Source: Methylomonas albis
GTDB lineage: Bacteria; Pseudomonadota; Gammaproteobacteria; Methylococcales; Methylomonadaceae
NCBI RefSeq assembly: GCF_014850955.1
Contig: NZ_JACXSS010000001.1
Span: 2,728,001 to 2,792,000, forward strand
DNA length: 64,000 nt
Direction of reading: 5' to 3'
Shown here: one piece after another, positions 1 to 64,000 of the stretch
Layout of the letters: each line of letters begins with the position of its first letter
Numbering within the stretch: the first letter of the stretch is position 1
Notes under the pieces: model-generated
Told to the model about the DNA's origin: nothing
Seen by the model: the letters and a program-made list of their open reading frames with translations, nothing else
Databases searched by the model: none
Made by a program: the position numbers and the translations under genes

Positions 1-1417
1 AATCCATGATGATAAAGCTTTTTTCGCCTTCGTTATCTCTTATGCCGTAAATTAAGGCTTTTTTACTCTCCGCGGCAGTGTCGACCTCAAGCGCCTGATA
101 AGCAACCGGAAAGGCTTGGGCGGCGATGACCATTACCTCGAATATCAGTTTAGAATCCTGCTTGGGCAACAGTATTTTGCACACCACGCCGAGGGATCGT
201 TGTTGCGGCATGGCGTCCATCTTGCGAAAACTAACCAAGCTACCAATGGACAGTACACCTTCCTTATCGAAATTGCAGGACAAGGCGCGTTCCGAGTCAG
301 TCTCGGCACGCATTTCCAGCCCGGATTCCAAGCCGGGCCTGCCGGTTTCCAATAGATCATAGGTCGTTTCCAAACCAATAGCCACATATCTATCCAGCCG
401 ATCAGCAAAATACACCGTCCCTTGCGGCTCCTTGCCCTGCCAACGCTGCATCAGATAATCGAACAGCTCCGCCGATAGTTTTTGATGATTATTCTTATCG
501 ACCTCAAGCGAACTAAAACGCGCTTCCTCTTTGCTGCACAGCTTGTCGGCTTGCTTGATGACTTTACCCAGCTTGGTCAGGTTGAGATAAAGCATCGCCG
601 AATCGGACCTTCGATCGGTTTGCGCGGCATTCAGCAAAAAAGCCGGGGGCAAATCTTCGTCCATTAAAATGGCGCATTGCACGGCCTGCTCGGCAACCGG
701 CTTGGTTTCGATTTGCAGAAAATCGCTGATTTTCTCCAAAAACTCATAAACCAGTTGAAACTCTTTCTGCATCAAGCCGGATGGATAGGCCAAACTGAGC
801 AACAAAATTTGTTTGTAGCTGTCTTCGACCGACGACAGTTTACTAAAGATACCGCCCTGATCAGCCACTTTGGAACTAGCCTTATCCAGCTTGACGGCCA
901 GTTTATACAGCGAGTGCAAATCGATCCAGATCCAGTCCGGCACCGGGTAGCTCATCATATAGTGACTTATCACAATGCGACTCAAGCCCCGAATAGTGCG
1001 CTGTATCGCTAAGGCCGTAGATTTACCCTGCAACCAGCCGATTTCACGACGCGTCAACTCCTTCACCACGCTCCAATAACCGATGGTAAATTGCCTTTCG
1101 ATTGCGCAAGCTAAGCCGAATATTTTTTTTTCGCCTTCACCCTTCGGAAAACCAAACTTGATCAGTCGCGAACGCAAATAATCGTCGATCAAGTAAAAGC
1201 TGTCTCTGAGTAATTCCAATGCATGCAGGCGTTTTGCCGCCGGCATTTCCACCGAAATCAACTCTCCCAGCAATTCGTGAAACAAGCGTGCGGCCAAACC
1301 CGGATTAGCAGTCGGAAGTTCGGCAACCCATTGACGTAGCGCATCGTCGGTAAACGACGCCAATAATTGCGGATCGTTTTTTTGCTGAGGGATGACCAGA
1401 AAAAAAGAGTTTTTCAC
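1..1417 (-). CDS. conserved hypothetical protein, C-terminus beyond left edge (partial)
   Basis: An uninterrupted minus-strand frame of about 472 codons runs off the left edge. It starts at GTG 1417, which overlaps the stop of a tiny upstream frame (GTGA overlap). The protein begins MKNSFFLVIPQQKND and has no signal peptide or membrane segment; most of it looks helical. Near the visible end (reverse strand, about 30-270) the pattern NFDKEG...IGSLVSFRK...RSLGVVCK...AFPV is reminiscent of a degenerate PilZ-like beta-barrel seen in large cytoplasmic proteins, but this is a weak match. The gene follows the 107-aa gene at 1516-1839, and the two probably form an operon. Function unknown. The GTG start is the best available but lacks a strong ribosome binding site, so the N-terminus could lie elsewhere. 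Confidence 0.7.
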   Translation of the reverse strand, partial: MKNSFFLVIPQQKNDPQLLASFTDDALRQWVAELPTANPGLAARLFHELLGELISVEMPAAKRLHALELLRDSFYLIDDYLRSRLIKFGFPKGEGEKKIFGLACAIERQFTIGYWSVVKELTRREIGWLQGKSTALAIQRTIRGLSRIVISHYMMSYPVPDWIWIDLHSLYKLAVKLDKASSKVADQGGIFSKLSSVEDSYKQILLLSLAYPSGLMQKEFQLVYEFLEKISDFLQIETKPVAEQAVQCAILMDEDLPPAFLLNAAQTDRRSDSAMLYLNLTKLGKVIKQADKLCSKEEARFSSLEVDKNNHQKLSAELFDYLMQRWQGKEPQGTVYFADRLDRYVAIGLETTYDLLETGRPGLESGLEMRAETDSERALSCNFDKEGVLSIGSLVSFRKMDAMPQQRSLGVVCKILLPKQDSKLIFEVMVIAAQAFPVAYQALEVDTAAESKKALIYGIRDNEGEKSFIIMD

Positions 1418-1512
1418 AAAGCATCCACAATTGAAGAAAGTACCGCCAATGGCATAACATCTCTACAGGCGATAAAGCCACGAGCGTCCGGCCTTGCAAA
1501 GCTATCACTCAT
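1414..1512 (-). CDS. possible 32-aa leader/coupling ORF
   Basis: ATG 1512 opens three bases after the stop of the 107-aa gene and runs 32 codons (MSDSFARPDARG...) to a TGA that overlaps the GTG start of the large downstream gene by four bases. It may be a coupling ORF that delivers ribosomes to that start, or the true N-terminal region of the large gene separated by a frameshift. No family is recognised. Low confidence that a stable product is made. Confidence 0.3.
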   Translation of the reverse strand: MSDSFARPDARGFIACRDVMPLAVLSSIVDAL

Positions 1513-1515
1513 CGG

Positions 1516-1839
1516 CTAGAACAACCCTTCGTCATCAACCATCAAATTTTGCAAGGCATTCACATCCTTTCTGAGTTGTTTCCTTGCCAATAACTTGGTT
1601 TGTACGCGTTCGGGAAGTTCGGTAAATATCAATACTTGATTGGCCACCAGCAAATCGACCAAATCGTCTATTACCCTAACCATATCATTATCGGTGGCCG
1701 ATAAGGCTTGTCTAACCTTGTCGCTGGAGAGCTGTTGCAAAAATGCCGCCACTTCCGGGTTATCGACATCAAGCCACTCGTCGCCGCTGTCGCGCAGCTG
1801 CACAATCGCTCCAGCGTGATCCCGGACTACAAACGGCAT
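1516..1839 (-). CDS. conserved 107-aa hypothetical protein
   Basis: A 107-residue acidic cytoplasmic protein (MPFVVRDHAGAIVQLRD...LMVDDEGLF) with ribosome binding site AGGTGG close upstream of ATG 1839. It resembles a small gammaproteobacterial family that often carries the misleading name 'tryptophan synthase beta-like'. It has no PLP lysine region and is far too short for TrpB, so that name should not be read as a function. Recognisable features are the N-terminal beta-rich MPFVVRD segment, the central NPEVAAFLQQL helix and an ELPERVQTKLLARKQLR segment. It heads a probable operon with the large partial gene at 1-1417. Confidence 0.7.
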   Translation of the reverse strand: MPFVVRDHAGAIVQLRDSGDEWLDVDNPEVAAFLQQLSSDKVRQALSATDNDMVRVIDDLVDLLVANQVLIFTELPERVQTKLLARKQLRKDVNALQNLMVDDEGLF

Positions 1840-1910
1840 ATGCCACCTACAATTCCAATATTTCGCAAAGTGTCAAACCCGCCTGCAACCATTAGCGACG
1901 CTAAAGCCGA

Positions 1911-2357
1911 TCATCTAGCCGAGATAGTCAAAGCGCCTAGCGTTACGCCAATGTCTATGCCGCGTCCGTTGCCGGATAGCGCCAGAGAAATTTCACCGCG
2001 CGTCAATAGTTGCCCGTCTATAGACTTGGTAGCTCCCGCATGACCTTCAAAGGCGACAAAGCTGCCATAAATTTCATTCAGATTTCTAACTTCGGAAAAC
2101 ACGCCAGTTCCCTCTATCTCCGACTTACCGATGGTAAATCCTATGCTCTTAGAGGCCAAAGCCACTTGCGCCCGTTGACCGTTACTGCAACTGATATTGC
2201 CAAGTCCGTCGTATTGTTTGTAAACAAATGACCAACCGCTGAGCTTATAAGTCATCGTGCAGGACGTGAGGGGTTGCGCCGCGACCGGAGAAACGAAAAA
2301 CATGCCGCCGATGCAAATAGCCAACAGCGGAATAAATCGAAAAAACTGGGTTGTCAT
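1911..2357 (-). CDS. small exported protein, unknown function
   Basis: The start is placed at ATG 2357 (MTTQFFRFIPLL) because a GGAG motif lies eight bases before it, inside the longer alternative start at 2369. The 148-aa product has a clear Sec signal peptide: an N-terminal Arg, a hydrophobic core ending ...MFFVSPVAA, then QPLTSC. The mature part has two cysteines (C37 and C60 counted from the longer start) that could form a disulfide, and a Gly-rich C-terminal half (SGNGRGIDIGVTLGALTIS) recalling small periplasmic or outer-membrane-associated beta proteins. It is the last gene of a probable operon with the DUF748 protein and the lipoprotein. Family not identified. Confidence 0.65.
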   Translation of the reverse strand: MTTQFFRFIPLLAICIGGMFFVSPVAAQPLTSCTMTYKLSGWSFVYKQYDGLGNISCSNGQRAQVALASKSIGFTIGKSEIEGTGVFSEVRNLNEIYGSFVAFEGHAGATKSIDGQLLTRGEISLALSGNGRGIDIGVTLGALTISAR

Positions 2358-2452
2358 TAGAATCTCCATTTTTATTAAATCTTAAACACAAATCGCTACG
2401 CTACTGTCACTGCGCAAAACGCCATTATATTACAAACCGTGTAAGCTTCCGT

Positions 2453-5392
2453 TTACTGCGAAGCGCCCAACGATAACAACGTTTTAATGCCACCAGCTGC
2501 TTCGGTATGATTGAGTTCGGTGGCCAACAGATATAGCCTGTCTTTGCTAATACCGCCAGGGTCGGTGACATACTGGGCAATATGATTGGCTCTGGCAATC
2601 GCCAAGTCGTTAAGACGCTGCGGATCGGGTGGGAAAACGCTTTCCAATTTCTGTTGCGCCAAGGGGTAAAAATCGGCATCCGGGTTACTCTTAATCCTTG
2701 GCTTGCCTAACAGCGATCTATCCATTTCCAACGGGAACACTTCGCCAAAAAACTTGGCCAGCAAACGCTGATAGTCCTCGTCGGACAATTCGATATATTC
2801 GTGCCGAACTTTTTCGCCTTTATCGCGCAATTCACCGGACTTCATTTTCTTTAACACATCCTTTACCGCCTCAAAGCGCATCGCCGGCCAGTCCAGGGTT
2901 TCGTAGGCAATGCCTTTGATTTCCAGGGTCAAATCGGGTTTGCTCAGCAAGGCTTTGTTAAGTTGATCCAGTTTAGCGGATTCTTCGACTGCCAATTCGG
3001 CACTACCTGGTGCGAAAGCCACAGTGCTAAAGTCCTTATCGTCACCCAGCAGCGAACCGAGCATCTTGAACGGCGACAGTGCAGCTTTAGTCACTAAATT
3101 AACCAACACGTCCGCCAACAACGAACCGATGCTGAATTTCGGATCTTCCAAACTGCCGGTGATCGGAAAATCCAGATTAATTTTGCCATTAGAATCTTTT
3201 AATAAAGCAATCGCTAAATGTAAGGGCAAGGACACTGCATGCGGATTTTCGACGTGCTCGCCCAGAGCCAGCTGATCGATAAGCAATTTATTCTGCACCG
3301 CCAACTGCCCTTGTTTGATCGTGTATTGCAAGTCCAGCGCCATTTGGCCTTTCTCTATCCGATAGCCGGCAAACTCGGCCATATAAGGCGTAATCAGCGG
3401 CAAAGGCATATTGGTAAATTTCAGTGCAATATCCGAATCGCCGTTGTCGAATTGATACTTGCCTTTGATAGCCACCGAGGCTATGTCGTAAACCTTTCCT
3501 TTTAAAGCCAACTTGGCCTCGGCATCCTTATCCGATGAAAAACCGCTGACTTCACCGTCCAGACCGTTCATAGCCGCTACGAAGGGCAAGATCAAGGAAT
3601 AGTCGGCGAAATCCGATTTACCCTCTTTCAATTCAATTTTACCGATACTGATACGCGGCTCGGCGGATTTACCGACTGCCGGTTTTGCAGGAAGCTTAGC
3701 TGTAGCCGCTGGCTTGGTCGCAATTTGCGAAACCATCAGGTCATCGACATTGGTTTGGCCGTCTTTTTTGATATTAAAACGCAAATAAGGATGATCGAGC
3801 ATCACCTTGGCTAGCTTGAAATCCTGTTTGGCCAAATCGATCTCTATGCCAGTCAATTCCAGATTGGACCATTTCAAGAAATCTTTATTTTTGACCTGAT
3901 CGCGCGTCACCAAACCTTCTAAAATGGCTGCGCCTTGAAACGTCAGTTGCAGCGGATCGGCGACCGTTAATTGCAGACTGCCCTTCCCGCTTAAGTCGCC
4001 ATCCACCAATTCCAGCTTCATGAAAGGGTCCAGATAAGGCTGGAACACTTTAAGATTAATATCTTGAACATCCAAGGCCCAAGAGCCCGCAAAAGGCTCC
4101 AAGCTCATCTCGCCGCCGACTTTCAAACTGCCGGTTTTATTAAACTTGCTGCTTAACTGCAAAGGCAATTTGCCGGCGTCCTGCGTTTTGAATTTCTGTA
4201 ACTTGCAATTCAATTCGCTTAATTGCAGCTCCAGCGGTTTTGACAGACTGTAATCGAAAAAATGAATGCTGTAATTGTTCAGCGCTAACTCATCCAGCTT
4301 AATCAGCCAGGGCTTGCTGCTGTCAACAACCGCCGGTGCTGCTGGTTGAGCCGCTGTTGAAGCAGCGGTCTCCCCAGCAAACAAAGCCTGATAATTCACT
4401 ACACCGTCCGCTTGCAACCACGCGCTAATCGCAGCATCGCTGCTTGACACCGTAGTAATGTCGACTTGTTGTTGATTGACATCGACACTAATTCCGCTGA
4501 CCTGCAAGGCCGGCACGCTGATTAAAGACTTACCTTGATTCTTCTCGGATATTTCCAGCTGCTTTATGTCGATATTGCCGTTGCTGATTTTTGTCAGCAG
4601 GCCATGCGCTGCTTCGCTCAATGCATAATCGACTTGCAAGCCAAGTAGACCGTTAACAATTTCCACAGGCAAGATTTGCTGCAAAAACAATTGCCAGCTT
4701 CTTGCCAGGCCAATGTTCTCCAGCTTCAAATGGCCTTTGGAGGCCAACGGCGCAATGGTGAAATCGCCATGCCATTCGATAGTACCACCCGACTCCAAAC
4801 CTATGCTCAAATCGCCCATAGCACTGCTTGCCGCTTGGGTGCTTAGCTCGTGGAACGTCAAATTGAGCGGCAACAGGTTTTCCGACACTGTTTGCCCGCT
4901 AGCAGCGTCCTGCCAGTGTATACGTCCCTCTTTGATCGCTATTTGATGGATCAGCAGCGCCAAACTTTCCCCACCGCTGTTGTTTGTGTCAGGCTCAGCC
5001 TTTGCCTGCGTGCCTTGTATATCCGCGAAATTGAACGCACCGTCGGCCCGCCGTTCCACATTGAATTGCGGATTAGCCAACTCGATGGTATCTAAAACCA
5101 CACCCCTCAGTTTTGCCGATTCCAGTGCATCTAAATCGACGAATAAACGCTCGAAACCGACTAGGTTTTTACCGTCCTTAGCCGCTAAGGCAAAGCCTTC
5201 CATCGCCAATGTAAAGTTGAATGGATTAAAACGAATCGCTGAAACCTGGGCTTGTTGGCCGGTTTTTTCCTGCAGCAAAGCCGGCAGTTTTTTCAACGCC
5301 AGCGCCGGCAGCAGGTAAAAACCCAAAAAGGCATAGATTGCCAAAAACGCCGTTAGTCCCAGCGCTGCGATCAAGCCTTTTTTTAATTTCAT
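2453..5392 (-). CDS. DUF748 / AsmA-like envelope protein
   Basis: The start is ATG 5392 (MKLKKGLIAALG), preceded by a GGGG motif at proper spacing; the frame also opens at a GTG four codons earlier. The product is about 979 aa with one N-terminal membrane helix (residues 5-30), then a very long periplasmic repeat-type beta region typical of DUF748/AsmA-like proteins: the N-terminal block with VDLDALESAKLRGVVLDTIEL, the central KGSLQLTVADPLQLTFQG and PGSAELAVEESAKLDQL, an OmpA-like tail segment. Relatives act in lipid transport or outer-membrane homeostasis; the exact role here is unknown. It begins 22 bases after the upstream lipoprotein stop, so the two are probably co-transcribed. Confidence 0.85.
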   Translation of the reverse strand: MKLKKGLIAALGLTAFLAIYAFLGFYLLPALALKKLPALLQEKTGQQAQVSAIRFNPFNFTLAMEGFALAAKDGKNLVGFERLFVDLDALESAKLRGVVLDTIELANPQFNVERRADGAFNFADIQGTQAKAEPDTNNSGGESLALLIHQIAIKEGRIHWQDAASGQTVSENLLPLNLTFHELSTQAASSAMGDLSIGLESGGTIEWHGDFTIAPLASKGHLKLENIGLARSWQLFLQQILPVEIVNGLLGLQVDYALSEAAHGLLTKISNGNIDIKQLEISEKNQGKSLISVPALQVSGISVDVNQQQVDITTVSSSDAAISAWLQADGVVNYQALFAGETAASTAAQPAAPAVVDSSKPWLIKLDELALNNYSIHFFDYSLSKPLELQLSELNCKLQKFKTQDAGKLPLQLSSKFNKTGSLKVGGEMSLEPFAGSWALDVQDINLKVFQPYLDPFMKLELVDGDLSGKGSLQLTVADPLQLTFQGAAILEGLVTRDQVKNKDFLKWSNLELTGIEIDLAKQDFKLAKVMLDHPYLRFNIKKDGQTNVDDLMVSQIATKPAATAKLPAKPAVGKSAEPRISIGKIELKEGKSDFADYSLILPFVAAMNGLDGEVSGFSSDKDAEAKLALKGKVYDIASVAIKGKYQFDNGDSDIALKFTNMPLPLITPYMAEFAGYRIEKGQMALDLQYTIKQGQLAVQNKLLIDQLALGEHVENPHAVSLPLHLAIALLKDSNGKINLDFPITGSLEDPKFSIGSLLADVLVNLVTKAALSPFKMLGSLLGDDKDFSTVAFAPGSAELAVEESAKLDQLNKALLSKPDLTLEIKGIAYETLDWPAMRFEAVKDVLKKMKSGELRDKGEKVRHEYIELSDEDYQRLLAKFFGEVFPLEMDRSLLGKPRIKSNPDADFYPLAQQKLESVFPPDPQRLNDLAIARANHIAQYVTDPGGISKDRLYLLATELNHTEAAGGIKTLLSLGASQ

Positions 5393-5414
5393 TTCTATCC
5401 CCACGCCCTGAAAA

Positions 5415-7205
5415 CTAGTGCAACTTATTCAATAACTCGGCTTCTATCCGACATCCGCCGAGATCCGGATAATCGGCCAGATTTTGTTCAAAATCGCGAA
5501 AGGACGGATGCTGAAAGGCCAAGCGGGCAATCTTGCCCTGTACTAATTCAAACTCCAAAGCCCCGCCTTTTTCGCGCGGACTGCCGGGTTTGGTGACAAA
5601 CAGCAGAATGCCGATGTTCGCCAAGGGCTGGCCTTGATCCTGAGCAGGACGCGCGCAGCTATAAGCCTCTATGTTCAAGCCGCTAAACACGCCCGCCAGC
5701 TGACCCGCGTTGATCAGTACGCCTTCGTCGGCAACCGTCGGCAGTTGCAGCAAAGTTTCCAGGCCAAAATTACTCAAATGGTTTTGCAATAAAACCGTAC
5801 CGTTTCCGCCTTTCTCGGTATTCAACAAGGGATACAATTGCCGAGCAGCCTCGTCTTTATTCGGGTTTTGCAAGGCCGATAAAAATTGCCGTGCCGCCGA
5901 TTGTATTGGGTTGATCACGCCTTCTTTTTTCTGTCTGGAATTGGTCAGTGCATCCCAATCCTGCTCGGTGTTAACCGCCAGTTTCATACTCTTCATCACG
6001 GCATAATCTTCGCTGGCCAGACAGCCGGAGAAATCCTTAGCACGGTATTGTTCCAGTAACTTTGGCCGAATTTCGTCAGTCATGGCCCGCTGCGCGGAAA
6101 TATTGAAATTTTTCCACTCCGGTGAGTTTTTGTTCAGAAAATAATATAACACCGCATTGCGATCGAATTTATTGAAGCCCAAATCCTTCATCGCCAATTT
6201 TAGGCGCCGGCATTGGCTTTCCACATCCGGGTAATTCTGCCAATCCGGTTGCAGATTGGGTTTGGCAGCAGGGTCGACCTGATCGATCAGCTGCCGCAAA
6301 CTCACTTCGCCGTTGGCAGTTTGAATCGGCACACGCCACAATTCATCCAGGGACAAATCATGCGCATCGGGCGTCAGATCCCCCGAGGTTTTCAACAACA
6401 AAGACGACGCGATTTCCGGGTATACCCGCAGTTCACCCAGCAATTTGCTTTCGGACGACCAAGCGCTCAATCCGCCTTCGACCACCTCATAAACCGCCAA
6501 GCGAATTTGATTGAAACTACTGCTGTCGCCTGCTAGCACCACGCTGGCCGGCAATGAATGAGTCTCCGAACTATATTTGCCGTTAGCGGAAGCGCTGGCA
6601 GCCGGGGTTTTGGTCACCACTTGCGGATTGCTCTCCACCCAGTTGCCGGCCAACTTACCCATCACAGCCATACCGGCACCGACTCCGGTGAATGCGAACA
6701 AAGTGCTGGCCGCATTGACGTCGCTGATCACTTGGGAAAGATTGGCTTCGTGACTGTTACTGGTCAAAAAATTGTATTCGATCAGGTTGTCTTTGCTGGA
6801 ATCGAGCCGTAACCAAGGCGTCAAATAGGATTTTTTAGTTTCCAGTTTGAAATTGCATTTGCCGGTGGTGGCTTGATACAAAAAGCCGCTGGCTTCGCGC
6901 TTCAGTTTTAACGGATCGTTATGCACACTAAATACCAGCGCCGCAGATTGATCGCCGTTTTCGTAATGGCCGCCGACATCGCTACAACCGCCTTTCAAGG
7001 CGTTGTCGCCTTTGAAATCGAAATCCGACACCAATTGCACATAGTAGTCGTCGCCACTAACCGTGGCCTGGCCACGTAGCGGCTTGATCGGCATGGATTC
7101 TGACTTGGGATAATCGACCGCAATTTGCCGAGTCGTGGCACAACCTGCCAGCAAACCGCTACCGAGCAAGGCAATATTAAGGATTGAAAAACAACGTATC
7201 GACAT
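5415..7205 (-). CDS. large lipoprotein, unknown function
   Basis: The frame is open from 7460, but the real start is ATG 7205 (MSIRCFSILNIALL): AGGA precedes it at good spacing, and the peptide is a textbook lipoprotein signal with lipobox LLAG-C (Cys at about residue 22). The upstream 85 codons are translated repeat DNA. The 596-aa mature product is probably anchored to the outer membrane. Visible features are an N-terminal beta-rich region with cysteines, a glycine/alanine helix around FAFTGVGAGMAVMGKLAG, and a helical C-terminal half. No family is recognised. It is followed after 22 bases by the DUF748 protein, which suggests a shared envelope task. Confidence 0.75.
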   Translation of the reverse strand: MSIRCFSILNIALLGSGLLAGCATTRQIAVDYPKSESMPIKPLRGQATVSGDDYYVQLVSDFDFKGDNALKGGCSDVGGHYENGDQSAALVFSVHNDPLKLKREASGFLYQATTGKCNFKLETKKSYLTPWLRLDSSKDNLIEYNFLTSNSHEANLSQVISDVNAASTLFAFTGVGAGMAVMGKLAGNWVESNPQVVTKTPAASASANGKYSSETHSLPASVVLAGDSSSFNQIRLAVYEVVEGGLSAWSSESKLLGELRVYPEIASSLLLKTSGDLTPDAHDLSLDELWRVPIQTANGEVSLRQLIDQVDPAAKPNLQPDWQNYPDVESQCRRLKLAMKDLGFNKFDRNAVLYYFLNKNSPEWKNFNISAQRAMTDEIRPKLLEQYRAKDFSGCLASEDYAVMKSMKLAVNTEQDWDALTNSRQKKEGVINPIQSAARQFLSALQNPNKDEAARQLYPLLNTEKGGNGTVLLQNHLSNFGLETLLQLPTVADEGVLINAGQLAGVFSGLNIEAYSCARPAQDQGQPLANIGILLFVTKPGSPREKGGALEFELVQGKIARLAFQHPSFRDFEQNLADYPDLGGCRIEAELLNKLH

Positions 7206-7342
7206 TAAATATCCTATGGAGTCGCGCAACCCAGGCACGCATGTACAGCATGCGCCCGATGCAATATCGTTTAAATGTAAAATCGAGTTCTTAGGCGATT
7301 TATGGCAATAAATGTACCCAAACCAAGCATTTTTCCGTTGAC

Positions 7343-7392
7343 TGAGCGAAGCCGAAGTCAACCGCTCGCTTCGGTTACTTCGGCTTCGCTCA
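7343..7392. repeat. 16-bp perfect inverted repeat (REP-like)
   Basis: TGAGCGAAGCCGAAGT (7343-7358) is matched exactly by its reverse complement at 7377-7392, separated by an 18-base spacer. It lies in the 413-bp intergenic stretch between the lipoprotein start (7205) and the hslR stop (7619), and is partly read as protein by the extended lipoprotein frame. It looks like a dispersed intergenic palindrome, or the end of the upstream transcript. No T-run follows, so a simple intrinsic terminator is unlikely. Nothing else was recognised in 7206-7618. Confidence 0.7.
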
Positions 7393-7618
7393 GCACAAGT
7401 CCGCTCAGCGAACAACATACTTGGCATCGCCAAATGGGTACAAACTTTCTCAAAAACCACCTTATGCGTCGCTTAATCGTAAATCGATACAATTAAAGTA
7501 AGGCCAAGTGATGCCTTTGATAGACGCTAATCAAGCACTAATTCCATGCAAATTAGCTGGGAATGATAAATTGAAGCGGGTTTTGTGGCTATTGTTTTGT
7601 TCGGCGCAGTCATTGACC

Positions 7619-8017
7619 TTAAATCGCGTCTTGTTTAAAGCGATGGATTTGTCGGCGTTGTTTCTTGTTGGGTTTGTGCTCGCGCTCGGACGGATGCAGC
7701 GAAGCTTGTTGCTGCTTGTGTAATTCGATTTGTTTAAGCCGCTTATCGATACTAGCTTGGTCTTCGCTGTAAAGCGCCACGGCCTCTTTAGCCGGACGGC
7801 GCTGATTATTCAGATCGGTCACCGCAAGCTGCCAAGTGTATTGGTCCTTGGTGACGCTAATCAAATCGCCGACTTTCACTTCTTTGCCCGGCTTGCAACG
7901 CTGGCCGTTGACATGCACCTTGCCGCCGTTGACTGCATCGGAGGCCAGACCACGTGTTTTGAAAAAACGCGCGGCCCATAGCCATTTGTCGATGCGGACT
8001 TGGTTTAAGTCACTCAA
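7619..8017 (-). CDS. hslR: Hsp15-like S4-domain RNA-binding heat-shock protein
   Basis: Ribosome-associated heat-shock protein Hsp15 recycles free 50S subunits carrying nascent chains. The S4 RNA-binding motif is clear near the N-terminus: VRIDKWLWAARFFKTRGLA, then GGKVHVNGQRCKPGKEVKVGD. A basic tail (KPNKKQRRQIHRFKQDAI) matches the family. The open frame reaches 8053, but the TTG at 8017 gives 132 aa, close to the 133 aa of the E. coli protein, and lies behind GGAG. This start overlaps the end of the rhodanese gene by eight bases, which indicates translational coupling. Operon order is ispH-rhodanese-hslR. Confidence 0.88.
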   Translation of the reverse strand: MSDLNQVRIDKWLWAARFFKTRGLASDAVNGGKVHVNGQRCKPGKEVKVGDLISVTKDQYTWQLAVTDLNNQRRPAKEAVALYSEDQASIDKRLKQIELHKQQQASLHPSEREHKPNKKQRRQIHRFKQDAI

Positions 8018-8366
8018 CGCGTAACCCGCTCTCCGTCCACGCTTTAAAACCACCCGCCATGCTGACTGCGCCGCTGTAACCCAGTTGATTCAATACCTGA
8101 GTAGCCAGTGCCGAACGTCCGCCAGTCTGGCAATACACGACTATAGCCGACTGTTGCTGACCTTGAAAATCCGGATGACTGTCAATCTTAAACTCCAACA
8201 AACCGCGAGGAATATTGACGGCCCCCGGCAAATGCCCGGCAGCATATTCGGCCGGCTCGCGCACATCCAACAATAAATTGGTCAAACGATTTTGCGCAGT
8301 CGCCACATCGATTTCAGTAATCTGTTGTTTGGCGGCAGCGACCAGCTCTTGGGCAGTAACGCTCAT
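8010..8366 (-). CDS. single-domain rhodanese-like protein
   Basis: A 118-aa cytoplasmic rhodanese domain. It shows the LLLDVREPAEYAAGHLPGAVNIP core (residues 31-53) and the active-site loop YCQTGGRS with catalytic Cys79, so sulfurtransferase chemistry (persulfide transfer from thiosulfate or a protein donor) is plausible. It has no signal peptide. It begins 25 bases after the ispH stop and overlaps hslR. Linkage to the Fe-S enzyme IspH hints at sulfur delivery or redox support, but this is only inference from position. Confidence 0.9.
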   Translation of the reverse strand: MSVTAQELVAAAKQQITEIDVATAQNRLTNLLLDVREPAEYAAGHLPGAVNIPRGLLEFKIDSHPDFQGQQQSAIVVYCQTGGRSALATQVLNQLGYSGAVSMAGGFKAWTESGLRVE

Positions 8367-8391
8367 AAATTTTCTCCAATCGTAAACGGGA

Positions 8392-9348
8392 TCAAGCTTC
8401 CATGTGCTTTTTCAATTCTTTCGGAATCGAGAATACCACTTTTTCTTCTATCCCTTTGTTTTCGCGAACCTGGGTGGTTTCGCCGCCCCATTCCTTTAGT
8501 TGATTGATCACTTCCTGTACCAACACTTCGGGAGCCGACGCGCCGGCAGTAACGCCAACCACATCGATTCCATCCAACCATTCTCGTTTTAAATCCTTAT
8601 GGGTATCAATCAAAAACGCCTGTTTGCCCAACTGTTCGGCAATTTCCCGCAAACGATTGGAGTTGGAACTGTTCGGCGAACCGACCACCAAGATCAAATC
8701 AGAAATTTTTGCTAAATCATGCACTGCATCCTGGCGGTTTTGCGTGGCATAGCAAATATCGTCTTTTTTCTGTTCTTTAATAGACGGAAATTGTTCACGC
8801 AATGCGTCGACCATTATTTTGGTGTCGGTCATAGACAACGTGGTCTGGGTGACATAAGCCAAATTATCCGGATTATTGACTCTCAGGTTTTTGACATCAT
8901 CAGGGGTTTCAACCAGATAAATATCGCCATGCTCGGTGCACTTGTCGTACTGCCCCATAGTGCCTTCAACCTCAGGATGGCCGGCATGACCGATCAGAAT
9001 CACTTCTCTATCCTGCTTGGCATGTTTGGCAACTTGCATGTGTACTTTGGTTACCAACGGACAAGTCGCATCGAACACCGTTAACTTGCGCTCTTCCGCT
9101 TCTTTTTGGACCTGCTTGGACACACCATGGGCACTAAAAATCAAATACGAACCCACCGGAACATCGCTGAGTTCTTCGATAAAAATCGCGCCTTTTTCTT
9201 TCAAGCCGTCTACTACCGTACGGTTATGCACTACTTCATGCCGCACATAGATTGGTGCGCCGAAGGTATCGATCGCTTGATCGACAATTTCAATAGCCCG
9301 GTCAACACCGGCACAGAATCCACGAGGGTTAGCGAGTACGATTTGCAT
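8392..9348 (-). CDS. ispH: 4-hydroxy-3-methylbut-2-enyl diphosphate reductase
   Basis: IspH catalyses the last step of the MEP isoprenoid pathway, reducing HMBPP to IPP and DMAPP with a [4Fe-4S] cluster. The 318-aa protein has the expected length, the N-terminal [15 protein letters not shown] with cluster Cys12, the second cysteine in [12 protein letters not shown] and the third in [12 protein letters not shown]. The conserved EGTMGQY and [11 protein letters not shown] segments that contact substrate are present. It is the first gene of the ispH-rhodanese-hslR operon on the minus strand; the rraA stop lies 37 bases upstream of its start. Confidence 0.97.
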
Positions 9349-9385
9349 ATTCTTGAGTATTTTACTTGGTTAAGACGAAGCGATT

Positions 9386-9871
9386 TTAATCCAATTTTGC
9401 TTCTGAGACGATAATTCCGTCGCTATCGGCGTACAGATAGTGATCTTTTTTGAAATTGACGCCGGCGAAAGTGATCATCGAATCCCGGTGACCATGCCCG
9501 TGCTTACTGCTACAGAGCGGATGCGTGTTCAAAGCTGCCACACCAATCGGCATTTTGTTAATGGCTTCAGAGCCGCGAATACTCCCATAGACGACAATAC
9601 CCTGCCAGCCATTTTCGACTGCCAAAGCAGTCAAGGTATCACCCAACAAGGCGCAACGCTTTGAGCCACCGCCGTCGATCACCAGCACTCGATCAGTGAC
9701 TTTCTCTTCCAGCACGGTCCGCACCAAAGTATTGTCCTCGAACACTTTTAAAGTCGTGATTTGCCCGCTGAACTGGCCTTTACCGCCGAAATACCGAAAC
9801 AAAGGCTCGGCAATTTGAAAGTTTTCTTGGGCGGAAAAACGGTCACATAAAGCGCCGGTAAGAAATGACAT
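9386..9871 (-). CDS. rraA: RraA family protein (RNase E activity regulator)
   Basis: The start is ATG 9871 (MSFLTGALCDRF), fixed by GGAGG eight bases upstream. It yields 161 aa, the same length as E. coli RraA; the open frame extends 16 codons further but those are not family-like. The trimeric RraA fold is indicated by RYFGGKGQFSGQITTLKVFEDN, VLVIDGGGSKRCALLGD and GIVVYGSIRGSE. RraA binds RNase E and dampens mRNA decay; some relatives are hydroxymethylglutarate aldolases, and sequence alone does not separate these fully. It lies 14 bases downstream of trhP, so the two are co-transcribed. Confidence 0.92.
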   Translation of the reverse strand: MSFLTGALCDRFSAQENFQIAEPLFRYFGGKGQFSGQITTLKVFEDNTLVRTVLEEKVTDRVLVIDGGGSKRCALLGDTLTALAVENGWQGIVVYGSIRGSEAINKMPIGVAALNTHPLCSSKHGHGHRDSMITFAGVNFKKDHYLYADSDGIIVSEAKLD

Positions 9872-9885
9872 ACAGCCTCCAAAGG

Positions 9886-11241
9886 CTAGTAATAACGTGC
9901 CAGTAATCCGTACTGGCAATCGACATCGGGCAGCGGAATCTTAACTTCATAACCACCGCCGGACGCTTCCTGCATGGGCTGACCGTATTTATCGACCATA
10001 TTTTCCACGGTTATATCCTGATTGCCCTGCGGCAGAATTAACTCCAGCTTATCGCCTAGCGAAAACTTGTTTTTGACGCTAATGTCCGCCCAGCCGGTTT
10101 CGGTATCGTAATGAGTAATTTCACCGCAAAATTGCTGCTGATGGCTTTTCGAGTAACCGGACAGGTAGTTTTGATGCTCTTGGGTATGATGGCGCTGATA
10201 AAAGCCGTCGGTATAGCCGCGATTAGCTAAATTATCCAACACACCCAGTAACTCGGGCTGGAACGGCCGGCCGGCCAGGGCATCGTCTATCGCCTGCCGA
10301 TAGGTTTGCGCGGTGCGCGCCACATAAAAATGCGATTTGGTGCGGCCTTCGATTTTTAAACTATCGATACCAATTTCCACCAAGCGCTGCACATGCTCGA
10401 TCGCCCGCAAATCCTTGGAGTTCATGATGTAAGTGCCGTTTTCATCCTCCATCACCGGCAACAACTCACCCGGACGGCCCTCTTCCTCCAGGAAATAGAT
10501 ATTGTCGGCCAGCGGATGCCGCTCGGCACCACCGCAACTGGCGGTATTCAACCCTGCATTCAAATCGTTCATCGAAATGACCGCACTATCGGCCAACAAA
10601 TAATCGCCTTCGGCATTTTCCACCGCCGGCTTGGTATCGTATTTCCACCGGCAGGAGTTAGTGCAAGTACCTTGATTAGGATCGCGATGATTGAAATAAC
10701 CGGACAACAGACAGCGACCGGAATAAGCAATACACAAAGCTCCGTGTACGAAGACCTCCAGCTCCATATCAGGACATTGCTGGCGAATCTCCGCGATCTC
10801 GTCCAGCGACAATTCCCGCGACAGAATCACCCGCTCTACGCCCATGCTTTTCCAGAATCTAACGCTGGCATAGTTAACTGTGTTGGCTTGCACCGACAAA
10901 TGAATCGGCATATCCGGCCATTGCTCACGCGTCATCATAATCAAGCCTGGATCAGCCATGATCAATGCATCCGGCCCCATAGCAATGATCGGCTCAATGT
11001 CTTTAATAAAGGTTTTGACTTTGGCGTTATGCGGAATGACATTGGCAGCCAGAAAGAACTTCTTGCCTAATTTATGCGCTTCGGCAATGCCTTTGGCGAG
11101 GTTGTCGGCCATAAAATCGTTGTTGCGCACCCGCAGGCTGTAACGCGGCTGCCCGGCGTAGACGGCGTCAGCGCCAAACGCAAAAGCGTAACGCATGTTG
11201 CGTATGGTGCCGGCGGGAGAGAGAAGTTCGATATGTTTCAT
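9886..11241 (-). CDS. trhP: U32 family tRNA hydroxylation protein TrhP (YegQ)
   Basis: The protein is 451 aa from ATG 11241 (MKHIELLSPAGTIRNM), close to E. coli YegQ/TrhP; ten upstream codons in frame are not conserved-looking. Peptidase U32 signatures are visible: AGQPRYSLRVRNNDF, then EVFVHGALCIAYSGRCLLSGYFNHRDPNQGTC with cysteines that in this family bind an Fe-S cluster, and SLKIEGRTKSHFYVARTA. TrhP acts in prephenate-dependent 5-hydroxylation of uridine-34 in tRNA. Despite the family name it is not a proven protease. It forms an operon with rraA and marks the end of the polysaccharide locus. Confidence 0.94.
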   Translation of the reverse strand: MKHIELLSPAGTIRNMRYAFAFGADAVYAGQPRYSLRVRNNDFMADNLAKGIAEAHKLGKKFFLAANVIPHNAKVKTFIKDIEPIIAMGPDALIMADPGLIMMTREQWPDMPIHLSVQANTVNYASVRFWKSMGVERVILSRELSLDEIAEIRQQCPDMELEVFVHGALCIAYSGRCLLSGYFNHRDPNQGTCTNSCRWKYDTKPAVENAEGDYLLADSAVISMNDLNAGLNTASCGGAERHPLADNIYFLEEEGRPGELLPVMEDENGTYIMNSKDLRAIEHVQRLVEIGIDSLKIEGRTKSHFYVARTAQTYRQAIDDALAGRPFQPELLGVLDNLANRGYTDGFYQRHHTQEHQNYLSGYSKSHQQQFCGEITHYDTETGWADISVKNKFSLGDKLELILPQGNQDITVENMVDKYGQPMQEASGGGYEVKIPLPDVDCQYGLLARYY

Positions 11242-11354
11242 GTCTGTACTAAAAAATGAGCTGACAGGCATTTTAGCAAATTATCACCGGCTTCAGGGTA
11301 TCGCAAGCATTGATCAAAGAACCAGTAAAAATCTCGGCCGGAACGAATGCGGAT

Positions 11355-12125
11355 TTACTTCGCGGGGACAGTCGGTCTTTTAAAAAACTGCGGGATCCGG
11401 GAAAGAACTTTACGCAAAATAAACATTGGCATTCGCACGGCCAGGTTATTCTTTCGGCAAGCGTAATAAGCTTCTATGTTTCCTTTGATAATGCCGACCA
11501 GACTATTGTTAGAAATACCGCCGGTCCGCATCTTTATCCAGATTTTGGGAATATAGACAGCCTTGACCTTATTCAGGCCTAGAAAGCGCATAGTCAGCTC
11601 AAAGTCCGCTTGTCTGGAAAATTGTAAATCAAACCCACCTAACTGTTCATAGATGCGGCGACGCACGAAAAAGGTTGGGTGCGCCGGCATCCAACCTTTT
11701 TCGAATAAACCGCTACGATAGTCGCAAGATGTCCAATATCGAACAATTTTTGAGGCATCATATCTGTCGACATACAACAAATCTGCGTAGCAGACGTCTA
11801 CAGTGGGGTCGGAAAATATGTCGGCAACTTGGGATAATATCGTGTCATCTGCATACACATCGTCGGCATTCAAAGTACCTATCACATCGCCGGACGCCAG
11901 AAAAATACCTTTATTCATCGCATCGTAAATACCGTGATCAGGTTCGGTAATAAACTTGGCCAGATGCTGACCGTATTTACGCACCATATCGACGGTGCCA
12001 TCGGTTGAGCCGCCATCGATTACGATGTGCTCGATGTTATTAAAATCCTGCCGCGATACTGACTGTAAGTTATCGATAATAAACTCCGCAGCATTATAAG
12101 ATACGGTGACAATTGATATTTTCAT
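11355..12125 (-). CDS. family 2 glycosyltransferase (WcaA-like)
   Basis: A 256-aa GT-A fold enzyme opening MKISIVTVSYNAAEFI, with the nucleotide-sugar region HIVIDGGSTDGTVDMVRKY, the segment EPDHGIYDAMNKGIFLASGD and a metal-binding NADDVYAD (DXD-like). No membrane helix is predicted by eye, so it should act on lipid-linked oligosaccharide at the inner face of the membrane. An AGG motif lies before the ATG. It is the last gene of the 40-kb polysaccharide locus, separated by a 139-base gap from the GT2 gene upstream of it. Donor and acceptor cannot be told from sequence. Confidence 0.9.
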   Translation of the reverse strand: MKISIVTVSYNAAEFIIDNLQSVSRQDFNNIEHIVIDGGSTDGTVDMVRKYGQHLAKFITEPDHGIYDAMNKGIFLASGDVIGTLNADDVYADDTILSQVADIFSDPTVDVCYADLLYVDRYDASKIVRYWTSCDYRSGLFEKGWMPAHPTFFVRRRIYEQLGGFDLQFSRQADFELTMRFLGLNKVKAVYIPKIWIKMRTGGISNNSLVGIIKGNIEAYYACRKNNLAVRMPMFILRKVLSRIPQFFKRPTVPAK

Positions 12126-12264
12126 TGACCTGAGATAAATAAATATTTAAGAGGCTTGCAACAATTAATGGCCGCATTTACCTCTAACAAACAGAACTCC
12201 TCCGTACGCGTATAGGGCAAACTTTATCAATCTTTAATAAAGACAATTGCTCATAACCAAAACA

Positions 12265-13317
12265 CTAATGCCTAATAAATTTGCCCAACCGTACCCAAAC
12301 AAAAGCACAACCGCGTCTAAGGTCGCCAGTTAATACTCTCCCGATAAAAACCGATATGGCACCGTAAATTATTGCCAACCCTTTCGGCAGCTTAAAAATT
12401 GGCGCGACAAAACAATAGAAAGTCCAATGCTGAGAAAATCTGGCATTGAACCGTGAATACGCAATACTCAAATCTTCAGTTCCCCGCAAGCGTAACCTTA
12501 ACACGTAGTATGGATAGTATCCTATCAACATATCCGATTCGAGCGTATACTTAGTGCCGACAGATAATCCACTATCAATATATTTATCAACAATAGCGCC
12601 AAACTTATCAACGAATACATCGGAAAACGAGTACCCACCGCTATTATTACGCTTATACGCCACCAAGTAACTATCTACATATAGATTAACAGGTGCCTTT
12701 AAGGCAGCACTATAAATTAAATCAATATGTACAAGATTAGTTCCGCAGTAATCATTAGCATCGACACCTTGCAAATAATCTTTGGATATTATATTTACGG
12801 AAATCAAAGTTGAAAACTTGCCCAACTTAATAATAAACTCGTTTGAATTCGCAAACTCATACAACTTCTCGCCACCACCAGGGTATTCAGCCCTAAAATC
12901 GAAGTCGTAACCATATGCTCGAACTGAAACCACGCCATAACTTTTACGAGCCAGCAAACTTTCCAGATGCTTTAAGGAGCCATCTATCAGCAAGTCGTCA
13001 TCGCCAAAAATCAAAACGTATTGTCCGGCAGCCTGATTAAAGCATTGCGCTATATTTAGATCAGGCCCGATATTTTCAGAATTTCTTATGTATCGTATTG
13101 GTAGATCTTTATGTAAAAACTCTTCAACACATGCCTTAGTATCGTCGCTAGAACAATTATCTGATACTAAAATCTCTATTGGGTAAGTTAATTCGCCAAG
13201 CTGAGATATAATCTGCTCTATATTCTTAACTAAATAATCAGCCCTGTTCCAGGTTGGAATGGCAATAGTTAGTAATGGCCTAGTATTTTTATTCATATTT
13301 TTATTATATTGTCGCAT
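12265..13317 (-). CDS. family 2 glycosyltransferase
   Basis: A 350-aa GT2 enzyme. The N-terminal catalytic domain shows LLTIAIPTWNRADYL, EILVSDNCSSDDTKACV, NIGPDLNIAQCF and the acidic GDDDLLID motif that binds the metal-nucleotide. The C-terminal part has a hydrophobic FYCFVAPIFKLPKGLAIIYGAIS region that may sit on the membrane. The ATG at 13317 overlaps the end of the flippase gene by 14 bases; an internal ATG seven codons later (MNKNTRPLL) is equally possible, since neither has a clear ribosome binding site. Probably adds a sugar to the repeat unit. Confidence 0.88.
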   Translation of the reverse strand: MRQYNKNMNKNTRPLLTIAIPTWNRADYLVKNIEQIISQLGELTYPIEILVSDNCSSDDTKACVEEFLHKDLPIRYIRNSENIGPDLNIAQCFNQAAGQYVLIFGDDDLLIDGSLKHLESLLARKSYGVVSVRAYGYDFDFRAEYPGGGEKLYEFANSNEFIIKLGKFSTLISVNIISKDYLQGVDANDYCGTNLVHIDLIYSAALKAPVNLYVDSYLVAYKRNNSGGYSFSDVFVDKFGAIVDKYIDSGLSVGTKYTLESDMLIGYYPYYVLRLRLRGTEDLSIAYSRFNARFSQHWTFYCFVAPIFKLPKGLAIIYGAISVFIGRVLTGDLRRGCAFVWVRLGKFIRH

Positions 13318-14604
13318 GCCACTTTTTACGAAGCATTACCCACATCAGCAACGATGTCGGAAAACCGAACCCGACATTTACTAAAAGCAAAACCAGCACA
13401 ATACCCGCCGAACCCCAAATCGGCGCCACCCAAACCGAACCACCGACGGTCAATAATGCACCGGACAAGGACAACCAAAGAAAGGGCTCCTTGCGGTGCG
13501 CCCTGAGATAGATAGCTAACAATCCGGAAATATGGGCAAACAAAATTGCACCGATCAGAACAAAAGTTTCCCAAAACGGTAAAAACCTAACGCCGTACGC
13601 AGTGTAATCGGCCGCATAGCGAATCAAGACAAAAAACACCGCCCCCAGGACAAATACCGCAAGTGAACGTTTAAAACCTTTTTTGAATTCCTTGTCCAGC
13701 AAATCCCAATCCTGCTGCCCGGCAGCTTTGGCTAACACGGGGATTCGACTCGTCATCCAAGCTAAACTTAACAAACCCAACATATTGCAAACGGTCATAG
13801 TGACTCCCATCTGCCCGGCAACTACGGCATTCTGAGTCTGAAACAACAGCGGAGTATGCATTTGAGTTAAAAAATACCCGCAAAGCCAACTAATTCCCAA
13901 GCGCCATTGCATCGGCCAGAGCTCTTGCCACCAACCGAAGTCCCCGGAAATCCCAAACAAAGCTGACGCCCATAATTTCGGATAGCGAAATAGCGCCCAT
14001 ACCAAAGCAATCAAAGCAGCCGACGCGGGCATCATAGCGACCGCATAAAGGCCGCCCCCTCTATTAGGGTAAACCAAATGGCGATGGCGCCTACAATACC
14101 TTGCACCAAACGCAGCGAATAGACCTCCACAACTTTACCGCTGCCTTCCACTATAGCCAAAACCGGCAATAAGGCCAAACCTACGGCCGTGCTGACAACC
14201 AGAACTAACCAAGGTTGTTGCCAAGCTAAATCCAATTCCTGCGGACGATGACTAAAGAAATATAAACCACCCGGATAAACCAATAAAAACAGCAGCCCGG
14301 AAACACCATACCAATACAATGCTTTTTTGGTCAGCGCTAGATAGCGGCCGACATTGTTACCAACGACCTCCCCGTGAGGCAACCAAGTCAATTCGGCAAA
14401 CTCGTGCGCAGCCTGCTGTACCAGTATGGTTGATAGACCCATATCCAATAACGCCTGCAAGCCGGCAAGACTGGCAAAGGTGTAGTAGTAGCCCTGTTCG
14501 GCTGGAGATAAATATCGTGCAATGCAAAATAGCGTAATCAGGCCTGCGCCAGCCTGCCAACCCCGTTGCGCTAAAACTGCTAACGTTTTCTTATCGACCT
14601 GCAT
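13304..14604 (-). pseudogene. flippase (Wzx/MATE-like) broken by a frameshift
   Basis: Two overlapping frames together make one polytopic membrane protein of about 430 aa. The N-terminal part (from ATG 14604, MQVDKKTLAVLAQRG, behind GAGG) covers several helices and ends at 14032. The C-terminal part continues in another frame to 13304. The join lies at a run of five G on the coding strand (14055-14059): stepping back one base there restores ...TLIEGGGLYAVAMMPASAA without a break. This is a one-base loss, a sequencing error or a slippage site. The family exports undecaprenyl-linked repeat units. It is the only Wzx-like gene seen in the locus. Confidence 0.8.
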
Positions 14605-14675
14605 ATAGTTTTGCCTCGGGTTCCCTGCGTCCAATGAATGGATTGGCTAGTTATAAATTCAATTCGGCAAAAAAA

Positions 14676-15686
14676 TCAAAGCCTGGATCGATCAATAGTT
14701 AAAGTTCGCTCGGGTAAGTTAAACAGTTTACGGTAAAATCGCCGCAAGCCTCCCGCCAAAAAACCAGGCATTAGACAATAAGCCAGCGATACCATAAACA
14801 TACGACCACGCCAGCCTTCGCCATACGCCATCATAGACAACAAATAATTAAATTGATTGATGCCTTGGGCTTTGTAATTTAACGCGACTTTAACCAACCA
14901 CAAACTACTGTTCTTGCTACTCCTATCCCTTGTCATATACCGGGTAATTTCCCCAATAAACTTTATACGGAGCTTTCTATCCCGCAGAAACCGACTAGTC
15001 CTAAACCAGCCCGCATACCATTCCAAATCGCCAAAATAATATCCGGGAGCTGTATTTGGGGTATGTGTCATTAAATCATTTTTAGTACTGTAGACTGTGA
15101 GAGGTTTCTCCTGCATCGAGAGCATCGTTGATACCAATTGTGGATAGGCGTCACCTATGTTCATATATGCTGATGGCAAATGGGCCGATGCAATGCTGCG
15201 GCGAATAATGGTTGCGGAAATCATGCTGATACTGGCAAAAAACAACGGCTCTGTGTGAGCCAGATCCATCGCCGGTAAATATTTGCCTTTATTACCATCA
15301 TCGACCAGCCATCCTAAGCGAATAATATCCGCATCTTGAGAACTTAGGACCTCTATCAATTCATCTATAAATTGCAAATGCCAGTCGTCGTCGTCACCAA
15401 TAATCCAGCAATATTCGGAATCAGTTACCTCTATGGCACGCAGTATATTGCCACTACCACCGATGTTGTATATATTTTTATGGTATTTTAAATTTGGCCA
15501 GTATTTTTGATATTCTGCCACAACATCTATAGTATTATCATTAGAAGCGTTATCTAATACAACCAGTTCTATTCCCGTTAATCCGGCTTCAACAAATTTT
15601 TGCAAAGTTACTTTTAAACAGTTCTCTCGGTTATAGGTAATAATAACAGGCGCGAGTATACTGTTATCCCAGTTAGATATATTCAT
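14676..15686 (-). CDS. family 2 glycosyltransferase
   Basis: A 336-aa GT2 enzyme with APVIITYNRENCLKVTL, ELVVLDNASNDNTIDVV, NIGGSGNILRAI and the acidic IIGDDDDWH metal-binding motif. The C-terminal third has a hydrophobic patch (MFMVSLAYCLMPGFLAGGL) and a basic tail, suggesting peripheral membrane attachment. Base composition is intermediate between the A+T-rich gene upstream and the richer flippase downstream. There is no obvious Shine-Dalgarno before ATG 15686. Likely role: one glycosidic bond of the repeat unit; sugar specificity unknown. Confidence 0.88.
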   Translation of the reverse strand: MNISNWDNSILAPVIITYNRENCLKVTLQKFVEAGLTGIELVVLDNASNDNTIDVVAEYQKYWPNLKYHKNIYNIGGSGNILRAIEVTDSEYCWIIGDDDDWHLQFIDELIEVLSSQDADIIRLGWLVDDGNKGKYLPAMDLAHTEPLFFASISMISATIIRRSIASAHLPSAYMNIGDAYPQLVSTMLSMQEKPLTVYSTKNDLMTHTPNTAPGYYFGDLEWYAGWFRTSRFLRDRKLRIKFIGEITRYMTRDRSSKNSSLWLVKVALNYKAQGINQFNYLLSMMAYGEGWRGRMFMVSLAYCLMPGFLAGGLRRFYRKLFNLPERTLTIDRSRL

Positions 15687-16087
15687 ATTTTAAATTACTA
15701 GACAATCCATTTTAAGAACATCCGCAGGCATAATAAATATAATTAGACAAAATATCAATATAACAAACAAATAACGCCTCTACATCAGCAAAAGAGAGTA
15801 TGAGTAGGTTTTATAGGTCCGTTGGAATCAAACCACCAAAAAATACATAGATAACTTAAATACCGACGTTTAGCTGGCCAAGCGTTGAAAATTCGCAAAG
15901 CATATCAGCACCGCTTTAAGCTATTAAAGAATGGATCTTTCAAAGCTTCCGTTGAATGAATGAAACTAGGTGGCACGCACGAATCCGAACGATGAAAAAT
16001 AGTAGCGTAATTTTTGACATTTTTTGCTTTAGAGACACTTGCACAAAAGGCTTTGGGAAACATATCGCCCCCATACCCTGACAACAA
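15687..16087. other. 400-bp A+T-rich spacer without a recognised gene
   Basis: The stretch separates the GT2 gene and the 556-aa membrane protein. A 60-codon minus-strand frame (15905-16087) opens only with TTG codons immediately after the upstream stop; its inner ATG gives MFPKAFCASVSKAKNV and no family is recognised. It could be noise or a decayed insert. No clear terminator hairpin was found. Confidence 0.5.
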
Positions 16088-17758
16088 CTATCTAATCACG
16101 TTAACATTCCTAAGATTTTCTTGTGAAATGCAACAAAGACCACCGCTACGTTGCGAAAGTGGAGCAAGGGACAACGGCATATAATCACAGCGCACTACCA
16201 TACCAGAAGACTCAGATTTTCGAATGAAGTCTTGAACATTTTCAGGTTCATTTTCCAAATAAATGTAAGTAATTGGCATCGGCATTCTAGTAGAAGAAAA
16301 ATAAAAATATGTATAATCATCAACGATTAAATGCTTGCTATTATTTAAGTCTATTTTACAAAGACTGGAAATGTTAGAAAACTCTGAGTCGTAATTTTTA
16401 TCATACACGTAACCAACTAAGCCAACACTTGGCCCCGCATATCCAGCTTGTAAATCTCTTGCGTAACGATGGGCAAATATTAATTGCGATAGCAAGCCGA
16501 CAATAACAATATAAAAAAAACAGACTGAAAAAACTTTTTTTGGAAAAACACTAGGCAAATTAGCAGAAACAAAAAAAACCAAAATAATAATCAGCAAGCT
16601 ATACATATAGCCAGCATCATACCAATTTTTTGGCAGATTAAATAAAGCACTAAAAAACACACATCCTGCAAGAACAATCAAAACCGCATTTACCGTCAGG
16701 TACTGTCCACGAACAATATCATTTTTAAAATAAAAATAAGGCAGATATATCGTCAAGCCAAAAAACAAGAAAAAAATATTTGAATATACCAAAGCATTAA
16801 CAAATTTTGCCATTGGACCCAGAGGATGCTGAGGCAAATAATTGGCATCCGTAATCTCCTGAAAGCCAATTTGAAATAAATATCTGTTGAATTGCAATAA
16901 ACTATATAAACATTTATTTAAAAAAAACTTAAAATCATAAAAAAAAGAAAATGGATCAAATGAAAAGCTGATTATTAGCTGATTTAGCTTAGGGATTTCT
17001 GGGCAACTAAAAAAATTTTTCCAAGAAAAGTAGCTCTGCTCCATCAAAAGCGTGATGAGCACAGTCAAAATCATGGATATAAATATTTTTCTTATGCCTA
17101 CAATCAACTTAAGACCAATTATTAAAAAGAATGGCGCTAAAAACATACCTTTAGGATGCGCGTATAAAATCAAAGACACACAAGTAAAGTATACAAAAAT
17201 TAATAAATATATTGTTAATAAGTTCTTTGAAAAACCATGTTTATTTAAAAAAGAAAATAAACATATCAAAAAAACGACGGACGGCAACATAAGTTGCTCA
17301 TGCCTATTAGTAAATAAAAAAACAGGATAAACCCCAATTGCCAAAAGAGAAACAAACAAGGCAATTAACCCCAAGTTTAGCCGATAATCCACTCTATTTT
17401 CAGTATAATACGAATTAATAATTGCGCGCCTAATGTGAAAAAAAAGAGCACAAACCCAGACACCAGCAGCAAAAAAACCAACTACCCTCATAACATAGAG
17501 ATTTTTTATATTTGCATGAATCAACCAATTTACAATCCCAGGAACATACCACGTTAATGGAAATATACTAGAAAAAGCAGATGTACAAGTAGGAAGATTC
17601 GATATTTTATAAGGATAGTCAAATAAAAATCTCGACAACCAAAATCGAGTAGCCACCTCATCGGGATATATGGGAAAATTGTAAAGCAGAATTAATGTAA
17701 CTAAAAAAAACAAAACAGCTACAACTGATATTATATTGTTATATATACCAATACTCAT
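16088..17758 (-). CDS. polytopic membrane protein, GT-C glycosyltransferase-like
   Basis: A 556-aa protein with about ten hydrophobic helices. After helix 1, the first periplasmic loop carries YPDEVATRFW (D33, E34), the acidic pair expected of GT-C enzymes that use polyprenyl-phosphate sugars. The C-terminal 130 residues are a soluble tail with several cysteines. The gene is very A+T-rich with heavy use of A/T-ending codons, unlike the core genes, which suggests transfer. With the ArnC-like transferase (22720-23682) and the EmrE-like protein (19725-20066) it would form a periplasmic side-chain glycosylation route. GT-C assignment is inference from topology and motif. Confidence 0.7.
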   Translation of the reverse strand: MSIGIYNNIISVVAVLFFLVTLILLYNFPIYPDEVATRFWLSRFLFDYPYKISNLPTCTSAFSSIFPLTWYVPGIVNWLIHANIKNLYVMRVVGFFAAGVWVCALFFHIRRAIINSYYTENRVDYRLNLGLIALFVSLLAIGVYPVFLFTNRHEQLMLPSVVFLICLFSFLNKHGFSKNLLTIYLLIFVYFTCVSLILYAHPKGMFLAPFFLIIGLKLIVGIRKIFISMILTVLITLLMEQSYFSWKNFFSCPEIPKLNQLIISFSFDPFSFFYDFKFFLNKCLYSLLQFNRYLFQIGFQEITDANYLPQHPLGPMAKFVNALVYSNIFFLFFGLTIYLPYFYFKNDIVRGQYLTVNAVLIVLAGCVFFSALFNLPKNWYDAGYMYSLLIIILVFFVSANLPSVFPKKVFSVCFFYIVIVGLLSQLIFAHRYARDLQAGYAGPSVGLVGYVYDKNYDSEFSNISSLCKIDLNNSKHLIVDDYTYFYFSSTRMPMPITYIYLENEPENVQDFIRKSESSGMVVRCDYMPLSLAPLSQRSGGLCCISQENLRNVNVIR

Positions 17759-17812
17759 GCAATAAAAATACCAAGAATACTAAAAATGACAAAAAAACCT
17801 ACGCAGGTCTCA

Positions 17813-18748
17813 TCAAGAAGATGACTCATCTTTTAAAACAAAAAACATTTGAGAAGTTTTAAAAAATGGCATTCGCAATATATCAAAAATCGCAAATAGC
17901 GCCACCAACGGCGAGAATAAATAATGTTTGGTTGAAGGTAAATTAGCCGATATGGTAACAATACCAAGCCGTCCTAAAACAGCCAAGATTGACGCTGCCC
18001 AAAATGGCGCCCCTTGGGTATAACTAAAGCTCTCTACTGATAACCCAACTTGACCACACAAGTTATAGAAAGATTGTTTTGTAAATAATACCCAATGCCT
18101 GGGACAATGAAACCCAGCCCAGGAACTATTTCTAAACAATCTTGCATCTAAACTATCAAAGTTTGGTGTTTTAATCAAAACAAAACCGTTAGGATTTAGT
18201 AGCTCTCGAGTTTTTGCCAAAACTAGTTTCGGGTCTTCAACGTGCTCTATCAAATTAAGCAACAAAATTAAATCAAATTTACCATTTGTTTTAAAATCCT
18301 CCACTCTACCGAGAAAAAAGTCATGCCCACCATCACGGGCGGCTTTTTCTGCGCCTGGATCAATATCTACAATTTGAGAATACATCACTCTATCATCTAT
18401 TCTCTTAATCTCGTTTATACACCACCCAGAACCGCCACCAACGTCTAAAACACGAATATTATCTTTATTAATTTTATGCAATATTCCCTTATATCTAATT
18501 CCATCTAAAATATTTTTTACGCCTTTGACAACACTAAAAGAATTATTTGAATACGAATAATAGTTAATTGGATAGATGTCTTTCAATCTTCCGACAGGAG
18601 GTTCTTTTAAGTACATGCACCCACAGGATAAGCATCGCAGGTATTCATATGCCTTTTCACAAGTAAAATACTCAACATCATAAGCAACCGCCCAATGTTC
18701 ATAACGGTTTTGTTTGCAAATCGGGCATAAAGTATTTTTAGTTTCCAT
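17813..18748 (-). CDS. SAM-dependent methyltransferase with N-terminal zinc ribbon
   Basis: A 311-aa protein. The N-terminus has CPICKQN (C8, C11) and CLSCGCMYL, a zinc-ribbon pair found in many sugar C- or O-methyltransferases. The Rossmann methyltransferase core follows: RVLDVGGGSGWCINEI, the acidic VDIDPGAE, LILLLNLIEHVEDP and LLNPNGFVLIKTPN. The tail has hydrophobic stretches near the membrane-facing end (SPLVALFAIFDIL). It starts two bases after the desaturase stop. Probably methylates a sugar or lipid-linked glycan precursor; target unknown. Confidence 0.88.
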   Translation of the reverse strand: METKNTLCPICKQNRYEHWAVAYDVEYFTCEKAYEYLRCLSCGCMYLKEPPVGRLKDIYPINYYSYSNNSFSVVKGVKNILDGIRYKGILHKINKDNIRVLDVGGGSGWCINEIKRIDDRVMYSQIVDIDPGAEKAARDGGHDFFLGRVEDFKTNGKFDLILLLNLIEHVEDPKLVLAKTRELLNPNGFVLIKTPNFDSLDARLFRNSSWAGFHCPRHWVLFTKQSFYNLCGQVGLSVESFSYTQGAPFWAASILAVLGRLGIVTISANLPSTKHYLFSPLVALFAIFDILRMPFFKTSQMFFVLKDESSS

Positions 18749-18750
18749 AG

Positions 18751-19728
18751 TTAATCTCTAGCATTTGAAGCTAACAAATTATTGAAGACTTCAGAATAGC
18801 GACTATCTCGTTCATAAAGTATACCAGCCAACTCGGTATTTAACAGAAAGTCCTCCAATTCATAAAAACACGTATAAGACACACTGGGCAACCAATGATG
18901 AAGTAAATGTAAGTTAAACCCCGCGCCGCCAAACAATCGCGAGAACACCCCTCGCCCAAAATTTCTCGTAATTGCTCCATGATTATTGGTATAATAATCG
19001 ACATTATTATCAGCATTATTATCACGGTGTTCAATAATCTGCCTTACGGCACCTAAAAAAGGAAAAACAAAAAACACGCCAAATACCCACGATACTGCCA
19101 AAGAATAACACTCAATCCGGTAAGCAAAAAGAACAACACTTGTATGAAATAAAAGACCTAACAAAGTTATTACATTAAAGTAAGCCCCCCCCTCTTCATT
19201 CCCTTCTTTTACTTTCGAATTTTTCAACCTGCCGAGCAAAACTTCAACAACGTAAATTCCTGTTATAGACTTTAAAATAAACACAGGCGTCAGAGCATTG
19301 AAATATGAATTTTCTGTATCTTTAACAGTGCCCAAATACAAGTGATGCCTCATATGAATTGGCCTATAAGACTTAACATCTTGCCCAACCAAAACCCCAA
19401 TAAAAATATTCGCCAATAAATCATTTAAGTTTTTATTAGATGCAATATTATAATGCGCAGCCTCGTGAAAAAATAGCGAAAGATATGCAACAACAAAACC
19501 AATTAATAACCCTGATATGGTTACGACTACAGATAGTAATAAGAGGCTTTCGCGCTCTATTTGAACAATAAGGTAACATACTGCAAACAGAACAGCATAT
19601 GCACCGATAATACTTACCCATACCTCTAAGTAATTTATGTCTAGCGTTCTTAGAAAATCTTTCAGAGATACCCCTCTAGAGTCTTTAATGCTTTTAACCT
19701 CACTAAAACCGACAGAATAATCGTTCAT
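18751..19728 (-). CDS. membrane fatty-acid desaturase-type di-iron enzyme
   Basis: The start is placed at ATG 19728 (MNDYSVGFSEVK), which overlaps the upstream stop as ATGA; the open frame extends to 19785 but inside the neighbour. The 325-aa integral membrane protein has three histidine boxes of the desaturase/hydroxylase superfamily: HEAAH (88-92), HMRHH (125-129) and HLLHH (274-278), plus an extra EHRD near 233. These ligate a di-iron centre that inserts a double bond or hydroxyl into an acyl or isoprenoid chain. Being coupled to an EmrE-like flippase inside a glycan locus is unusual; the substrate may be a lipid carrier or an acyl substituent. Confidence 0.88.
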   Translation of the reverse strand: MNDYSVGFSEVKSIKDSRGVSLKDFLRTLDINYLEVWVSIIGAYAVLFAVCYLIVQIERESLLLLSVVVTISGLLIGFVVAYLSLFFHEAAHYNIASNKNLNDLLANIFIGVLVGQDVKSYRPIHMRHHLYLGTVKDTENSYFNALTPVFILKSITGIYVVEVLLGRLKNSKVKEGNEEGGAYFNVITLLGLLFHTSVVLFAYRIECYSLAVSWVFGVFFVFPFLGAVRQIIEHRDNNADNNVDYYTNNHGAITRNFGRGVFSRLFGGAGFNLHLLHHWLPSVSYTCFYELEDFLLNTELAGILYERDSRYSEVFNNLLASNARD

Positions 19729-20066
19729 TTTGCAGTCCATCCCACTATTATTACACCTAAAAAAACAAAAGCTATACCAACCCATCTTAAACCGCTAATT
19801 GGCTCGGACAAAAGTAACCATGACGCCAAAATTACACCAACAAACTGTAAAACACTAAAAGCTTGAGCAACATTTAGTGGAAGTTTTTTTAAAATAAAAA
19901 TCCACACAACCAATGCAATAGCAAATAGTACAAACCCTATATAAACCTTACTATTATCTAGATCCAACAAATTTCTAATGTTGAATGTTGCTGAGCCTGT
20001 CTTCATAAACAAATTTGCTGAAATGGACAAAAAAAGAAAAAGGCAAAATGACAAAACCAAATGCAT
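19725..20066 (-). CDS. EmrE/SMR-like four-helix membrane protein (ArnE/F-like)
   Basis: A 113-aa protein made of four hydrophobic helices with the EamA/SMR pattern LPLNVAQAFSVLQFVGVILASWLLLSEPISGLRWVG split over helices 3-4. Length and motif match small multidrug-resistance-type and ArnE/ArnF-type proteins, which flip lipid-linked sugars. It lacks the membrane Glu14 context typical of true drug exporters, so a role in flipping undecaprenyl-phosphate sugars fits the locus better. It ends in an ATGA overlap with the desaturase gene. The 68-base gap upstream of it shows no clear promoter. Confidence 0.8.
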   Translation of the reverse strand: MHLVLSFCLFLFLSISANLFMKTGSATFNIRNLLDLDNSKVYIGFVLFAIALVVWIFILKKLPLNVAQAFSVLQFVGVILASWLLLSEPISGLRWVGIAFVFLGVIIVGWTAK

Positions 20067-20134
20067 ATTAATTTACCTTCAGTACCTTGTAAGCAACCCA
20101 TAAATATGTTTTGACATGATTCCATTTATAGCAT

Positions 20135-20866
20135 TCAGTCGCGAATACCTAATGCCAAAATCGAAACACCAAATCGAGGATTAATTTTTTTAGCCGTATA
20201 AATATCAACAAAAAAAACGTAACGCAAAATAGCATTAAGAAAAGATGTGTTTAACTGATTTTCGCTCTTCATCCTAATAGGGAAAAACATTAGAGCTCTA
20301 CGAACAAACCATATTGGAATGAACAATACATAGTTAAAATAATAAATATCAATCAATCTAAATCCAGCACCAGTGAGAATATTCTCTAATTGCCCCCTTG
20401 TATACCTCCTTTTGTGATGTGAGACAGAATCTTGTATACCCCACAAAAAACTGAAAGCGGGAACGGTAACTATCGCAACTCCCCCAGGTTTTAAAACCCT
20501 ATATGCTTCCGAAATTGCCTTATTATCATCTTCAACGTGCTCAATTACATCAGTAGCCAATACAAGGTCGTACACATTATCTTGAGATGGGATGTCGCAT
20601 ATATCTCCCTGATCAACTTGGCCCAAACCCTTTTCCCTACACCAATGAATAGCCTCCTCACAAAAGTCTAGCCCTCTAACATTTGTAAAACCAAGATCCC
20701 TAAGCATTCTCAGGTTAGTACCTGTGCTTGTTCCTAAGTCAAGAATTTTAGCTGTAGCTGGAATTGCCAATGCACGTATAATAGAGCTAAATAACTTTCT
20801 TCTTCCGACAAACCACCAATGCTGCTCTTCAATTTGAGCTTCTATTTCATATGTTGAATTATCCAT
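20135..20866 (-). CDS. SAM-dependent methyltransferase (type 11)
   Basis: A 243-aa protein. The N-terminus EEQHWWFVGRRKLF is the hallmark of a methyltransferase subgroup common in glycan loci. The SAM core follows: AKILDLGTSTGTNLRML, the acidic VRGLDFCEEAI, YDLVLATDVIEHVEDD and VLKPGGVAIVTVPA. A hydrophobic C-terminal segment (YYFNYVLFIPIWFVRRALMF) suggests membrane association with a lipid-linked substrate. It is 12 bases downstream of asnB and probably in the same transcript. The substrate is unknown. Confidence 0.9.
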   Translation of the reverse strand: MDNSTYEIEAQIEEQHWWFVGRRKLFSSIIRALAIPATAKILDLGTSTGTNLRMLRDLGFTNVRGLDFCEEAIHWCREKGLGQVDQGDICDIPSQDNVYDLVLATDVIEHVEDDNKAISEAYRVLKPGGVAIVTVPAFSFLWGIQDSVSHHKRRYTRGQLENILTGAGFRLIDIYYFNYVLFIPIWFVRRALMFFPIRMKSENQLNTSFLNAILRYVFFVDIYTAKKINPRFGVSILALGIRD

Positions 20867-20878
20867 AAACCTTGTTAA

Positions 20879-22732
20879 TCAAGTAATCGATGATATATAT
20901 TTATTAAGCACGATCCAATTCCAAAGAAATAATCTATTATCCCTACTTCCACTACTATGCTGTTTATTCATTTTTAGTACGAATTGGCGATTGAAATTAG
21001 ATTGATCAGATGTAGTGATTGGCCAAGTTTTTAACCAATTTGTGAGTGGTATGCCAAATCCTTTTTTCGGCCTCGCAAGCAAATCATCAGGGAGTATTCC
21101 CTTCATTGCCTTTTTAAGCAGATATTTAGATACTCCTCGATGATGTTTGAGATTAGAAGGCAAACGAGTTGAGAACTCCACTACTTCATTATCAAGAAAC
21201 GGAGCCCTAACTTCCAACCCAACCATCATCGAAGCCCTATCTACCTTCGTTAATACACTATCTTGCAAATAAAACTTCCCGTAAAACTCAATTGACTTAC
21301 CGATCAGATCCTCAGCGTCGCTAGAATGCCAAGCATGAATGGCATCGCCATAAACTTCACTCCAATCGACTGGCATGTTCATCAATTCTGATATTTCATC
21401 AGCCATAAGAGGGCTTAACCATACAGGGTTCCATACCGATGAGGGATACTCAAGTCCTTGCAATGTCCTTTTAAGCTTGAAATCAAAGCTAAGATAACCT
21501 TCTGATACGGGCAAGCGATTCACGCTTGCGAGAATGAAAGTACGCAAAGCTTTCGGCAGCATATAACAGTAAAGCTCCGCCGCCTTGAGTGCTCGAAACG
21601 GTGCATAACCCGCAAATAACTCATCACCGCCATCCCCACCTAGCGCGACAGTTACCGATTGCTTAGCAAATTGTGAAAGCAAATAAGTCGGAAGAATCGA
21701 ACTATCCCCCATCGGCTCATCCAGCATCTCTAATACGTGTTCCGCGACCAACTTTGCACAATCAATACCGAAAATTTCTTCTGTATGATCAGAAGCAAAA
21801 AAATTAGCCATCGCCCTAGCGACATGTGATTCATCAAACGCTTTTTCGCGAAAACCTATTGAGAAAGTCCTAATTCGATCTGATGGTTCGCCACTTGATG
21901 CGCAAGCAAGAATAGCACTTGAATCGATTCCTCCAGAAAGAAATATTCCTACTGGTACATCCGCAATCATCCGACGTTTAACTGCTGAAGTTAATATATT
22001 GCGCAATTCTTCTGCCAAAGAATCCTCAGATTTTCTTGCGTAACTGTTATCAGGAATAATCCGAAACTGCCAATAACTAGAAACAATTGCTTTAGCTTGT
22101 TCAAGGCGATAAATCATGAAGTGTCCGCCAGGCAACTTTGATATATTTTTGTAAAGCGTGTAAGGTGCTGGAATAAATCCATAACCAAAATACTTTCTTA
22201 GGCTAATAGGACTAATTTCTCTTTTGACCGCCGGATGAGTAATTAAAGCTTTTAGCTCGGAGGCAAATACCAATTGCTGATCAAATATTGTGTAATAAAG
22301 TGGTTTCTTGCCGAACCTATCCCTTGCAAAAAACAATTGCTTTTGCCGCTTATCATAAATACAGAAAGCAAACATACCGTTTAGTCGTATCAGTAATTCC
22401 GACCCCCATTCCTCGTAACCGTGTATTAGTACCTCTGTGTCTGAATGATCCGACTTGAAGATATGCCCTTTACGCATCAATTCATCTCGTAACTCCAGAT
22501 GGTTGTAGATTTCCCCATTGAAGACTATTCCTACAGAATCATCTTCATTCCACATTGGTTGATCACCACCGGCTATATCGGTAATGGATAACCTACGATG
22601 CGCTAGACTTACTCTATTGTTATTACAGAAAAAATACCCCTCTCCATCCGGCCCGCGATGCCGCATTGCATCAGCCATCCCACGTAATATCTCAGAGTTC
22701 TCTTGTCCAACAAACCCAGCTATTCCACACAC
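20879..22732 (-). CDS. asnB: asparagine synthase (glutamine-hydrolysing) family amidotransferase
   Basis: A 617-aa class II amidotransferase. The N-terminal glutaminase domain starts MCGIAGFVG with catalytic Cys2 exposed after Met removal, and shows MRHRGPDGEG and VFNGEIYNH. The C-terminal synthase domain carries the ATP-pyrophosphatase loop VGIFLSGGIDSSAILA and ALGGDGGDELFAGY. In glycan loci such enzymes often amidate a uronic acid rather than make free asparagine, which is the likely role here but not provable from sequence. Its start overlaps the end of the ArnC-like gene by 13 bases. Confidence 0.92.
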   Translation of the reverse strand: MCGIAGFVGQENSEILRGMADAMRHRGPDGEGYFFCNNNRVSLAHRRLSITDIAGGDQPMWNEDDSVGIVFNGEIYNHLELRDELMRKGHIFKSDHSDTEVLIHGYEEWGSELLIRLNGMFAFCIYDKRQKQLFFARDRFGKKPLYYTIFDQQLVFASELKALITHPAVKREISPISLRKYFGYGFIPAPYTLYKNISKLPGGHFMIYRLEQAKAIVSSYWQFRIIPDNSYARKSEDSLAEELRNILTSAVKRRMIADVPVGIFLSGGIDSSAILACASSGEPSDRIRTFSIGFREKAFDESHVARAMANFFASDHTEEIFGIDCAKLVAEHVLEMLDEPMGDSSILPTYLLSQFAKQSVTVALGGDGGDELFAGYAPFRALKAAELYCYMLPKALRTFILASVNRLPVSEGYLSFDFKLKRTLQGLEYPSSVWNPVWLSPLMADEISELMNMPVDWSEVYGDAIHAWHSSDAEDLIGKSIEFYGKFYLQDSVLTKVDRASMMVGLEVRAPFLDNEVVEFSTRLPSNLKHHRGVSKYLLKKAMKGILPDDLLARPKKGFGIPLTNWLKTWPITTSDQSNFNRQFVLKMNKQHSSGSRDNRLFLWNWIVLNKYISSIT

Positions 22733-23682
22733 GGACGAATACCATCAAGATTGATCGTAGTTTTTATAAGATAAACTGGCTTGTCTTGTGATTCATAATA
22801 CGTCCTCATAACAAGCTCAGCTAGAAGCCCCATTAGCATAGACATAATTCCCGTGATAAACGACATCACACATAGTAATGGTAACGGTGTTAGTATAAAG
22901 GATACATCCTCGAACAATTTAAGCGCGATAGCATAAATACCTGCAACCCCTGACATTGCGAGATTAATTACTCCAAACCCACCAAATACATAGATAGGTT
23001 TGGTTGCATATTTCGCTAGAAACTTAACAACCAGAAGATCCAAAACAACTTTGACCACTCGTTCCAAACCGTATTTGGATACACCATGAATGCGAGGATA
23101 ATGACTAACAGCTATTTCCGTAACTTTTGCTCCCTGCCAACTCGCGTAAATTGGAATAAATCGGTGCATTTCGCCATACAGCTTTACCCCTTTAATAACA
23201 TCTCGGCGGTAAGCTTTTAGAGAACAACCATAATCATGCAAATATACTCCTGAAATCCAAGAAATTAGATAATTAGCTAATCTACTTGGTAGATTCCTCC
23301 TTAAATTTGCATCTTGGCGATTTTTACGCCAACCAGAAACAACTTCATAACCCTCGTCAAGCTTTTCAATTAGCCGCCGAATATCTGCTGGATCGTTTTG
23401 TAAATCACCATCCATAGGAACAATAATTTCGCCTTTAGCGAAATCGATGCCAGCCATCATCGCCGCAGTTTGACCAAAGTTACGGCGAAGCGTAACTACT
23501 TTAAAACGCTCATCAATACTGGAATACATTTTCAATAACTCAACGCTATTATCTGTACTGCCATCATCAATGACGATAATTTCAAATTCACGCTCCAATA
23601 AAGGAAGTTCACGTGTTAACTTCTCGTAAAGCAATGTTATGTTGTCACGCTCATTATAAATTGGAATAACTATTGAAATCAT
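22720..23682 (-). CDS. ArnC/DPM-like polyprenyl-phosphate glycosyltransferase
   Basis: A 320-aa GT2 enzyme with two C-terminal membrane helices (about residues 228-253 and 262-292), the architecture of ArnC, GtrB and dolichol-phosphate-mannose synthases. Catalytic motifs are ISIVIPIYNERDNITLL, EIIVIDDGSTDNSVELL, PMDGDLQNDP (DXD) and GWRKNRQD. It should charge undecaprenyl phosphate with a single sugar for flipping and periplasmic transfer. Plausible partners downstream in the same transcript are the EmrE-like protein (19725) and the GT-C-like protein (16088). The gene overlaps asnB. Confidence 0.92.
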   Translation of the reverse strand: MISIVIPIYNERDNITLLYEKLTRELPLLEREFEIIVIDDGSTDNSVELLKMYSSIDERFKVVTLRRNFGQTAAMMAGIDFAKGEIIVPMDGDLQNDPADIRRLIEKLDEGYEVVSGWRKNRQDANLRRNLPSRLANYLISWISGVYLHDYGCSLKAYRRDVIKGVKLYGEMHRFIPIYASWQGAKVTEIAVSHYPRIHGVSKYGLERVVKVVLDLLVVKFLAKYATKPIYVFGGFGVINLAMSGVAGIYAIALKLFEDVSFILTPLPLLCVMSFITGIMSMLMGLLAELVMRTYYESQDKPVYLIKTTINLDGIRPCVE

Positions 23683-23725
23683 CTTATTTTTAGAATTGAA
23701 ATAAAAGCATATTTACCATACTGAA

Positions 23726-23953
23726 TTAGTACAATGTTGCACCAATTATATTGGCGACATTATACAACCTGCTAGAACAGTTTTTTACAAACGCAACAAA
23801 AACATCTGATGACCCTTTGATTAATTCGTCACCTAGAGAGTCAGCGCCACTTAATTCAATGACTTGCACATCCATTTGTCTCGAAAAAAACTTCATTAAC
23901 TCAGAGACCACGCCTTCGTTAATATCTTGAAGACTTCTTAACTTTAAAGTCAA
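23726..23953 (-). CDS. unrecognised 75-aa ORF, probably a remnant
   Basis: A short frame with only a TTG start (23953), giving MTLKLRSLQDINEGVV...ANIIGATLY. Composition is protein-like (FSRQMDVQVIELSGADSLGDEL), but no family is recognised and a stop lies directly before the TTG. It sits 43 bases upstream of the ArnC-like gene and next to a 640-bp stretch with other open-frame scraps, so it may be the tail of a deleted gene. Confidence 0.35.
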   Translation of the reverse strand: MTLKLRSLQDINEGVVSELMKFFSRQMDVQVIELSGADSLGDELIKGSSDVFVAFVKNCSSRLYNVANIIGATLY

Positions 23954-24071
23954 TCACTATGAATTTAACTTTTTAACCTAAATCAATTAAGAGGGTGGGT
24001 ACCGATAAATTATTTGCATAAAATAGTGCGCACCTATCACTCATACAATTAAAAGCATAAATTATTTATGA

Positions 24072-24263
24072 TATTCAGCAATCAATATATTTGTAAATAA
24101 ACACATAAATAATGCCATAAAACCTATCATCCCATACCCAAAAGAAATCGACTCAAAAGACTTTGATGCGGAAGAAATCAACTGTGGTACTTTTACATTC
24201 GACTCGCATAGTGGATACAAACCGTATACACCTCATGATCCAGAAAATAACGGCCTAAAGTAA
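24072..24263 (+). pseudogene. startless open frame with protein-like tail
   Basis: On the plus strand, opposite to all surrounding genes, a 63-codon frame between stops ends PYPKEIDSKDFDAEE... then SHSGYKPYTPHDPENNG-LK and TAA at 24261. The residue mix is strikingly protein-like, but there is no in-frame ATG, GTG or TTG at a sensible place. It may be the C-terminal scar of a gene lost during rearrangement. The remainder of 23954-24419 is A+T-rich with nothing recognised. Confidence 0.25.
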
Positions 24264-24419
24264 TTCTTAACGCCACTTCGCTGAATAAATAGGAATAAAA
24301 TATCAAATAACCAAAGCAGTAAAAGATAACAGTATTAGTGTCGATACAGACAGCCTGTATTTAGAGCGCAATACGATATAACTTTACAAGCAACAACTAC
24401 AGTTTAAGTATCAAGCAAT

Positions 24420-24572
24420 TTATTTTTCCACACAGAACTTGTGAATAGCTTTAAATACCAACATAGCAGATCCATATAACGAGATAAACTGAAGCCCCAA
24501 GATAAAATTACTATGGTTATAGACATCTATAATACTATTGAAAGCGTTATTTGATGCCGTAGGAAATCTCAT
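24420..24572 (-). CDS. possible small membrane protein after the SGNH gene
   Basis: A 50-codon frame from ATG 24572 (MRFPTASNNAFNSIID...) ends with a hydrophobic helix (NFILGLQFISLYGSAMLVF) and a short basic tail. In the same frame 20 further codons upstream (to 24632) encode another hydrophobic stretch (HLAIANIWLYLVFFQ), giving a two-helix hairpin, but this longer form lacks a start. A CGGAG motif and a TTG in another frame lie just before it, so a frameshift near the N-terminus is possible. Low confidence. Confidence 0.35.
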   Translation of the reverse strand: MRFPTASNNAFNSIIDVYNHSNFILGLQFISLYGSAMLVFKAIHKFCVEK

Positions 24573-24644
24573 TTGAAAAAATACCAAGTAGAGCCATATG
24601 TTAGCTATAGCTAAGTGTACGAAACAATTTTTTCAAGGCTCCGA

Positions 24645-26291
24645 TTATTTAAAATGCGGCACAATCAATTCTTCATCAAGGATTTTACTGAATTTTGTAG
24701 CGCCTTTTGCATTCAAATGGTCTGGCATTTCCCAAGTAAAATCATCACTAGAAAAGCGGCCATCCCCAGTAAAGTCAACAAACTTAATATTATTTCTCGC
24801 TGAAAAATCTAACAAAATATCATGCATTTTATTCTTCTTATCTTTATCTAATTCCTGATAGTAGCTGGCATCTGTTGGCAACGTCGCCATTACAACGTTA
24901 ATATTATGTCCTCGAAGAAACGAAACTAGCGTGTCCCAATCACTCAAGTTATGTATGTAGTTATCACTATCAGTGGTGGAGTTGTGGTCTTTTGCCGCAG
25001 CCAACCCAAGGTTTTTGGACAGATCGGGTGCTACATCGCCTCCGTTAAACCATCCTAAACATGAAGCGACCACATCCACAGGCGCCAAAAGCTCTTCGCC
25101 GATTAAAGCTTTTCCATACAATGCGATCTTGCTGAAATTACGAGGCTCTAGCCAAAACTGCCAATTAAAAGGCAAGCCGACAGTGGTTTTCAGGGAAATA
25201 CCAAAATTCTGGCGCAAAGCGAACTGTCGCCACGACTGACTAAATGTCGAATAGTCCAACCCAAATGTAAAATAATTTACAGTCAATACCACCATCTTCA
25301 AATTTGGCATAATGCCGGAATATTTTTCGGCAAGTTTAGCATCAAAATACATACCGCTACCTGGGAATGCTAGATTAAACCCTTTGAGCGAAAACACTTC
25401 CGGTGTGACTCCATAAAAAGTATTAGATGACCCCACAACAAGCACCTCAACTTTTTCTGCTTCCTGCTCCAAAGCCACTCTTCTAGTATAGTAGTCAGTG
25501 TTAAGGTATGACATTTTATATTCGATATATACAATTACCAATAGCAACGGTAATGAAATAAAAACCAACTTAAATACAACTAATCGTACCTCATAATATT
25601 CACTCAATGCTTTCCACAAAACGACCATAAAGAGTAAAAATGCAAAAATTATAGTGGAGTAGATAATAGCCAAACTTAGTCGCGGAAAAGCAATATTACC
25701 TTTTACCAGTGAACTACTATCGATCTCACCTTTAAAAACGCGACTGTCATCAAAACCGGCACCTAGTATAAATTCAGACATCTCTATATTGAGACCATCT
25801 CCTGAGTAGTTTGCCACACTAACTCCATCTAATGTAGCCCTGACAAAGGCGCCATTCATAGCCTCAACTTCCAGAACATACCAACGGGACTTTTCAAGAG
25901 CGCTAGTTAAAGTCATTCCACGAAGTCCATTGGGAGCCTGTAAATCTTGTACTATAATCGCGACAGTTGAACCGGCTATCTCAACCCTAAGACCACGGTT
26001 ATAAGGGGCTGACTGAAATATATTTGGATACCCTTCAGTATCATCCACTCGGAAACGCAACTTTATTCGAAAATACGCGTTATTGGTATTCTCGATATTG
26101 CCTAATAAAAAAGGGGAGTCCCTCCCATATACATACGTGGGCAAATGAATATTTACACGGTTGTTTGCGATACTTTTTTCAGACGCTAACCGAGAATTGA
26201 TCCAAAACGAAATTTCCGTTGAGTATACGATCAATACAACAGTCACTATAAATAAAACAACCGATGTACTTTTAAAAAAAAACCTTGCCAT
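24645..26291 (-). CDS. membrane-anchored lectin-like + SGNH-hydrolase-like O-acylation protein
   Basis: The start is ATG 26291 (MARFFFKSTSVVLF), behind GAGG and 20 bases after the MBOAT stop; the frame to 26492 is the overlap with that gene. The 548-aa protein has a signal-anchor helix, then a beta-rich domain (about 40-200) resembling a LamG/concanavalin-type fold (FRIKLRFRVDDTEG, RWYVLEVEAMNGAFVRATLDG), a second membrane helix near 210-235, and an extracytoplasmic SGNH-like domain: VLVVGSSNTFYGV (block I Ser), GFNLAFPGSGMYFD and PDHLNAKGA (Asp-His pair). AlgJ/AlgX/DltD-type partners of MBOAT enzymes have this design. It probably completes acyl transfer to the polysaccharide outside the membrane. 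Confidence 0.8.
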   Translation of the reverse strand: MARFFFKSTSVVLFIVTVVLIVYSTEISFWINSRLASEKSIANNRVNIHLPTYVYGRDSPFLLGNIENTNNAYFRIKLRFRVDDTEGYPNIFQSAPYNRGLRVEIAGSTVAIIVQDLQAPNGLRGMTLTSALEKSRWYVLEVEAMNGAFVRATLDGVSVANYSGDGLNIEMSEFILGAGFDDSRVFKGEIDSSSLVKGNIAFPRLSLAIIYSTIIFAFLLFMVVLWKALSEYYEVRLVVFKLVFISLPLLLVIVYIEYKMSYLNTDYYTRRVALEQEAEKVEVLVVGSSNTFYGVTPEVFSLKGFNLAFPGSGMYFDAKLAEKYSGIMPNLKMVVLTVNYFTFGLDYSTFSQSWRQFALRQNFGISLKTTVGLPFNWQFWLEPRNFSKIALYGKALIGEELLAPVDVVASCLGWFNGGDVAPDLSKNLGLAAAKDHNSTTDSDNYIHNLSDWDTLVSFLRGHNINVVMATLPTDASYYQELDKDKKNKMHDILLDFSARNNIKFVDFTGDGRFSSDDFTWEMPDHLNAKGATKFSKILDEELIVPHFK

Positions 26292-26311
26292 ACTAGTAAT
26301 CGCCTCAGCAC

Positions 26312-27748
26312 TCAAAATTGAAAATAAATGAAGCTTTGGCCTTGTAACCACACCCCCCAAAAAGCGATGCAAGCTACAGCGACTTGATAAATAAACATAC
26401 GCAGCCACCAAGCGCATTTCTGGAACAGTTCCTCCAAATTGATGCGCACATAAAAATATTGCGCCACAATAAGAAACAAAATAAACAAACAATTCGATAC
26501 AAAGTCATTCTCGTTAAAAACGCTCGAAAAATGATCTAATGAAAAAATCCACATTAGAATTTGTTTTATAATAATAAAAGCATCGCTTAAACTTTCAGCC
26601 CTAAAGAATATATACGTGAAATTAACAAAAGAAAATGTAAGCCCCAACATAATAGCTTTGAATAAAAAAGCCGGTATTATTTTTGATAGTTTCTTTCGCT
26701 TTTTTGCAAAGACGACTTCCAATGAAAGACCAATGCCATGAAGCAATCCCCAAATTACGAATGTCCAACTCGCACCATGCCAAAAACCGCTTATCAAAAA
26801 CGTTAAAAGCAAAGCAACTACAATTCCATACATCCCTCTATCTCGAAGCCCCATAGCAGTAGGCTCGTAGACATAATCACGTAACCAAGTAGATAGAGAA
26901 ATATGCCATCGCCGCCAAAACTCTGATAGTGATGTAGAAGCATATGGGCGATCAAAATTCAGCATCAGCTTAAAACCCATTACGCGCGCAGCACCACGAG
27001 CCATATCCGAATAACCCGAAAAATCGCAGTACACTTGAAAACTAAAAAAAAGGGTTGCCACCATCAGGAGGCCCCCATCAAAGCCTTCCGGATTGTCGTA
27101 TATTGGTGAAACAAACCTTGCAAGACGGTCTGCAATAACTGCTTTTTTAAACAATCCCCAAGCCATTAGACGTAGCCCTGAAACGACGTCATTATAATTA
27201 AACCTATGCTCATCATGAAACTGGTGTAGCAAATTTTGTGGGCGCTCAATAGGGCCTGCAACTAGTTGAGGATAGAACATCACATATAATGCATATATTC
27301 CAAAATGTCGCTCCGATTTTTGATTCCCACGATAAACCTCAATAACATAACTTAAACTTTGAAACGTATGAAATGACAATCCGATCGGTAGCAGTAAATG
27401 CAATGCAGCTATGGATAAATCAAGTTTGAAAATTTCAGCAAGCTTATTCACATTCCATGTAAAAAAGTCATAGTACTTAAAAAAGAAAAGAATTAGACAT
27501 GTAAAAACAATACTAATCAAAAGCCATCTGTTTCGTATATGCCCCTCTGATTGTTCAATCTGAATTGCAGCGAAATAATCAATAATTATTGTTGCAGCGA
27601 GAATTAGCAAATATACAGGAACGAAAGCCATATAAAAAACACAGCTTGAAGCAAGCAGAACTAGCCAGCGATATTTAAATGGTGTAATAAAATATAGAAT
27701 GGTGACTATTGGAAAGAAAACAAAAAACAACCAAGAGTTAAACAACAT
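26312..27748 (-). CDS. MBOAT family O-acyltransferase (AlgI/DltB-like)
   Basis: A 478-aa polytopic protein. It has the MBOAT hallmarks: LPIGLSFHTFQSLSYVIEVYRG, PQLVAGPIERP, DFSGYSDMARGAARVMGF, SEFWRRWHISLSTWLRDYVY and the catalytic FWHGASWTFVIWGLLHG with invariant His324. These proteins move an activated acyl group across the membrane for O-acylation of alginate, peptidoglycan or teichoic acid. Here the gene directly follows FkbH, ACP, MaoC and SDR genes, so the donor may be a carrier-protein-bound acyl rather than acetyl-CoA. It overlaps the SDR gene by 11 bases and is followed by the SGNH-like partner. Confidence 0.95.
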   Translation of the reverse strand: MLFNSWLFFVFFPIVTILYFITPFKYRWLVLLASSCVFYMAFVPVYLLILAATIIIDYFAAIQIEQSEGHIRNRWLLISIVFTCLILFFFKYYDFFTWNVNKLAEIFKLDLSIAALHLLLPIGLSFHTFQSLSYVIEVYRGNQKSERHFGIYALYVMFYPQLVAGPIERPQNLLHQFHDEHRFNYNDVVSGLRLMAWGLFKKAVIADRLARFVSPIYDNPEGFDGGLLMVATLFFSFQVYCDFSGYSDMARGAARVMGFKLMLNFDRPYASTSLSEFWRRWHISLSTWLRDYVYEPTAMGLRDRGMYGIVVALLLTFLISGFWHGASWTFVIWGLLHGIGLSLEVVFAKKRKKLSKIIPAFLFKAIMLGLTFSFVNFTYIFFRAESLSDAFIIIKQILMWIFSLDHFSSVFNENDFVSNCLFILFLIVAQYFYVRINLEELFQKCAWWLRMFIYQVAVACIAFWGVWLQGQSFIYFQF

Positions 27749-28457
27749 TTACACCGCCGTTTATAAGAATATTGACTCCATTTATATGTCTACTTGCAGT
27801 AGCCAAAAAAAATACCGTATCAGCAACCTCGTTTGTAGTGACTAAACACTTCAGCGGACTACTATTTGCAATGTCTTCAATTTGGCGCTCATCAAGATTA
27901 CTGATTAATGCAGTTTGCATCATCGAAGGCGAAACACAATTAGACGTAATGTTGTGGCGGGCGTTCTCACCCGCCCAAGATCGGCTAAGAGATAAAAGAT
28001 AGGCTTTATTTGCAACATATTCAGAAAGCCCAACTGGTGGGAAATTTGCCAAATATGATGTTAAGATTGTAATAATGCGGCCATTTTTCTTTTTACGAAA
28101 CAGCAATATTGCCTGCTTTGTGATTCGTAAAGTCGGCAATACATTTTCAGAAAAGCTTTCTAAAACGTCATTGAAATCTATTTGATGGAAATGCTTTACT
28201 TTCATACCTGTTAAAGCGTTATTTATCAAAATATCAAGATCCATTTCTAACATTTTAGCGAGTAAGGTATCGACACTATTTTGATCTGTAAAATCGCACG
28301 CAATACCTATTGTGCACGGAAACTCACGCTCTATACGACGAGCTTCTTCCATAGAAGTATTAAAAGTAAAATAAACACGATAATCACCTGTAACTGCTAA
28401 CCGCCTAGTAATAGACGAACCCAGCCCAGAGGCCCCGCCAGTAACTAATACGTTAAT
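27738..28457 (-). CDS. short-chain dehydrogenase/reductase, probable ATT start
   Basis: A classical SDR of about 239 aa: NVLVTGGASGLGSSITRRL (NAD(P)-binding TGxxxGxG), NNALTG, and the catalytic Ser/Tyr/Lys with YVANKAYLLSL; the tail HINGVNILINGGVNVV is typical. The open frame extends to a TTG at 28493, but those codons (MVLHRIRRRFKI) lie inside the MaoC gene and look non-native. AAGGAG sits just before two ATT codons (28460, 28457) followed by AACGTATTAGTTACTGG, so initiation at ATT is most likely. It probably reduces or oxidises the ACP-bound acyl chain made by its neighbours. Confidence 0.82.
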   Translation of the reverse strand: MNVLVTGGASGLGSSITRRLAVTGDYRVYFTFNTSMEEARRIEREFPCTIGIACDFTDQNSVDTLLAKMLEMDLDILINNALTGMKVKHFHQIDFNDVLESFSENVLPTLRITKQAILLFRKKKNGRIITILTSYLANFPPVGLSEYVANKAYLLSLSRSWAGENARHNITSNCVSPSMMQTALISNLDERQIEDIANSSPLKCLVTTNEVADTVFFLATASRHINGVNILINGGVNVV

Positions 28458-28461
28458 AATT

Positions 28462-28875
28462 TTAAATCTCCTTCTGATCCGATGTAATACCAAGACTTAG
28501 CTTAGCCGAAGCTACAATCATTTTGTCTACCAAATTGCGGAATTTGCAAACAATTTCAACAACATTGACAGAGTCATGCACATCCTGCACCACTACTTCA
28601 AGCACCAACTCATCATTCAAATAAACAGGCCTACGAAATTTTATTTCCTGGGATAAAATAATTACTTCAGATATTGGCAAACACATTCCTACAAAATAGG
28701 ATAAAAATCCACAAAGAATATTTCCATGCATCACTTTTGACTGGAAACCACGAGCTACCGCATACTCCGCATCAGTATGCAATTGGTGATAATCGCCAAA
28801 GACAGAAATGAAGCCTTCGTATACGAGCTTGGATACATGAAAACGCTCAACAAACTTATCACCAACCTTAACCAT
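28462..28875 (-). CDS. MaoC-like hot-dog dehydratase
   Basis: A 137-aa protein with the MaoC/R-specific hydratase active-site pattern: GDYHQLHTDAEYA followed by GFQSKVMHGNILCGF (Asp/His pair) and QEIKFRRPVYLNDELVLE. These enzymes add or remove water across the 2,3-bond of acyl thioesters. Its start overlaps the ACP stop by eight bases, and its end contains the ribosome binding site of the SDR gene, so the three are tightly coupled. The natural substrate is presumably an acyl group on the neighbouring ACP. Confidence 0.92.
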   Translation of the reverse strand: MVKVGDKFVERFHVSKLVYEGFISVFGDYHQLHTDAEYAVARGFQSKVMHGNILCGFLSYFVGMCLPISEVIILSQEIKFRRPVYLNDELVLEVVVQDVHDSVNVVEIVCKFRNLVDKMIVASAKLSLGITSDQKEI

Positions 28876-29107
28876 TTACTTTTTGTGCGATAGCGTCGCA
28901 CATCTCCCCCACAGTCATCCACCCCCTAATTTCAGCACCCGTAAACTTCACTTTAAAATGCTTTTCAATAGCAACAATGAAGGTAATATGGTTAAGGGAA
29001 TCCCAGTCTTCCACATCAGCCGCTGTAGTTTCTCTTTTAAGACTTACTTCAGTATCATCTATTACTTCATGAAAAATTTCATTTAGTATTTCAAGTATCT
29101 CCGACAT
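28868..29107 (-). CDS. acyl carrier protein
   Basis: A 79-aa acidic helical protein with the phosphopantetheine attachment motif DWDSLNHI (Ser37). ATG 29107 (MSEILEIL) is chosen because AGGTGA lies five bases upstream; three extra codons to a GTG at 29116 are in frame but would include that site. A dedicated ACP next to an FkbH-like enzyme is the standard partner for loading glyceryl units from 1,3-bisphosphoglycerate. Holo-ACP formation needs a phosphopantetheinyl transferase not seen in the window. Confidence 0.93.
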   Translation of the reverse strand: MSEILEILNEIFHEVIDDTEVSLKRETTAADVEDWDSLNHITFIVAIEKHFKVKFTGAEIRGWMTVGEMCDAIAQKVNG

Positions 29108-29123
29108 CAATATCACCTAAACC

Positions 29124-30845
29124 TTAAATTATCTCAATACAATGTTCAAACTCTTGGTAGACCTCAACATCTAATATCCACCTCCCACCATTATTTTCCG
29201 TGAACCCCAAACTATGGTAATGATTTTTGACCAATCCATTTTTCGGTGTAGAAATATATTCCCCACAAATACGCTTAGCTCCCAAACGCTTTGCGCCTTG
29301 AACTATTTCATTCAATGCAAGATTCTGTACCCCTCTATTTAATACTCTGCAGCTCATGACCCATGTATCTATAAAGAACTCATCACCATAAAGATAACCA
29401 ATAACCACACTAATCAAGCCGTAGCTACCAAATTGATCATTCAAACTGAAAGTCCAGTTTAAATGAACGTCTGAAGTGCACAACCTCCTTAGGTCCTCTT
29501 CTGTATAGCGGATAGTGCGCAAATTGAACTGATTGGATCGCTGCAATAACTGCGCAACACGTGGAAGATTAAAGGCGGAAAATGATCGAATTTCGCACTT
29601 CATCCCAAGGCTTTTTAAAAAACCCCTCTCATCCGTGAAAGATGCCTGAATACTTTCCCTCTTCAGCTCTTGTTGAAAATGAAGTGTACGCTGCCCATCT
29701 TCAGAGGTATAAGCACTTGTTTCGAATAAATTTAACCCACTAAGAAAGCAAAGATAGTCAGCAGGATCTTCTGGCAATTCTGGAACTGTAATTTCTGGGA
29801 GATGTCTTTTAACAACACCTCTTTCATATGGATTATCATCTATAAATACTATTGAATCGAAACCGATATTCAAGAATTTTTTAATTTTTTTTAGGTTATC
29901 AACCTTACTTTCCCAATTTGCCATAAAGATAGCTATATCATCCAGGCGCAAGACCATTTCTGGGTGACTCAAGAATGGGCTTTTAGCAATCTCTTCGTCA
30001 TTTTTACTACAAATAGCTAGTAACACGCCGCGTCGCTGCAATTCTTTTGCCCAACATTGAAGCTCCGAGAAAGCTTTTCCGTAGCCTAAATCTCCCACTT
30101 GAATATTTTCAATACCGTCATCACCTATAACTCCACCCCATATTGTATTATCCAAATCCAATACAAGACATTTTTTTGCAAAACCAGATAGCACTTTTAT
30201 ATTCTCAACAACCGCTTTTGCAATCTCAGGCAAAAAATCAATACTAAACACCATATCGGCATTAACATAGTTGCGATTATCAATTATATAGTTATGTCCA
30301 AATGCGGCAGTTAGAGCAGAAAAATCACATATAAAAATATTTTTTGCCTCAACAGCTAGCGCCATCAATTGAAAATTGAGATACCGAATTTGAAAAAGAA
30401 ATGACGTATCTGTCTTATTTGCGTACTGGCCGAAAACAGAATCGTTTAACTCCATAAAGTTACAAATAAGTACTTTAACACCTTGGGCGTGCTTACTTAT
30501 CTCTTCAATAAATACCCTAATCCTGGTTATTTCATCCAGTGCGAAACCGCTTCTTTTTTTTAACTCTGTTTTATAAAATCTTTTTTTAAGCTTTTGTACC
30601 GATTGAAATAAAACGATATATTCCGGATGAAATTGATACATCTCTGACGTACCATACATAATTTGTCGATGAATTTGGTCGTAACTAGCCTCAAAAACCT
30701 CCAAATCGAACCCAGCTTCATAGCCATATCCACGAATAGCATGGGTGAAATGTTGCGTTGAGGAATCACCCAATAAAGCAATTTTTGCCGATTTTAACCC
30801 AGAAAAATCTTTCTTAAGATTCTTTTTTAATTCAATAAAATGCAT
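29124..30845 (-). CDS. FkbH-like HAD-IIIC enzyme (glyceryl-ACP loading)
   Basis: A 573-aa three-part protein. Residues 20-210 form an SGNH-like region (IALLGDSSTQHF, GDSS at 26-29). A HAD phosphatase-type domain follows: LVLDLDNTIWGGVIGDDG with nucleophile Asp230, AICSKNDEE and FIDDNPYERGVV. The C-terminal GNAT-like part holds LLQRSNQFNLRTIRY and SCRVLNRGVQ. FkbH-type proteins dephosphorylate 1,3-bisphosphoglycerate and place the glyceryl group on ACP. It is the first gene of the ACP-MaoC-SDR-MBOAT-SGNH block, with the ACP start 16 bases after its stop. Strongly A+T-rich. Confidence 0.92.
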   Translation of the reverse strand: MHFIELKKNLKKDFSGLKSAKIALLGDSSTQHFTHAIRGYGYEAGFDLEVFEASYDQIHRQIMYGTSEMYQFHPEYIVLFQSVQKLKKRFYKTELKKRSGFALDEITRIRVFIEEISKHAQGVKVLICNFMELNDSVFGQYANKTDTSFLFQIRYLNFQLMALAVEAKNIFICDFSALTAAFGHNYIIDNRNYVNADMVFSIDFLPEIAKAVVENIKVLSGFAKKCLVLDLDNTIWGGVIGDDGIENIQVGDLGYGKAFSELQCWAKELQRRGVLLAICSKNDEEIAKSPFLSHPEMVLRLDDIAIFMANWESKVDNLKKIKKFLNIGFDSIVFIDDNPYERGVVKRHLPEITVPELPEDPADYLCFLSGLNLFETSAYTSEDGQRTLHFQQELKRESIQASFTDERGFLKSLGMKCEIRSFSAFNLPRVAQLLQRSNQFNLRTIRYTEEDLRRLCTSDVHLNWTFSLNDQFGSYGLISVVIGYLYGDEFFIDTWVMSCRVLNRGVQNLALNEIVQGAKRLGAKRICGEYISTPKNGLVKNHYHSLGFTENNGGRWILDVEVYQEFEHCIEII

Positions 30846-31798
30846 ATATTAAACGAACCACCAATTAACTTTAAAACCTATGACATAAAAAATCACACCA
30901 CTAACAGGTTGGAGAAAAACTGTTTTTAAAACCAATCGAGCCTGTATTTTTAGCACCACAAGATAGGCTTTGATGCTAAATATAGGCCTCTTCCGGCTGA
31001 ATTAGTGACCTGAATATGATTTTTTCACCAACCTGCTAAGCGAAAATATAAAGGGAACCTCGAAAGATCCTAATCATTTGCTAAACCTCTAGCTTTATTT
31101 TTTAAATATGAGGCTTTTCGAAGCATCCTAATGCTTAGCTACATCTCATAAATCATGAAGCAAACTCCCCCTTACGCTAGTGCTGGACGGGTTAAGAGTA
31201 TTGCACTCATACCCAGCGTACCTAACCAACTTAACAACACAGCCCGAATATGCTCCGCCGATCTAGCTGGTTTAACACACTATAAACTTGAATCAAAGTA
31301 CTACGGCGACGAGAACCACTCCATTTTCTCAAAAGAGCTCACCCATACCGGGGTATTTCGTTCCTCCTTAGAGTTAAAGACATATTCCTTACAAGGCTTC
31401 CTTTCTTGCGCCGGAAATGATAGCTATGGACAGCTGTTTAACATCATAGACACCTGTAACTGAATCGATGCGTTCGTCACTGTCTATTTAACTCAGTTAT
31501 TCACATAGAACCTGAAAATCGCAGTCATGAGAGAAGTCACATCCATCGCTCAATTTTCTCAGTTTCGGCTTAAAAACCGAGATGAACCTTGCGCCATTGC
31601 GGGTGATATGCCCCTCATGCAATCTGGTTTTCCGTTCACGTTAAGGCGATTAGAAATACAAGCCCGCAAATACTTCTAGCGACGTATGAGTAGGCATGGC
31701 TCAATAGAGAACATACAGGTTCAACAAAATAGCAGCAATACTTGAGGCTTGTTGTAAAACCAAGCAAAAATAGATTTTTGAGCATCAAACGGATTTAA
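30846..31798. other. 950-bp region with no recognised gene, probable scar
   Basis: This is the largest gap in the locus. Two plus-strand frames exist: 31155-31463 (102 codons, MKQTPPYASAGRVKS...) and 31527-31679 (50 codons, MREVTSIAQFSQFRL...). Both run against the direction of the locus and belong to no family I recognise. Composition is less A+T-rich than the flanking genes. The region may be a decayed insertion between the membrane-protein transcript and the FkbH block, or contain an internal promoter. No hairpin with a T-run was found. Confidence 0.45.
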
Positions 31799-31915
31799 CT
31801 AGCCGTATTGGAAAATTTTACGGTCAGCCGCGTGATTCATAGGCTTATCCCATCCATTCCATTTTTTATCAATCCATAACATAATGAAATCAGGTTTCTT
31901 GAAATAATTAAACAT
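31799..31915 (-). CDS. 38-aa ORF coupled to the membrane protein, likely truncated gene start
   Basis: ATG 31915 shares a base with the stop of the 814-aa gene (TGATG), the arrangement used for coupled genes. The product MFNYFKKPDFIMLWID continues KKWNGWDKPMNHAADRK and stops at TAG 31799. It has the feel of a normal N-terminus cut short by the decayed DNA that follows. No family is assigned. Confidence 0.35.
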   Translation of the reverse strand: MFNYFKKPDFIMLWIDKKWNGWDKPMNHAADRKIFQYG

Positions 31916-34359
31916 CAATTTTTCTTATATACAGATACTAATGGAGTGGAGCCCACTAATTTATAGTTATTTAACAAAGGAGTTGCCAATAATCTTAGAT
32001 TATCAATCAATAAAGCTTTATCTCTTGACAAATTTGCAACGCCTACATATTTACCTAACGAACTTTTTGAGTCAATTATGTCACCTACATGTGTTCTATT
32101 GATATCAGTATCTATAAATAGATATAAAGGATTCCTATCCAATATAAATTTAACAGCCTTATTAACTTCTTTCTCAGACACCAGCTCCAACGCAATCTCA
32201 TTATACGGTACAGAGTTATACTTTCCAGATAGCCATGGAAGTATATTGGAATACTTTGAAACAAGATAAATTTCTGGACCAGTAGAATACTGATCAATTA
32301 AATTAACAGCCTGAAAGAAAAACGCCGGATCCATCGTTGACTCAAAGTCAGCAGATTTAAAATTCCACTTATGAATTACATGGCTATTAAAATAGTTTAT
32401 GTAGCCTAATTGATGTACAAAGAAGAAAATAACCAAAGGAAACAGACTAACTAATAAATATTTATAAAAAAAACTGATTACAGTTGACTCAGTCACGTAG
32501 TTCCTTACGTGATCTAGCACTACTTTTAACAATAATGAAAGAAGTATTGCAAAGACAGACCCTAAACTAAAAATATGATTAGGAATTGGATTCCATACAA
32601 AGTAAACAAGCAGTCCCGAACTATAAAACGACCAAAAAAGCAATAAATGCCAATATAATTTTTTTTCAGTTATTACCAAAATCGCTGCGACAAAACTTAT
32701 AAACAATCCAAGAACAAAAATAACAGCAAAAGGAGTATCAGGAACAGTTAATCCTTTTATAACATAAGAAATTGTGCCAAATGAATTAGTTGGATTAGCC
32801 ATCCAAAGGATAGGACCTAAAATTGTTGCTATTACCAGAACTACCACATGATAGAGCCTAGGTTTAATAAAATTACTTACAAATAATCCAAGCAATGCCG
32901 ATAGATACAAAATCAGCCCAAATTCTTTATTTGCTACTATAGAAACAGCACAAATTAGAAAAAAACAAACAATATAAAATAAACTATTCTTTCGCCAAAA
33001 ACAAAAAAGCATGTATAGCGCAAATAAATCAAGAAAATGCCTTATTGGATTCAAACCAGGCGCAAATCTAACAGATTCAAAACCTTGAGCATAAAAGAAA
33101 ATTAAGGCCATCAAGGAAGTCAATAGTAAATAGTTTTTATCTTTAAATATCAACCAAGCTACGCCAGCCAATATAAAAAAATAAACGGGGTAAAATAAAT
33201 AAGTAACATGCACGTATCTCTCAAAAGAAAATCCTCCTGTAAGCTTGAGCACCTCAGCTATTAATAAAGTATTTCCCCACCCATATGTATAATGAGTCAA
33301 TTCTGGTGGCTTACCCAACAAATAGTCGTTTATCGAAGCAATCAATGCAAAATGATGATGAAAAAAATGCCCCGCAAGCGACTGATTTATCAATTCGCTT
33401 TTATTTCGCCTAATAAAATCCCATTCCTGCTCACTATACCTTGCAGTTTTAGACGATTTAAAAACTGATTTTGAGCTTACACTGAATAAACTTGCCAATT
33501 GGGAACTCTCATCCTCCTTATATTCTAATACATACAATTGTTTGCTAGCTGGCGAATAAAAGTAACGCAAAGGCCTATCAGCTTCATTTAACCATTTCTT
33601 CAAGTCAGTTGTTATTCTTATAGGTATGCCCTCACCAATAAGCTTTTGAGGATCCATTCCATGATCGCCAATCGGATCGTAGCGAACCAACCCCCCTATC
33701 CCGTGCTCATTTATAAACTCACTATTATTAACTATTAACCCATCTTCCAGAATAGTTTGCTCGGGGATATCCTGAAATTCATTTTCTAAAACACCTCCCC
33801 CTCCTACGTAGTATATATATGGCAATATAGCCAAAACACCGACTAAGGCCATTAAACTATTAGTAGTAATAAATTTCGACTTATAGCCGCTAAAAACGCT
33901 TCCCCCAAACTGTGCCGGAAGCACAAATATCAAAAGCCATATTAATAACGCTAAAAAAACCAGATAATACCCACCACTTCCGAAAAATGCCAAAAGAAAC
34001 ACGTTAGCCAGAAGAACAACGAACAAATATCCTGCTGCTCTCTCCCAAGCCACTTCAAGCCAAGCCAGCAAAGAATTATCAGTTAAATTATGAGATTCTC
34101 GCCTAATATATAAATAAGAAATAGAGTAATACAATACAGTTGCCAACATAACCAAGACGTAAGAAATCAGTTGTTCTCTTTTTCCTACACTCAATACCGA
34201 CTGCCAAGGCTGAAACAGGCTAGTTGATAGCTGCAACTGCGATCCCAAGAAAAAACCATCCAGCAACAATGCTCTGATTAACTTAAGAACTAGACCTATT
34301 AGCCCAATGCTACATAAAAAAACATGCCCATAAATAGCTGTTAACTTGATTTTATACAT
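31915..34359 (-). CDS. large polytopic membrane protein, polymerase or GT-C-like
   Basis: An 814-aa protein with roughly 14 hydrophobic segments. Between helices 5 and 6 there is a long soluble loop (about residues 180-340) with EHGIGGLVRYDPIGDHGMDP and HFFHHHFALIASINDYL; the C-terminus is another extracytoplasmic domain of about 150 aa. This layout fits a GT-C glycosyltransferase or a Wzy-like polymerase, neither proven. It follows gtrB- and gtrA-like genes, so it may be the periplasmic transferase of that triad. Very A+T-rich, and probably transferred together with its neighbours. No close family recognised. Confidence 0.75.
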   Translation of the reverse strand: MYKIKLTAIYGHVFLCSIGLIGLVLKLIRALLLDGFFLGSQLQLSTSLFQPWQSVLSVGKREQLISYVLVMLATVLYYSISYLYIRRESHNLTDNSLLAWLEVAWERAAGYLFVVLLANVFLLAFFGSGGYYLVFLALLIWLLIFVLPAQFGGSVFSGYKSKFITTNSLMALVGVLAILPYIYYVGGGGVLENEFQDIPEQTILEDGLIVNNSEFINEHGIGGLVRYDPIGDHGMDPQKLIGEGIPIRITTDLKKWLNEADRPLRYFYSPASKQLYVLEYKEDESSQLASLFSVSSKSVFKSSKTARYSEQEWDFIRRNKSELINQSLAGHFFHHHFALIASINDYLLGKPPELTHYTYGWGNTLLIAEVLKLTGGFSFERYVHVTYLFYPVYFFILAGVAWLIFKDKNYLLLTSLMALIFFYAQGFESVRFAPGLNPIRHFLDLFALYMLFCFWRKNSLFYIVCFFLICAVSIVANKEFGLILYLSALLGLFVSNFIKPRLYHVVVLVIATILGPILWMANPTNSFGTISYVIKGLTVPDTPFAVIFVLGLFISFVAAILVITEKKLYWHLLLFWSFYSSGLLVYFVWNPIPNHIFSLGSVFAILLSLLLKVVLDHVRNYVTESTVISFFYKYLLVSLFPLVIFFFVHQLGYINYFNSHVIHKWNFKSADFESTMDPAFFFQAVNLIDQYSTGPEIYLVSKYSNILPWLSGKYNSVPYNEIALELVSEKEVNKAVKFILDRNPLYLFIDTDINRTHVGDIIDSKSSLGKYVGVANLSRDKALLIDNLRLLATPLLNNYKLVGSTPLVSVYKKN

Positions 34360-34408
34360 TAAATAAGAAGTTCAAATTGTTATATTAGTTGAGTTAGACC
34401 TAGAACAC

Positions 34409-35314
34409 TTATTTAAAAACTATGTTCATAATGTTACTATCAAACTCAATACTCTGATAATCTAACTCAACATGTTGAGTTGACGTTGACTTAATTGATA
34501 ATTCCGCTAATCTTGCAAACGCTCTACCATGCCACTTACACTTAACTTTCTTACCGTCACAGTTGCTTTCATCGAGATTAGCGCCTTCATGAGGGCATAA
34601 ACGGGGATATAAAGCCAAGGTATCTTCAGAGCGCACTAACCTCAAACCAAGATGGTCCGGGCGCCCTATCATATATTCGCCATCGCTCGGCAACACCTGA
34701 TCGATATCTATCGTTAGATTCTCTGCCTGTATTTTAGGAATAACAACATTTGGTTTCATAATATCCATAGTTTCCTCGAAACTATAGGTTGCACCTAGCT
34801 TCTTAAAATCATAACCCCAACTGCGCAACTCACCTCTGCGCGTACGCATCGGAATATCTGTAGACATTAAATTGTCATAGTTACGTTTAAGAATCCAGCG
34901 AATTATCGGGAACGTCCATTTTAATAGTTTTGGCGACCCCACTGCATAAGTAGTTTCTACTCGAGTTCTGCAAGGCCCTAATGAGACATAACGCGTTTCA
35001 ATCATCAATACATAAAACATCCAAGTGGTGTAATACGTTTGAGAGTTTTCTCCAGACTCAAAGTTTGTCAGTGAAAATGGGAATCTAAAACACAATACCT
35101 TTTGCATATTTACCGACGTAATCAAATCATCGGCTACAATCGTCGGTATTGCTTCAGCTAACTCGTGGACATAATGAAGGTGCGGAACATCTTTATAATT
35201 CCAGTCAGCATCGTCGATCGCATAATCTCCTTCATGGACTAAGGTAAACTCGGAAAAACTCAAACCCTCTGCAGTTAGCCGAGCGATGATATTATTTTTT
35301 GTATATTTTTTCAT
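34409..35314 (-). CDS. Rieske [2Fe-2S] protein with C-terminal cluster domain
   Basis: A 301-aa soluble protein. Near the C-terminus CPHEGANL and CKWHGRAF give a complete Rieske motif (Cys240, His242, Cys259, His262; spacing C-x-H-x16-C-x2-H). The N-terminal 200 residues (FRFPFSLTNFESG, GPCRTRVETTYAVGSPKLL, MRTRRGELRSWGYDF) look like a SRPBCC/START-type binding domain. In ring-hydroxylating oxygenases the Rieske domain comes first, so the order here is reversed. It lies 13 bases downstream of a methyltransferase gene within the glycan locus. It may hydroxylate or transfer electrons to a sugar or lipid; no reductase partner is seen. Confidence 0.82.
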   Translation of the reverse strand: MKKYTKNNIIARLTAEGLSFSEFTLVHEGDYAIDDADWNYKDVPHLHYVHELAEAIPTIVADDLITSVNMQKVLCFRFPFSLTNFESGENSQTYYTTWMFYVLMIETRYVSLGPCRTRVETTYAVGSPKLLKWTFPIIRWILKRNYDNLMSTDIPMRTRRGELRSWGYDFKKLGATYSFEETMDIMKPNVVIPKIQAENLTIDIDQVLPSDGEYMIGRPDHLGLRLVRSEDTLALYPRLCPHEGANLDESNCDGKKVKCKWHGRAFARLAELSIKSTSTQHVELDYQSIEFDSNIMNIVFK

Positions 35315-35327
35315 TATTATTCTCTAT

Positions 35328-36251
35328 TTATTCCGGTGAAGCGATTGTTAAAATATTGCCGAGCTTTAACGGAATCTGCAGACCATCCCAGCCAGGGAGA
35401 TTAATCTTGAATCCAAAAGCCCAAAGCAGGTGCTTAAACAAATAAGTTACTGGAAAATAATTAACTGTGCGCTGGACTCGTACAACCTTGAAACCTGCTT
35501 CTTTCATTAAGGTTTCAACGGTACTAGGGTTATACAATTGGGGATGTTGTAAACAAAAGGCAGGCCACCCGTTGCCGGTTATTTTTGCTAATAACGATGA
35601 TTCATCATGGGTAACTACTGCCAGAACCGCTCCCGGCGCCATTTTTATACGAAGTTTTTTAAGAATTTCAACAGGATTTAACAGATGATCCAAGACATGA
35701 ATCATTACCGCAACTGATATTGACGTATCAGGGACCTCGGAAAAACCAAACATCTCAGCTGACAAATGTAATCGGTTACTATCGGCAAGCCTATTGAGCG
35801 TCGGCCAAACCGCTCGGTTTGGTTCAAATAACCAAAATTGATCGAAAGCAGGATCACTAATAATATTCTTTGTGAACAAGCCAATATCAGGCCCGGTCTC
35901 AAGATAACCGCCTTTTTCAAAACTGAAATTTTTTAATATATCAAAATAGCCTTTTTGAGTCTTTTCCAAGGCTTCTAATGGTACTCCTGCTGTATTATCC
36001 GGCATTTGTTCATATAAAGCCTCTAGCTGTCCGGAAGAGAAAAAACTTGGGCAATATAATAAATTGCATCTAGCGCATCGCGAATACGAAAAAATAACTT
36101 TCTCTTTAAAAAAGCCATTCCAATGTGATTGTAAATCATCTAAATCAATACTCTGGGCAGGACGTTTTGATGCCACCGAAACACTCCCTGTGTCCGAGCA
36201 CCCACAAGAGGGGCATACTCTTGATTCGTATTTACTAATAGTGTTAGCCAT
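35328..36251 (-). CDS. SAM-dependent methyltransferase with N-terminal zinc ribbon
   Basis: A 307-aa protein with CPSCGCSD (C13, C16, C18) and CARCNLLYC near residues 60-70 forming a zinc ribbon, then a degenerate methyltransferase core: GYLETGPDIGLFTKNI in place of the usual E/DxGxGxG, acidic LFEPNRAV, VAVMIHVLDHLLNPVE and KMAPGAVLAVVTHDES. The glycine-rich loop is altered (GPDIG), so SAM binding should be checked. The family methylates NDP-sugars or glycan ends. It lies 15 bases after gtrA and 13 before the Rieske gene. Confidence 0.82.
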   Translation of the reverse strand: MANTISKYESRVCPSCGCSDTGSVSVASKRPAQSIDLDDLQSHWNGFFKEKVIFSYSRCARCNLLYCPSFFSSGQLEALYEQMPDNTAGVPLEALEKTQKGYFDILKNFSFEKGGYLETGPDIGLFTKNIISDPAFDQFWLFEPNRAVWPTLNRLADSNRLHLSAEMFGFSEVPDTSISVAVMIHVLDHLLNPVEILKKLRIKMAPGAVLAVVTHDESSLLAKITGNGWPAFCLQHPQLYNPSTVETLMKEAGFKVVRVQRTVNYFPVTYLFKHLLWAFGFKINLPGWDGLQIPLKLGNILTIASPE

Positions 36252-36266
36252 ATGTGCATTAATTGG

Positions 36267-36677
36267 TTATTTTTTCTTTTTTTTTGCAAAGGTTACCCGG
36301 CTATGCCAGAAGTAACTCGTTATTATGATACCTATACTGATAAAAACTTGGCTGACCGCAGGATGCACTTTAACCATCTCAACCAATACTGGCATAGCTG
36401 CTACATTTATTACGAAATAAGCCATATAAAAACTGGAAAACTTTAAGAACTCAACGACATAGTTTCCTTTTGTTCGAAACACAAGAAACTTATTGGTAAA
36501 AAAAGCACTAATGACACAAAAAACTTGGCTAATTACTAAAATAACCATGTAGTGCAAAGCGAACTGTTCAAGAGCAAAGTACAATACTGGATATGCCGAT
36601 AAACCTACTAATGTATTAAGCCCTCCAACGAATAAATAACGAAGCTTAGGTTTATGTTTTTCTAACCTCTTTTTCAA
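36267..36677 (-). CDS. GtrA family membrane protein (lipid-linked sugar flippase)
   Basis: A 136-aa protein with four membrane helices and the GtrA pattern RYLFVGGLNTLVGLSAYP, VISAFFTNKFLVFRTKG and SYFWHSRVTF, ending in a poly-lysine tail. GtrA proteins are thought to flip undecaprenyl-phosphate-glucose made by GtrB. Its ATG overlaps the stop of the GtrB-like gene (ATGA), which supports the pairing. The missing third partner could be the 814-aa membrane protein downstream. Confidence 0.93.
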   Translation of the reverse strand: MKKRLEKHKPKLRYLFVGGLNTLVGLSAYPVLYFALEQFALHYMVILVISQVFCVISAFFTNKFLVFRTKGNYVVEFLKFSSFYMAYFVINVAAMPVLVEMVKVHPAVSQVFISIGIIITSYFWHSRVTFAKKKKK

Positions 36678-37609
36678 AGCCCAACCTTGTCTTTTACTAT
36701 AAAGTTGGGCCTCTGCTTAACCTCTTCATAAATCAAACCAATATATTCTGAAACTATACCGAGCATGGTAAAAAGTATGCCGAACATCAAAAACATCACG
36801 GTCATAATCGTTCCATAACCATTAAAAGGCACTCCCCACAATATTGCTTTTACTATTGTCCACACAAGTAAAACAAATGAAAGGGCAGATATTGTGATAC
36901 CCATTATTGTAATAATCTTTAAAGGCACATAAGAGTGGGCCAATATACCTTTCAAAGCCAGCTCAATAACCTTGAAAGTATGCGCCCCGGACACGCCGGC
37001 AAAGCGTTCCGCGCGTTCATGTTCAACGCCAATGGATTTGTATCCAACCCAGGCAAATAGGCCGCGGATGAACCGATTACGTTCGTGTATGGAATTGATG
37101 GTTTCGTAAACTTTTCTATCGATTAGTCTAAAATCGCTTACATTTCTGGGGACCATGCCATTGGTCAATCCATTGGCAACCCAATAAAATAATTGTGAGT
37201 TAAAACGGCGAATTAAGCCGGTGCCATTGCGTTTAGTAACAATTCCATAAACATTTTCATAACCCTCTTCCCATTTCTTGATGAACTGGGTTATTAAATG
37301 CGGTGGGTCTTGCAAATCGGCTGTCATGATCACAGCGGCATCGCCAGACGCATAATTCAATCCAGCAGTAATTCCCCCATCCATTCTGAAATTACGCGCC
37401 AGTTGCACAATTTTAAACCGCGGATCTTTCTGATGTACCTCACAGAGCTTTTCGTAGGTATTATCTTGCGAACCGTTCTCTACGATAATAGCTTCAAAGT
37501 CGTATGCGCTATTTTCCGCAAATACCGCCGTTAATTGTTTAGCCAATTCATCAACATTATCCTGCTCGTTATAGGCAGGAATTACCACGGAAATTAATTT
37601 TTTATTCAT
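36674..37609 (-). CDS. GtrB-like polyprenyl-phosphate glycosyltransferase
   Basis: A 311-aa GT2 protein with two C-terminal membrane helices. Motifs: ISVVIPAYNEQDNVDEL, EAIIVENGSQDNTYEKL, MTADLQDPPHL (DXD) and GYENVYGIVTKRNGTG; the HERNRFIRGLFAWVGYKS segment is typical for GtrB/DPM-like enzymes. It charges undecaprenyl phosphate with a hexose. The ATGA overlap with gtrA makes a coupled pair. It follows the ThDP enzyme gene by 11 bases, so it belongs to the CDP-sugar transcript. Confidence 0.94.
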   Translation of the reverse strand: MNKKLISVVIPAYNEQDNVDELAKQLTAVFAENSAYDFEAIIVENGSQDNTYEKLCEVHQKDPRFKIVQLARNFRMDGGITAGLNYASGDAAVIMTADLQDPPHLITQFIKKWEEGYENVYGIVTKRNGTGLIRRFNSQLFYWVANGLTNGMVPRNVSDFRLIDRKVYETINSIHERNRFIRGLFAWVGYKSIGVEHERAERFAGVSGAHTFKVIELALKGILAHSYVPLKIITIMGITISALSFVLLVWTIVKAILWGVPFNGYGTIMTVMFLMFGILFTMLGIVSEYIGLIYEEVKQRPNFIVKDKVGL

Positions 37610-37620
37610 GCTGGATATAT

Positions 37621-39405
37621 CTATTGCAAATATTGCGCTACTACGGAATACAAATGTTCGTCCAAATCCGGTGTCATTTGATGTAATGGATTTGATTGCA
37701 TCGAACCTGTTTCCGTTACCCTACTGGTAATTTTGGGAAAATAAGTTTGTTCCGGATCTATCGGCACGACAAACCCAGCCGGTTCATCGCTTGCGAATAG
37801 GCGTTGGAAATTAGGATCTTGCTCGAAATTAGCATCGAGTTTGATACAAGGCAGATTAAAGGCTTTAAATAAGGTTAGCCAATCCGGCAAGCCCAATCCC
37901 GAGGACTGGTCGCAACCAATATAGGCGCCATTAAAATAATTTCGTTGCGTCATGCGAATAGATGCATAGCCATTATCGTTAAATATAAATATTTTCAGGT
38001 TTAACTTATTAACAGCAACCGTGCCCAACTCCTGTAAATTTTGGGCAAATCCGCCATCGCCTTCCACTAGAATTGTCCTGCGCTGCGGATAGGCGAACGC
38101 CGCACCTATTGCTCCGCTCAATCCGTACCCCATGGATGCCAAGCCCTTGTTGGTAACGATGTGTTGGCCTCGCTGTTGAGCGAAGGTTTGCATCATCACG
38201 GTAAAGGCGCCGCCGCTACTGCAGGGAATGACGTTATCGGTTTCCCGGCAATGTACAGATAGGCGGCTGACAAAATCGTACGGCGATACATAATTCTCGG
38301 CGGTATTGTTGATAGGCTCGATCAACGGCAATTCGGCTTTCACTTTTTGGCAATAAGCCACCCATTCGGCATGATCGCCAAGGCTGGCTGACGCTAATGC
38401 TTGTAATACTTGATTGGCATCGCCTTGCAAACCGCAATCGACGCGAGGATGGCCTTTGCTAAGCTCGGTAGGGTCGCATTCGACTTGCACTACTCTGCCC
38501 TTAGGCACGAACTCCTGCCAGTTAAAGCCGGTTTGTTGCAGACCCAAGCGGGTTCCCAGCGCGATTAGCAAATCTGCTTGTTGCATCAATAAATTGCTGT
38601 AACGTTGCCCCCAGGTATTCGGGCGGCCAAAATACAAGGGATGATCCGCTGCCACCCTATCCGCGCTATTCCATGTGGTTGCCAATGGAATACCCATGGG
38701 TTCCAAAGCATCGTAAATCTGCTCCACAGTCTGCCTAGCAACACCTGCGCCGATTAACAAGAATGGCCGCTTTGCCGAGCGTACATCATCGATTAAACGC
38801 TGAATTTCGGCTGCCCCAATAGCTGGAAAAGCGAGCTTCTCCGAGGAGTGGAATTGGCATATCGGATCGTTGGCGTCGACTGGCGCACCTTGAATATCCA
38901 ATGGAATTTCAAGAAACACCGGACCTTTGCGACCTGTAACCCCGGCATCGATAATCCGGTTAAATTCCTCACAGGAAATCAAGCTATCCATCAGCACCGA
39001 TTTTGAGGTGATCGGCTTGACGATATCGACACCATCGATCTCTTGAATGCCGCGCTGGCGTACTTGTTGCCGACACAGATCGGCAGTCTTTACTTGCCCG
39101 CCAATCACCAATAACTCCCGGCTCTCCAAATAGGCACCCGCTACAGCGGTAACGATATTGGTTAAGCCAGGACCGGCGGTTACCAGAGCAAAGGCTTTGC
39201 CATCGGTGCTAATTTCATTGAAATATTCCGCTGCAATGCCGGCTGCCACCTCATGAACCACGCTAACGCATTTGAAATGACGATTCACGCTAGCCAAAAT
39301 GTGCATGATATTGCCGCCCGCCACGTAGAAGCAGTGGGTATATCCTCTTTCCTTTAACCAATCGGCCAATAGATCGCTATATTTTATGGTCTTATTTTGC
39401 ATCAC
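37621..39405 (-). CDS. ThDP-dependent acetolactate-synthase-like enzyme (YerE-like)
   Basis: A 594-aa ThDP enzyme with three domains: the N-terminal PYR domain with catalytic Glu in VVHEVAAGIAAEYF, a central domain, and the PP domain with GDGGFAQNLQELGTVAV and FIFNDNGYAS (the GDG...NDN cofactor motif). It resembles acetolactate synthases but sits directly after rfbF-rfbG-rfbH, as yerE does in CDP-yersiniose clusters, where it transfers a two-carbon unit from pyruvate to C4 of a CDP-3,6-dideoxy-4-ketohexose. A branched-chain sugar is thus the best prediction. A housekeeping acetolactate role is unlikely because no ilvN is linked. Confidence 0.85.
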   Translation of the reverse strand: MMQNKTIKYSDLLADWLKERGYTHCFYVAGGNIMHILASVNRHFKCVSVVHEVAAGIAAEYFNEISTDGKAFALVTAGPGLTNIVTAVAGAYLESRELLVIGGQVKTADLCRQQVRQRGIQEIDGVDIVKPITSKSVLMDSLISCEEFNRIIDAGVTGRKGPVFLEIPLDIQGAPVDANDPICQFHSSEKLAFPAIGAAEIQRLIDDVRSAKRPFLLIGAGVARQTVEQIYDALEPMGIPLATTWNSADRVAADHPLYFGRPNTWGQRYSNLLMQQADLLIALGTRLGLQQTGFNWQEFVPKGRVVQVECDPTELSKGHPRVDCGLQGDANQVLQALASASLGDHAEWVAYCQKVKAELPLIEPINNTAENYVSPYDFVSRLSVHCRETDNVIPCSSGGAFTVMMQTFAQQRGQHIVTNKGLASMGYGLSGAIGAAFAYPQRRTILVEGDGGFAQNLQELGTVAVNKLNLKIFIFNDNGYASIRMTQRNYFNGAYIGCDQSSGLGLPDWLTLFKAFNLPCIKLDANFEQDPNFQRLFASDEPAGFVVPIDPEQTYFPKITSRVTETGSMQSNPLHQMTPDLDEHLYSVVAQYLQ

Positions 39406-39417
39406 TTGTTTGCCAGC

Positions 39418-40731
39418 TTATTGACGGATACCAAAAAAGATTTCTATTTTTTCGGCGACGAATTCCAACATTTCGGTGGTTAAAGCCGGATAAATACCAA
39501 TCCAAAAGGTTTGCCGCATAATTCTATCGGTTACATCCAGCGAGCCGGAAATTCTGTATTGCCTACCTTTCATATACGGTTGCCGGGTTAAATTTCCAGC
39601 AAACAGCAAACGGGAGCCGATTTTGTATTGATCCAGGTATTTCAACAACTCCACGCGTTCATGGCCTGAATCCTCCTTTAGCGTAATAGGAAACCCGAAC
39701 CATGAGGGATCCGATCCGGGCGTCGCTTCAGGCAGAATTAAATATTGCTCGCAAGTGGCTAAGCGTTGTTTCAAGAATTTAAAATTACGTTTTCTGATTT
39801 CAATCAACTCCGGCGCGCGCTCTAGCTGCGCTAAGCCGCAAGCAGCCTGCATATCGGTAATCTTTAAGTTATACCCCAAGTGCGAATAGGTGTATTTGTG
39901 GTCGTAACCAGCCGGCAAATCGCCTAACTGCCAACCAAAGCGCTTTTTACAGGTATTATCGACGCCAGGAGCGCAATAACAATCTCTGCCCCAATCCCGA
40001 AACGACTCGATGATAGTTTTCAAGCGACGACTACTGGTAAATACCGCACCGCCCTCGCCCATTGTAATGTGGTGAGCCGGGTAGAAACTAAGCGTACCAA
40101 TATCCCCAAAAGTGCCGACATTGCGGCCCTTGTAGGTTGTGCCTAAGGCATCGCAGCAGTCTTCTATCAGCCAAAGATTGTATCTTTTTGCTATTTGGAC
40201 AACTTGATCCAGATCAAATGGATTGCCCAGAGTGTGGGCGATCATAATTGCTTTTGTTTTAGGCGTGATGGCAGCCTCGATTTTACTTGGATCGATGTTG
40301 TAAGTCGGAATTTCCACATCGACAAATACCGGAACCAGGTCGTAAAGCAAGATAGGGTTAACCGTTGTGGGAAAACCGGCTGCCACGGAAATAACTTCGT
40401 CGCCTTTTTGTAAGGCCCGATCGCCCAGTTTCTCCGATGTCAAACAAGCAAAAGCCAGCAGATTCGCAGACGAGCCGGAATTGACCGTCAGCGCGCTGCT
40501 AACGCCGATAAACTCGGCCAATTGCTTTTCAAACTGGTCGTTAAATCGTCCGGTAGTCAACCAACCGTCCAGCGACGCTTCAACCATGTAGCTAAGTTCT
40601 TTCGCACCCAGAACCTTACCTGATGGTGGGACCACGGATTGTTCCGGAACGAAAGCTTTTTCGGCATAACGTTCAGCGGCGTATTGTTCAACCAAATCCA
40701 AAATCTGCGCTTTTAATGTATTTTCTGTCAC
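39418..40731 (-). CDS. rfbH: CDP-6-deoxy-4-keto-hexose 3-dehydrase (E1/DdhC)
   Basis: A 437-aa PMP/[2Fe-2S] enzyme that removes the C3 hydroxyl of CDP-6-deoxy-4-ketohexose. Two diagnostics are exact: the aminotransferase lysine is replaced by His220 ([14 protein letters not shown]), and the cluster cysteines fall at C193, C251, C253 and C261, matching the known C-x57-C-x1-C-x7-C spacing of E1. It is thus a dehydrase, not an aminotransferase. It normally pairs with a flavin/Fe-S reductase (E3, DdhD), which is not in this window. It begins 27 bases after rfbG. Confidence 0.97.
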
Positions 40732-40758
40732 TGTATTTTCTTTATATCAAATAAAAAA

Positions 40759-41841
40759 TTAATGTTGTTCGGATGCTAAAAACTGCTCTAACTGCTCTGC
40801 GCAGACTTGCCGCATATCCTTGCCTTGTTGGTAGGCCAGGTTCCAGTCGACAATCATCGCCAATGCTTGGGCCAGAGTCCAACGCGGCCCCCAACCCAAA
40901 AGAGTCTTGGCTTTGGAGCAATCAAGCTTTAAATAGTGAGCTTCATGCGGTTGCTCACTACCGTCGATTTGCCAGCTTGCGCCATTGCCCCATAAATCCG
41001 CAAGCTTTTCCAATATCCACGATACTGGTTGAGCATCTGCTTCGCTGGGCCCAAAATTCCAACCCTCAGCGTATCGACTACCTTTTTTATACAGTTGTTC
41101 GGCTAACAGGACATAGCCGGTCACCGGCTCCAGTACGTGCTGCCAAGGCCTAATCGCTGTCGGGTTACGAACCGTCACAGCCTCCCCCACCATGAACGCT
41201 TTCATGATGTCCGGAATTAAGCGATCTTGAGCCCAATCTCCGCCGCCGATCACATTTCCGGCACGCACCGAAGCCACCGCCACACCGTGCTCAGCGTAGC
41301 GTTCGCTGGGGAAAAAGGAATTGCGATAGCTGGCAGTCACCAGCTCCGAACAGCCTTTGCTATTGCTGTAAGGATCGAAGCCACCCATCGGCTCGTTTTC
41401 ACGGTAACCCCACAACCATTCCTTGTTTTCATAGCATTTGTCGCTGGTGACTATCACTACTGACTTTACAGACGAGGTGTGCCTGACCGCCTCCAGTAAA
41501 TTAACCGTACCCATCACATTGGTGGCGTAGGTTTCTACTGGCTGTTGGTAGGAATAACGCACAAGCGGTTGCGCGGCCAAATGAAACACAAACTCAGGTT
41601 GAAAAATTTGCATTTCCGTCATCACGCAGGTTAAATCGCGAATGTCGCCTTCAACGTGCTGTAGTACCGAAGCAACATCGGCCACTTGGAATAAACTTGG
41701 CGTGGTCGGCGCTGGTAACGCATATCCTTTGATCTCCGCACCGAGCCGATGCAGGTATAACGCCAACCAACCGCCTTTAAATCCGGTATGTCCGGTTATA
41801 AAAACCCGTTTGCCTCGCCAAAAATCGCTATGTTCTACCAT
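40759..41841 (-). CDS. rfbG: CDP-glucose 4,6-dehydratase
   Basis: The start is ATG 41841 ([13 protein letters not shown]), with GGAAG just upstream and a seven-base overlap with rfbF; the frame runs ten codons further into that gene. The 360-aa extended SDR has [14 protein letters not shown] (NAD binding), [28 protein letters not shown] and a catalytic YSNSKGCSE (Tyr-x3-Lys). It makes CDP-4-keto-6-deoxyglucose from CDP-glucose, feeding RfbH. The rfbF-G-H order matches known CDP-dideoxyhexose operons. Confidence 0.97.
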
Positions 41842-42602
41842 ATCTTCCACGGTGCTTTTTGCTGTTGCCAAAGCTGTTCCAAATGCTGTTTATCTCTTAA
41901 TGTGTCCATGGGTTGCCAGAAGCCTTTGTGGAAATAAGCGTGCAGCTGATTGCTGTTCGCCAGACGCTCCATCGGTTCTTTCTCCCATAGCGTTTCGTCG
42001 CTATCGATTAAATCGAACACTGCCGGCGACAACACAAAAAAACCGCCGTTGATCCAGGCGCCGTCGCCCTGCGGTTTCTCCTGAAAACTTTTGATGCGGC
42101 TACCCATCAATTCCAAGGCGCCAAACCGCCCGGGCGGTTGCACGGCGGTCACTGTTGCGGCGTTATTGTGGGAATGATGAAAATCGATCAGCGCATTAAT
42201 GTCGACATCGCCGACTCCATCTCCGTAAGTAAAACAGAATGTTTCGTCGCCGACATAATCACGAACTCTTTTTAACCGGCCACCGGTCATGGTTAATTCA
42301 CCTGTGTCTACTAAAGTGACTTTCCATGGCTCTGCATATTTTTGATGCACCTGCATCTCGTTATGCTCCATATCGAAGGTTACATCCGACATGTGCAAAA
42401 AATAGTTGGCAAAATACTCCTTAATAATATAGCCTTTATAACCCAAGCATATTATAAACTCGTTAATCCCATAATGAGAATATAACTTCATTATGTGCCA
42501 CAAAATAGGCCTGCCACCTATTTCTATCATCGGCTTAGGCTTCACCGAGGTTTCTTCATTAATACGAGTACCCAATCCACCCGCCAGAATAACCAACTTC
42601 AT
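41835..42602 (-). CDS. rfbF: glucose-1-phosphate cytidylyltransferase
   Basis: A 255-aa nucleotidyltransferase opening [25 protein letters not shown] (split here as AGGLGTR for CTP binding and KPKPM for sugar phosphate). [11 protein letters not shown] carries the metal-binding aspartates, and [13 protein letters not shown] is typical of the RfbF type rather than RfbA. It forms CDP-glucose from CTP and glucose-1-phosphate, the entry to the CDP-deoxysugar branch. It is separated by 32 bases from the epimerase upstream and overlaps rfbG. Confidence 0.97.
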
Positions 42603-42634
42603 TAATATTTCCTCTTGGTTATAGACATAATCAT

Positions 42635-43636
42635 CTATCCACTACATTTGCTCAAATTACGGATATACTCGGCAGTTTCCAAAATCTGCCGATCCAGACC
42701 TGTTACGGGAAATTCGAACCCTTTTATAATCTCTTTAATAGGCTGCTCGTTTCCCAAATAGCTATCAGCTTCGTCACCTATTATATTCGGACGTTCAATT
42801 GTTAGATCGGCAACATCAAGTAACTTGCAAACCTTTACAGCTAACTCGCCAACTTCCACCGTCTCATCACCCACGGTATCGAAACGGACGATTTTTTCGA
42901 AACGTTCCGAGAACATCATACGAATACAGAGCAGCAACAAATCCAGAATATAAATGTAAGAACGAAACACGAATTTATTTGCCCGAATTACCACATTTTC
43001 CCCGGCAACGACATTCGTGATAATCGAGGATAGGGCATAAGCACTTAGCTTATTAATGTACGGCCCGCTTAAATTAAATATCCTTGGAATAAGCAGTTTT
43101 ATATCGTATTTATTGCATATCTCTTCAATGAGCAACTCGTCTTCATATTTTAATCTGCCGTATAGATTTGCAGACTTGTCTCTATTGCTATCGTTTAAAT
43201 AATCGTAAACCGCTCCGGACGAAGACAACAGCACGGCCTTTACCTGCGACTGCTTCAAGACCTGCATCACCAAGCTCCGAATGTCATTGTTCAAGCGGAT
43301 ATACTCATCGTCTGTATATCCGCCAACCTTATCCTTGGTTAAAAACGCAAAGTGAAACAAATAGATATCGTGTTGTGTATGCCGATGGATGATTTCCGTC
43401 AGAGGTCTAACGGATACTGTACGACCATCATCCAGTATTATCTGCTGCTCACGAGATCCGTATGCCGATACTCGACCGTTAAATTCATCGCCGTACAAAG
43501 CCGAAAACAATTCCAGGGCTGCCCGACCTAACCAGCCACTGGCGCCGGTCACAGCGATATGACTCTGTTTACTAAATAGGCAATCTAATATAAATCGATA
43601 ATCAGCGCCAAACGCTTTTTCGAAATTAAAAGGCAT
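42635..43636 (-). CDS. NAD-dependent epimerase/dehydratase family protein
   Basis: A 333-aa extended SDR with [17 protein letters not shown] (NAD-binding GxxGxxG) near residue 28, [13 protein letters not shown] (Ser region) and [13 protein letters not shown] supplying the Tyr-x3-Lys catalytic pair. It has an unusual N-terminal 25-residue helix before the Rossmann domain. It shares one base with the upstream cyclase stop/start (TAATG), implying coupling. It may reduce or epimerise the product of the cyclase/aldolase group, or supply the ketoreductase step (YerF-like) of the CDP-sugar branch. Confidence 0.85.
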
Positions 43637-44712
43637 TATTTGTAGCTCTGACTAATGACTGAACTAATTGCAGACTTCAAATTGACTATATTTGCCTGGG
43701 TTTTATCGATAAATAATCGTTCTAATGCTCCGGAATCATTCACACTGATAATAATAAAATGACTGGCGGAATGCTTTTTATCCGATATAAAACACTCAAA
43801 TACTTTTTCCACATCAATGCGCTGGATAATTTCTTTCAGAGTTGGAATTTGATCCAACAAACCCACGACATAATCTTTCAACTGTTGAGTATCCGCAGGA
43901 ACTTGCTTAATACCACCGCTCACTTGGGCATAATTAATGGCAATCAACATGCCTAAACCAACTGCTATGCCATGACTTACTTCAAAATTTGAAGCACCTT
44001 CCAAGGCATGCCCAAAAGTGTGACCATAATTCAACAGCAAACGCTCGGCTTTATCGAATTCATCAACCTCGATAAACCATTTCTTGGCTCTTAGACTCAA
44101 TGCAATTATATCCGCATAACACGCTACATCCATATCTACTTGCGGATTTAACTGCATATATTCAGAGAAACTCAAACTCCCTCTGGCATAGCAAATTTTC
44201 ACGGCCTCGCATAATCCAGCGATTTTTTGTTCTGCGTTGAGGGTTTTTACTAAATTCGGATCAATTATAACGGTCTGTGGTGGGTGAAAGTTTCCAACCA
44301 AGTTTTTATAATACCCAACGTTTATAGATGACTTACCACCGATACACGAATCCACCATACCTAATAGAGTGGTTGGAACATAATCCCATTTGATACCACG
44401 CATATAAATCGACGCACAAAAGGTAGCTATATCCTGCAGACTACCACCACCGACAGCCGTTAACTTGGATTGCCTTGTTAAGGCTAAGTCCCGCATTTTT
44501 ATGATTATATCGGGAACGCATTTCAAACTTTTGGTTTCTTCATTCGCCGGTACGGCAATAACCCTGGAGTTTCCGGAAAAAGCCGTTTCAAAAAAGTTAT
44601 CGCATAACACGGCGCTATTCTCATCTTGCTGCTGTACTTCGGCAAAAGCACCGTTTTCTATTACCACCCGATAATCTGCAATACTCGATTGAATATCAAA
44701 CGATACGGACAT
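43636..44712 (-). CDS. dehydroquinate-synthase-like sugar phosphate cyclase
   Basis: A 358-aa relative of AroB and other sugar phosphate cyclases. NAD-binding TAVGGGSLQDIATF, VPTTLLGMVDSCIGGKSSIN, LCEAVKICYA (Glu169 metal, Lys172), NYGHTFGHALEG (His231/235) and VSHGIAVGLGM (His247) are all present, so metal and cofactor binding look intact. The usual HGEAV of true DHQS is HGIAV here, and the gene lies between an epimerase and an SDR, so a specialised carbocycle-forming role in the glycan is more likely than shikimate synthesis. Overlaps its SDR neighbour by 17 bases. Confidence 0.9.
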   Translation of the reverse strand: MSVSFDIQSSIADYRVVIENGAFAEVQQQDENSAVLCDNFFETAFSGNSRVIAVPANEETKSLKCVPDIIIKMRDLALTRQSKLTAVGGGSLQDIATFCASIYMRGIKWDYVPTTLLGMVDSCIGGKSSINVGYYKNLVGNFHPPQTVIIDPNLVKTLNAEQKIAGLCEAVKICYARGSLSFSEYMQLNPQVDMDVACYADIIALSLRAKKWFIEVDEFDKAERLLLNYGHTFGHALEGASNFEVSHGIAVGLGMLIAINYAQVSGGIKQVPADTQQLKDYVVGLLDQIPTLKEIIQRIDVEKVFECFISDKKHSASHFIIISVNDSGALERLFIDKTQANIVNLKSAISSVISQSYK

Positions 44713-45388
44713 GACTAAACCCTAAATCTGCATTAATAAATTGACCTGTAATTCCGGTATTTTCTGCTGAACAGAGAAAATAAACCAAATTGGCTACATC
44801 ATCCAAAGCCGCCAATCGTTTAAACTTCGTAGCGTCTGTTATTTTTTTTAACTGTTCCGGTTTAAGATTTAGATGAGTCATCGGTGTATCTAATGCGCCC
44901 GGTAACACCGCGTTAATCAGGTATCCATCTTCGGCCAGATCGGTTGCCGCTGAAAGCACAAGTCCTTGCAGGGCGGCTTTAGTCATGCAATATGATAATT
45001 TGTCTTGCCTCGCAATATTTTGCCATATAGAGCTAATCACTGATAAACGTGCATTTTTGGCTAATAACTTTTCATTTAACAAAATATTTAGCGATTTCAC
45101 AATAAATAGGCAGTTAGCTTTGTATAACTCAACGTTATTGTCAGTATCAACATTATAAATATTATCGTTGCAGTTCATACCCTGAGCCCAACATACAGCA
45201 TTGAACGGCCCCGTAGATTTGAGCGAAGATAGCGCCAGATTCTCACCCAAGGGATCAAATAAAATATGATTCTGATGTGAGCTTTGTGTTCTGGATGCAA
45301 TAGTGACTTTCCACCCTTTTTTTTCGAACAATTGGCAAATGTGCGCGCCTATCGTACCGGAACCGCCAAAAATCAATATTTTCTGCAT
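44696..45388 (-). CDS. short-chain dehydrogenase/reductase
   Basis: A 230-aa classical SDR: ILIFGGSGTIGAHICQLF (variant NAD(P) motif), SVISSIWQNIARQDKLSYCMTKAAL (split Ser and Tyr-x3-Lys elements) and the C-terminal TGITGQFINADLGFSHV. It is sandwiched and overlapping in an operon with the HpcH/HpaI aldolase upstream and the AroB-like cyclase downstream, so it likely acts on their keto product. Substrate unknown. Confidence 0.88.
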   Translation of the reverse strand: MQKILIFGGSGTIGAHICQLFEKKGWKVTIASRTQSSHQNHILFDPLGENLALSSLKSTGPFNAVCWAQGMNCNDNIYNVDTDNNVELYKANCLFIVKSLNILLNEKLLAKNARLSVISSIWQNIARQDKLSYCMTKAALQGLVLSAATDLAEDGYLINAVLPGALDTPMTHLNLKPEQLKKITDATKFKRLAALDDVANLVYFLCSAENTGITGQFINADLGFSHVRIV

Positions 45389-45403
45389 TGCGCGACGACC
45401 GAA

Positions 45404-46207
45404 TTAATTGCTATCTCTTAATACATTCCAACGTCCTTCAAGCATAGCTATTCGAGACAAATCTTCCTTGGCAATAATGTCGTAATAATCGCGTTTATTC
45501 TGTAACCAAAGTAATTCAAAGTGCACTGCGTTCAACAAACCTTTTTCAATATCCGGCTTGTCTAGCGAATGACCGGAAAATATGACTTTTCGAGTTTCAA
45601 ATCGTGTAAGGTGAACCTGATTAATTTCTTTCAATGCCGGCAACGCGTCAATGGAAACACCGCCACCGACCACAAAGTCCAAACCTTTTTCTTTACATTC
45701 CCTAGCAGTGGCAATGCAACACTCCGTCACTTGCGGCTGGTTAATGGCATCTCTCGAATAGCCTCGCGACAGGGAAAAATCCACACGACCAAATACCATG
45801 CCATCGACACCGTTATGGTGCCGAGCTTGCTCAGCCAAGCTTTGCACGACCTGAAACGCTTGTTCGGTTTCGATATTAAATAAAAAATCGGTATCTTGTT
45901 GCTCGTCTTCGGTGAACACCTTATTCTTGGCATCGATATACTTGGACAAGGCGTAAGTGCTTTCAATCATCGGTGCGATAATATGGTCCACGCCAATTAA
46001 TTTGCTTTCTAACAAATCGCGCATCGCTTCGCAGCCACCTATCTTCAATCCCACTTTCAAATCGGCTTTACGCACAATCTCGATCAGTCTCAATAACTCG
46101 TCCGTCCTGGTTCCTTCCGCTTCAAACTCCGCTTTAATGCCCTCATATCCATACTCCTGCTTGCCTTTCTTTAAAAGGTCGAGCATTGAGCGTTCTCTTT
46201 TATTCAT
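45404..46207 (-). CDS. HpcH/HpaI-type aldolase (citrate-lyase-like)
   Basis: A 267-aa TIM-barrel protein of the HpcH/HpaI/CitE superfamily. Recognisable segments are [44 protein letters not shown] (acidic metal ligand) and [14 protein letters not shown] (second metal ligand Asp). Such class II aldolases join or split pyruvate and an aldehyde. Being first in the aldolase-SDR-cyclase-epimerase set suggests it builds the carbon chain that the cyclase closes. It follows a 90-base gap after rfbC. Confidence 0.87.
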
Positions 46208-46297
46208 ATAATGTCCTCTTTTAATAAAATCAAACCAAGCGGTAAGGATTCACCCTAAGGCGGCTCTCCAGCTAGGCAGGAATAAACACGGTAACTA

Positions 46298-46840
46298 TTA
46301 GGCTGCCAGATCCTTAAAAGCCTTGCCTAGCAAATCCTTAGTTGAAAGCTGCGGCAAATCATCGAATGGCCACGCAATGTTCAAATCAGCATCATCCCAG
46401 ATAATGCAGCGCTCGTATTCCGGCGCATAATAGTCTGTGGTTTTGTACAAAAACTCCGCAGTATCCGTTAATGTCAGAAAACCATGTGCAAACCCCTCCG
46501 GTATCCACATTTGCCTATTGTTTTCCGCTGAGAGTATCTCCCCTACCCATTGACCGAAAGTGACAGAGCTTTTACGAATATCGACAGCCACATCAAATAC
46601 CTCGCCTTGCACCACTCGCACCAACTTGCCTTGTGCCTTGGGTGGCAGCTGGTAATGCAAGCCGCGCAATACGCCTTTTTGCGATTTCGAGTGGTTGTCC
46701 TGAACAAAACTCCGTTTCAAACCGGTCAGTTCTTCAAATATCTGCTGATTGAAGCTTTCAAAGAAAAAACCGCGTTCGTCGCCGAATACCTTGGGCGTGA
46801 ACAAAATAACGTCAGGGATGGAAAGACGGGTGGCTTGCAT
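46298..46840 (-). CDS. rfbC: dTDP-4-dehydrorhamnose 3,5-epimerase
   Basis: A 180-aa cupin of standard RmlC length. Key parts: FFESFNQQIFEEL, FVQDNHSKSQKGVLRGLHYQL (split; His is the catalytic base), VRVVQGEVFDVAVDIR, and YAPEYERCIIWDD near the C-terminus. It performs the double epimerisation in dTDP-L-rhamnose synthesis, together with rfbB, rfbD and rfbA upstream. It is separated from rfbA by the MNT-HEPN fusion gene, an intrusion into the rml set. Confidence 0.97.
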   Translation of the reverse strand: MQATRLSIPDVILFTPKVFGDERGFFFESFNQQIFEELTGLKRSFVQDNHSKSQKGVLRGLHYQLPPKAQGKLVRVVQGEVFDVAVDIRKSSVTFGQWVGEILSAENNRQMWIPEGFAHGFLTLTDTAEFLYKTTDYYAPEYERCIIWDDADLNIAWPFDDLPQLSTKDLLGKAFKDLAA

Positions 46841-46856
46841 GGGTTAATTAAGAAAT

Positions 46857-47630
46857 TTAATGTTCAAAGGTTTGGGGTATATCGGCATTACCGCGAGTCT
46901 CTTGCTCAAGGTTTGGCCGGTCAATCTTATTTAGCAAATCTGTAAATGCACTGTTAAAACGTTCAAGTTGATCAAGCAGCCCTGATACTTCATTTTCGTC
47001 ATAAACATGGGATGACAAATTACGCATTTCTATCATATCCAGCCAGGTTTTTTCATCTGAGATCACTCCCAAGGCGAATGCCTCTTTAAATACAGCTCTG
47101 GGACTGCGCGCATCCATGCCTTGAAAATCCAGCCAACGCTTCAACGCCTTCCATGCCATTTCGTAGGTAAATTCGAAACGCTTGGCAGCAATATCCAACA
47201 CTATGTCGCCGTTACCCTCGTTAATCCAGCGTTCTCGCTCGTTGATCACAACTTGAAATCTTTCCAGTGCGCGCCGAAAATACGTCAACCCGTCTTCCAC
47301 TCTAAGGGCTTTGGTTGCGCTATAAACCACTTTTCCGGAAGATCTAACTCGATTTACAAAACGACGATCAGCCTTATTGAGACAAGTAACATCGATTTTG
47401 ATCAAGGTAGGCAATTGCTCTATTTCTTTACGAATCGCAGCCAAAACATCAGGACTCGGTGAATCTTCCGAATCGAATCCAAAATCATAGTCGCTCTCGA
47501 GCTTTGCATCTCCGGTAACGCGCGAACCGAACCAATAAATTCGCGTTGCCGCCACGTATTTCAAGATAATTTTACAAACTGCATCAACGAGTTGTTTGTC
47601 AAGCATGTCAAGATTTATTGCTCTGTCCAA
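46857..47630 (-). CDS. fused MNT nucleotidyltransferase-HEPN protein
   Basis: One 257-aa frame joins two proteins that are normally separate. Residues 10-105 form a minimal nucleotidyltransferase with GSRVTGDAKLESDYDF (GS-x10-DxD; D47, D49). Residues 112-240 are a HI0074-like HEPN four-helix domain with RNLSSHVY, an intact R-x4-H-x-Y motif (R203, H208, Y210). In HEPN/MNT toxin-antitoxin pairs the MNT adenylylates the motif Tyr of the HEPN RNase. A fusion would keep toxin and antidote in one chain. It lies between rfbA and rfbC, 16 bases before rfbC. Confidence 0.88.
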   Translation of the reverse strand: MDRAINLDMLDKQLVDAVCKIILKYVAATRIYWFGSRVTGDAKLESDYDFGFDSEDSPSPDVLAAIRKEIEQLPTLIKIDVTCLNKADRRFVNRVRSSGKVVYSATKALRVEDGLTYFRRALERFQVVINERERWINEGNGDIVLDIAAKRFEFTYEMAWKALKRWLDFQGMDARSPRAVFKEAFALGVISDEKTWLDMIEMRNLSSHVYDENEVSGLLDQLERFNSAFTDLLNKIDRPNLEQETRGNADIPQTFEH

Positions 47631-47722
47631 ATGTTAATGCTTTCCCCAATTAGGATCGGCCTCAAATCTGGCTTAATGACGCTCACAGGGCATTTGACGG
47701 TAGGATTAACAAACTGCATAAA

Positions 47723-48616
47723 TTAAAAAACTTGTTTATTGAGTAACGCGAGAAGATACTGCCCATAACCATTTTTCGCCAATGGTTTGGCTAGTTTTTC
47801 GATTTGTTCGTCGTTTATCCATCCCCTACGCCAGGCTATTTCTTCCGGGCAAGCGATTTTCAATCCCTGACGGGTTTCGATGGTTTCGATGAAATTACTG
47901 GCTTCGATCAAACTGGCATGAGTGCCGGTGTCCAACCAGGCATAGCCGCGCCCCATGATCTCGACGCTGAGCTGTTGCCTATCCAAATACACTTTATTGA
48001 CATCGGTGATTTCCAACTCACCGCGCGGCGACGGCTTTAAATTAGCAGCAATATCGACGACTTGATTATCGTAAAAATACAAACCGGTCACTGCGTAATT
48101 ACTTTTCGGTTGCGTGGGCTTTTCCTCTAGCGAAGTTGCTCTACCCTGAGCATCAAAGCTAACGACCCCGTAACGCTCCGGATCATTGACATGATAGGCA
48201 AAAACGGTGGCACCTGAGGATTGATCAGTCGCTCGTCCCAGCTGAACGTGTAAATCGTGTCCGTAAAAAATGTTGTCGCCCAATACCAACGCACTGGGTT
48301 GCGATCCGACAAAATCTTTGCCGATGACAAATGCTTGCGCCAGTCCGTCGGGACTTGCTTGCACGGCATATTGCAGATCAATACCCCAATCGCTACCGTT
48401 ACCCAGCAAATGCTGAAACAAAGGCGTATCTTGCGGCGTGGAAATGATCAAAATATCGCGAATCCCGGCCAGCATTAAGGTGCTGAGCGGATAATAAATC
48501 ATCGGCTTGTCGTAAATCGGCAGCAATTGTTTGGAAACTGCCTTTGTAACCGGATAGAGCCGAGTACCGGAGCCTCCGGCCAGAATTATGCCTTTACGCT
48601 GATTCATATTCATCAT
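47723..48616 (-). CDS. rfbA: glucose-1-phosphate thymidylyltransferase
   Basis: A 297-aa RmlA of normal length: [21 protein letters not shown] (split at the dTTP-binding loop), [49 protein letters not shown] and [17 protein letters not shown]. It makes dTDP-glucose, the first step to dTDP-rhamnose. ATG 48616 is used; a second in-frame ATG follows at once (MMNMNQRKG). It is flanked on both sides by HEPN/MNT genes. Confidence 0.97.
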
Positions 48617-48637
48617 ATAAGTGTGAACAAAGCCTGT

Positions 48638-49135
48638 TTAGACCGTTATCGGTGGCAACGACAAGCGCATGGCTTCGTTTTCCATTGTTTTTACCACGGC
48701 CAGTAATACATCGGTAGCCACATTGGCGGACAACAGCGATTGCAAAAATAATTTTTCATCGTCCATTTATTCATGAACCAACAAATTCCGAAGCTTTCTA
48801 GCCGCTATAAAATCCTCGGCCCCCGTCAACCAACCCATTTTCTCAGCAAACACCAAGACATCCAGCAACGATTTTGGCTTTTCGCCCAACAATGCAGCGA
48901 AGCGTGGGATTAGTTTCTCACCAATAAAATCTTGTAATCGCCCAAAACGACCAACAAACGCATCGACTTTTTCAGCCCGTTCTTCATTTTCGTCCAAGGC
49001 CTTTACCCAGGCCATGTCAATGGCTTCTGTAAACAAAGTGCTTTGCGTATACCTTAAGTGTCCTGCTTCCTTGCTAGCAACTGCCAATGCCAACACGGCG
49101 TCTTGCGCATATTCTGTCAAATAAATAACGCTCAA
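48638..49135 (-). pseudogene. HEPN toxin-like protein truncated by a nonsense codon
   Basis: The 122-codon frame 48767-49135 (MSVIYLTEYAQDAVLAL...) ends RKLRNLLVHE and then TAA at 48769-48767. HEPN toxins of this kind carry R-x4-H-x-Y; here R116 and H121 are present and the stop is exactly at the Tyr position 123. The same frame stays open for 42 more codons (MDDEKLFLQSLL...LSLPPITV) to TAA 48638, looking like the missing last helix. A single TAT/TAC to TAA change would explain this. Its start overlaps the MNT gene by four bases. Truncation probably removes activity. Confidence 0.8.
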
Positions 49136-49431
49136 AGATAAACCCCGGTGCGCTCTGCAATCTGGAAAATCCGTACTGGCGGCGTGTCGGCATCCTTAAC
49201 GACTATGTCAATTTTACGGTCGCCAAAGGCCAATACCAAAGCGGCATATATCCGACAAATCACCTCTGCTCGGTTTACTAGGACCTGATCCGTTTCAAAA
49301 CAAAGATCAATATCCCCGCCTTTGCCATTATCTTTAACACGTGAGCCAAACAGACAAACCCTCGCCTTATCACCTAAAAATCTATAAGCGGTGCTGCGTA
49401 TGATTTGAACTTGTTCGTCTGTTAAGCGCAT
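49132..49431 (-). CDS. MNT-type minimal nucleotidyltransferase (antitoxin-like)
   Basis: A 99-aa protein with VCLFGSRVKDNGKGGDIDL, the GS-x9-DxD core of minimal nucleotidyltransferases, followed by the third acidic residue in KIDIVVKD. In HEPN/MNT systems the MNT protein AMPylates and silences its HEPN partner. The partner gene overlaps it by four bases (ATGA-like), a typical antitoxin-first pair. It starts two bases after the rfbD stop, so it appears inserted within the rml operon. Confidence 0.9.
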   Translation of the reverse strand: MRLTDEQVQIIRSTAYRFLGDKARVCLFGSRVKDNGKGGDIDLCFETDQVLVNRAEVICRIYAALVLAFGDRKIDIVVKDADTPPVRIFQIAERTGVYL

Positions 49432-49433
49432 GA

Positions 49434-50330
49434 CTATTTGCTATACAATTCAGACAACATCCGCTCAACGCCCAGTTGCCAAGCCGGCAGCTGCAAATCA
49501 AACACGGTTTTTAATTTCTCGGTATTCAATCGGGAGTTTAATGGTCGCTTTGCTGGGGTTTGGTAAGCGCTAGTGGGAATTGCCGAGACCGATTGTTTAT
49601 CGGTTTTCAGTTCCAATCCGGCTGTACGAGCATAGTCAAACACCAGATGCGCATAGTCGTACCAACTGGTTTCTCCAGCGGCGGTCAAATGATAAAGGCC
49701 GGCTACCTCCGGCGTTTTCAGTGCACGGCAAATGGCATGGGCACTGACATCCGCCAGTAACTCCGCTCCGGTTGGCGTGCCGATTTGATCGTTTATCACA
49801 GAAAGCTGTTGGCGCTCTTGAGCGAGGCGTAGCATAGTCTTGGCAAAGTTGTTACCCCTTGCTGCATAAACCCAGCTGGTTCGAAAAATTAAATGCCGGC
49901 AATCGCTAGCTTGAATGGCTTGTTCGCCAGCCAGCTTGGTTTGCCCGTAGACATTCAACGGACTAACTTGATCATCTTCCTGCCACGGTTTATCGCCACT
50001 GCCGTCGAACACGTAATCGGTGGAATAATGCACCAACCAAGCACCGCAACGCTTGGCTTCTTCGGCTAAAGTGCCCGGCGCTACTGCATTGATGATATGC
50101 GCCGCTTCGTTCTCCGACTCGGCCTTATCCACTGCGGTGTAGGCAGCGGCATTGACGATGACGTCGGGACGCAGCGCACGGACCGTCTCTGCAACCCCGC
50201 GTGGATTACTTAAATCGCCGCAATAATGCTGATCGTATCGATCAAGCGCAAGCAAGTCGCCTAAGGGCGCCAAGCTCCGTTGCAATTCCCAGCCAAGCTG
50301 ACCATTTTTACCGAACAGCAAAACCTTCAT
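49434..50330 (-). CDS. rfbD: dTDP-4-dehydrorhamnose reductase
   Basis: A 298-aa SDR: VLLFGKNGQLGWELQRSL (NADPH binding), VIVNAAAYTAVDKAESE, WLVHYSTDYVFDG, YGQTKLAGEQAI with the Tyr-x3-Lys pair, and FRTSWVYAARGNNF. It reduces dTDP-4-keto-L-rhamnose to dTDP-L-rhamnose, the final step of the pathway. It is 46 bases downstream of rfbB and directly followed by the MNT gene. Confidence 0.97.
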   Translation of the reverse strand: MKVLLFGKNGQLGWELQRSLAPLGDLLALDRYDQHYCGDLSNPRGVAETVRALRPDVIVNAAAYTAVDKAESENEAAHIINAVAPGTLAEEAKRCGAWLVHYSTDYVFDGSGDKPWQEDDQVSPLNVYGQTKLAGEQAIQASDCRHLIFRTSWVYAARGNNFAKTMLRLAQERQQLSVINDQIGTPTGAELLADVSAHAICRALKTPEVAGLYHLTAAGETSWYDYAHLVFDYARTAGLELKTDKQSVSAIPTSAYQTPAKRPLNSRLNTEKLKTVFDLQLPAWQLGVERMLSELYSK

Positions 50331-50376
50331 TCAAGCCCCGCCACTGAGCCCGGCAAATAACCACCGGACGCATTGA

Positions 50377-51447
50377 TCATGCCGTACGCTCAGCATAGTT
50401 TTTATCCAGCCAGGACTGGTAATCGCCGGACAGCACATTACCTACCCAGGCTTGGTTATCCAAATACCACTGCACGGTTTTACGAATACCGGTTTCGAAG
50501 GTTTCCGCCGGTTTCCATCCAAGCTCCCGCTCCAGCTTGCCGGCGTCGATAGCATAACGTCTGTCATGTCCAGGCCTATCGGTAACGTAGGTAAGTTGTT
50601 CGGCGTAGGACTTGCCATCGGTGCGCGGCTGCAATTCGTCGAGAATGCTACACAGCGTATTGACTACGTCCAGATTGGCTTTTTCGTTCCAGCCACCGAC
50701 GTTATAGACTTCCCCGACTTTGCCCAACGCCAGTACCTGACGAATGGCGCTGCAGTGATCCTGCACATACAACCAGTCGCGTATTTGTTGACCGTCGCCG
50801 TAAATTGGCAAAGCTTTACCGGACAAGGCATTTTGAATGCACAGCGGGATTAGTTTTTCCGGAAAATGATAAGGACCGTAGTTATTGGAGCAATTAGTGG
50901 TCAGCACCGGCAAACCATAAGTATGGTGATAAGCACGCACCAAATGGTCACTGGCCGCTTTACTGGCGGAATAAGGACTATTGGGTTGATACTGCTTGGT
51001 TTCGGCGAACGGCGCGTCGCTCTTTTCTAAAGAACCATAGACTTCATCGGTGGAAACATGCAGCAAACGAAAATCTTGTCGCGCGGAACCATCAAGAATA
51101 TTCCAATATTGGCGCACCGCTTCCAACAAACGGAAACTGCCGACGATATTGGTTTGAATAAAATCTTCCGGCCCATGGATGGAGCGATCGACATGCGATT
51201 CCGCGGCAAAATTGATTACGGCCCGAATCTGGTGTTTTTGCAACAAACTCAATAACAAATCGTAATCGGCAATATCGCCGTGGACAAACACATGTCTCGC
51301 ATCGCCGTGCAGTGAAGCCAAGTTCTGTAAATTACCCGCGTAAGTCAATTTATCCAGATTGACGACTAGTTCGTCGCTTTGCGCCAGCCAATCCAACACA
51401 AAATTGCTGCCGATAAATCCTGCCCCACCGGTTACTAAAATGCTCAT
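50377..51447 (-). CDS. rfbB: dTDP-glucose 4,6-dehydratase
   Basis: A 356-aa extended SDR of typical length: [70 protein letters not shown] with the catalytic Tyr-x3-Lys, and [14 protein letters not shown]. It makes dTDP-4-keto-6-deoxyglucose. It is the first gene of the 40-kb minus-strand locus; a 111-base gap separates it from the histidine kinase gene upstream, which is the probable site of the main locus promoter although no clear -35/-10 pair stands out. Confidence 0.97.
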
Positions 51448-51558
51448 ATTTAAAGATTTTTTTAATTATTCTAACCGTCTGCCCGACGAAAAACGCTAAT
51501 TTTATCGGGGCCATTGTACCTTAGTACTATCGTTCAGTGTCTAGTGATTCTGCAAACC

Positions 51559-52242
51559 TTACGGCAAAAACAATGTGAACCGCGCACCTCCCAAACGACT
51601 TTCGTTGTCAATCCGCACAAATCCGCTTTTCCCGGCGTTTTTGTGCAGGCCGGCCATCAGTGATACAAAATATAAACCCAAGCCGGTATTCCCGGACACC
51701 CAATCTAATTCGGTCGTATCTTGTAAGTCTGCGGCTAAAAAATGTGGTGGGTAACCTTCACCATCGTCTTCAATGGTAATAAACAAGTAGCCGTCTTCTT
51801 CGGCCACAGCAATCAGCACCGCTTTTCGCGTGTAGCGCAACGCATTATTCAACACCGCCGCCAAGGCATTACTAATAATGGGATTATCGCAAAAGCATAC
51901 TAAGTCATCGCCGCAATCCACTTGCAAATCGATATTGTGCAATCCACACAAACGCGCCTGCTGATGTATCGCTTCATTGACGATATCGATCACCGCGCAT
52001 TCTTCAATATCCAAGCTAAATTTTTGCGAATCGATCTTATACATCACCAGCAATTGCATTAAGCTGTGATTAATGCGGGCGGCCTCAAACTCCAGCTGAC
52101 CCAATTCCGCTGATTGACCATTTTGCCTGGCCGCCGCTTGCCGAACCAACTCCAACAAGGTACCCAAGGAGTTCTTAATATCGTGAACCGTAGATGCGAG
52201 GATGGTAGGAAACAAACCGTTGCTGCTTGGGTTAGTCGGCAT
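51559..52242 (-). CDS. soluble sensor histidine kinase (HATPase)
   Basis: A 227-aa kinase without transmembrane or PAS domains. The H-box TVHDIKNSLGTLLEL contains His20; the ATPase domain has NALAAVLNNALRYTRKA (N-box), ITIEDDGEGYP (G1) and GNTGLGLYFVSLMAG (G2). It starts four bases after the stop of the TPR response regulator gene, so the two form a two-component pair. Input is probably through the partner or another protein. It is adjacent to the glycan locus but regulation of it is only a guess. Confidence 0.92.
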   Translation of the reverse strand: MPTNPSSNGLFPTILASTVHDIKNSLGTLLELVRQAAARQNGQSAELGQLEFEAARINHSLMQLLVMYKIDSQKFSLDIEECAVIDIVNEAIHQQARLCGLHNIDLQVDCGDDLVCFCDNPIISNALAAVLNNALRYTRKAVLIAVAEEDGYLFITIEDDGEGYPPHFLAADLQDTTELDWVSGNTGLGLYFVSLMAGLHKNAGKSGFVRIDNESRLGGARFTLFLP

Positions 52243-52246
52243 AGTT

Positions 52247-53875
52247 TTAGGCTTTAACCGCTTGAGACTTTCTCAATTTCACATACTCCAGTTGTAATAT
52301 CCTGAGCTTATGTTGATCGACGCCAATTTGCTTGGCTTTATTGAATAACGCTTTGATGCGTTGATTTTTTTCTTCATAAAATTCATTGACTTTCAAATCA
52401 TGAATCATGATCTTCAGCATATTGACGATGATGGTTTTATTATCCGGCATGGTCAGTATAGCTTGTTCGAACAACTCCAGGGCCTCCGTGAATTTGCCCT
52501 GTTTATAGAGAGCTACACCTTTATTATTAATGGCGATCAATGCCTGTTTGGTTTTCTGAATCAGGATTTCCGAGTGATTATCCATGCCGATGCCGCTTTG
52601 CATCCGGCGCAAATCGTTCAAAAACTGATCGTCGTCGATATGCGCATGAATCAGATCGTAAAGTATTTCTTCGGCTTTATCGTGCTCATCGCTCAAGAAA
52701 CAGGTTTTTACCACTTCCAACTGTAAGTCCCTGGGCGCTTTATTGCCAAGGCGACCGCATATATCCAAGGCATTTTGCAAAGCCTTCTGCGACAATTCTT
52801 CATTGCCCAGAGTTTTGTATACCTCCGCCTCCACTGTCGAAGCACGCAACTCTGCCTCGGGGATATTGGCATATTCCTTACGCATTTCTTCCAGGGTTTT
52901 TAAGGCTTCGTCGGCGGCATTGGTTTTTGCGTACAGTTTTGCCAATCCGGAAAAATCGCTGCAAGAGCGGTGCACGGAATGTTTACCCAGTTTTACCACC
53001 GATTTATAGGCTTTTTCGGCGGTTTCCAGATTGCCGTTTTTATCGGCGGTTTCCGCTAATTTCTTTTGCCTGAGTATCGATTGCGGGGACAATTGCAAGG
53101 CCTGCTGCAACACGTTCTCCACATCGTGATACTGATCCAAGGCTTCGTAGGCCTTACCCAGCCAATCGTAACTCTCCATCAACATCGGATTGTCAGCCAC
53201 CAGGCTTTGAAAACCGGCAATGGCTTGCTCGATATTATTGTTTTGAAAGTCCACCACGCCCAAACCTAAGCGCGCCCAGGGTAACTCACGATGCAACAAC
53301 ACCTCATGGTAGATTTGTCTGGCTTTTTCGAAATCGCCCACCGAAATCGCTAGTTCGGCGCGAATTTTTTGCAAATGCAGATGCATTTTCTTGTCCTCAG
53401 ACAATAACAAGGCATCACATAACTGAATCGCTTTAGACGAATCCCCGCCGGCAAGCGCCTTATCGATACTGGCCATAAAGTCCTTGCGGGCAAAATTGCG
53501 GGTTAAGCGACTCATCAACTGCTGCGCATTGAAGGGCTTGGTCAAATACTCATCCGGCTTGCTGTCCATGACGCCCAACACCGCGCTGGTGGTCTGCTCG
53601 GCACTGATCAAAATAAACACGCAGCGATAGTCGATTAAGGTCCGGTGCCTAGCTTCCTCCAACACCTGTTGGCCGTTCTTACCCACACCCAGGTTGTAAT
53701 CGCACAACACAATATCGAAACTGCTTTTGCTCATGGCATTGATCGCGGCAATACCGTTATCCGCTTCGACCACGGTGACGGCTTGCAAGCTATACAGCAT
53801 ATCCCGCATGGCTTTGCGGAACACAGGATTGTCCTCGACAATCAGGATATTTTTACCGTTTAAACTGAAGCTCAT
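52247..53875 (-). CDS. response regulator with C-terminal TPR repeats
   Basis: A 542-aa protein. Residues 8-128 are a receiver domain: ILIVEDNPVFRKAM (acidic pocket E14/D15), phospho-acceptor Asp59 in VLCDYNLGVG, and EYLTKPF with the conserved Lys. The remaining 400 residues are tetratricopeptide-like helices (for example LGKAYEALDQYHDVENVLQQAL and NKGVALYKQGKFTEALELFEQA, read as repeats), with no DNA-binding or enzymatic output. It likely works through protein-protein contacts. It is co-transcribed with the kinase downstream and divergent from htpG. Confidence 0.93.
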   Translation of the reverse strand: MSFSLNGKNILIVEDNPVFRKAMRDMLYSLQAVTVVEADNGIAAINAMSKSSFDIVLCDYNLGVGKNGQQVLEEARHRTLIDYRCVFILISAEQTTSAVLGVMDSKPDEYLTKPFNAQQLMSRLTRNFARKDFMASIDKALAGGDSSKAIQLCDALLLSEDKKMHLHLQKIRAELAISVGDFEKARQIYHEVLLHRELPWARLGLGVVDFQNNNIEQAIAGFQSLVADNPMLMESYDWLGKAYEALDQYHDVENVLQQALQLSPQSILRQKKLAETADKNGNLETAEKAYKSVVKLGKHSVHRSCSDFSGLAKLYAKTNAADEALKTLEEMRKEYANIPEAELRASTVEAEVYKTLGNEELSQKALQNALDICGRLGNKAPRDLQLEVVKTCFLSDEHDKAEEILYDLIHAHIDDDQFLNDLRRMQSGIGMDNHSEILIQKTKQALIAINNKGVALYKQGKFTEALELFEQAILTMPDNKTIIVNMLKIMIHDLKVNEFYEEKNQRIKALFNKAKQIGVDQHKLRILQLEYVKLRKSQAVKA

Positions 53876-53940
53876 GCGCTGAAGAATGCCATTAAAACCA
53901 ACAAAAAATCCACTCCGAAAAAATCCATAGCTCAGACAGA

Positions 53941-53968
53941 CTTGAAAAACAAAATTACCATCCCCAAC
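53941..53968 (+). promoter_or_regulatory. sigma-32-like heat-shock promoter of htpG
   Basis: CTTGAAA at 53941-53947 and CCCCAACT at 53962-53969 are separated by 14 bases, close to the sigma-32 consensus CTTGAAA-N(11-16)-CCCCATNT. The predicted start of transcription lies about 20 bases before the htpG ATG at 53994. This fits a heat-shock chaperone gene. Confidence 0.7.
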
Positions 53969-53993
53969 TCGCCCGAGTCCACTTTACAACCAA

Positions 53994-55940
53994 ATGAGTA
54001 TAGACATGACTGTTGAGGCAAACAAACAAACCCTAGGTTTTCAAACCGAAGTCAAGCATTTGCTGCACTTGATGATTCACTCCTTGTACAGCAATAAGGA
54101 AATCTTTTTGCGCGAGTTGATCTCCAACGGTTCCGACGCCGCCGACAAATTGCGGTTCGAAGCCTTGGCCAACGACAGCTTGTACGAAGGCGACAGCGAA
54201 TTGAAAATCCGCGTCGATTTCGACGAAGCCAAAAAGACCATCACCATCAGCGATAACGGCATCGGCATGACCCGCGCCGAAGTACAAGACCATATCGGCA
54301 CCATCGCCAAGTCCGGCACCAAACAATTCTTCGAACGCCTGACCGGCGACCAAGCCAAGGATAGCGAACTGATCGGCCAATTCGGCGTCGGTTTTTACTC
54401 CGCGTTCATCGTCGCCGACAAAGTGACGCTGACCACCCGCAAAGCCGGCGCGCCGGTTTCCGAAGCGGTGCGCTGGGAATCGGCCGGCGAAGGCGATTAC
54501 ACTATCGAATCGGTCGATAAAGCCGCCCGCGGTACTGAAATCGTCTTGCACCTAAAAGACGGTGAAGAAGAATTTTTAAACAGCTGGAAACTGCGTTCCA
54601 TCATCAAAAAATTCTCCGACCATATTTCCCTGCCGATTATCATGAGCAAGGAAATCCCGGCCGAGAAAGACGAAGAAGGCAACGAAACCGCGCCAGCCCG
54701 CGTCGAGGACGAAACCGTCAACAGCGCCTCGGCCTTATGGACCCAATCCAAAGACTCCATTTCCGAAGAAGAATACGCCGAGTTTTACAAACACGTCTCG
54801 CACGATTTCCAAGCCCCGTTAACCCACGTGCATAGCCGGGTGGAAGGCACCAACGAATACAGCCTGCTGCTGTACGTACCCAGCCGCGCTCCGTTTGACA
54901 TGTGGGACCGCGACGCCAAACACGGCGTGAAGTTGTACATCAAAAAAGTCTTCATCACCGACGACGCGGAGCAGCTGATGCCGCGCTTCCTGCGCTTCGT
55001 GCGCGGTGTAATCGACGCCGACAGCTTGCCGCTGAACGTCTCACGTGAGATCTTGCAACAAAGCAAGCAAATCAGCGCGATTAAAACCGGCGCGGTGAAA
55101 AAAGTCTTGGGTATGCTGGAAGATCTGGCCGAAAACGACGCCGAAAAATACCAAAAATTCTGGGAGCAATTCGGCAACGTCATCAAAGAAGGCCCGATCG
55201 AAGACCACAAAAACAAAGACCGCGTGGCCAAGCTATTGCGCTTCGCCTCCACCCATACCGACGACAAAACTCAAAACGTTTCCTTGGCCGACTATGTCAG
55301 CCGGATGAAGGAAGGCCAAGAGAAAATCTACTACGTCACCGCCGACAGCTTCGCCGCTGCCAAAAACAGCCCGCACCTGGAAATCTTCCGCAAGAAAGGT
55401 ATCGAAGTGTTGCTGCTGTCTGACCGCATCGACGAATGGCTGGTGTCCAGCTTGACCGACTTCGAAGACAAACATCTGCAATCCATTGCCAAGGGCGAGC
55501 TGGATCTGGAAAAATTCGATACCGAAGAAGAGAAACAGCACCAGGAAGAAATCAACAAGGATTTCGAATCGGTGCTGAAACAAATTCAGGATGTGTTGAA
55601 AGACAAGGTCAGCGAAGTAAAAGTCAGCCACCGTCTAACCGACTCGCCTGCCTGCTTAGTCACCGGCGCTTACGACATGAGCTTGAACATGGAACGCATC
55701 ATGAAAGAAGCCGGCCAATCGATGAACATGATGGGCATGGGCGGCAGCAAACCGATCTTCGAAATTAACCCGGACCACGCCATCGTCCAAGCCCTAAAAA
55801 GCGAGCAAGACGATGCACGGTTTGCGGACATCAGCCATATTTTGTTCGACCAGGCTATTTTGAGTGAAGGTGGTCAGTTGGACGATCCTTCAGCATTTGT
55901 GCATAAGTTGAATGGGTTGTTGCAGGGGTTGTTGGGTTAA
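53994..55940 (+). CDS. htpG: chaperone HtpG (bacterial Hsp90)
   Basis: A 648-aa Hsp90 family ATPase. N-terminal GHKL motifs: [43 protein letters not shown] and [17 protein letters not shown]. Middle-domain segments include [30 protein letters not shown] (in parts) and the catalytic-loop [11 protein letters not shown]. The C-terminal dimerisation part has [23 protein letters not shown] (in parts). It folds client proteins under stress. ATG 53994 has no strong Shine-Dalgarno; an ATG five codons later (MTVEANKQ) is possible. Transcribed from a sigma-32-like promoter. Confidence 0.98.
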
Positions 55941-55960
55941 ACACCTAACACGCTAAACAA

Positions 55961-55985
55961 AAGGCCGGGTACCCGGCCTTTTTTA
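55961..55985 (+). terminator. palindromic terminator after htpG, likely bidirectional
   Basis: AAAGGCCGGGT and its exact complement ACCCGGCCTTT (55961-55982) form an 11-bp hairpin with no loop bases to spare, followed by a T-run on the plus strand (55980-55984) and preceded by an A-run, so it can end both htpG and the convergent CTERM gene (56057-56710). It is 20 bases past the htpG stop. Confidence 0.85.
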
Positions 55986-56056
55986 TTGCTATTTACCCAA
56001 GCAAAGAGGGCGCACAATCTACACAAGCAGGTGAATGGTATTTTCGACCAATCAAG

Positions 56057-56710
56057 TTACTGGCGATTAAAACATTTGCGAAGACCTAAGCCAGCAATAG
56101 CAAAACTGAACAAAAACCCACTCACGGGTAACGGCACAGGCGCAAGCTGACGTACCCACGTCCCAGGATTGCCGGTCACAGACCCCGAAACGCCGTAAAA
56201 TTCGGCCGAGTCCACTGAACTAAAGCTGTACGCCGACGAACTTATCGAAACGCCGCCCAACAAACCGGGCCTGCCATATTCATGCTTATTGAGTACCGCG
56301 CTCCAATTACCACTAAAATGCCCTTCGGCGTCGGTATCGAACTCTATTCGAGCACTCCTATCGAAATAAGTCTGAAAATGCGGGTCGACCCCTGCATTAT
56401 TGGGGTTAGCGTAAAATTCTGCCGTGTCGATTTTATAATATTGCCCAAGGCCAAAGCTGAAGGTAAACGGGACTCTCCCACTGGAATAGTCATCAACGTC
56501 AAGAACGGCCCGACCGTTTTTGGGTAACAGCGACTCTTCAACGATGAAGCTAATGTTTAAACCAATATCGCCAAATCCGGGCGGATATATGTCGGTAAAA
56601 GTATTGCCGGTATAGGTATATTGAACCAACGCCGCAGTTGCGGGAGTGCTTGAGCCGACAGATGCCAATATCGCAGTGGTTAATGCCAAGTAACGAACGA
56701 TGGAATTCAT
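56057..56710 (-). CDS. VPLP-CTERM-type exported surface protein
   Basis: A 217-aa protein with a Sec signal peptide (residues 1-27, ...GSSTPATA-ALV), a beta-rich mature domain with many Tyr/Phe/Gly, and a C-terminal sorting tag: VPLPVSGFLFSFAIAGLGL then RKCFNRQ. This matches the VPLPA variant of PEP-CTERM signals, recognised by exosortase and often linked to exopolysaccharide. No exosortase gene lies in the window. Function of the mature domain unknown. Confidence 0.85.
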   Translation of the reverse strand: MNSIVRYLALTTAILASVGSSTPATAALVQYTYTGNTFTDIYPPGFGDIGLNISFIVEESLLPKNGRAVLDVDDYSSGRVPFTFSFGLGQYYKIDTAEFYANPNNAGVDPHFQTYFDRSARIEFDTDAEGHFSGNWSAVLNKHEYGRPGLLGGVSISSSAYSFSSVDSAEFYGVSGSVTGNPGTWVRQLAPVPLPVSGFLFSFAIAGLGLRKCFNRQ

Positions 56711-56862
56711 GATATTTACCTATGTGGTCAGTTGCTTTCGAGACTGGTGAGTTCTTGATGATACTCGCGCATACTCTAGCTTTCAAACCAATCCGCCAAA
56801 CATCGAAAATTTTGCTCATCGCTTTATTCTCAGAACCGATAATCGACTACCCACATAGTCCC

Positions 56863-56937
56863 GTAGGGTACGCACCGCGTACCTTCTGGCTTCCAACATT
56901 GGGACGCCCCTCTTTCGGTACGCGGTGCGTACCCTAC
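56863..56937. repeat. two inverted REP elements upstream of the RAYT gene
   Basis: The first copy (56863-56883) is the head GTAG followed by GGTACGC-ACC-GCGTACC, a 7-bp stem with a 3-base loop. The second (56917-56937) is its perfect reverse complement. The GTAG head plus palindrome is the standard form of REP sequences mobilised by RAYT proteins, and the head-out inverted pair resembles a BIME. It lies 69 bases before the transposase start. Confidence 0.88.
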
Positions 56938-57005
56938 CTTGAATTGCCGATTGGTTTAAACCGGTCCACAATTCGCAACCTGGATTTCTGCAAACGGGGT
57001 TTGCG

Positions 57006-57506
57006 ATGGCGAATTATCGGCGCTGTTATATACCAGGAGGTTCGTACTTTTTTACCGTGGTAACGGAACGACGGGCGCCGATTTTGGCAAACGATGCGGC
57101 TCGAGATTTACTGCGCTCGGCCATTCGCGCTTGCCAACAACAATGGCCTTTTACGGTTGACGCCCTGGTGGTGTTGCCGGATCACCTCCACGCGATTTTG
57201 GCATTGCCTCCTGGCGATGCCGATTACTCCATACGCTGGGGCTTTATCAAAAAATATTTCACCCAACATTGGTTGGCGGCGAACGGCCCTGAACAATCAA
57301 TATCTTCATCAAAACAACAGCAACGGCGGCGCGGTGTCTGGCAACGTCGATTCTGGGAACATGCATTACGCGACGAACGCGACTACGCAAAACATCTGGA
57401 TTACCTGCATTACAATCCGGTTAAACACGGTCTGGTGACCTCGGCGGCCGATTGGCCATATTCGTCGTTCCATCGCTTCGTAAACGAGGGGGTTTATCCT
57501 GCGTAA
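57006..57506 (+). CDS. REP-associated tyrosine transposase (RAYT)
   Basis: A 166-aa Y1 HUH-type nuclease. It opens MANYRRCYIPGGSYFFTVVT, has the HUH motif in VLPDHLHAILALP (His-Leu-His), and a catalytic Tyr in DYLHYNPVKHGLV near residue 140; RRFWEHALRDERDYAKH is also typical. RAYTs cut single-stranded REP hairpins. REP copies lie on both sides (56863-56937 and 57565-57585), supporting an intact REPtron. The product ends normally, so it appears functional. Confidence 0.95.
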   Translation: MANYRRCYIPGGSYFFTVVTERRAPILANDAARDLLRSAIRACQQQWPFTVDALVVLPDHLHAILALPPGDADYSIRWGFIKKYFTQHWLAANGPEQSISSSKQQQRRRGVWQRRFWEHALRDERDYAKHLDYLHYNPVKHGLVTSAADWPYSSFHRFVNEGVYPA

Positions 57507-57564
57507 TGGGGCTCGGATATGGCCGGACAATTTGATACCTTCGATGGTGGCGAATGAACCCAAA

Positions 57565-57585
57565 GGTACGCGGTGCGAACCCTGC
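57565..57585. repeat. degenerate REP element downstream of the RAYT gene
   Basis: GGTACGCGGTGCG at 57565-57577 continues AACCCTGC, matching the inverted upstream REP copy with two changes (A for T and G for A). The head corresponds to GCAG instead of GTAG. Together with the upstream pair it brackets the transposase gene. Confidence 0.8.
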
Positions 57586-57735
57586 GTTTGATTTCGCTGA
57601 AGCATGTAAGTAATCAGGATTCTTTTTGGATATTTTTTCCGCGTCATAGCACGGATTGCAGTGTCATTTAATCCGCAAATAACACCTGATTATTTCAGAA
57701 CGGCGCATTGACCCTCGCCAATGCGCCATGCAAAC

Positions 57736-58248
57736 CTATTGCTTCTTGGCGATAGCAAAAATCAAGGATGCTCCACCCTGATCAGCCGGATTACTGGTTC
57801 CTTCGCGGCGGGTAAACATAAACTCCTTGTCGTTGTTCACCAGCACAAAGTAGGTCAGAAAGGTTTTTCCACCCAGCGTGGCATCGAGTTGGCCGGTTCC
57901 ATCGGCACTCACTTGATAGGTACAATCCTCGGTATCCTGGAGGACGCCGGCAGCCAGTCCGGCTTTATTGGCTAGACTGTGTATGGTGCAATTTCCCTTG
58001 CCATCAAAACTATATACGCCAACCCTTTCGGCCACGGCTCCGGTGGTTTGTTTGGTCGTGGTATCGTAATTTGCACCAAAGTAACCGGTGGCAGCAAAAC
58101 CGTAAGTTCCGTTCAAGCGGCGATTGGGGTCGCGATTGGCATCTTCGTGCCGTCCCTCGGCGTGACTGACTCCAACCGATAATATCTGCGCTCCCAGCAA
58201 GAGTGAAAGCATCAATTTGGAAGCGAAAACCTTTTTTGCACTTTTCAT
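57736..58248 (-). CDS. secreted protein, unknown function
   Basis: The start is ATG 58248 (MKSAKKVFASKLML) with AGGG at good spacing; 23 upstream codons in frame are not signal-like. The 170-aa product has a Sec signal peptide ending ...VGVSHA-EGRHED. The mature part is beta-rich: NGTYGFAATGYFGA, YSFDGKGNCTIHS and DCTYQVSADGTGQLDATLGG, with two cysteines probably in a disulfide. Such small lipocalin-like or beta-barrel exported proteins are common but uncharacterised. No neighbour suggests a function. Confidence 0.7.
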   Translation of the reverse strand: MKSAKKVFASKLMLSLLLGAQILSVGVSHAEGRHEDANRDPNRRLNGTYGFAATGYFGANYDTTTKQTTGAVAERVGVYSFDGKGNCTIHSLANKAGLAAGVLQDTEDCTYQVSADGTGQLDATLGGKTFLTYFVLVNNDKEFMFTRREGTSNPADQGGASLIFAIAKKQ

Positions 58249-58548
58249 AATAGCCCTATGGATGATGAATGTTTTTGAAACAAAACCAACGCGAAAATTG
58301 ACGCCGTCATCTGGCATATTCTTCCGAAAACTAGTGACTCTAGGCGCCGCTACATAAAAAGAATCTCATGCAAGCAGCCTGCTTTCTCAATGTCGCGCAT
58401 CGTGGGTTCGGGTCCATGCATCACATCGCTTACTCCGCGCGAGGAACAGACATCGACAACCTAACCTATTCTTGTTAGCGCAATTTTGGTGCCAGCCAAC
58501 ATTACCTTATAAATCATCTGGTTTATGAGCGTATCACAAAAGAAACAG

Positions 58549-58579
58549 GTGATTTCACGCACTGACGACGTGAAATCAC
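58549..58579. repeat. 11-bp perfect inverted repeat in a 580-bp gap
   Basis: GTGATTTCACG (58549-58559) is mirrored by CGTGAAATCAC (58569-58579) around a nine-base loop. There is no T-run, so it may be an operator-like palindrome or mobile-element scar. The remainder of 58249-58832 shows no convincing gene. Confidence 0.6.
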
Positions 58580-58832
58580 TCAGCTAATAGAATGCGGTAA
58601 CCAATGTACACCGCATCGTTCGCGATTGATGCGGTTCGCAAACTCACCTCACCCTACCCTCCTTTTGGCTGGGCATTTGCTTTAAGATTTCGTCGGGCTG
58701 CTTTAGTTTATTGTCGTTTCAGTATGAAACTTTGTTTTTAAACGCGGAAATTCTTGACAGTGGAATACTGGTTACAGACGTTCCCAGTATGAATAAAGTA
58801 CTTCTATGAGGTGGAGATAATTTTTCTAAATC

Positions 58833-59099
58833 AGGGGCTGTTGCCATTTTGCAATCATCCCCCTGAAATTCAATTATTCTGCAGCATGAATGGGGGCTTT
58901 CAATCAAAAGATAAGCCAACACTTCGGCAAACGGCGACAGGATTGCCGCCTCTACCCAATCGCCACCTTGTTGAAAATGTGTTTGCGAGGCTGCAGCATT
59001 TCAGGGCCACGCGACTCGACAAGCTCAAACACAATTTTGAAGGCGCACGCCTTGACTTGCGCGTCCTATGGTTCCCTGTATAAAACGGCAACAGCCCCT
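58833..59099. mobile_element. 267-bp deleted IS5-like element with terminal inverted repeats
   Basis: AGGGGCTGTTGCCATTTT at 58833-58850 is matched by the reverse complement of 59082-59099 (AAAACGGCAACAGCCCCT) with one mismatch. Between them a plus-strand frame encodes only the C-terminal end of an IS5-family transposase and stops within the right repeat. The element is therefore an internally deleted insertion sequence or MITE that would need a transposase in trans. No exact target-site duplication was evident. Confidence 0.82.
58961..59083 (+). pseudogene. IS5-family transposase C-terminal fragment
   Basis: About 40 codons, RHLVENVFARLQHFRATRL then DKLKHNFEGARLDL and WFPV-stop, correspond to the end of IS5-type DDE transposases (the RxxVENxFxRLKxFRxxxxRYDK region including the catalytic Glu). 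The DDE domain upstream is missing. It lies within the 58833-59099 element. Confidence 0.8.
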
Positions 59100-59454
59100 A
59101 ACCGAAGGTATCGCAACAAGGACATTTCCAATCGACATCGGCTGGCCGCGTCGGGTGGACGTGATTCAGCAGTTTTTTCGATCCGCCAAAATCATGATAG
59201 TTTTGGCAGACTTTTTCGAATGCGGCCTTGGGCGATGCGGCATAGCTAAACTTAAATTTAGGATACCTGCCAACATGTTGCTTCAGCCGGGCATTTAGAT
59301 CGGTTTCCGAACGGCCGACGTATTTGACCACGAATTTATTGGTTTTTTGATTGATGATGCCCAAGGCATAATTGCCCTCGGCGCTTTCCGTGATTAGTTC
59401 GTTGATTTTGGCATTGCTCAAATCGTAAGCCCCTTGCATATCAAGTGAAGCCAT
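59098..59454 (-). CDS. GIY-YIG-like nuclease domain protein, stop supplied by IS element
   Basis: A 118-aa protein from ATG 59454 behind GGAGG. It contains NYALGIINQKTNKF and VVKYVGRSETDLNARLKQHV, a variant GIY-YIG signature (YALG...KYVG with Arg and His following). Catalytic Glu is not obvious in the visible part. The C-terminus CPCCDTFG ends in TAG (59100-59098), whose bases lie in or directly beside the right terminal repeat of the IS5-like element, so the original gene may have been longer. Function unknown. Confidence 0.7.
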   Translation of the reverse strand: MASLDMQGAYDLSNAKINELITESAEGNYALGIINQKTNKFVVKYVGRSETDLNARLKQHVGRYPKFKFSYAASPKAAFEKVCQNYHDFGGSKKLLNHVHPTRPADVDWKCPCCDTFG

Positions 59455-59724
59455 ATGTCCTCCAGTAGCGTCTAACTATTCTTATAATCAAGTCGTAGGT
59501 CCGGCAAATATGCCCGATGCCATGATAATACTCTCATCCGCGACAAGTTTTGCCTAAAATATTCCACGCTAAGTCCGGCACATGCGGCTCAGACCGCACA
59601 ACCTGACAGAATCATCAGCCTCGGTTTACTTCGTTTATGGACATCTACACCAGGAATAAGCGAGCATCGTTTGAGTTTATCGGCATGCTTGACACAGTAG
59701 CGCCAACGTGAGCGAACAACAGTA

Positions 59725-59853
59725 TCAACCGAATAATGCCAGGGCTTTTTTTATCGTCGACCACACCCCCCAGCTCAACGGAATCAACACATATAGCCAG
59801 AACAACACCAGCAAGATCGGCTGGGAAGATTTAGTCGCTTGGATTTGCTTCAT
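59725..59853 (-). CDS. small subunit of OFA-type MFS transporter
   Basis: A 42-aa single-helix protein (MKQIQATKSSQPILLVLF...WSTIKKALALFG) with GGAG seven bases before ATG 59853. It starts 17 bases after the transporter stop. Short proteins of this form accompany OFA-family transporters in many proteobacteria and are named MFS transporter small subunit. A lysine-flanked helix with LIPLSWGVW is characteristic. It is too short for ordinary gene finders and easily missed. Confidence 0.82.
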   Translation of the reverse strand: MKQIQATKSSQPILLVLFWLYVLIPLSWGVWSTIKKALALFG

Positions 59854-59870
59854 CGTAGGTCTCCTGCCCA

Positions 59871-61265
59871 TCAGTGTTCGGCTTCATCGGCCGGATAAAT
59901 ACCGTCCAGCTCGTCGAAGTCGCCATGTTTCATGTGATGTTTCTCGTGAACCGGCCGGATCGACAGATTGGCGATAAAGCCCACGACCAACAGTCCGGCC
60001 ATGATGTACATGGTCACGTTGTACGCATCGGCTTTAGCCACGCCCTGACCTATTTGATATTCGCGGATGTAATTGACCAACACCGGTCCCAACACCCCGG
60101 CGGTAGACCAGGCCGTCAATAAGCGACCGTGAATACCGCCGACGAAACGCGTGCCGAAAATATCCGCCAGATACGCCGGAATGGTCGAAAAACCGCCGCC
60201 ATACATACTCATGATCAAGGCGTACAGCAACACGAATAGCGCCATATTGCCGGCCATGCCCATGCTGGGAATGGTGGCGTACAGCCCTGCACCAACCACG
60301 AAGAAAATAAAATAAGTGTTTTTGCGTCCGAGAAAATCCGAAGCCGAGGACCAGAAAAACCGCCCACCCATATTAAACAGACTCAGCAAACCGACGAAAC
60401 CGGCTGCGGAAGCCGGCGTTACCAAGCCTTTGAACATTTCTTGTATCATCACCGAGGCTTGCCCCAAAACGCCGATGCCGGCTGTGACGTTCAGACACAA
60501 CACCAGCCACAATAAATAGAATTGCGGGGTTTTCAAGGCCTGATCGATATGCACATGCTTGTCGGTGATCATCTTGTTTTGCACCACCGGCGGCGTCCAG
60601 CCGGCCGGTTGCCAATCAGGCGGCGGTATGCGGATGGTCAACGCGCCTATCATCATCGAACAAAAATACAGTCCGCCCATCACCAGAAAAGTTTGCACCA
60701 CGCCAACCGATTCGGCAGATTTGAAATGGTCCATCAGCAACACCGACAAGGGCGCGCCTATCATTGCCCCGCCGCCGAAACCCATGATGGCCATGCCGGT
60801 CGCCATGCCGCGCCGGTCGGGAAACCACTTGATCAGAGTCGATACCGGCGATACATAACCCAACCCTAAACCGATACCGCCAATCACCCCGTAACCTAGA
60901 TAAATCAGCCAGATTTCATGCAGCTGTACACCCAGCGCCGAAATCAAGAAACCACCACCAAAACAACAGGCCGCGACGAACATCGTTAACCTTGGCCCGA
61001 CTTTTTCCAGCCATTTACCGCCGAATGCCGCCGACAAGCCTAAAAACACAATCGCCAAACTAAAGATCCAGCCCAGGGTAGTCAGCTTCCAATCATCAGG
61101 CGCGGCACTGCCGATGCCTATCACGCGTGATAATGGATCGTTAAACACGCTAAATGCGTAGGCTTGCCCTATGCATAAATGCACTGACAAGGCCGCCGGC
61201 GGCACCAACCAACGGCAATAGCCGGGCTGCGCGACGCTATGTTGTTTGGCAAAAAATCCCGACAT
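59871..61265 (-). CDS. OFA family MFS transporter (oxalate/formate antiporter type)
   Basis: ATG 61265 (MSGFFAKQHSVAQPG) is chosen, with GGA ten bases upstream; four codons further to GTG 61277 are in frame. The 464-aa protein has 12 membrane helices and OFA features: CIGQAYAFSVFNDPL in helix 1, IGGIGLGLGYVSPVSTLIKWFPDRRGMATG (in parts) and GGRFFWSSASDFLGRKN. Relatives exchange oxalate for formate or move other carboxylates; substrate cannot be fixed here. In a methanotroph a formate-linked role would be sensible. Confidence 0.92.
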   Translation of the reverse strand: MSGFFAKQHSVAQPGYCRWLVPPAALSVHLCIGQAYAFSVFNDPLSRVIGIGSAAPDDWKLTTLGWIFSLAIVFLGLSAAFGGKWLEKVGPRLTMFVAACCFGGGFLISALGVQLHEIWLIYLGYGVIGGIGLGLGYVSPVSTLIKWFPDRRGMATGMAIMGFGGGAMIGAPLSVLLMDHFKSAESVGVVQTFLVMGGLYFCSMMIGALTIRIPPPDWQPAGWTPPVVQNKMITDKHVHIDQALKTPQFYLLWLVLCLNVTAGIGVLGQASVMIQEMFKGLVTPASAAGFVGLLSLFNMGGRFFWSSASDFLGRKNTYFIFFVVGAGLYATIPSMGMAGNMALFVLLYALIMSMYGGGFSTIPAYLADIFGTRFVGGIHGRLLTAWSTAGVLGPVLVNYIREYQIGQGVAKADAYNVTMYIMAGLLVVGFIANLSIRPVHEKHHMKHGDFDELDGIYPADEAEH

Positions 61266-61617
61266 GCTTGAATCCACTTTTTAGCTAAATTTTCGATATT
61301 GGCGTTTTACCACAACGCCGACCTAAGCGGTATTTTAGCATTGCCGACCAACAGACTTTAAAGCCAATAACAGCTAAGTCTCATCAGACAGCCTGTCCCG
61401 ATAATCGCCCAATTCAGCAATTAAGCGATATACCGCAATCCATCCTATTTAAAAACACAGTTTAATTAAAAGACTAACGATCTCCCCCCGCCACCCCTGC
61501 CGATCCGGTACTTTCTGATCCGGCACGCTATTTGCTGCTTCCAGGGCGCGCTCAATCGCATCTACGTATCACGGATCGTAAAAGCCTTCCAAACTTCTAA
61601 ATACCTGACAATAAACA
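61266..61617. other. 352-bp divergent intergenic region
   Basis: This region separates the OFA transporter and the TonB-dependent receptor, which are transcribed apart, so promoters for both must lie here. No Fur box, riboswitch or clear -10/-35 pair could be recognised by eye. Confidence 0.5.
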
Positions 61618-63969
61618 ATGAAAAAAACTAAGTTACAGGATTTTCCAGTTGCCCATACAGGCCAACTAGCCGGCGTTGCGGCATTGCTTTTTACTCTGCA
61701 CGGCGTCACTTACGCCGCCGAACCATCCTCAACCGAAGATCAAGCAACTAGCGAAACAACAGCCAAAAATAAAACCACCAAAACCGCTAACCAAACACAA
61801 ACCAGCGACTCAGCCACTACCCTGGATACCGTAACCGTAGCAGGCTCGGCCCCGCTAAATCCGCCTAACCAAAAACCGCAGTTGGATACCGAAGCCGCCA
61901 CCGGCAGCCGCTTGGGCCTGACACCTCGTGAGACACCGGCTTCAATCACCATCATTGACCGGGCTACTTTTGAGAAACGCGGCGCGCAGACCACCCAGGA
62001 AGCCTTGGAAAAAGCCCCAGGCATACTCGTATCGTCGCAACCCGGCTCAGCCGGCTCTGTGTCAATGCGCGGCTTTACCGGCGCACAGATCACACAGCTG
62101 TTTAACGGCATTACCGTGCAATACGATGTCGTTGCCGCACGCCCCATAGACAGCTGGATCACAGACAGGGTTGAGGTATTGGGCGGACCGTCCACATTTT
62201 TATATGGCCAAGGCGCGGTAGGCGGCTCGGTCAACTATGTCAGTAAAATCGCCCATCGCGGCCCGGATGAACACCACGGCTTGGTCTCGCTCGGCGAATA
62301 CTTAAACCGCCGGGCTTCCTACGGTTTTAATGGCCAGCTCGGCAACACGGACAACTGGCTGCAAGCCGACATCAGCTATTTGGGTTCCGAGGGCTATATC
62401 GACAACACGGAAGCTGATTCCGGCGTGATGTCGTTTTCCTTGTTAAGTGACATTACGTCCAAACTGTCGCACACCATCGCCTTCGAGCATCAGATGGAAG
62501 ACCGCGATTCTTACTGGGGCACGCCGGTGCTGAATCCGGTGGTCAACGGTAGAATCGTCCCTTGGGGCACCGAGGGTTTAGGCCCTAACGAAGGGCAAAT
62601 AGACCCCGGCACCCGTTTTAAAAACTATAACGCCAGTGGTTCGGTATTCGATCAGCAGGTGTTTTGGTTACGCGATATTGTCGACTATCAACTGTCCGAT
62701 AACACTCAATTCAAAAACACCTTTTATTACTATAAAGCCGATCGCCAATACCTAAACGTGGAAGGTTACGACTGGAACAGCACCAATACTCTGATTACCC
62801 GTAATAAATCGTTTGCGGTAAATCACGATCAGGCGTTGGTTGGCAACCGTTTCGAAATCGTACACAGCAGCAACTGGTTCAGTCTGCCCTCCAAAGTCTC
62901 GGCCGGCGTCGATATTGCCTACAACAAACAGACTCGCGCACCGAGCATGGAAAGCTCCACAGGCACTGTCAGCGTTGTCAATCCGTATAATTTCAGCACC
63001 GGCACTTACTACGATAACCCTTTGGCCACCGGACCTGTGTCCAACGCTCGCAACGAGCTCTATACCGTAGCCGGCTATGCTGAAAACCGGCTGACCCTGG
63101 TGCCCGATCTAAACTTGATTACTGGTGTACGGGTAGACGATATCCGTCTGGATTCGAAAAATTTACGTACCTCCTTTGTAGCGCCAACCGCCACCAACCC
63201 CGCCGCTTTCGGCCGCCGCTGGACCGCTGTGACCTGGCGGGCAGCACTGATGTACGACATCACCTCTACTTTTAACGTTTATGCGCAATACAGCACCGCA
63301 GCTGATCCTCCATCCGGGATTTTGACCACCGGCACTTTCGCCGCATTGCAAGACTTCGATCTCACCACCGGCCGACAAGCGGAAGTGGGTACCAAATTTG
63401 ACTTTTGGGACGGCAAAGGCTCGGCAACCCTGGCGGGTTATTACATAGAACGGAAAAATCTATCGATAACCGATCCGACGGACCGAAATAGGCAGTTACC
63501 AATAGGTGCGCAATCGTCCGGCGGCGTGGAGGCCAATATTGGGGTAAAACTCACCGATGAATGGAGCGTGCAAGGCAATATGGCCTATGTCGATGCCCAG
63601 TACGACAAGTTCCTGGAAACCGTCGGCACCAGCACGGTGTCCAGAAAAGGCAATCGGCCGGCCAATGTCGCCAAATGGGTGGCTAATGCCTGGCTGACCT
63701 GGGATTTCGATGCCGACTGGCAATGGAATTTCGGCTCGCGCTACGTCGGCGACCGCTTCGTCGATACCGCCAATCTGATTAAAGCCCCGGCCTATGCAGT
63801 CTTCGATACCCAACTGGCCTGGAAATTTAACCCGCATGCCACCGTCACCGCGCGCGTTAAAAATCTGTCCGACGAGCAATACGTCGAATGGGGTAGCGGC
63901 GGCAACGCCCCGCTATTCTTCATCGCGGCGCCGCGTACCTTCATGATGGAAGTGAAAGTAGACTTTTAA
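61618..63969 (+). CDS. TonB-dependent siderophore-type receptor
   Basis: A 783-aa outer-membrane receptor. A signal peptide ends near residue 34 (...GVTYA-AEP). A Thr/Lys-rich linker and the TonB-box-like LDTVTVAGS follow, then the plug domain (ETPASITIIDRATFEKRGA, EALEKAPGILVSSQPG, MRGFTGAQITQLFNGI, VEVLGGPSTFLYGQGAVGG) and a 22-strand barrel ending in ...FMMEVKVDF with terminal Phe. It resembles FhuE/FcuA-type ferric-siderophore receptors. The frame is complete and ends 31 bases before the right edge. Confidence 0.95.
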   Translation: MKKTKLQDFPVAHTGQLAGVAALLFTLHGVTYAAEPSSTEDQATSETTAKNKTTKTANQTQTSDSATTLDTVTVAGSAPLNPPNQKPQLDTEAATGSRLGLTPRETPASITIIDRATFEKRGAQTTQEALEKAPGILVSSQPGSAGSVSMRGFTGAQITQLFNGITVQYDVVAARPIDSWITDRVEVLGGPSTFLYGQGAVGGSVNYVSKIAHRGPDEHHGLVSLGEYLNRRASYGFNGQLGNTDNWLQADISYLGSEGYIDNTEADSGVMSFSLLSDITSKLSHTIAFEHQMEDRDSYWGTPVLNPVVNGRIVPWGTEGLGPNEGQIDPGTRFKNYNASGSVFDQQVFWLRDIVDYQLSDNTQFKNTFYYYKADRQYLNVEGYDWNSTNTLITRNKSFAVNHDQALVGNRFEIVHSSNWFSLPSKVSAGVDIAYNKQTRAPSMESSTGTVSVVNPYNFSTGTYYDNPLATGPVSNARNELYTVAGYAENRLTLVPDLNLITGVRVDDIRLDSKNLRTSFVAPTATNPAAFGRRWTAVTWRAALMYDITSTFNVYAQYSTAADPPSGILTTGTFAALQDFDLTTGRQAEVGTKFDFWDGKGSATLAGYYIERKNLSITDPTDRNRQLPIGAQSSGGVEANIGVKLTDEWSVQGNMAYVDAQYDKFLETVGTSTVSRKGNRPANVAKWVANAWLTWDFDADWQWNFGSRYVGDRFVDTANLIKAPAYAVFDTQLAWKFNPHATVTARVKNLSDEQYVEWGSGGNAPLFFIAAPRTFMMEVKVDF

Positions 63970-64000
63970 TGCTCGGCTTGTGCAAGCGCTATCTATATCT

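Follow-up and report, generated by a model that had tools for sequence, protein, structure and literature searches.

Six adjacent minus-strand genes (30845-24645) in the window, the 64,000-nucleotide stretch of Methylomonas albis DNA analysed here, appear to use a glycolysis intermediate to build a C3 acid on a carrier protein and to pass it across the membrane to surface sugars, a proposal drawn from gene content. They encode an FkbH loader, an acyl carrier protein (ACP), a MaoC-like hydratase/dehydratase, an SDR, an MBOAT acyltransferase and an SGNH partner. The overall explanation, a Dlt-like relay that places a carrier-made C3 acid on an exported glycan, is assigned a probability of roughly 0.6. 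Within it, acylation by a carrier-fed MBOAT/SGNH pair is very likely, derivation of the acyl group from glyceryl is likely, and lactyl, made from glyceryl-ACP, is slightly favoured as the product of the window.

All six open reading frames reported in an earlier note on this DNA were recovered at its positions. Its description of tight packing (overlaps of 8-11 bases, gaps of 20 or fewer) holds for four junctions, namely FkbH/ACP (gap of 7), ACP/MaoC (overlap of 8), SDR/MBOAT (overlap of 11) and MBOAT/SGNH (gap of 20 bases), but not for MaoC/SDR, which overlap by 32 if the listed TTG start of the SDR (open reading frame 27738-28493) is used. The SDRs of L055 and L056 begin 12 residues after this TTG, at a position where an ATT codon stands behind AGGAG; the start is probably this ATT, at 28457, rather than the TTG, and would leave a 4-base gap between MaoC and SDR. 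The 615-aa frame listed for the SGNH partner begins within the MBOAT gene, and translation likely begins with the ATG at 26291, which gives 548 aa.

The six-gene order recurs in L055 and L056, with the sixth gene of L055 sharing 18% identity with that of the window. Among the 80 loci that rank highest in FkbH similarity out of 483 relatives, an ACP gene lies within 5 kb of FkbH in 75 loci, MBOAT in 62 (often directly after the ACP or the tailoring genes), MaoC in 31, SDR in 28, a glyoxalase-fold (VOC) protein in 21 and a methyltransferase in 13. ACP, MaoC, SDR and MBOAT all occur within this distance in 20 of the 80, one of which also has a methyltransferase. Gene HMMs were built from the 80 loci together with L055, L056 and the window, and matches below 60 bits were left out of the neighbour counts; as the 80 loci are relatives of one another, the certainty implied by Fisher values is too high. 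The conserved co-occurrence for which the earlier note had proposed a search is thus found, both as gene order in L055 and L056 and as four partners near FkbH in 20 of the best 80 loci, and the comparison identifies the six genes as a conserved unit with FkbH and ACP as its constant core. A chance array of unrelated genes is ruled out by the same order and recurrence. In addition, a search of 395 Bacteroidota genomes from the MaoC side, scoring no more than 10 candidate MaoC proteins from each genome, yielded one new match, also arranged FkbH-ACP-MaoC-SDR-MBOAT. In a neighbour-blind sample from 395 Bacteroidota genomes, probably sharing at least two of its 20 loci with the 80 (L083 comes from genome G577, and L136 probably from G977), MBOAT was near 5 of the 20 FkbH loci and 4 of the 7 closest. 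This frequency, together with the lack of an MBOAT match in all nine loci carrying a MaoC-SDR fusion, suggests that FkbH-ACP serves other enzymes too.

The FkbH protein (29124..30845) has the architecture of a loader, with FkbH_N, HAD-IIIC and C-terminal FkbH domains and a D-x-D-N-T motif. It matches PF21211 (2e-61) and TIGR01686 (298.8 bits against a cut-off of 146.65), and has a solved relative in 3slr (BF1531; 2e-120). The D[LM]DNT and SCR motifs are present in 83 of 83 loci. The ACP (28868..29116; PF00550) carries Ser40 in a DSL motif, and this serine is kept in all 76 aligned ACPs. Judging from its family, from which 1,3-bisphosphoglycerate is inferred as the substrate, FkbH would take glyceryl from this compound, strip the remaining phosphate and load the ACP. 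Formation of glyceryl-ACP from FkbH and 1,3-bisphosphoglycerate was proposed in PMC7489565, and the tetronate scheme of FkbH, ACP and FabH is termed confirmed in PMC4979870, as far as the portions available of these papers show.

The MaoC protein (28462..28875; PF01575, 4e-9), the first tailoring enzyme, has the (R)-specific enoyl-CoA hydratases 5cpg and 1iq6 as its best PDB relatives. The catalytic pair of (R)-hydratases forms the motif Asp-x4-His; in the alignment, Asp28 is kept in 33 of 34 proteins and His33 in 34 of 34, with the MaoC of L094 lacking the Asp. The residues singled out in the earlier note (MBOAT His324, ACP Ser40 and MaoC Asp28/His33) are all conserved in the alignments. The second tailoring enzyme, the ketoreductase-like SDR (27738..28457; PF13561/PF00106), has the full Ser-Tyr-x3-Lys and G-x3-G-x-G set that marks classical SDR ketoreductases, with Tyr159 and Lys163 in 32 of 32 and Ser146 in 26 of 32 aligned sequences. 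A role as enoyl reductase is less likely, the Y-x3-K spacing being that of ketoreductases. A methoxymalonyl-type pathway was also rejected: the block has MaoC and one SDR in place of the two dehydrogenases and O-methyltransferase of that pathway. Acting on glyceryl-ACP, MaoC may remove the 3-OH to give an enol, that is pyruvoyl-ACP, whose 2-keto group the SDR would reduce to form lactyl-ACP. Single steps of this chemistry have precedent, as the available part of PMC10143770 describes a ketoreductase domain (AerA) that reduces a carrier-bound 2-keto acyl group, and also O-methylation of FkbH-loaded glycerate. Alternatively, MaoC, SDR and ACP could work on a short 3-hydroxyacyl or enoyl group of the usual kind (e.g., 3-hydroxybutyryl, from fatty acid synthesis) with FkbH in some other role, as MaoC and SDR belong to generic fatty-acid-type families and the best NCBIfam matches listed for the SDR include several FabG models, all below cut-off. 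However, such a reading is improbable, because the block holds no ketosynthase, ligase or acyl transferase to charge the ACP (the earlier note's observation that ketosynthase and adenylation enzymes are missing is borne out by Pfam), and because FkbH and ACP stay constant while MaoC and SDR come and go.

Behind this constant loader, the tailoring genes are exchangeable cassettes, consisting of none, MaoC+SDR, VOC or a methyltransferase. Within the best 80 of 483 relatives, SDR accompanies MaoC within 5 kb in 26 of 31 MaoC loci, and MaoC occurs in none of the 21 VOC loci. The MaoC+SDR set, the only one covered by the earlier note, is one of several cassettes, VOC being the other common one. In 9 of 36 further, more distant FkbH loci, MaoC and SDR are fused in one open frame (both domains Pfam-confirmed in the four tested), suggesting that they probably act on one substrate. 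The pairing, the fusions and the separation from VOC are as expected for one two-step conversion, and the fusions moved our estimate for lactyl from an even chance to slightly above it. The same relay may instead deliver a non-lactyl ester, such as pyruvoyl, plain glyceryl or another C3 acid, with MaoC and SDR differing in reaction (e.g., the SDR altering the C2 configuration). Consistent with this, the SDR was not found by HMM within 5 kb in five of the 31 MaoC loci (L066, L094, L103, L116 and L130), where synthesis may end at pyruvoyl or a different ester, and FkbH-ACP-MBOAT commonly (17 of the 80 loci) stands without any of the tailoring genes sought, so that unmodified glyceryl can probably serve as the acyl group; the prevailing MaoC+SDR pairing, its fused form and its exclusion from VOC loci nevertheless make a non-lactyl ester unlikely for the window. 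The earlier interpretation is thus supported in part. Comparison shows the genes to be a conserved unit and the transferase pair to be of the Dlt/Pat acyl-shuttle type; the glyceryl-to-pyruvyl-to-lactyl chemistry of the note agrees with both the cassettes and the MaoC-SDR fusions, and is still one that we infer.

Swapping of cassettes is also visible on the FkbH tree, where the MaoC label requires 24 changes, 14 of them forced by starred branches; the tree is a quick one whose branches are long at both L056 and the window. In the VOC versus MaoC+SDR comparisons listed for syntenic loci, the MBOATs are 75-78% identical, indicating that the cassettes need not demand different transferases. A broader reading, for which the odds are evenly balanced, is that these loci form a compact assembly line with interchangeable parts that makes esters of surface glycans, in which a constant FkbH loader is combined with plug-in cassettes that set the acid, and the MBOAT/SGNH pair delivers it. 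Under this assembly-line reading, the proposed acids are D-glyceryl where there is no cassette, L-glyceryl with VOC (as an epimerase), O-methylglyceryl with a methyltransferase, lactyl with MaoC+SDR, and a branched acid with MaoC, a split transketolase and an aldo-keto reductase. If so, the acid could be predicted from the cassette, and cassette swapping at one locus would alter surface chemistry as O-antigen loci alter sugars. The loci also point to genes by which bacteria may form the glyceryl, lactyl and O-methylglyceryl esters of their polysaccharides; gellan, for example, carries an L-glyceryl ester. Literature on gellan, glyceryl and MBOAT (among the matches listed) and on lactyl, bryostatin and difficidin gave no usable precedent.

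The MBOAT (26312..27748; PF03062, 4e-28) has a single NCBIfam match, to DltB (171.7 bits, under the cut-off of 375), and a PDB sequence comparison at E<=0.1 gives two relatives, both of them DltB (8jem and 6bug; 1e-32 and 1e-31). All 72 MBOATs near FkbH keep the catalytic His of the WHG motif (His324 in the window), and 68 have a strict C-terminal FXYXXF (FIYFQF in the window); three of the four variants have Tyr first and one has Tyr last. In seven distant loci the motif is strict in five, and the remaining two retain the Tyr and last Phe. A frame of at least 240 aa follows 65 of the 72 MBOATs, a count that misses the window's own SGNH partner, as the open frame of this partner and the MBOAT overlap; two motif patterns, both crude, were matched in 48 and 39 of these 65 frames. 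The membrane-anchored partner (24645..26291) has no Pfam match. In its predicted structure (model m67f0bb1ec4da), about the last 285 residues adopt an SGNH fold to which DltD is closest among the Foldseek matches listed (residues 262-548: DltD 7dxm, 7e-5; PatB 7tlv, 6e-4), and AlgJ and AlgX are absent among the 50 matches listed in either fold search. On this predicted model, the partner folds like DltD/PatB. Gly287, Ser289 and His525 are invariant across 18 chosen SGNH-like proteins, and the D-x-x-H Asp, present in most relatives, is Met in the window and L056 and Asn in some others. The description of the partner as SGNH/lectin-like was upheld for the SGNH fold and is weakly supported for the extra N-terminal domain, which is predicted to be beta-rich with a mean pLDDT of 46.7; in L056, this part is a separate gene upstream of FkbH.

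By analogy with PatA/DltX, the MBOAT would shift the acyl group from ACP to the Tyr in the FXYXXF peptide at its own C-terminus, and the SGNH partner, like DltD/PatB, would take it from that Tyr and esterify the glycan; the acyl-Tyr mechanism of Dlt and PatA is described in the part of PMC12148441 available. The conserved MBOAT motifs and the DltD/PatB-like partner fold suggest that the block works like Dlt, with FkbH replacing DltA, in whose place it stands: Pfam detected no AMP-binding domain (DltA-type adenylating ligase) among the six proteins. It is improbable that the pair merely O-acetylates the glycan from acetyl-CoA, the donor that PatA uses according to the same portion of PMC12148441, and that FkbH-ACP-MaoC-SDR feed a separate cytoplasmic acyltransferase, even though some FkbH-ACP loci have a hexapeptide or WcbI-type acyltransferase gene in place of MBOAT. 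MBOAT lies near FkbH in most of the 80 loci, as counted above, and in 12 Chryseobacterium/Kaistella loci MBOAT similarity tracks cassette type (24 points; 0 of 5000 shuffles), mostly owing to loci without a cassette, whereas FkbH tracks it far less (2.4 points; 159 of 5000 shuffles).

Among the closest known systems is Dlt (DltA-DltC-DltB-DltX-DltD, teichoic acid D-alanylation), with which the proposed relay shares a carrier protein, the shuttle Tyr motif and, probably, a DltB-related MBOAT and a DltD-like SGNH protein. However, in the window FkbH stands where Dlt has the adenylating ligase DltA, tailoring enzymes come between the loader and the MBOAT, the shuttle peptide is part of the MBOAT and not a separate DltX, and the genes belong to a glycan cluster that also holds sugar genes of the O-antigen type. 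PatA/PatB and similar O-acetylation pairs share the MBOAT with C-terminal FXYXXF, the WHG His and the SGNH partner, but are described in the available text of PMC12148441, a 2025 study, as acyl-CoA fed without a carrier, whereas the window has both ACP and loader in one gene block with the pair. According to that text, a carrier protein is absent from MBOAT-SGNH pathways except Dlt; FkbH-ACP-MBOAT/SGNH loci look like a recurrent exception to this rule and make the acyl-donor question testable. Tetronate and methoxymalonyl-ACP glyceryl modules share the loader family and a free-standing ACP; their glyceryl unit is either passed into a polyketide by FabH-like enzymes or undergoes oxidation and methylation (PMC7489565, in the part available), whereas MaoC+SDR and MBOAT come next in the window. 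The Campylobacter jejuni flagellin locus for di-O-methylglyceryl-pseudaminic acid likewise combines an FkbH-domain gene (cj1302) with glyceric acid as a glycan substituent (PMC7099621, PMC3068675), but modifies a flagellin sugar, and the portions available of these papers mention no MBOAT/SGNH pair. Strain 12664, in which cj1302 is a pseudogene, is without the dimethylglyceryl sugar (PMC7099621, in the same portions); the link between cj1302 and dimethylglyceryl is drawn here, and C. jejuni strains differ in other genes too. No description of the exact six-gene set was found in the literature on FkbH with MBOAT/ACP or polysaccharide, covered largely outside subscription journals.

The surrounding glycan cluster is AT-rich and probably acquired. 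Its minus-strand genes at 37621..42602 encode a TPP enzyme, RfbH, CDP-glucose 4,6-dehydratase and glucose-1-phosphate cytidylyltransferase, a CDP-3,6-dideoxyhexose set in which RfbH (749 bits), TIGR02622 (501 bits) and TIGR02623 (478 bits) exceed their NCBIfam cut-offs and the TPP enzyme matches acetolactate synthase models below cut-off. Plasmid searches gave no match with MaoC and 118 records with FkbH, all below 60% identity. Elsewhere in the same genome, the flank at 23690-24640 has no match, and that at 30850-31910 has one 69-base partial match.

All six genes that the earlier note had grouped were located one behind another on the minus strand, namely FkbH (30845-29124), ACP (29116-28868), MaoC (28875-28462), SDR (probable start 28457, to 27738), MBOAT (27748-26312), and the SGNH partner (26291-24645). 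Family searches back five of them, and the sixth, whose protein had no match in a Pfam search, is backed by the fold of its predicted model. For the SDR, the probable start codon is an ATT (28457), which follows a good AGGAG site and lies where the SDRs of the syntenic loci L055 and L056 begin; the closest standard alternative, a TTG at 28493, is found 12 codons upstream, within MaoC. The block has a GC content of 37.7%, compared with 48.9% and 49.9% for the two ends of the window. FkbH has only one match in the host genome, where PF02461 (ammonia/methane monooxygenase A subunit family) is matched twice above the cut-off; the host is thus probably a methanotroph, the link to methane being our own reading.

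The same gene order recurs at L055 (genome G539, same family, other genus) and L056 (G474, same order, other family), with identities to the window's copies of 51% and 46% for FkbH, 46% and 43% for MaoC, and 52% and 50% for SDR, respectively. Because the L055 FkbH is close to those of Flavobacteria (80% identical to that of Flavobacterium psychrotolerans, and placed among Flavobacteria and relatives in the FkbH tree), FkbH blocks probably move between phyla. An FkbH alignment scan yielded 483 relatives, of which the best 80, mostly from Bacteroidota as judged by record title, were labeled using HMMs on every frame within 5 kb of FkbH on both strands. These 80 loci contain ACP (75), MBOAT (62), MaoC (31), SDR (28), VOC (glyoxalase fold; 21), and methyltransferase (MT; 13) genes. 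The co-occurrence proposed as a check in the earlier note is borne out by the two syntenic loci and by the commonest set in the best 80, ACP+MBOAT+MaoC+SDR (19), followed by ACP+MBOAT (17), ACP+MBOAT+VOC (10), ACP+MBOAT+MT+VOC (6), and ACP+MaoC+SDR (6). SDR accompanies MaoC in 26 of the 31 MaoC loci, and MaoC occurs in none of the 21 VOC loci (Fisher 4e-6, kinship of loci ignored). Restricting the count to the 56 loci with 5 kb or more on each flank leaves ACP in 55, MBOAT in 45, MaoC in 23, SDR in 20, and VOC in 16. The Flavobacterium genome G578 carries three FkbH-ACP-MaoC-SDR-MBOAT copies with equal scores (L144, L149, and L150), two of them on one contig in opposite orientation, which may be an assembly effect.

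In a control of 395 Bacteroidota genomes, FkbH was found at E<=1e-60 in 20, at least two of which are probably also among the 80. Five of these 20 have MBOAT near FkbH, as do 4 of the 7 that score above 770 bits, while a separate MaoC occurs in 2 of the 20 and a MaoC-SDR fusion in four more (L188, L191, L194, and L195). Therefore, FkbH-ACP is often used without MBOAT, and the figure of 62 in 80 applies to those family members that are closest to the window. A MaoC search of the 395 genomes (E<=1e-25) matched two, one being the centre itself and the other G863, where FkbH-ACP-MaoC-SDR-MBOAT is present. Of 17 distant FkbH loci, drawn from the class that the window belongs to and from three Alphaproteobacteria plasmids, seven have MBOAT (L034, L050, L057, L058, L059, L060, and L157), six of these with a VOC match; that of L034 is weak (20 bits), and the record there names a VOC protein. 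Sinorhizobium meliloti ml28 shows the order VOC, MBOAT, a gene annotated as TonB-dependent receptor, ACP, and FkbH; capsular export genes lie about 5 kb beyond these. At L111 (14138-15949, by Pfam) and L137 (11937-13757, same cluster), a FrhB/ferredoxin and hexapeptide-acyltransferase protein follows FkbH-ACP, and the HMM survey found no MBOAT at either locus.

Catalytic residues are largely conserved. All 83 core loci (the 80, L055, L056, and the window) retain the FkbH motifs D[LM]DNT and SCR, and 79 retain DDNP-x-E; the ACP Ser is kept in 76/76, the MaoC Asp in 33/34 and His in 34/34, and the SDR Tyr, Lys, and Ser in 32, 32, and 26 of 32 rows, which include a few other SDRs. The MaoC at L094:10963 has Ala in the catalytic Asp column, in a locus with the order FkbH-MT-ACP-MaoC-MBOAT and no SDR. 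MBOATs near FkbH have WHG in 72/72 and a C-terminal F-X-Y-X-X-F in 68/72 (Tyr first in three, Tyr last in one); the available text of PMC12148441 gives the Tyr of this motif as the acylation site in PatA and DltX. Five of the seven distant MBOATs have the strict end, and the remaining two retain Tyr and the last Phe. In Foldseek, the best match of the partner model (mean pLDDT 66.5, much better in the C-terminal part) was DltD (7dxm, E 7e-5), and PatB (7tlv, E 6e-4) was matched as well; because Z scores were alike for many SGNH enzymes, the match indicates fold, not function. The sixth gene is 36% identical to that of the window in the SGNH part at L056 and only 18% at L055, whose protein we call SGNH-like from shared Ser and His blocks. 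The N-terminal extra domain is a gene of its own in L056, upstream of FkbH. The 18 SGNH-like proteins chosen for comparison all share Gly-x-Ser, one Pro, the His, and one Gly, and Met replaces the Asp of D-x-x-H in the window and L056.

The block probably works like Dlt, yet is not a Dlt system, because it lacks the adenylating ligase that Dlt has; the family search of the six proteins agrees with the earlier note on this absence. Pat-type systems share the fused shuttle peptide of the block MBOAT but, in the available text of a 2025 paper, are said to lack a carrier protein (PMC12148441), which the block encodes. The claim that no system with this exact set has been described is compatible with literature searches mostly outside subscription journals: FkbH with MBOAT and acyl carrier protein returned aeruginosins only, FkbH with polysaccharide no description of the block among the papers listed, and MBOAT/SGNH/polysaccharide no mention of HAD-IIIC.

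In the partly available sources, FkbH proteins are held to load glyceryl from 1,3-bisphosphoglycerate on ACPs (PMC7489565), and FkbH with ACP activates glycerate (PMC4979870). The frequency of loci with just FkbH-ACP-MBOAT makes glyceryl the likely default acyl. From the 2,3-dihydroxypropanoyl thioester, MaoC would form the enol of pyruvoyl, which the SDR, as ketoreductase, would convert to lactyl; in aeruginosins, a carrier-bound 2-keto acid is reduced and FkbH-loaded glycerate is O-methylated (PMC10143770, available part). As far as the available text of PMC7099621 and PMC3068675 goes, a Campylobacter jejuni flagellin locus that includes an FkbH gene is responsible for a di-O-methylglyceryl sugar, which is absent in strain 12664, where FkbH is a pseudogene, and in strain 12661, which lacks a neighbouring gene annotated as epimerase; the tie to FkbH, which is our own, is a correlation from two strains differing in other genes too. 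The VOC protein has glyoxalase-I-like best PDB relatives (2qh0, 3hdp) and belongs to Pfam family Glyoxalase_4. Because of its presumed kinship with methylmalonyl-CoA epimerase, it might epimerise C2 of glyceryl-ACP.

The search for MaoC and SDR fusions covered 36 FkbH loci that are not among the 80, namely the 17 distant loci, L152, and 18 others (one of these, L184, is probably the same place as L136). In nine, one open frame encodes MaoC and then SDR (domain scores 17 to 171 bits): L033:11754-13271, L049:8491-9738, L052:7970-9427, L054:12082-13776, L063:6341-8011, L188:11269-12711, L191:10519-12162, L194:7218-8429, and L195:7017-8198. Pfam found both domains in all four tested (L033, L049, L194, and L195), and the 83 core loci contain no such fusion. 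The fusion suggests that MaoC then SDR work on one acyl, even where another enzyme uses it. HMM matches to VOC and MBOAT are absent from all nine loci, where this two-step tailoring may supply other transferases; a WcbI-type gene is present in L033.

Cassettes, the exchangeable tailoring genes (none, MaoC+SDR, VOC, or MT), were mapped and shuffled on a quick FkbH tree. For the MaoC label, 24 or more changes are required, of which starred branches force 14 (shuffles averaged 26.9, with 82/500 as low), and for VOC 16 (mean 18.2, 46/500), while "none" is clustered (14 versus 18.3, 0/500). All groups together need 36 changes versus 44.8 (0/200); cassette type therefore tracks loader history, weakly. 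Twelve Chryseobacterium/Kaistella loci, ten with a flanking methyltransferase gene in common, have no cassette (4), VOC (3), MT+VOC (3), or MaoC+SDR (2). In pairs sharing a cassette there, similarity exceeds that of other pairs by 24 points for MBOAT (0/5000 shuffles), mostly owing to loci without a cassette, and by 2.4 points for FkbH (159/5000); the partner reaches 66% versus 41%. Among the pairs listed, MBOATs of VOC and MaoC+SDR loci are 75-78% identical, and two pairs with L119 46-48%. Once FkbH similarity is taken into account, all 60 usable loci together show a small MBOAT effect of 0.9 points (32/2000 shuffles). From these comparisons, we read the loader as constant, the acid as changing, and the transferase as changing in part. 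A split transketolase pair at three FkbH-MaoC loci (L116:12151-13942 and L131:12113-13883, by cluster; L130:12481-15127, by Pfam, also with an aldo-keto reductase) is possibly a further tailoring cassette.

The window's glycan cluster holds a CDP-3,6-dideoxyhexose set (RfbH, CDP-glucose dehydratase, and glucose-1-P cytidylyltransferase), dTDP-sugar-type genes, and several glycosyltransferases, so that the acceptor is likely an O-antigen-like polysaccharide. An acetolactate-synthase-like TPP enzyme adjoins the RfbF/RfbG/RfbH-type genes (37621-42602), a set that we take to resemble a branched 3,6-dideoxyhexose pathway of the yersiniose kind. An AroB-related protein (43636-44712) has as its best NCBIfam match TIGR04425, a putative cyclizing sugar-phosphate phospholyase (275 bits, below the cut-off of 400), and a fatty acid desaturase and a Rieske-domain protein (18751-19785 and 34409-35314) also lie in the cluster.
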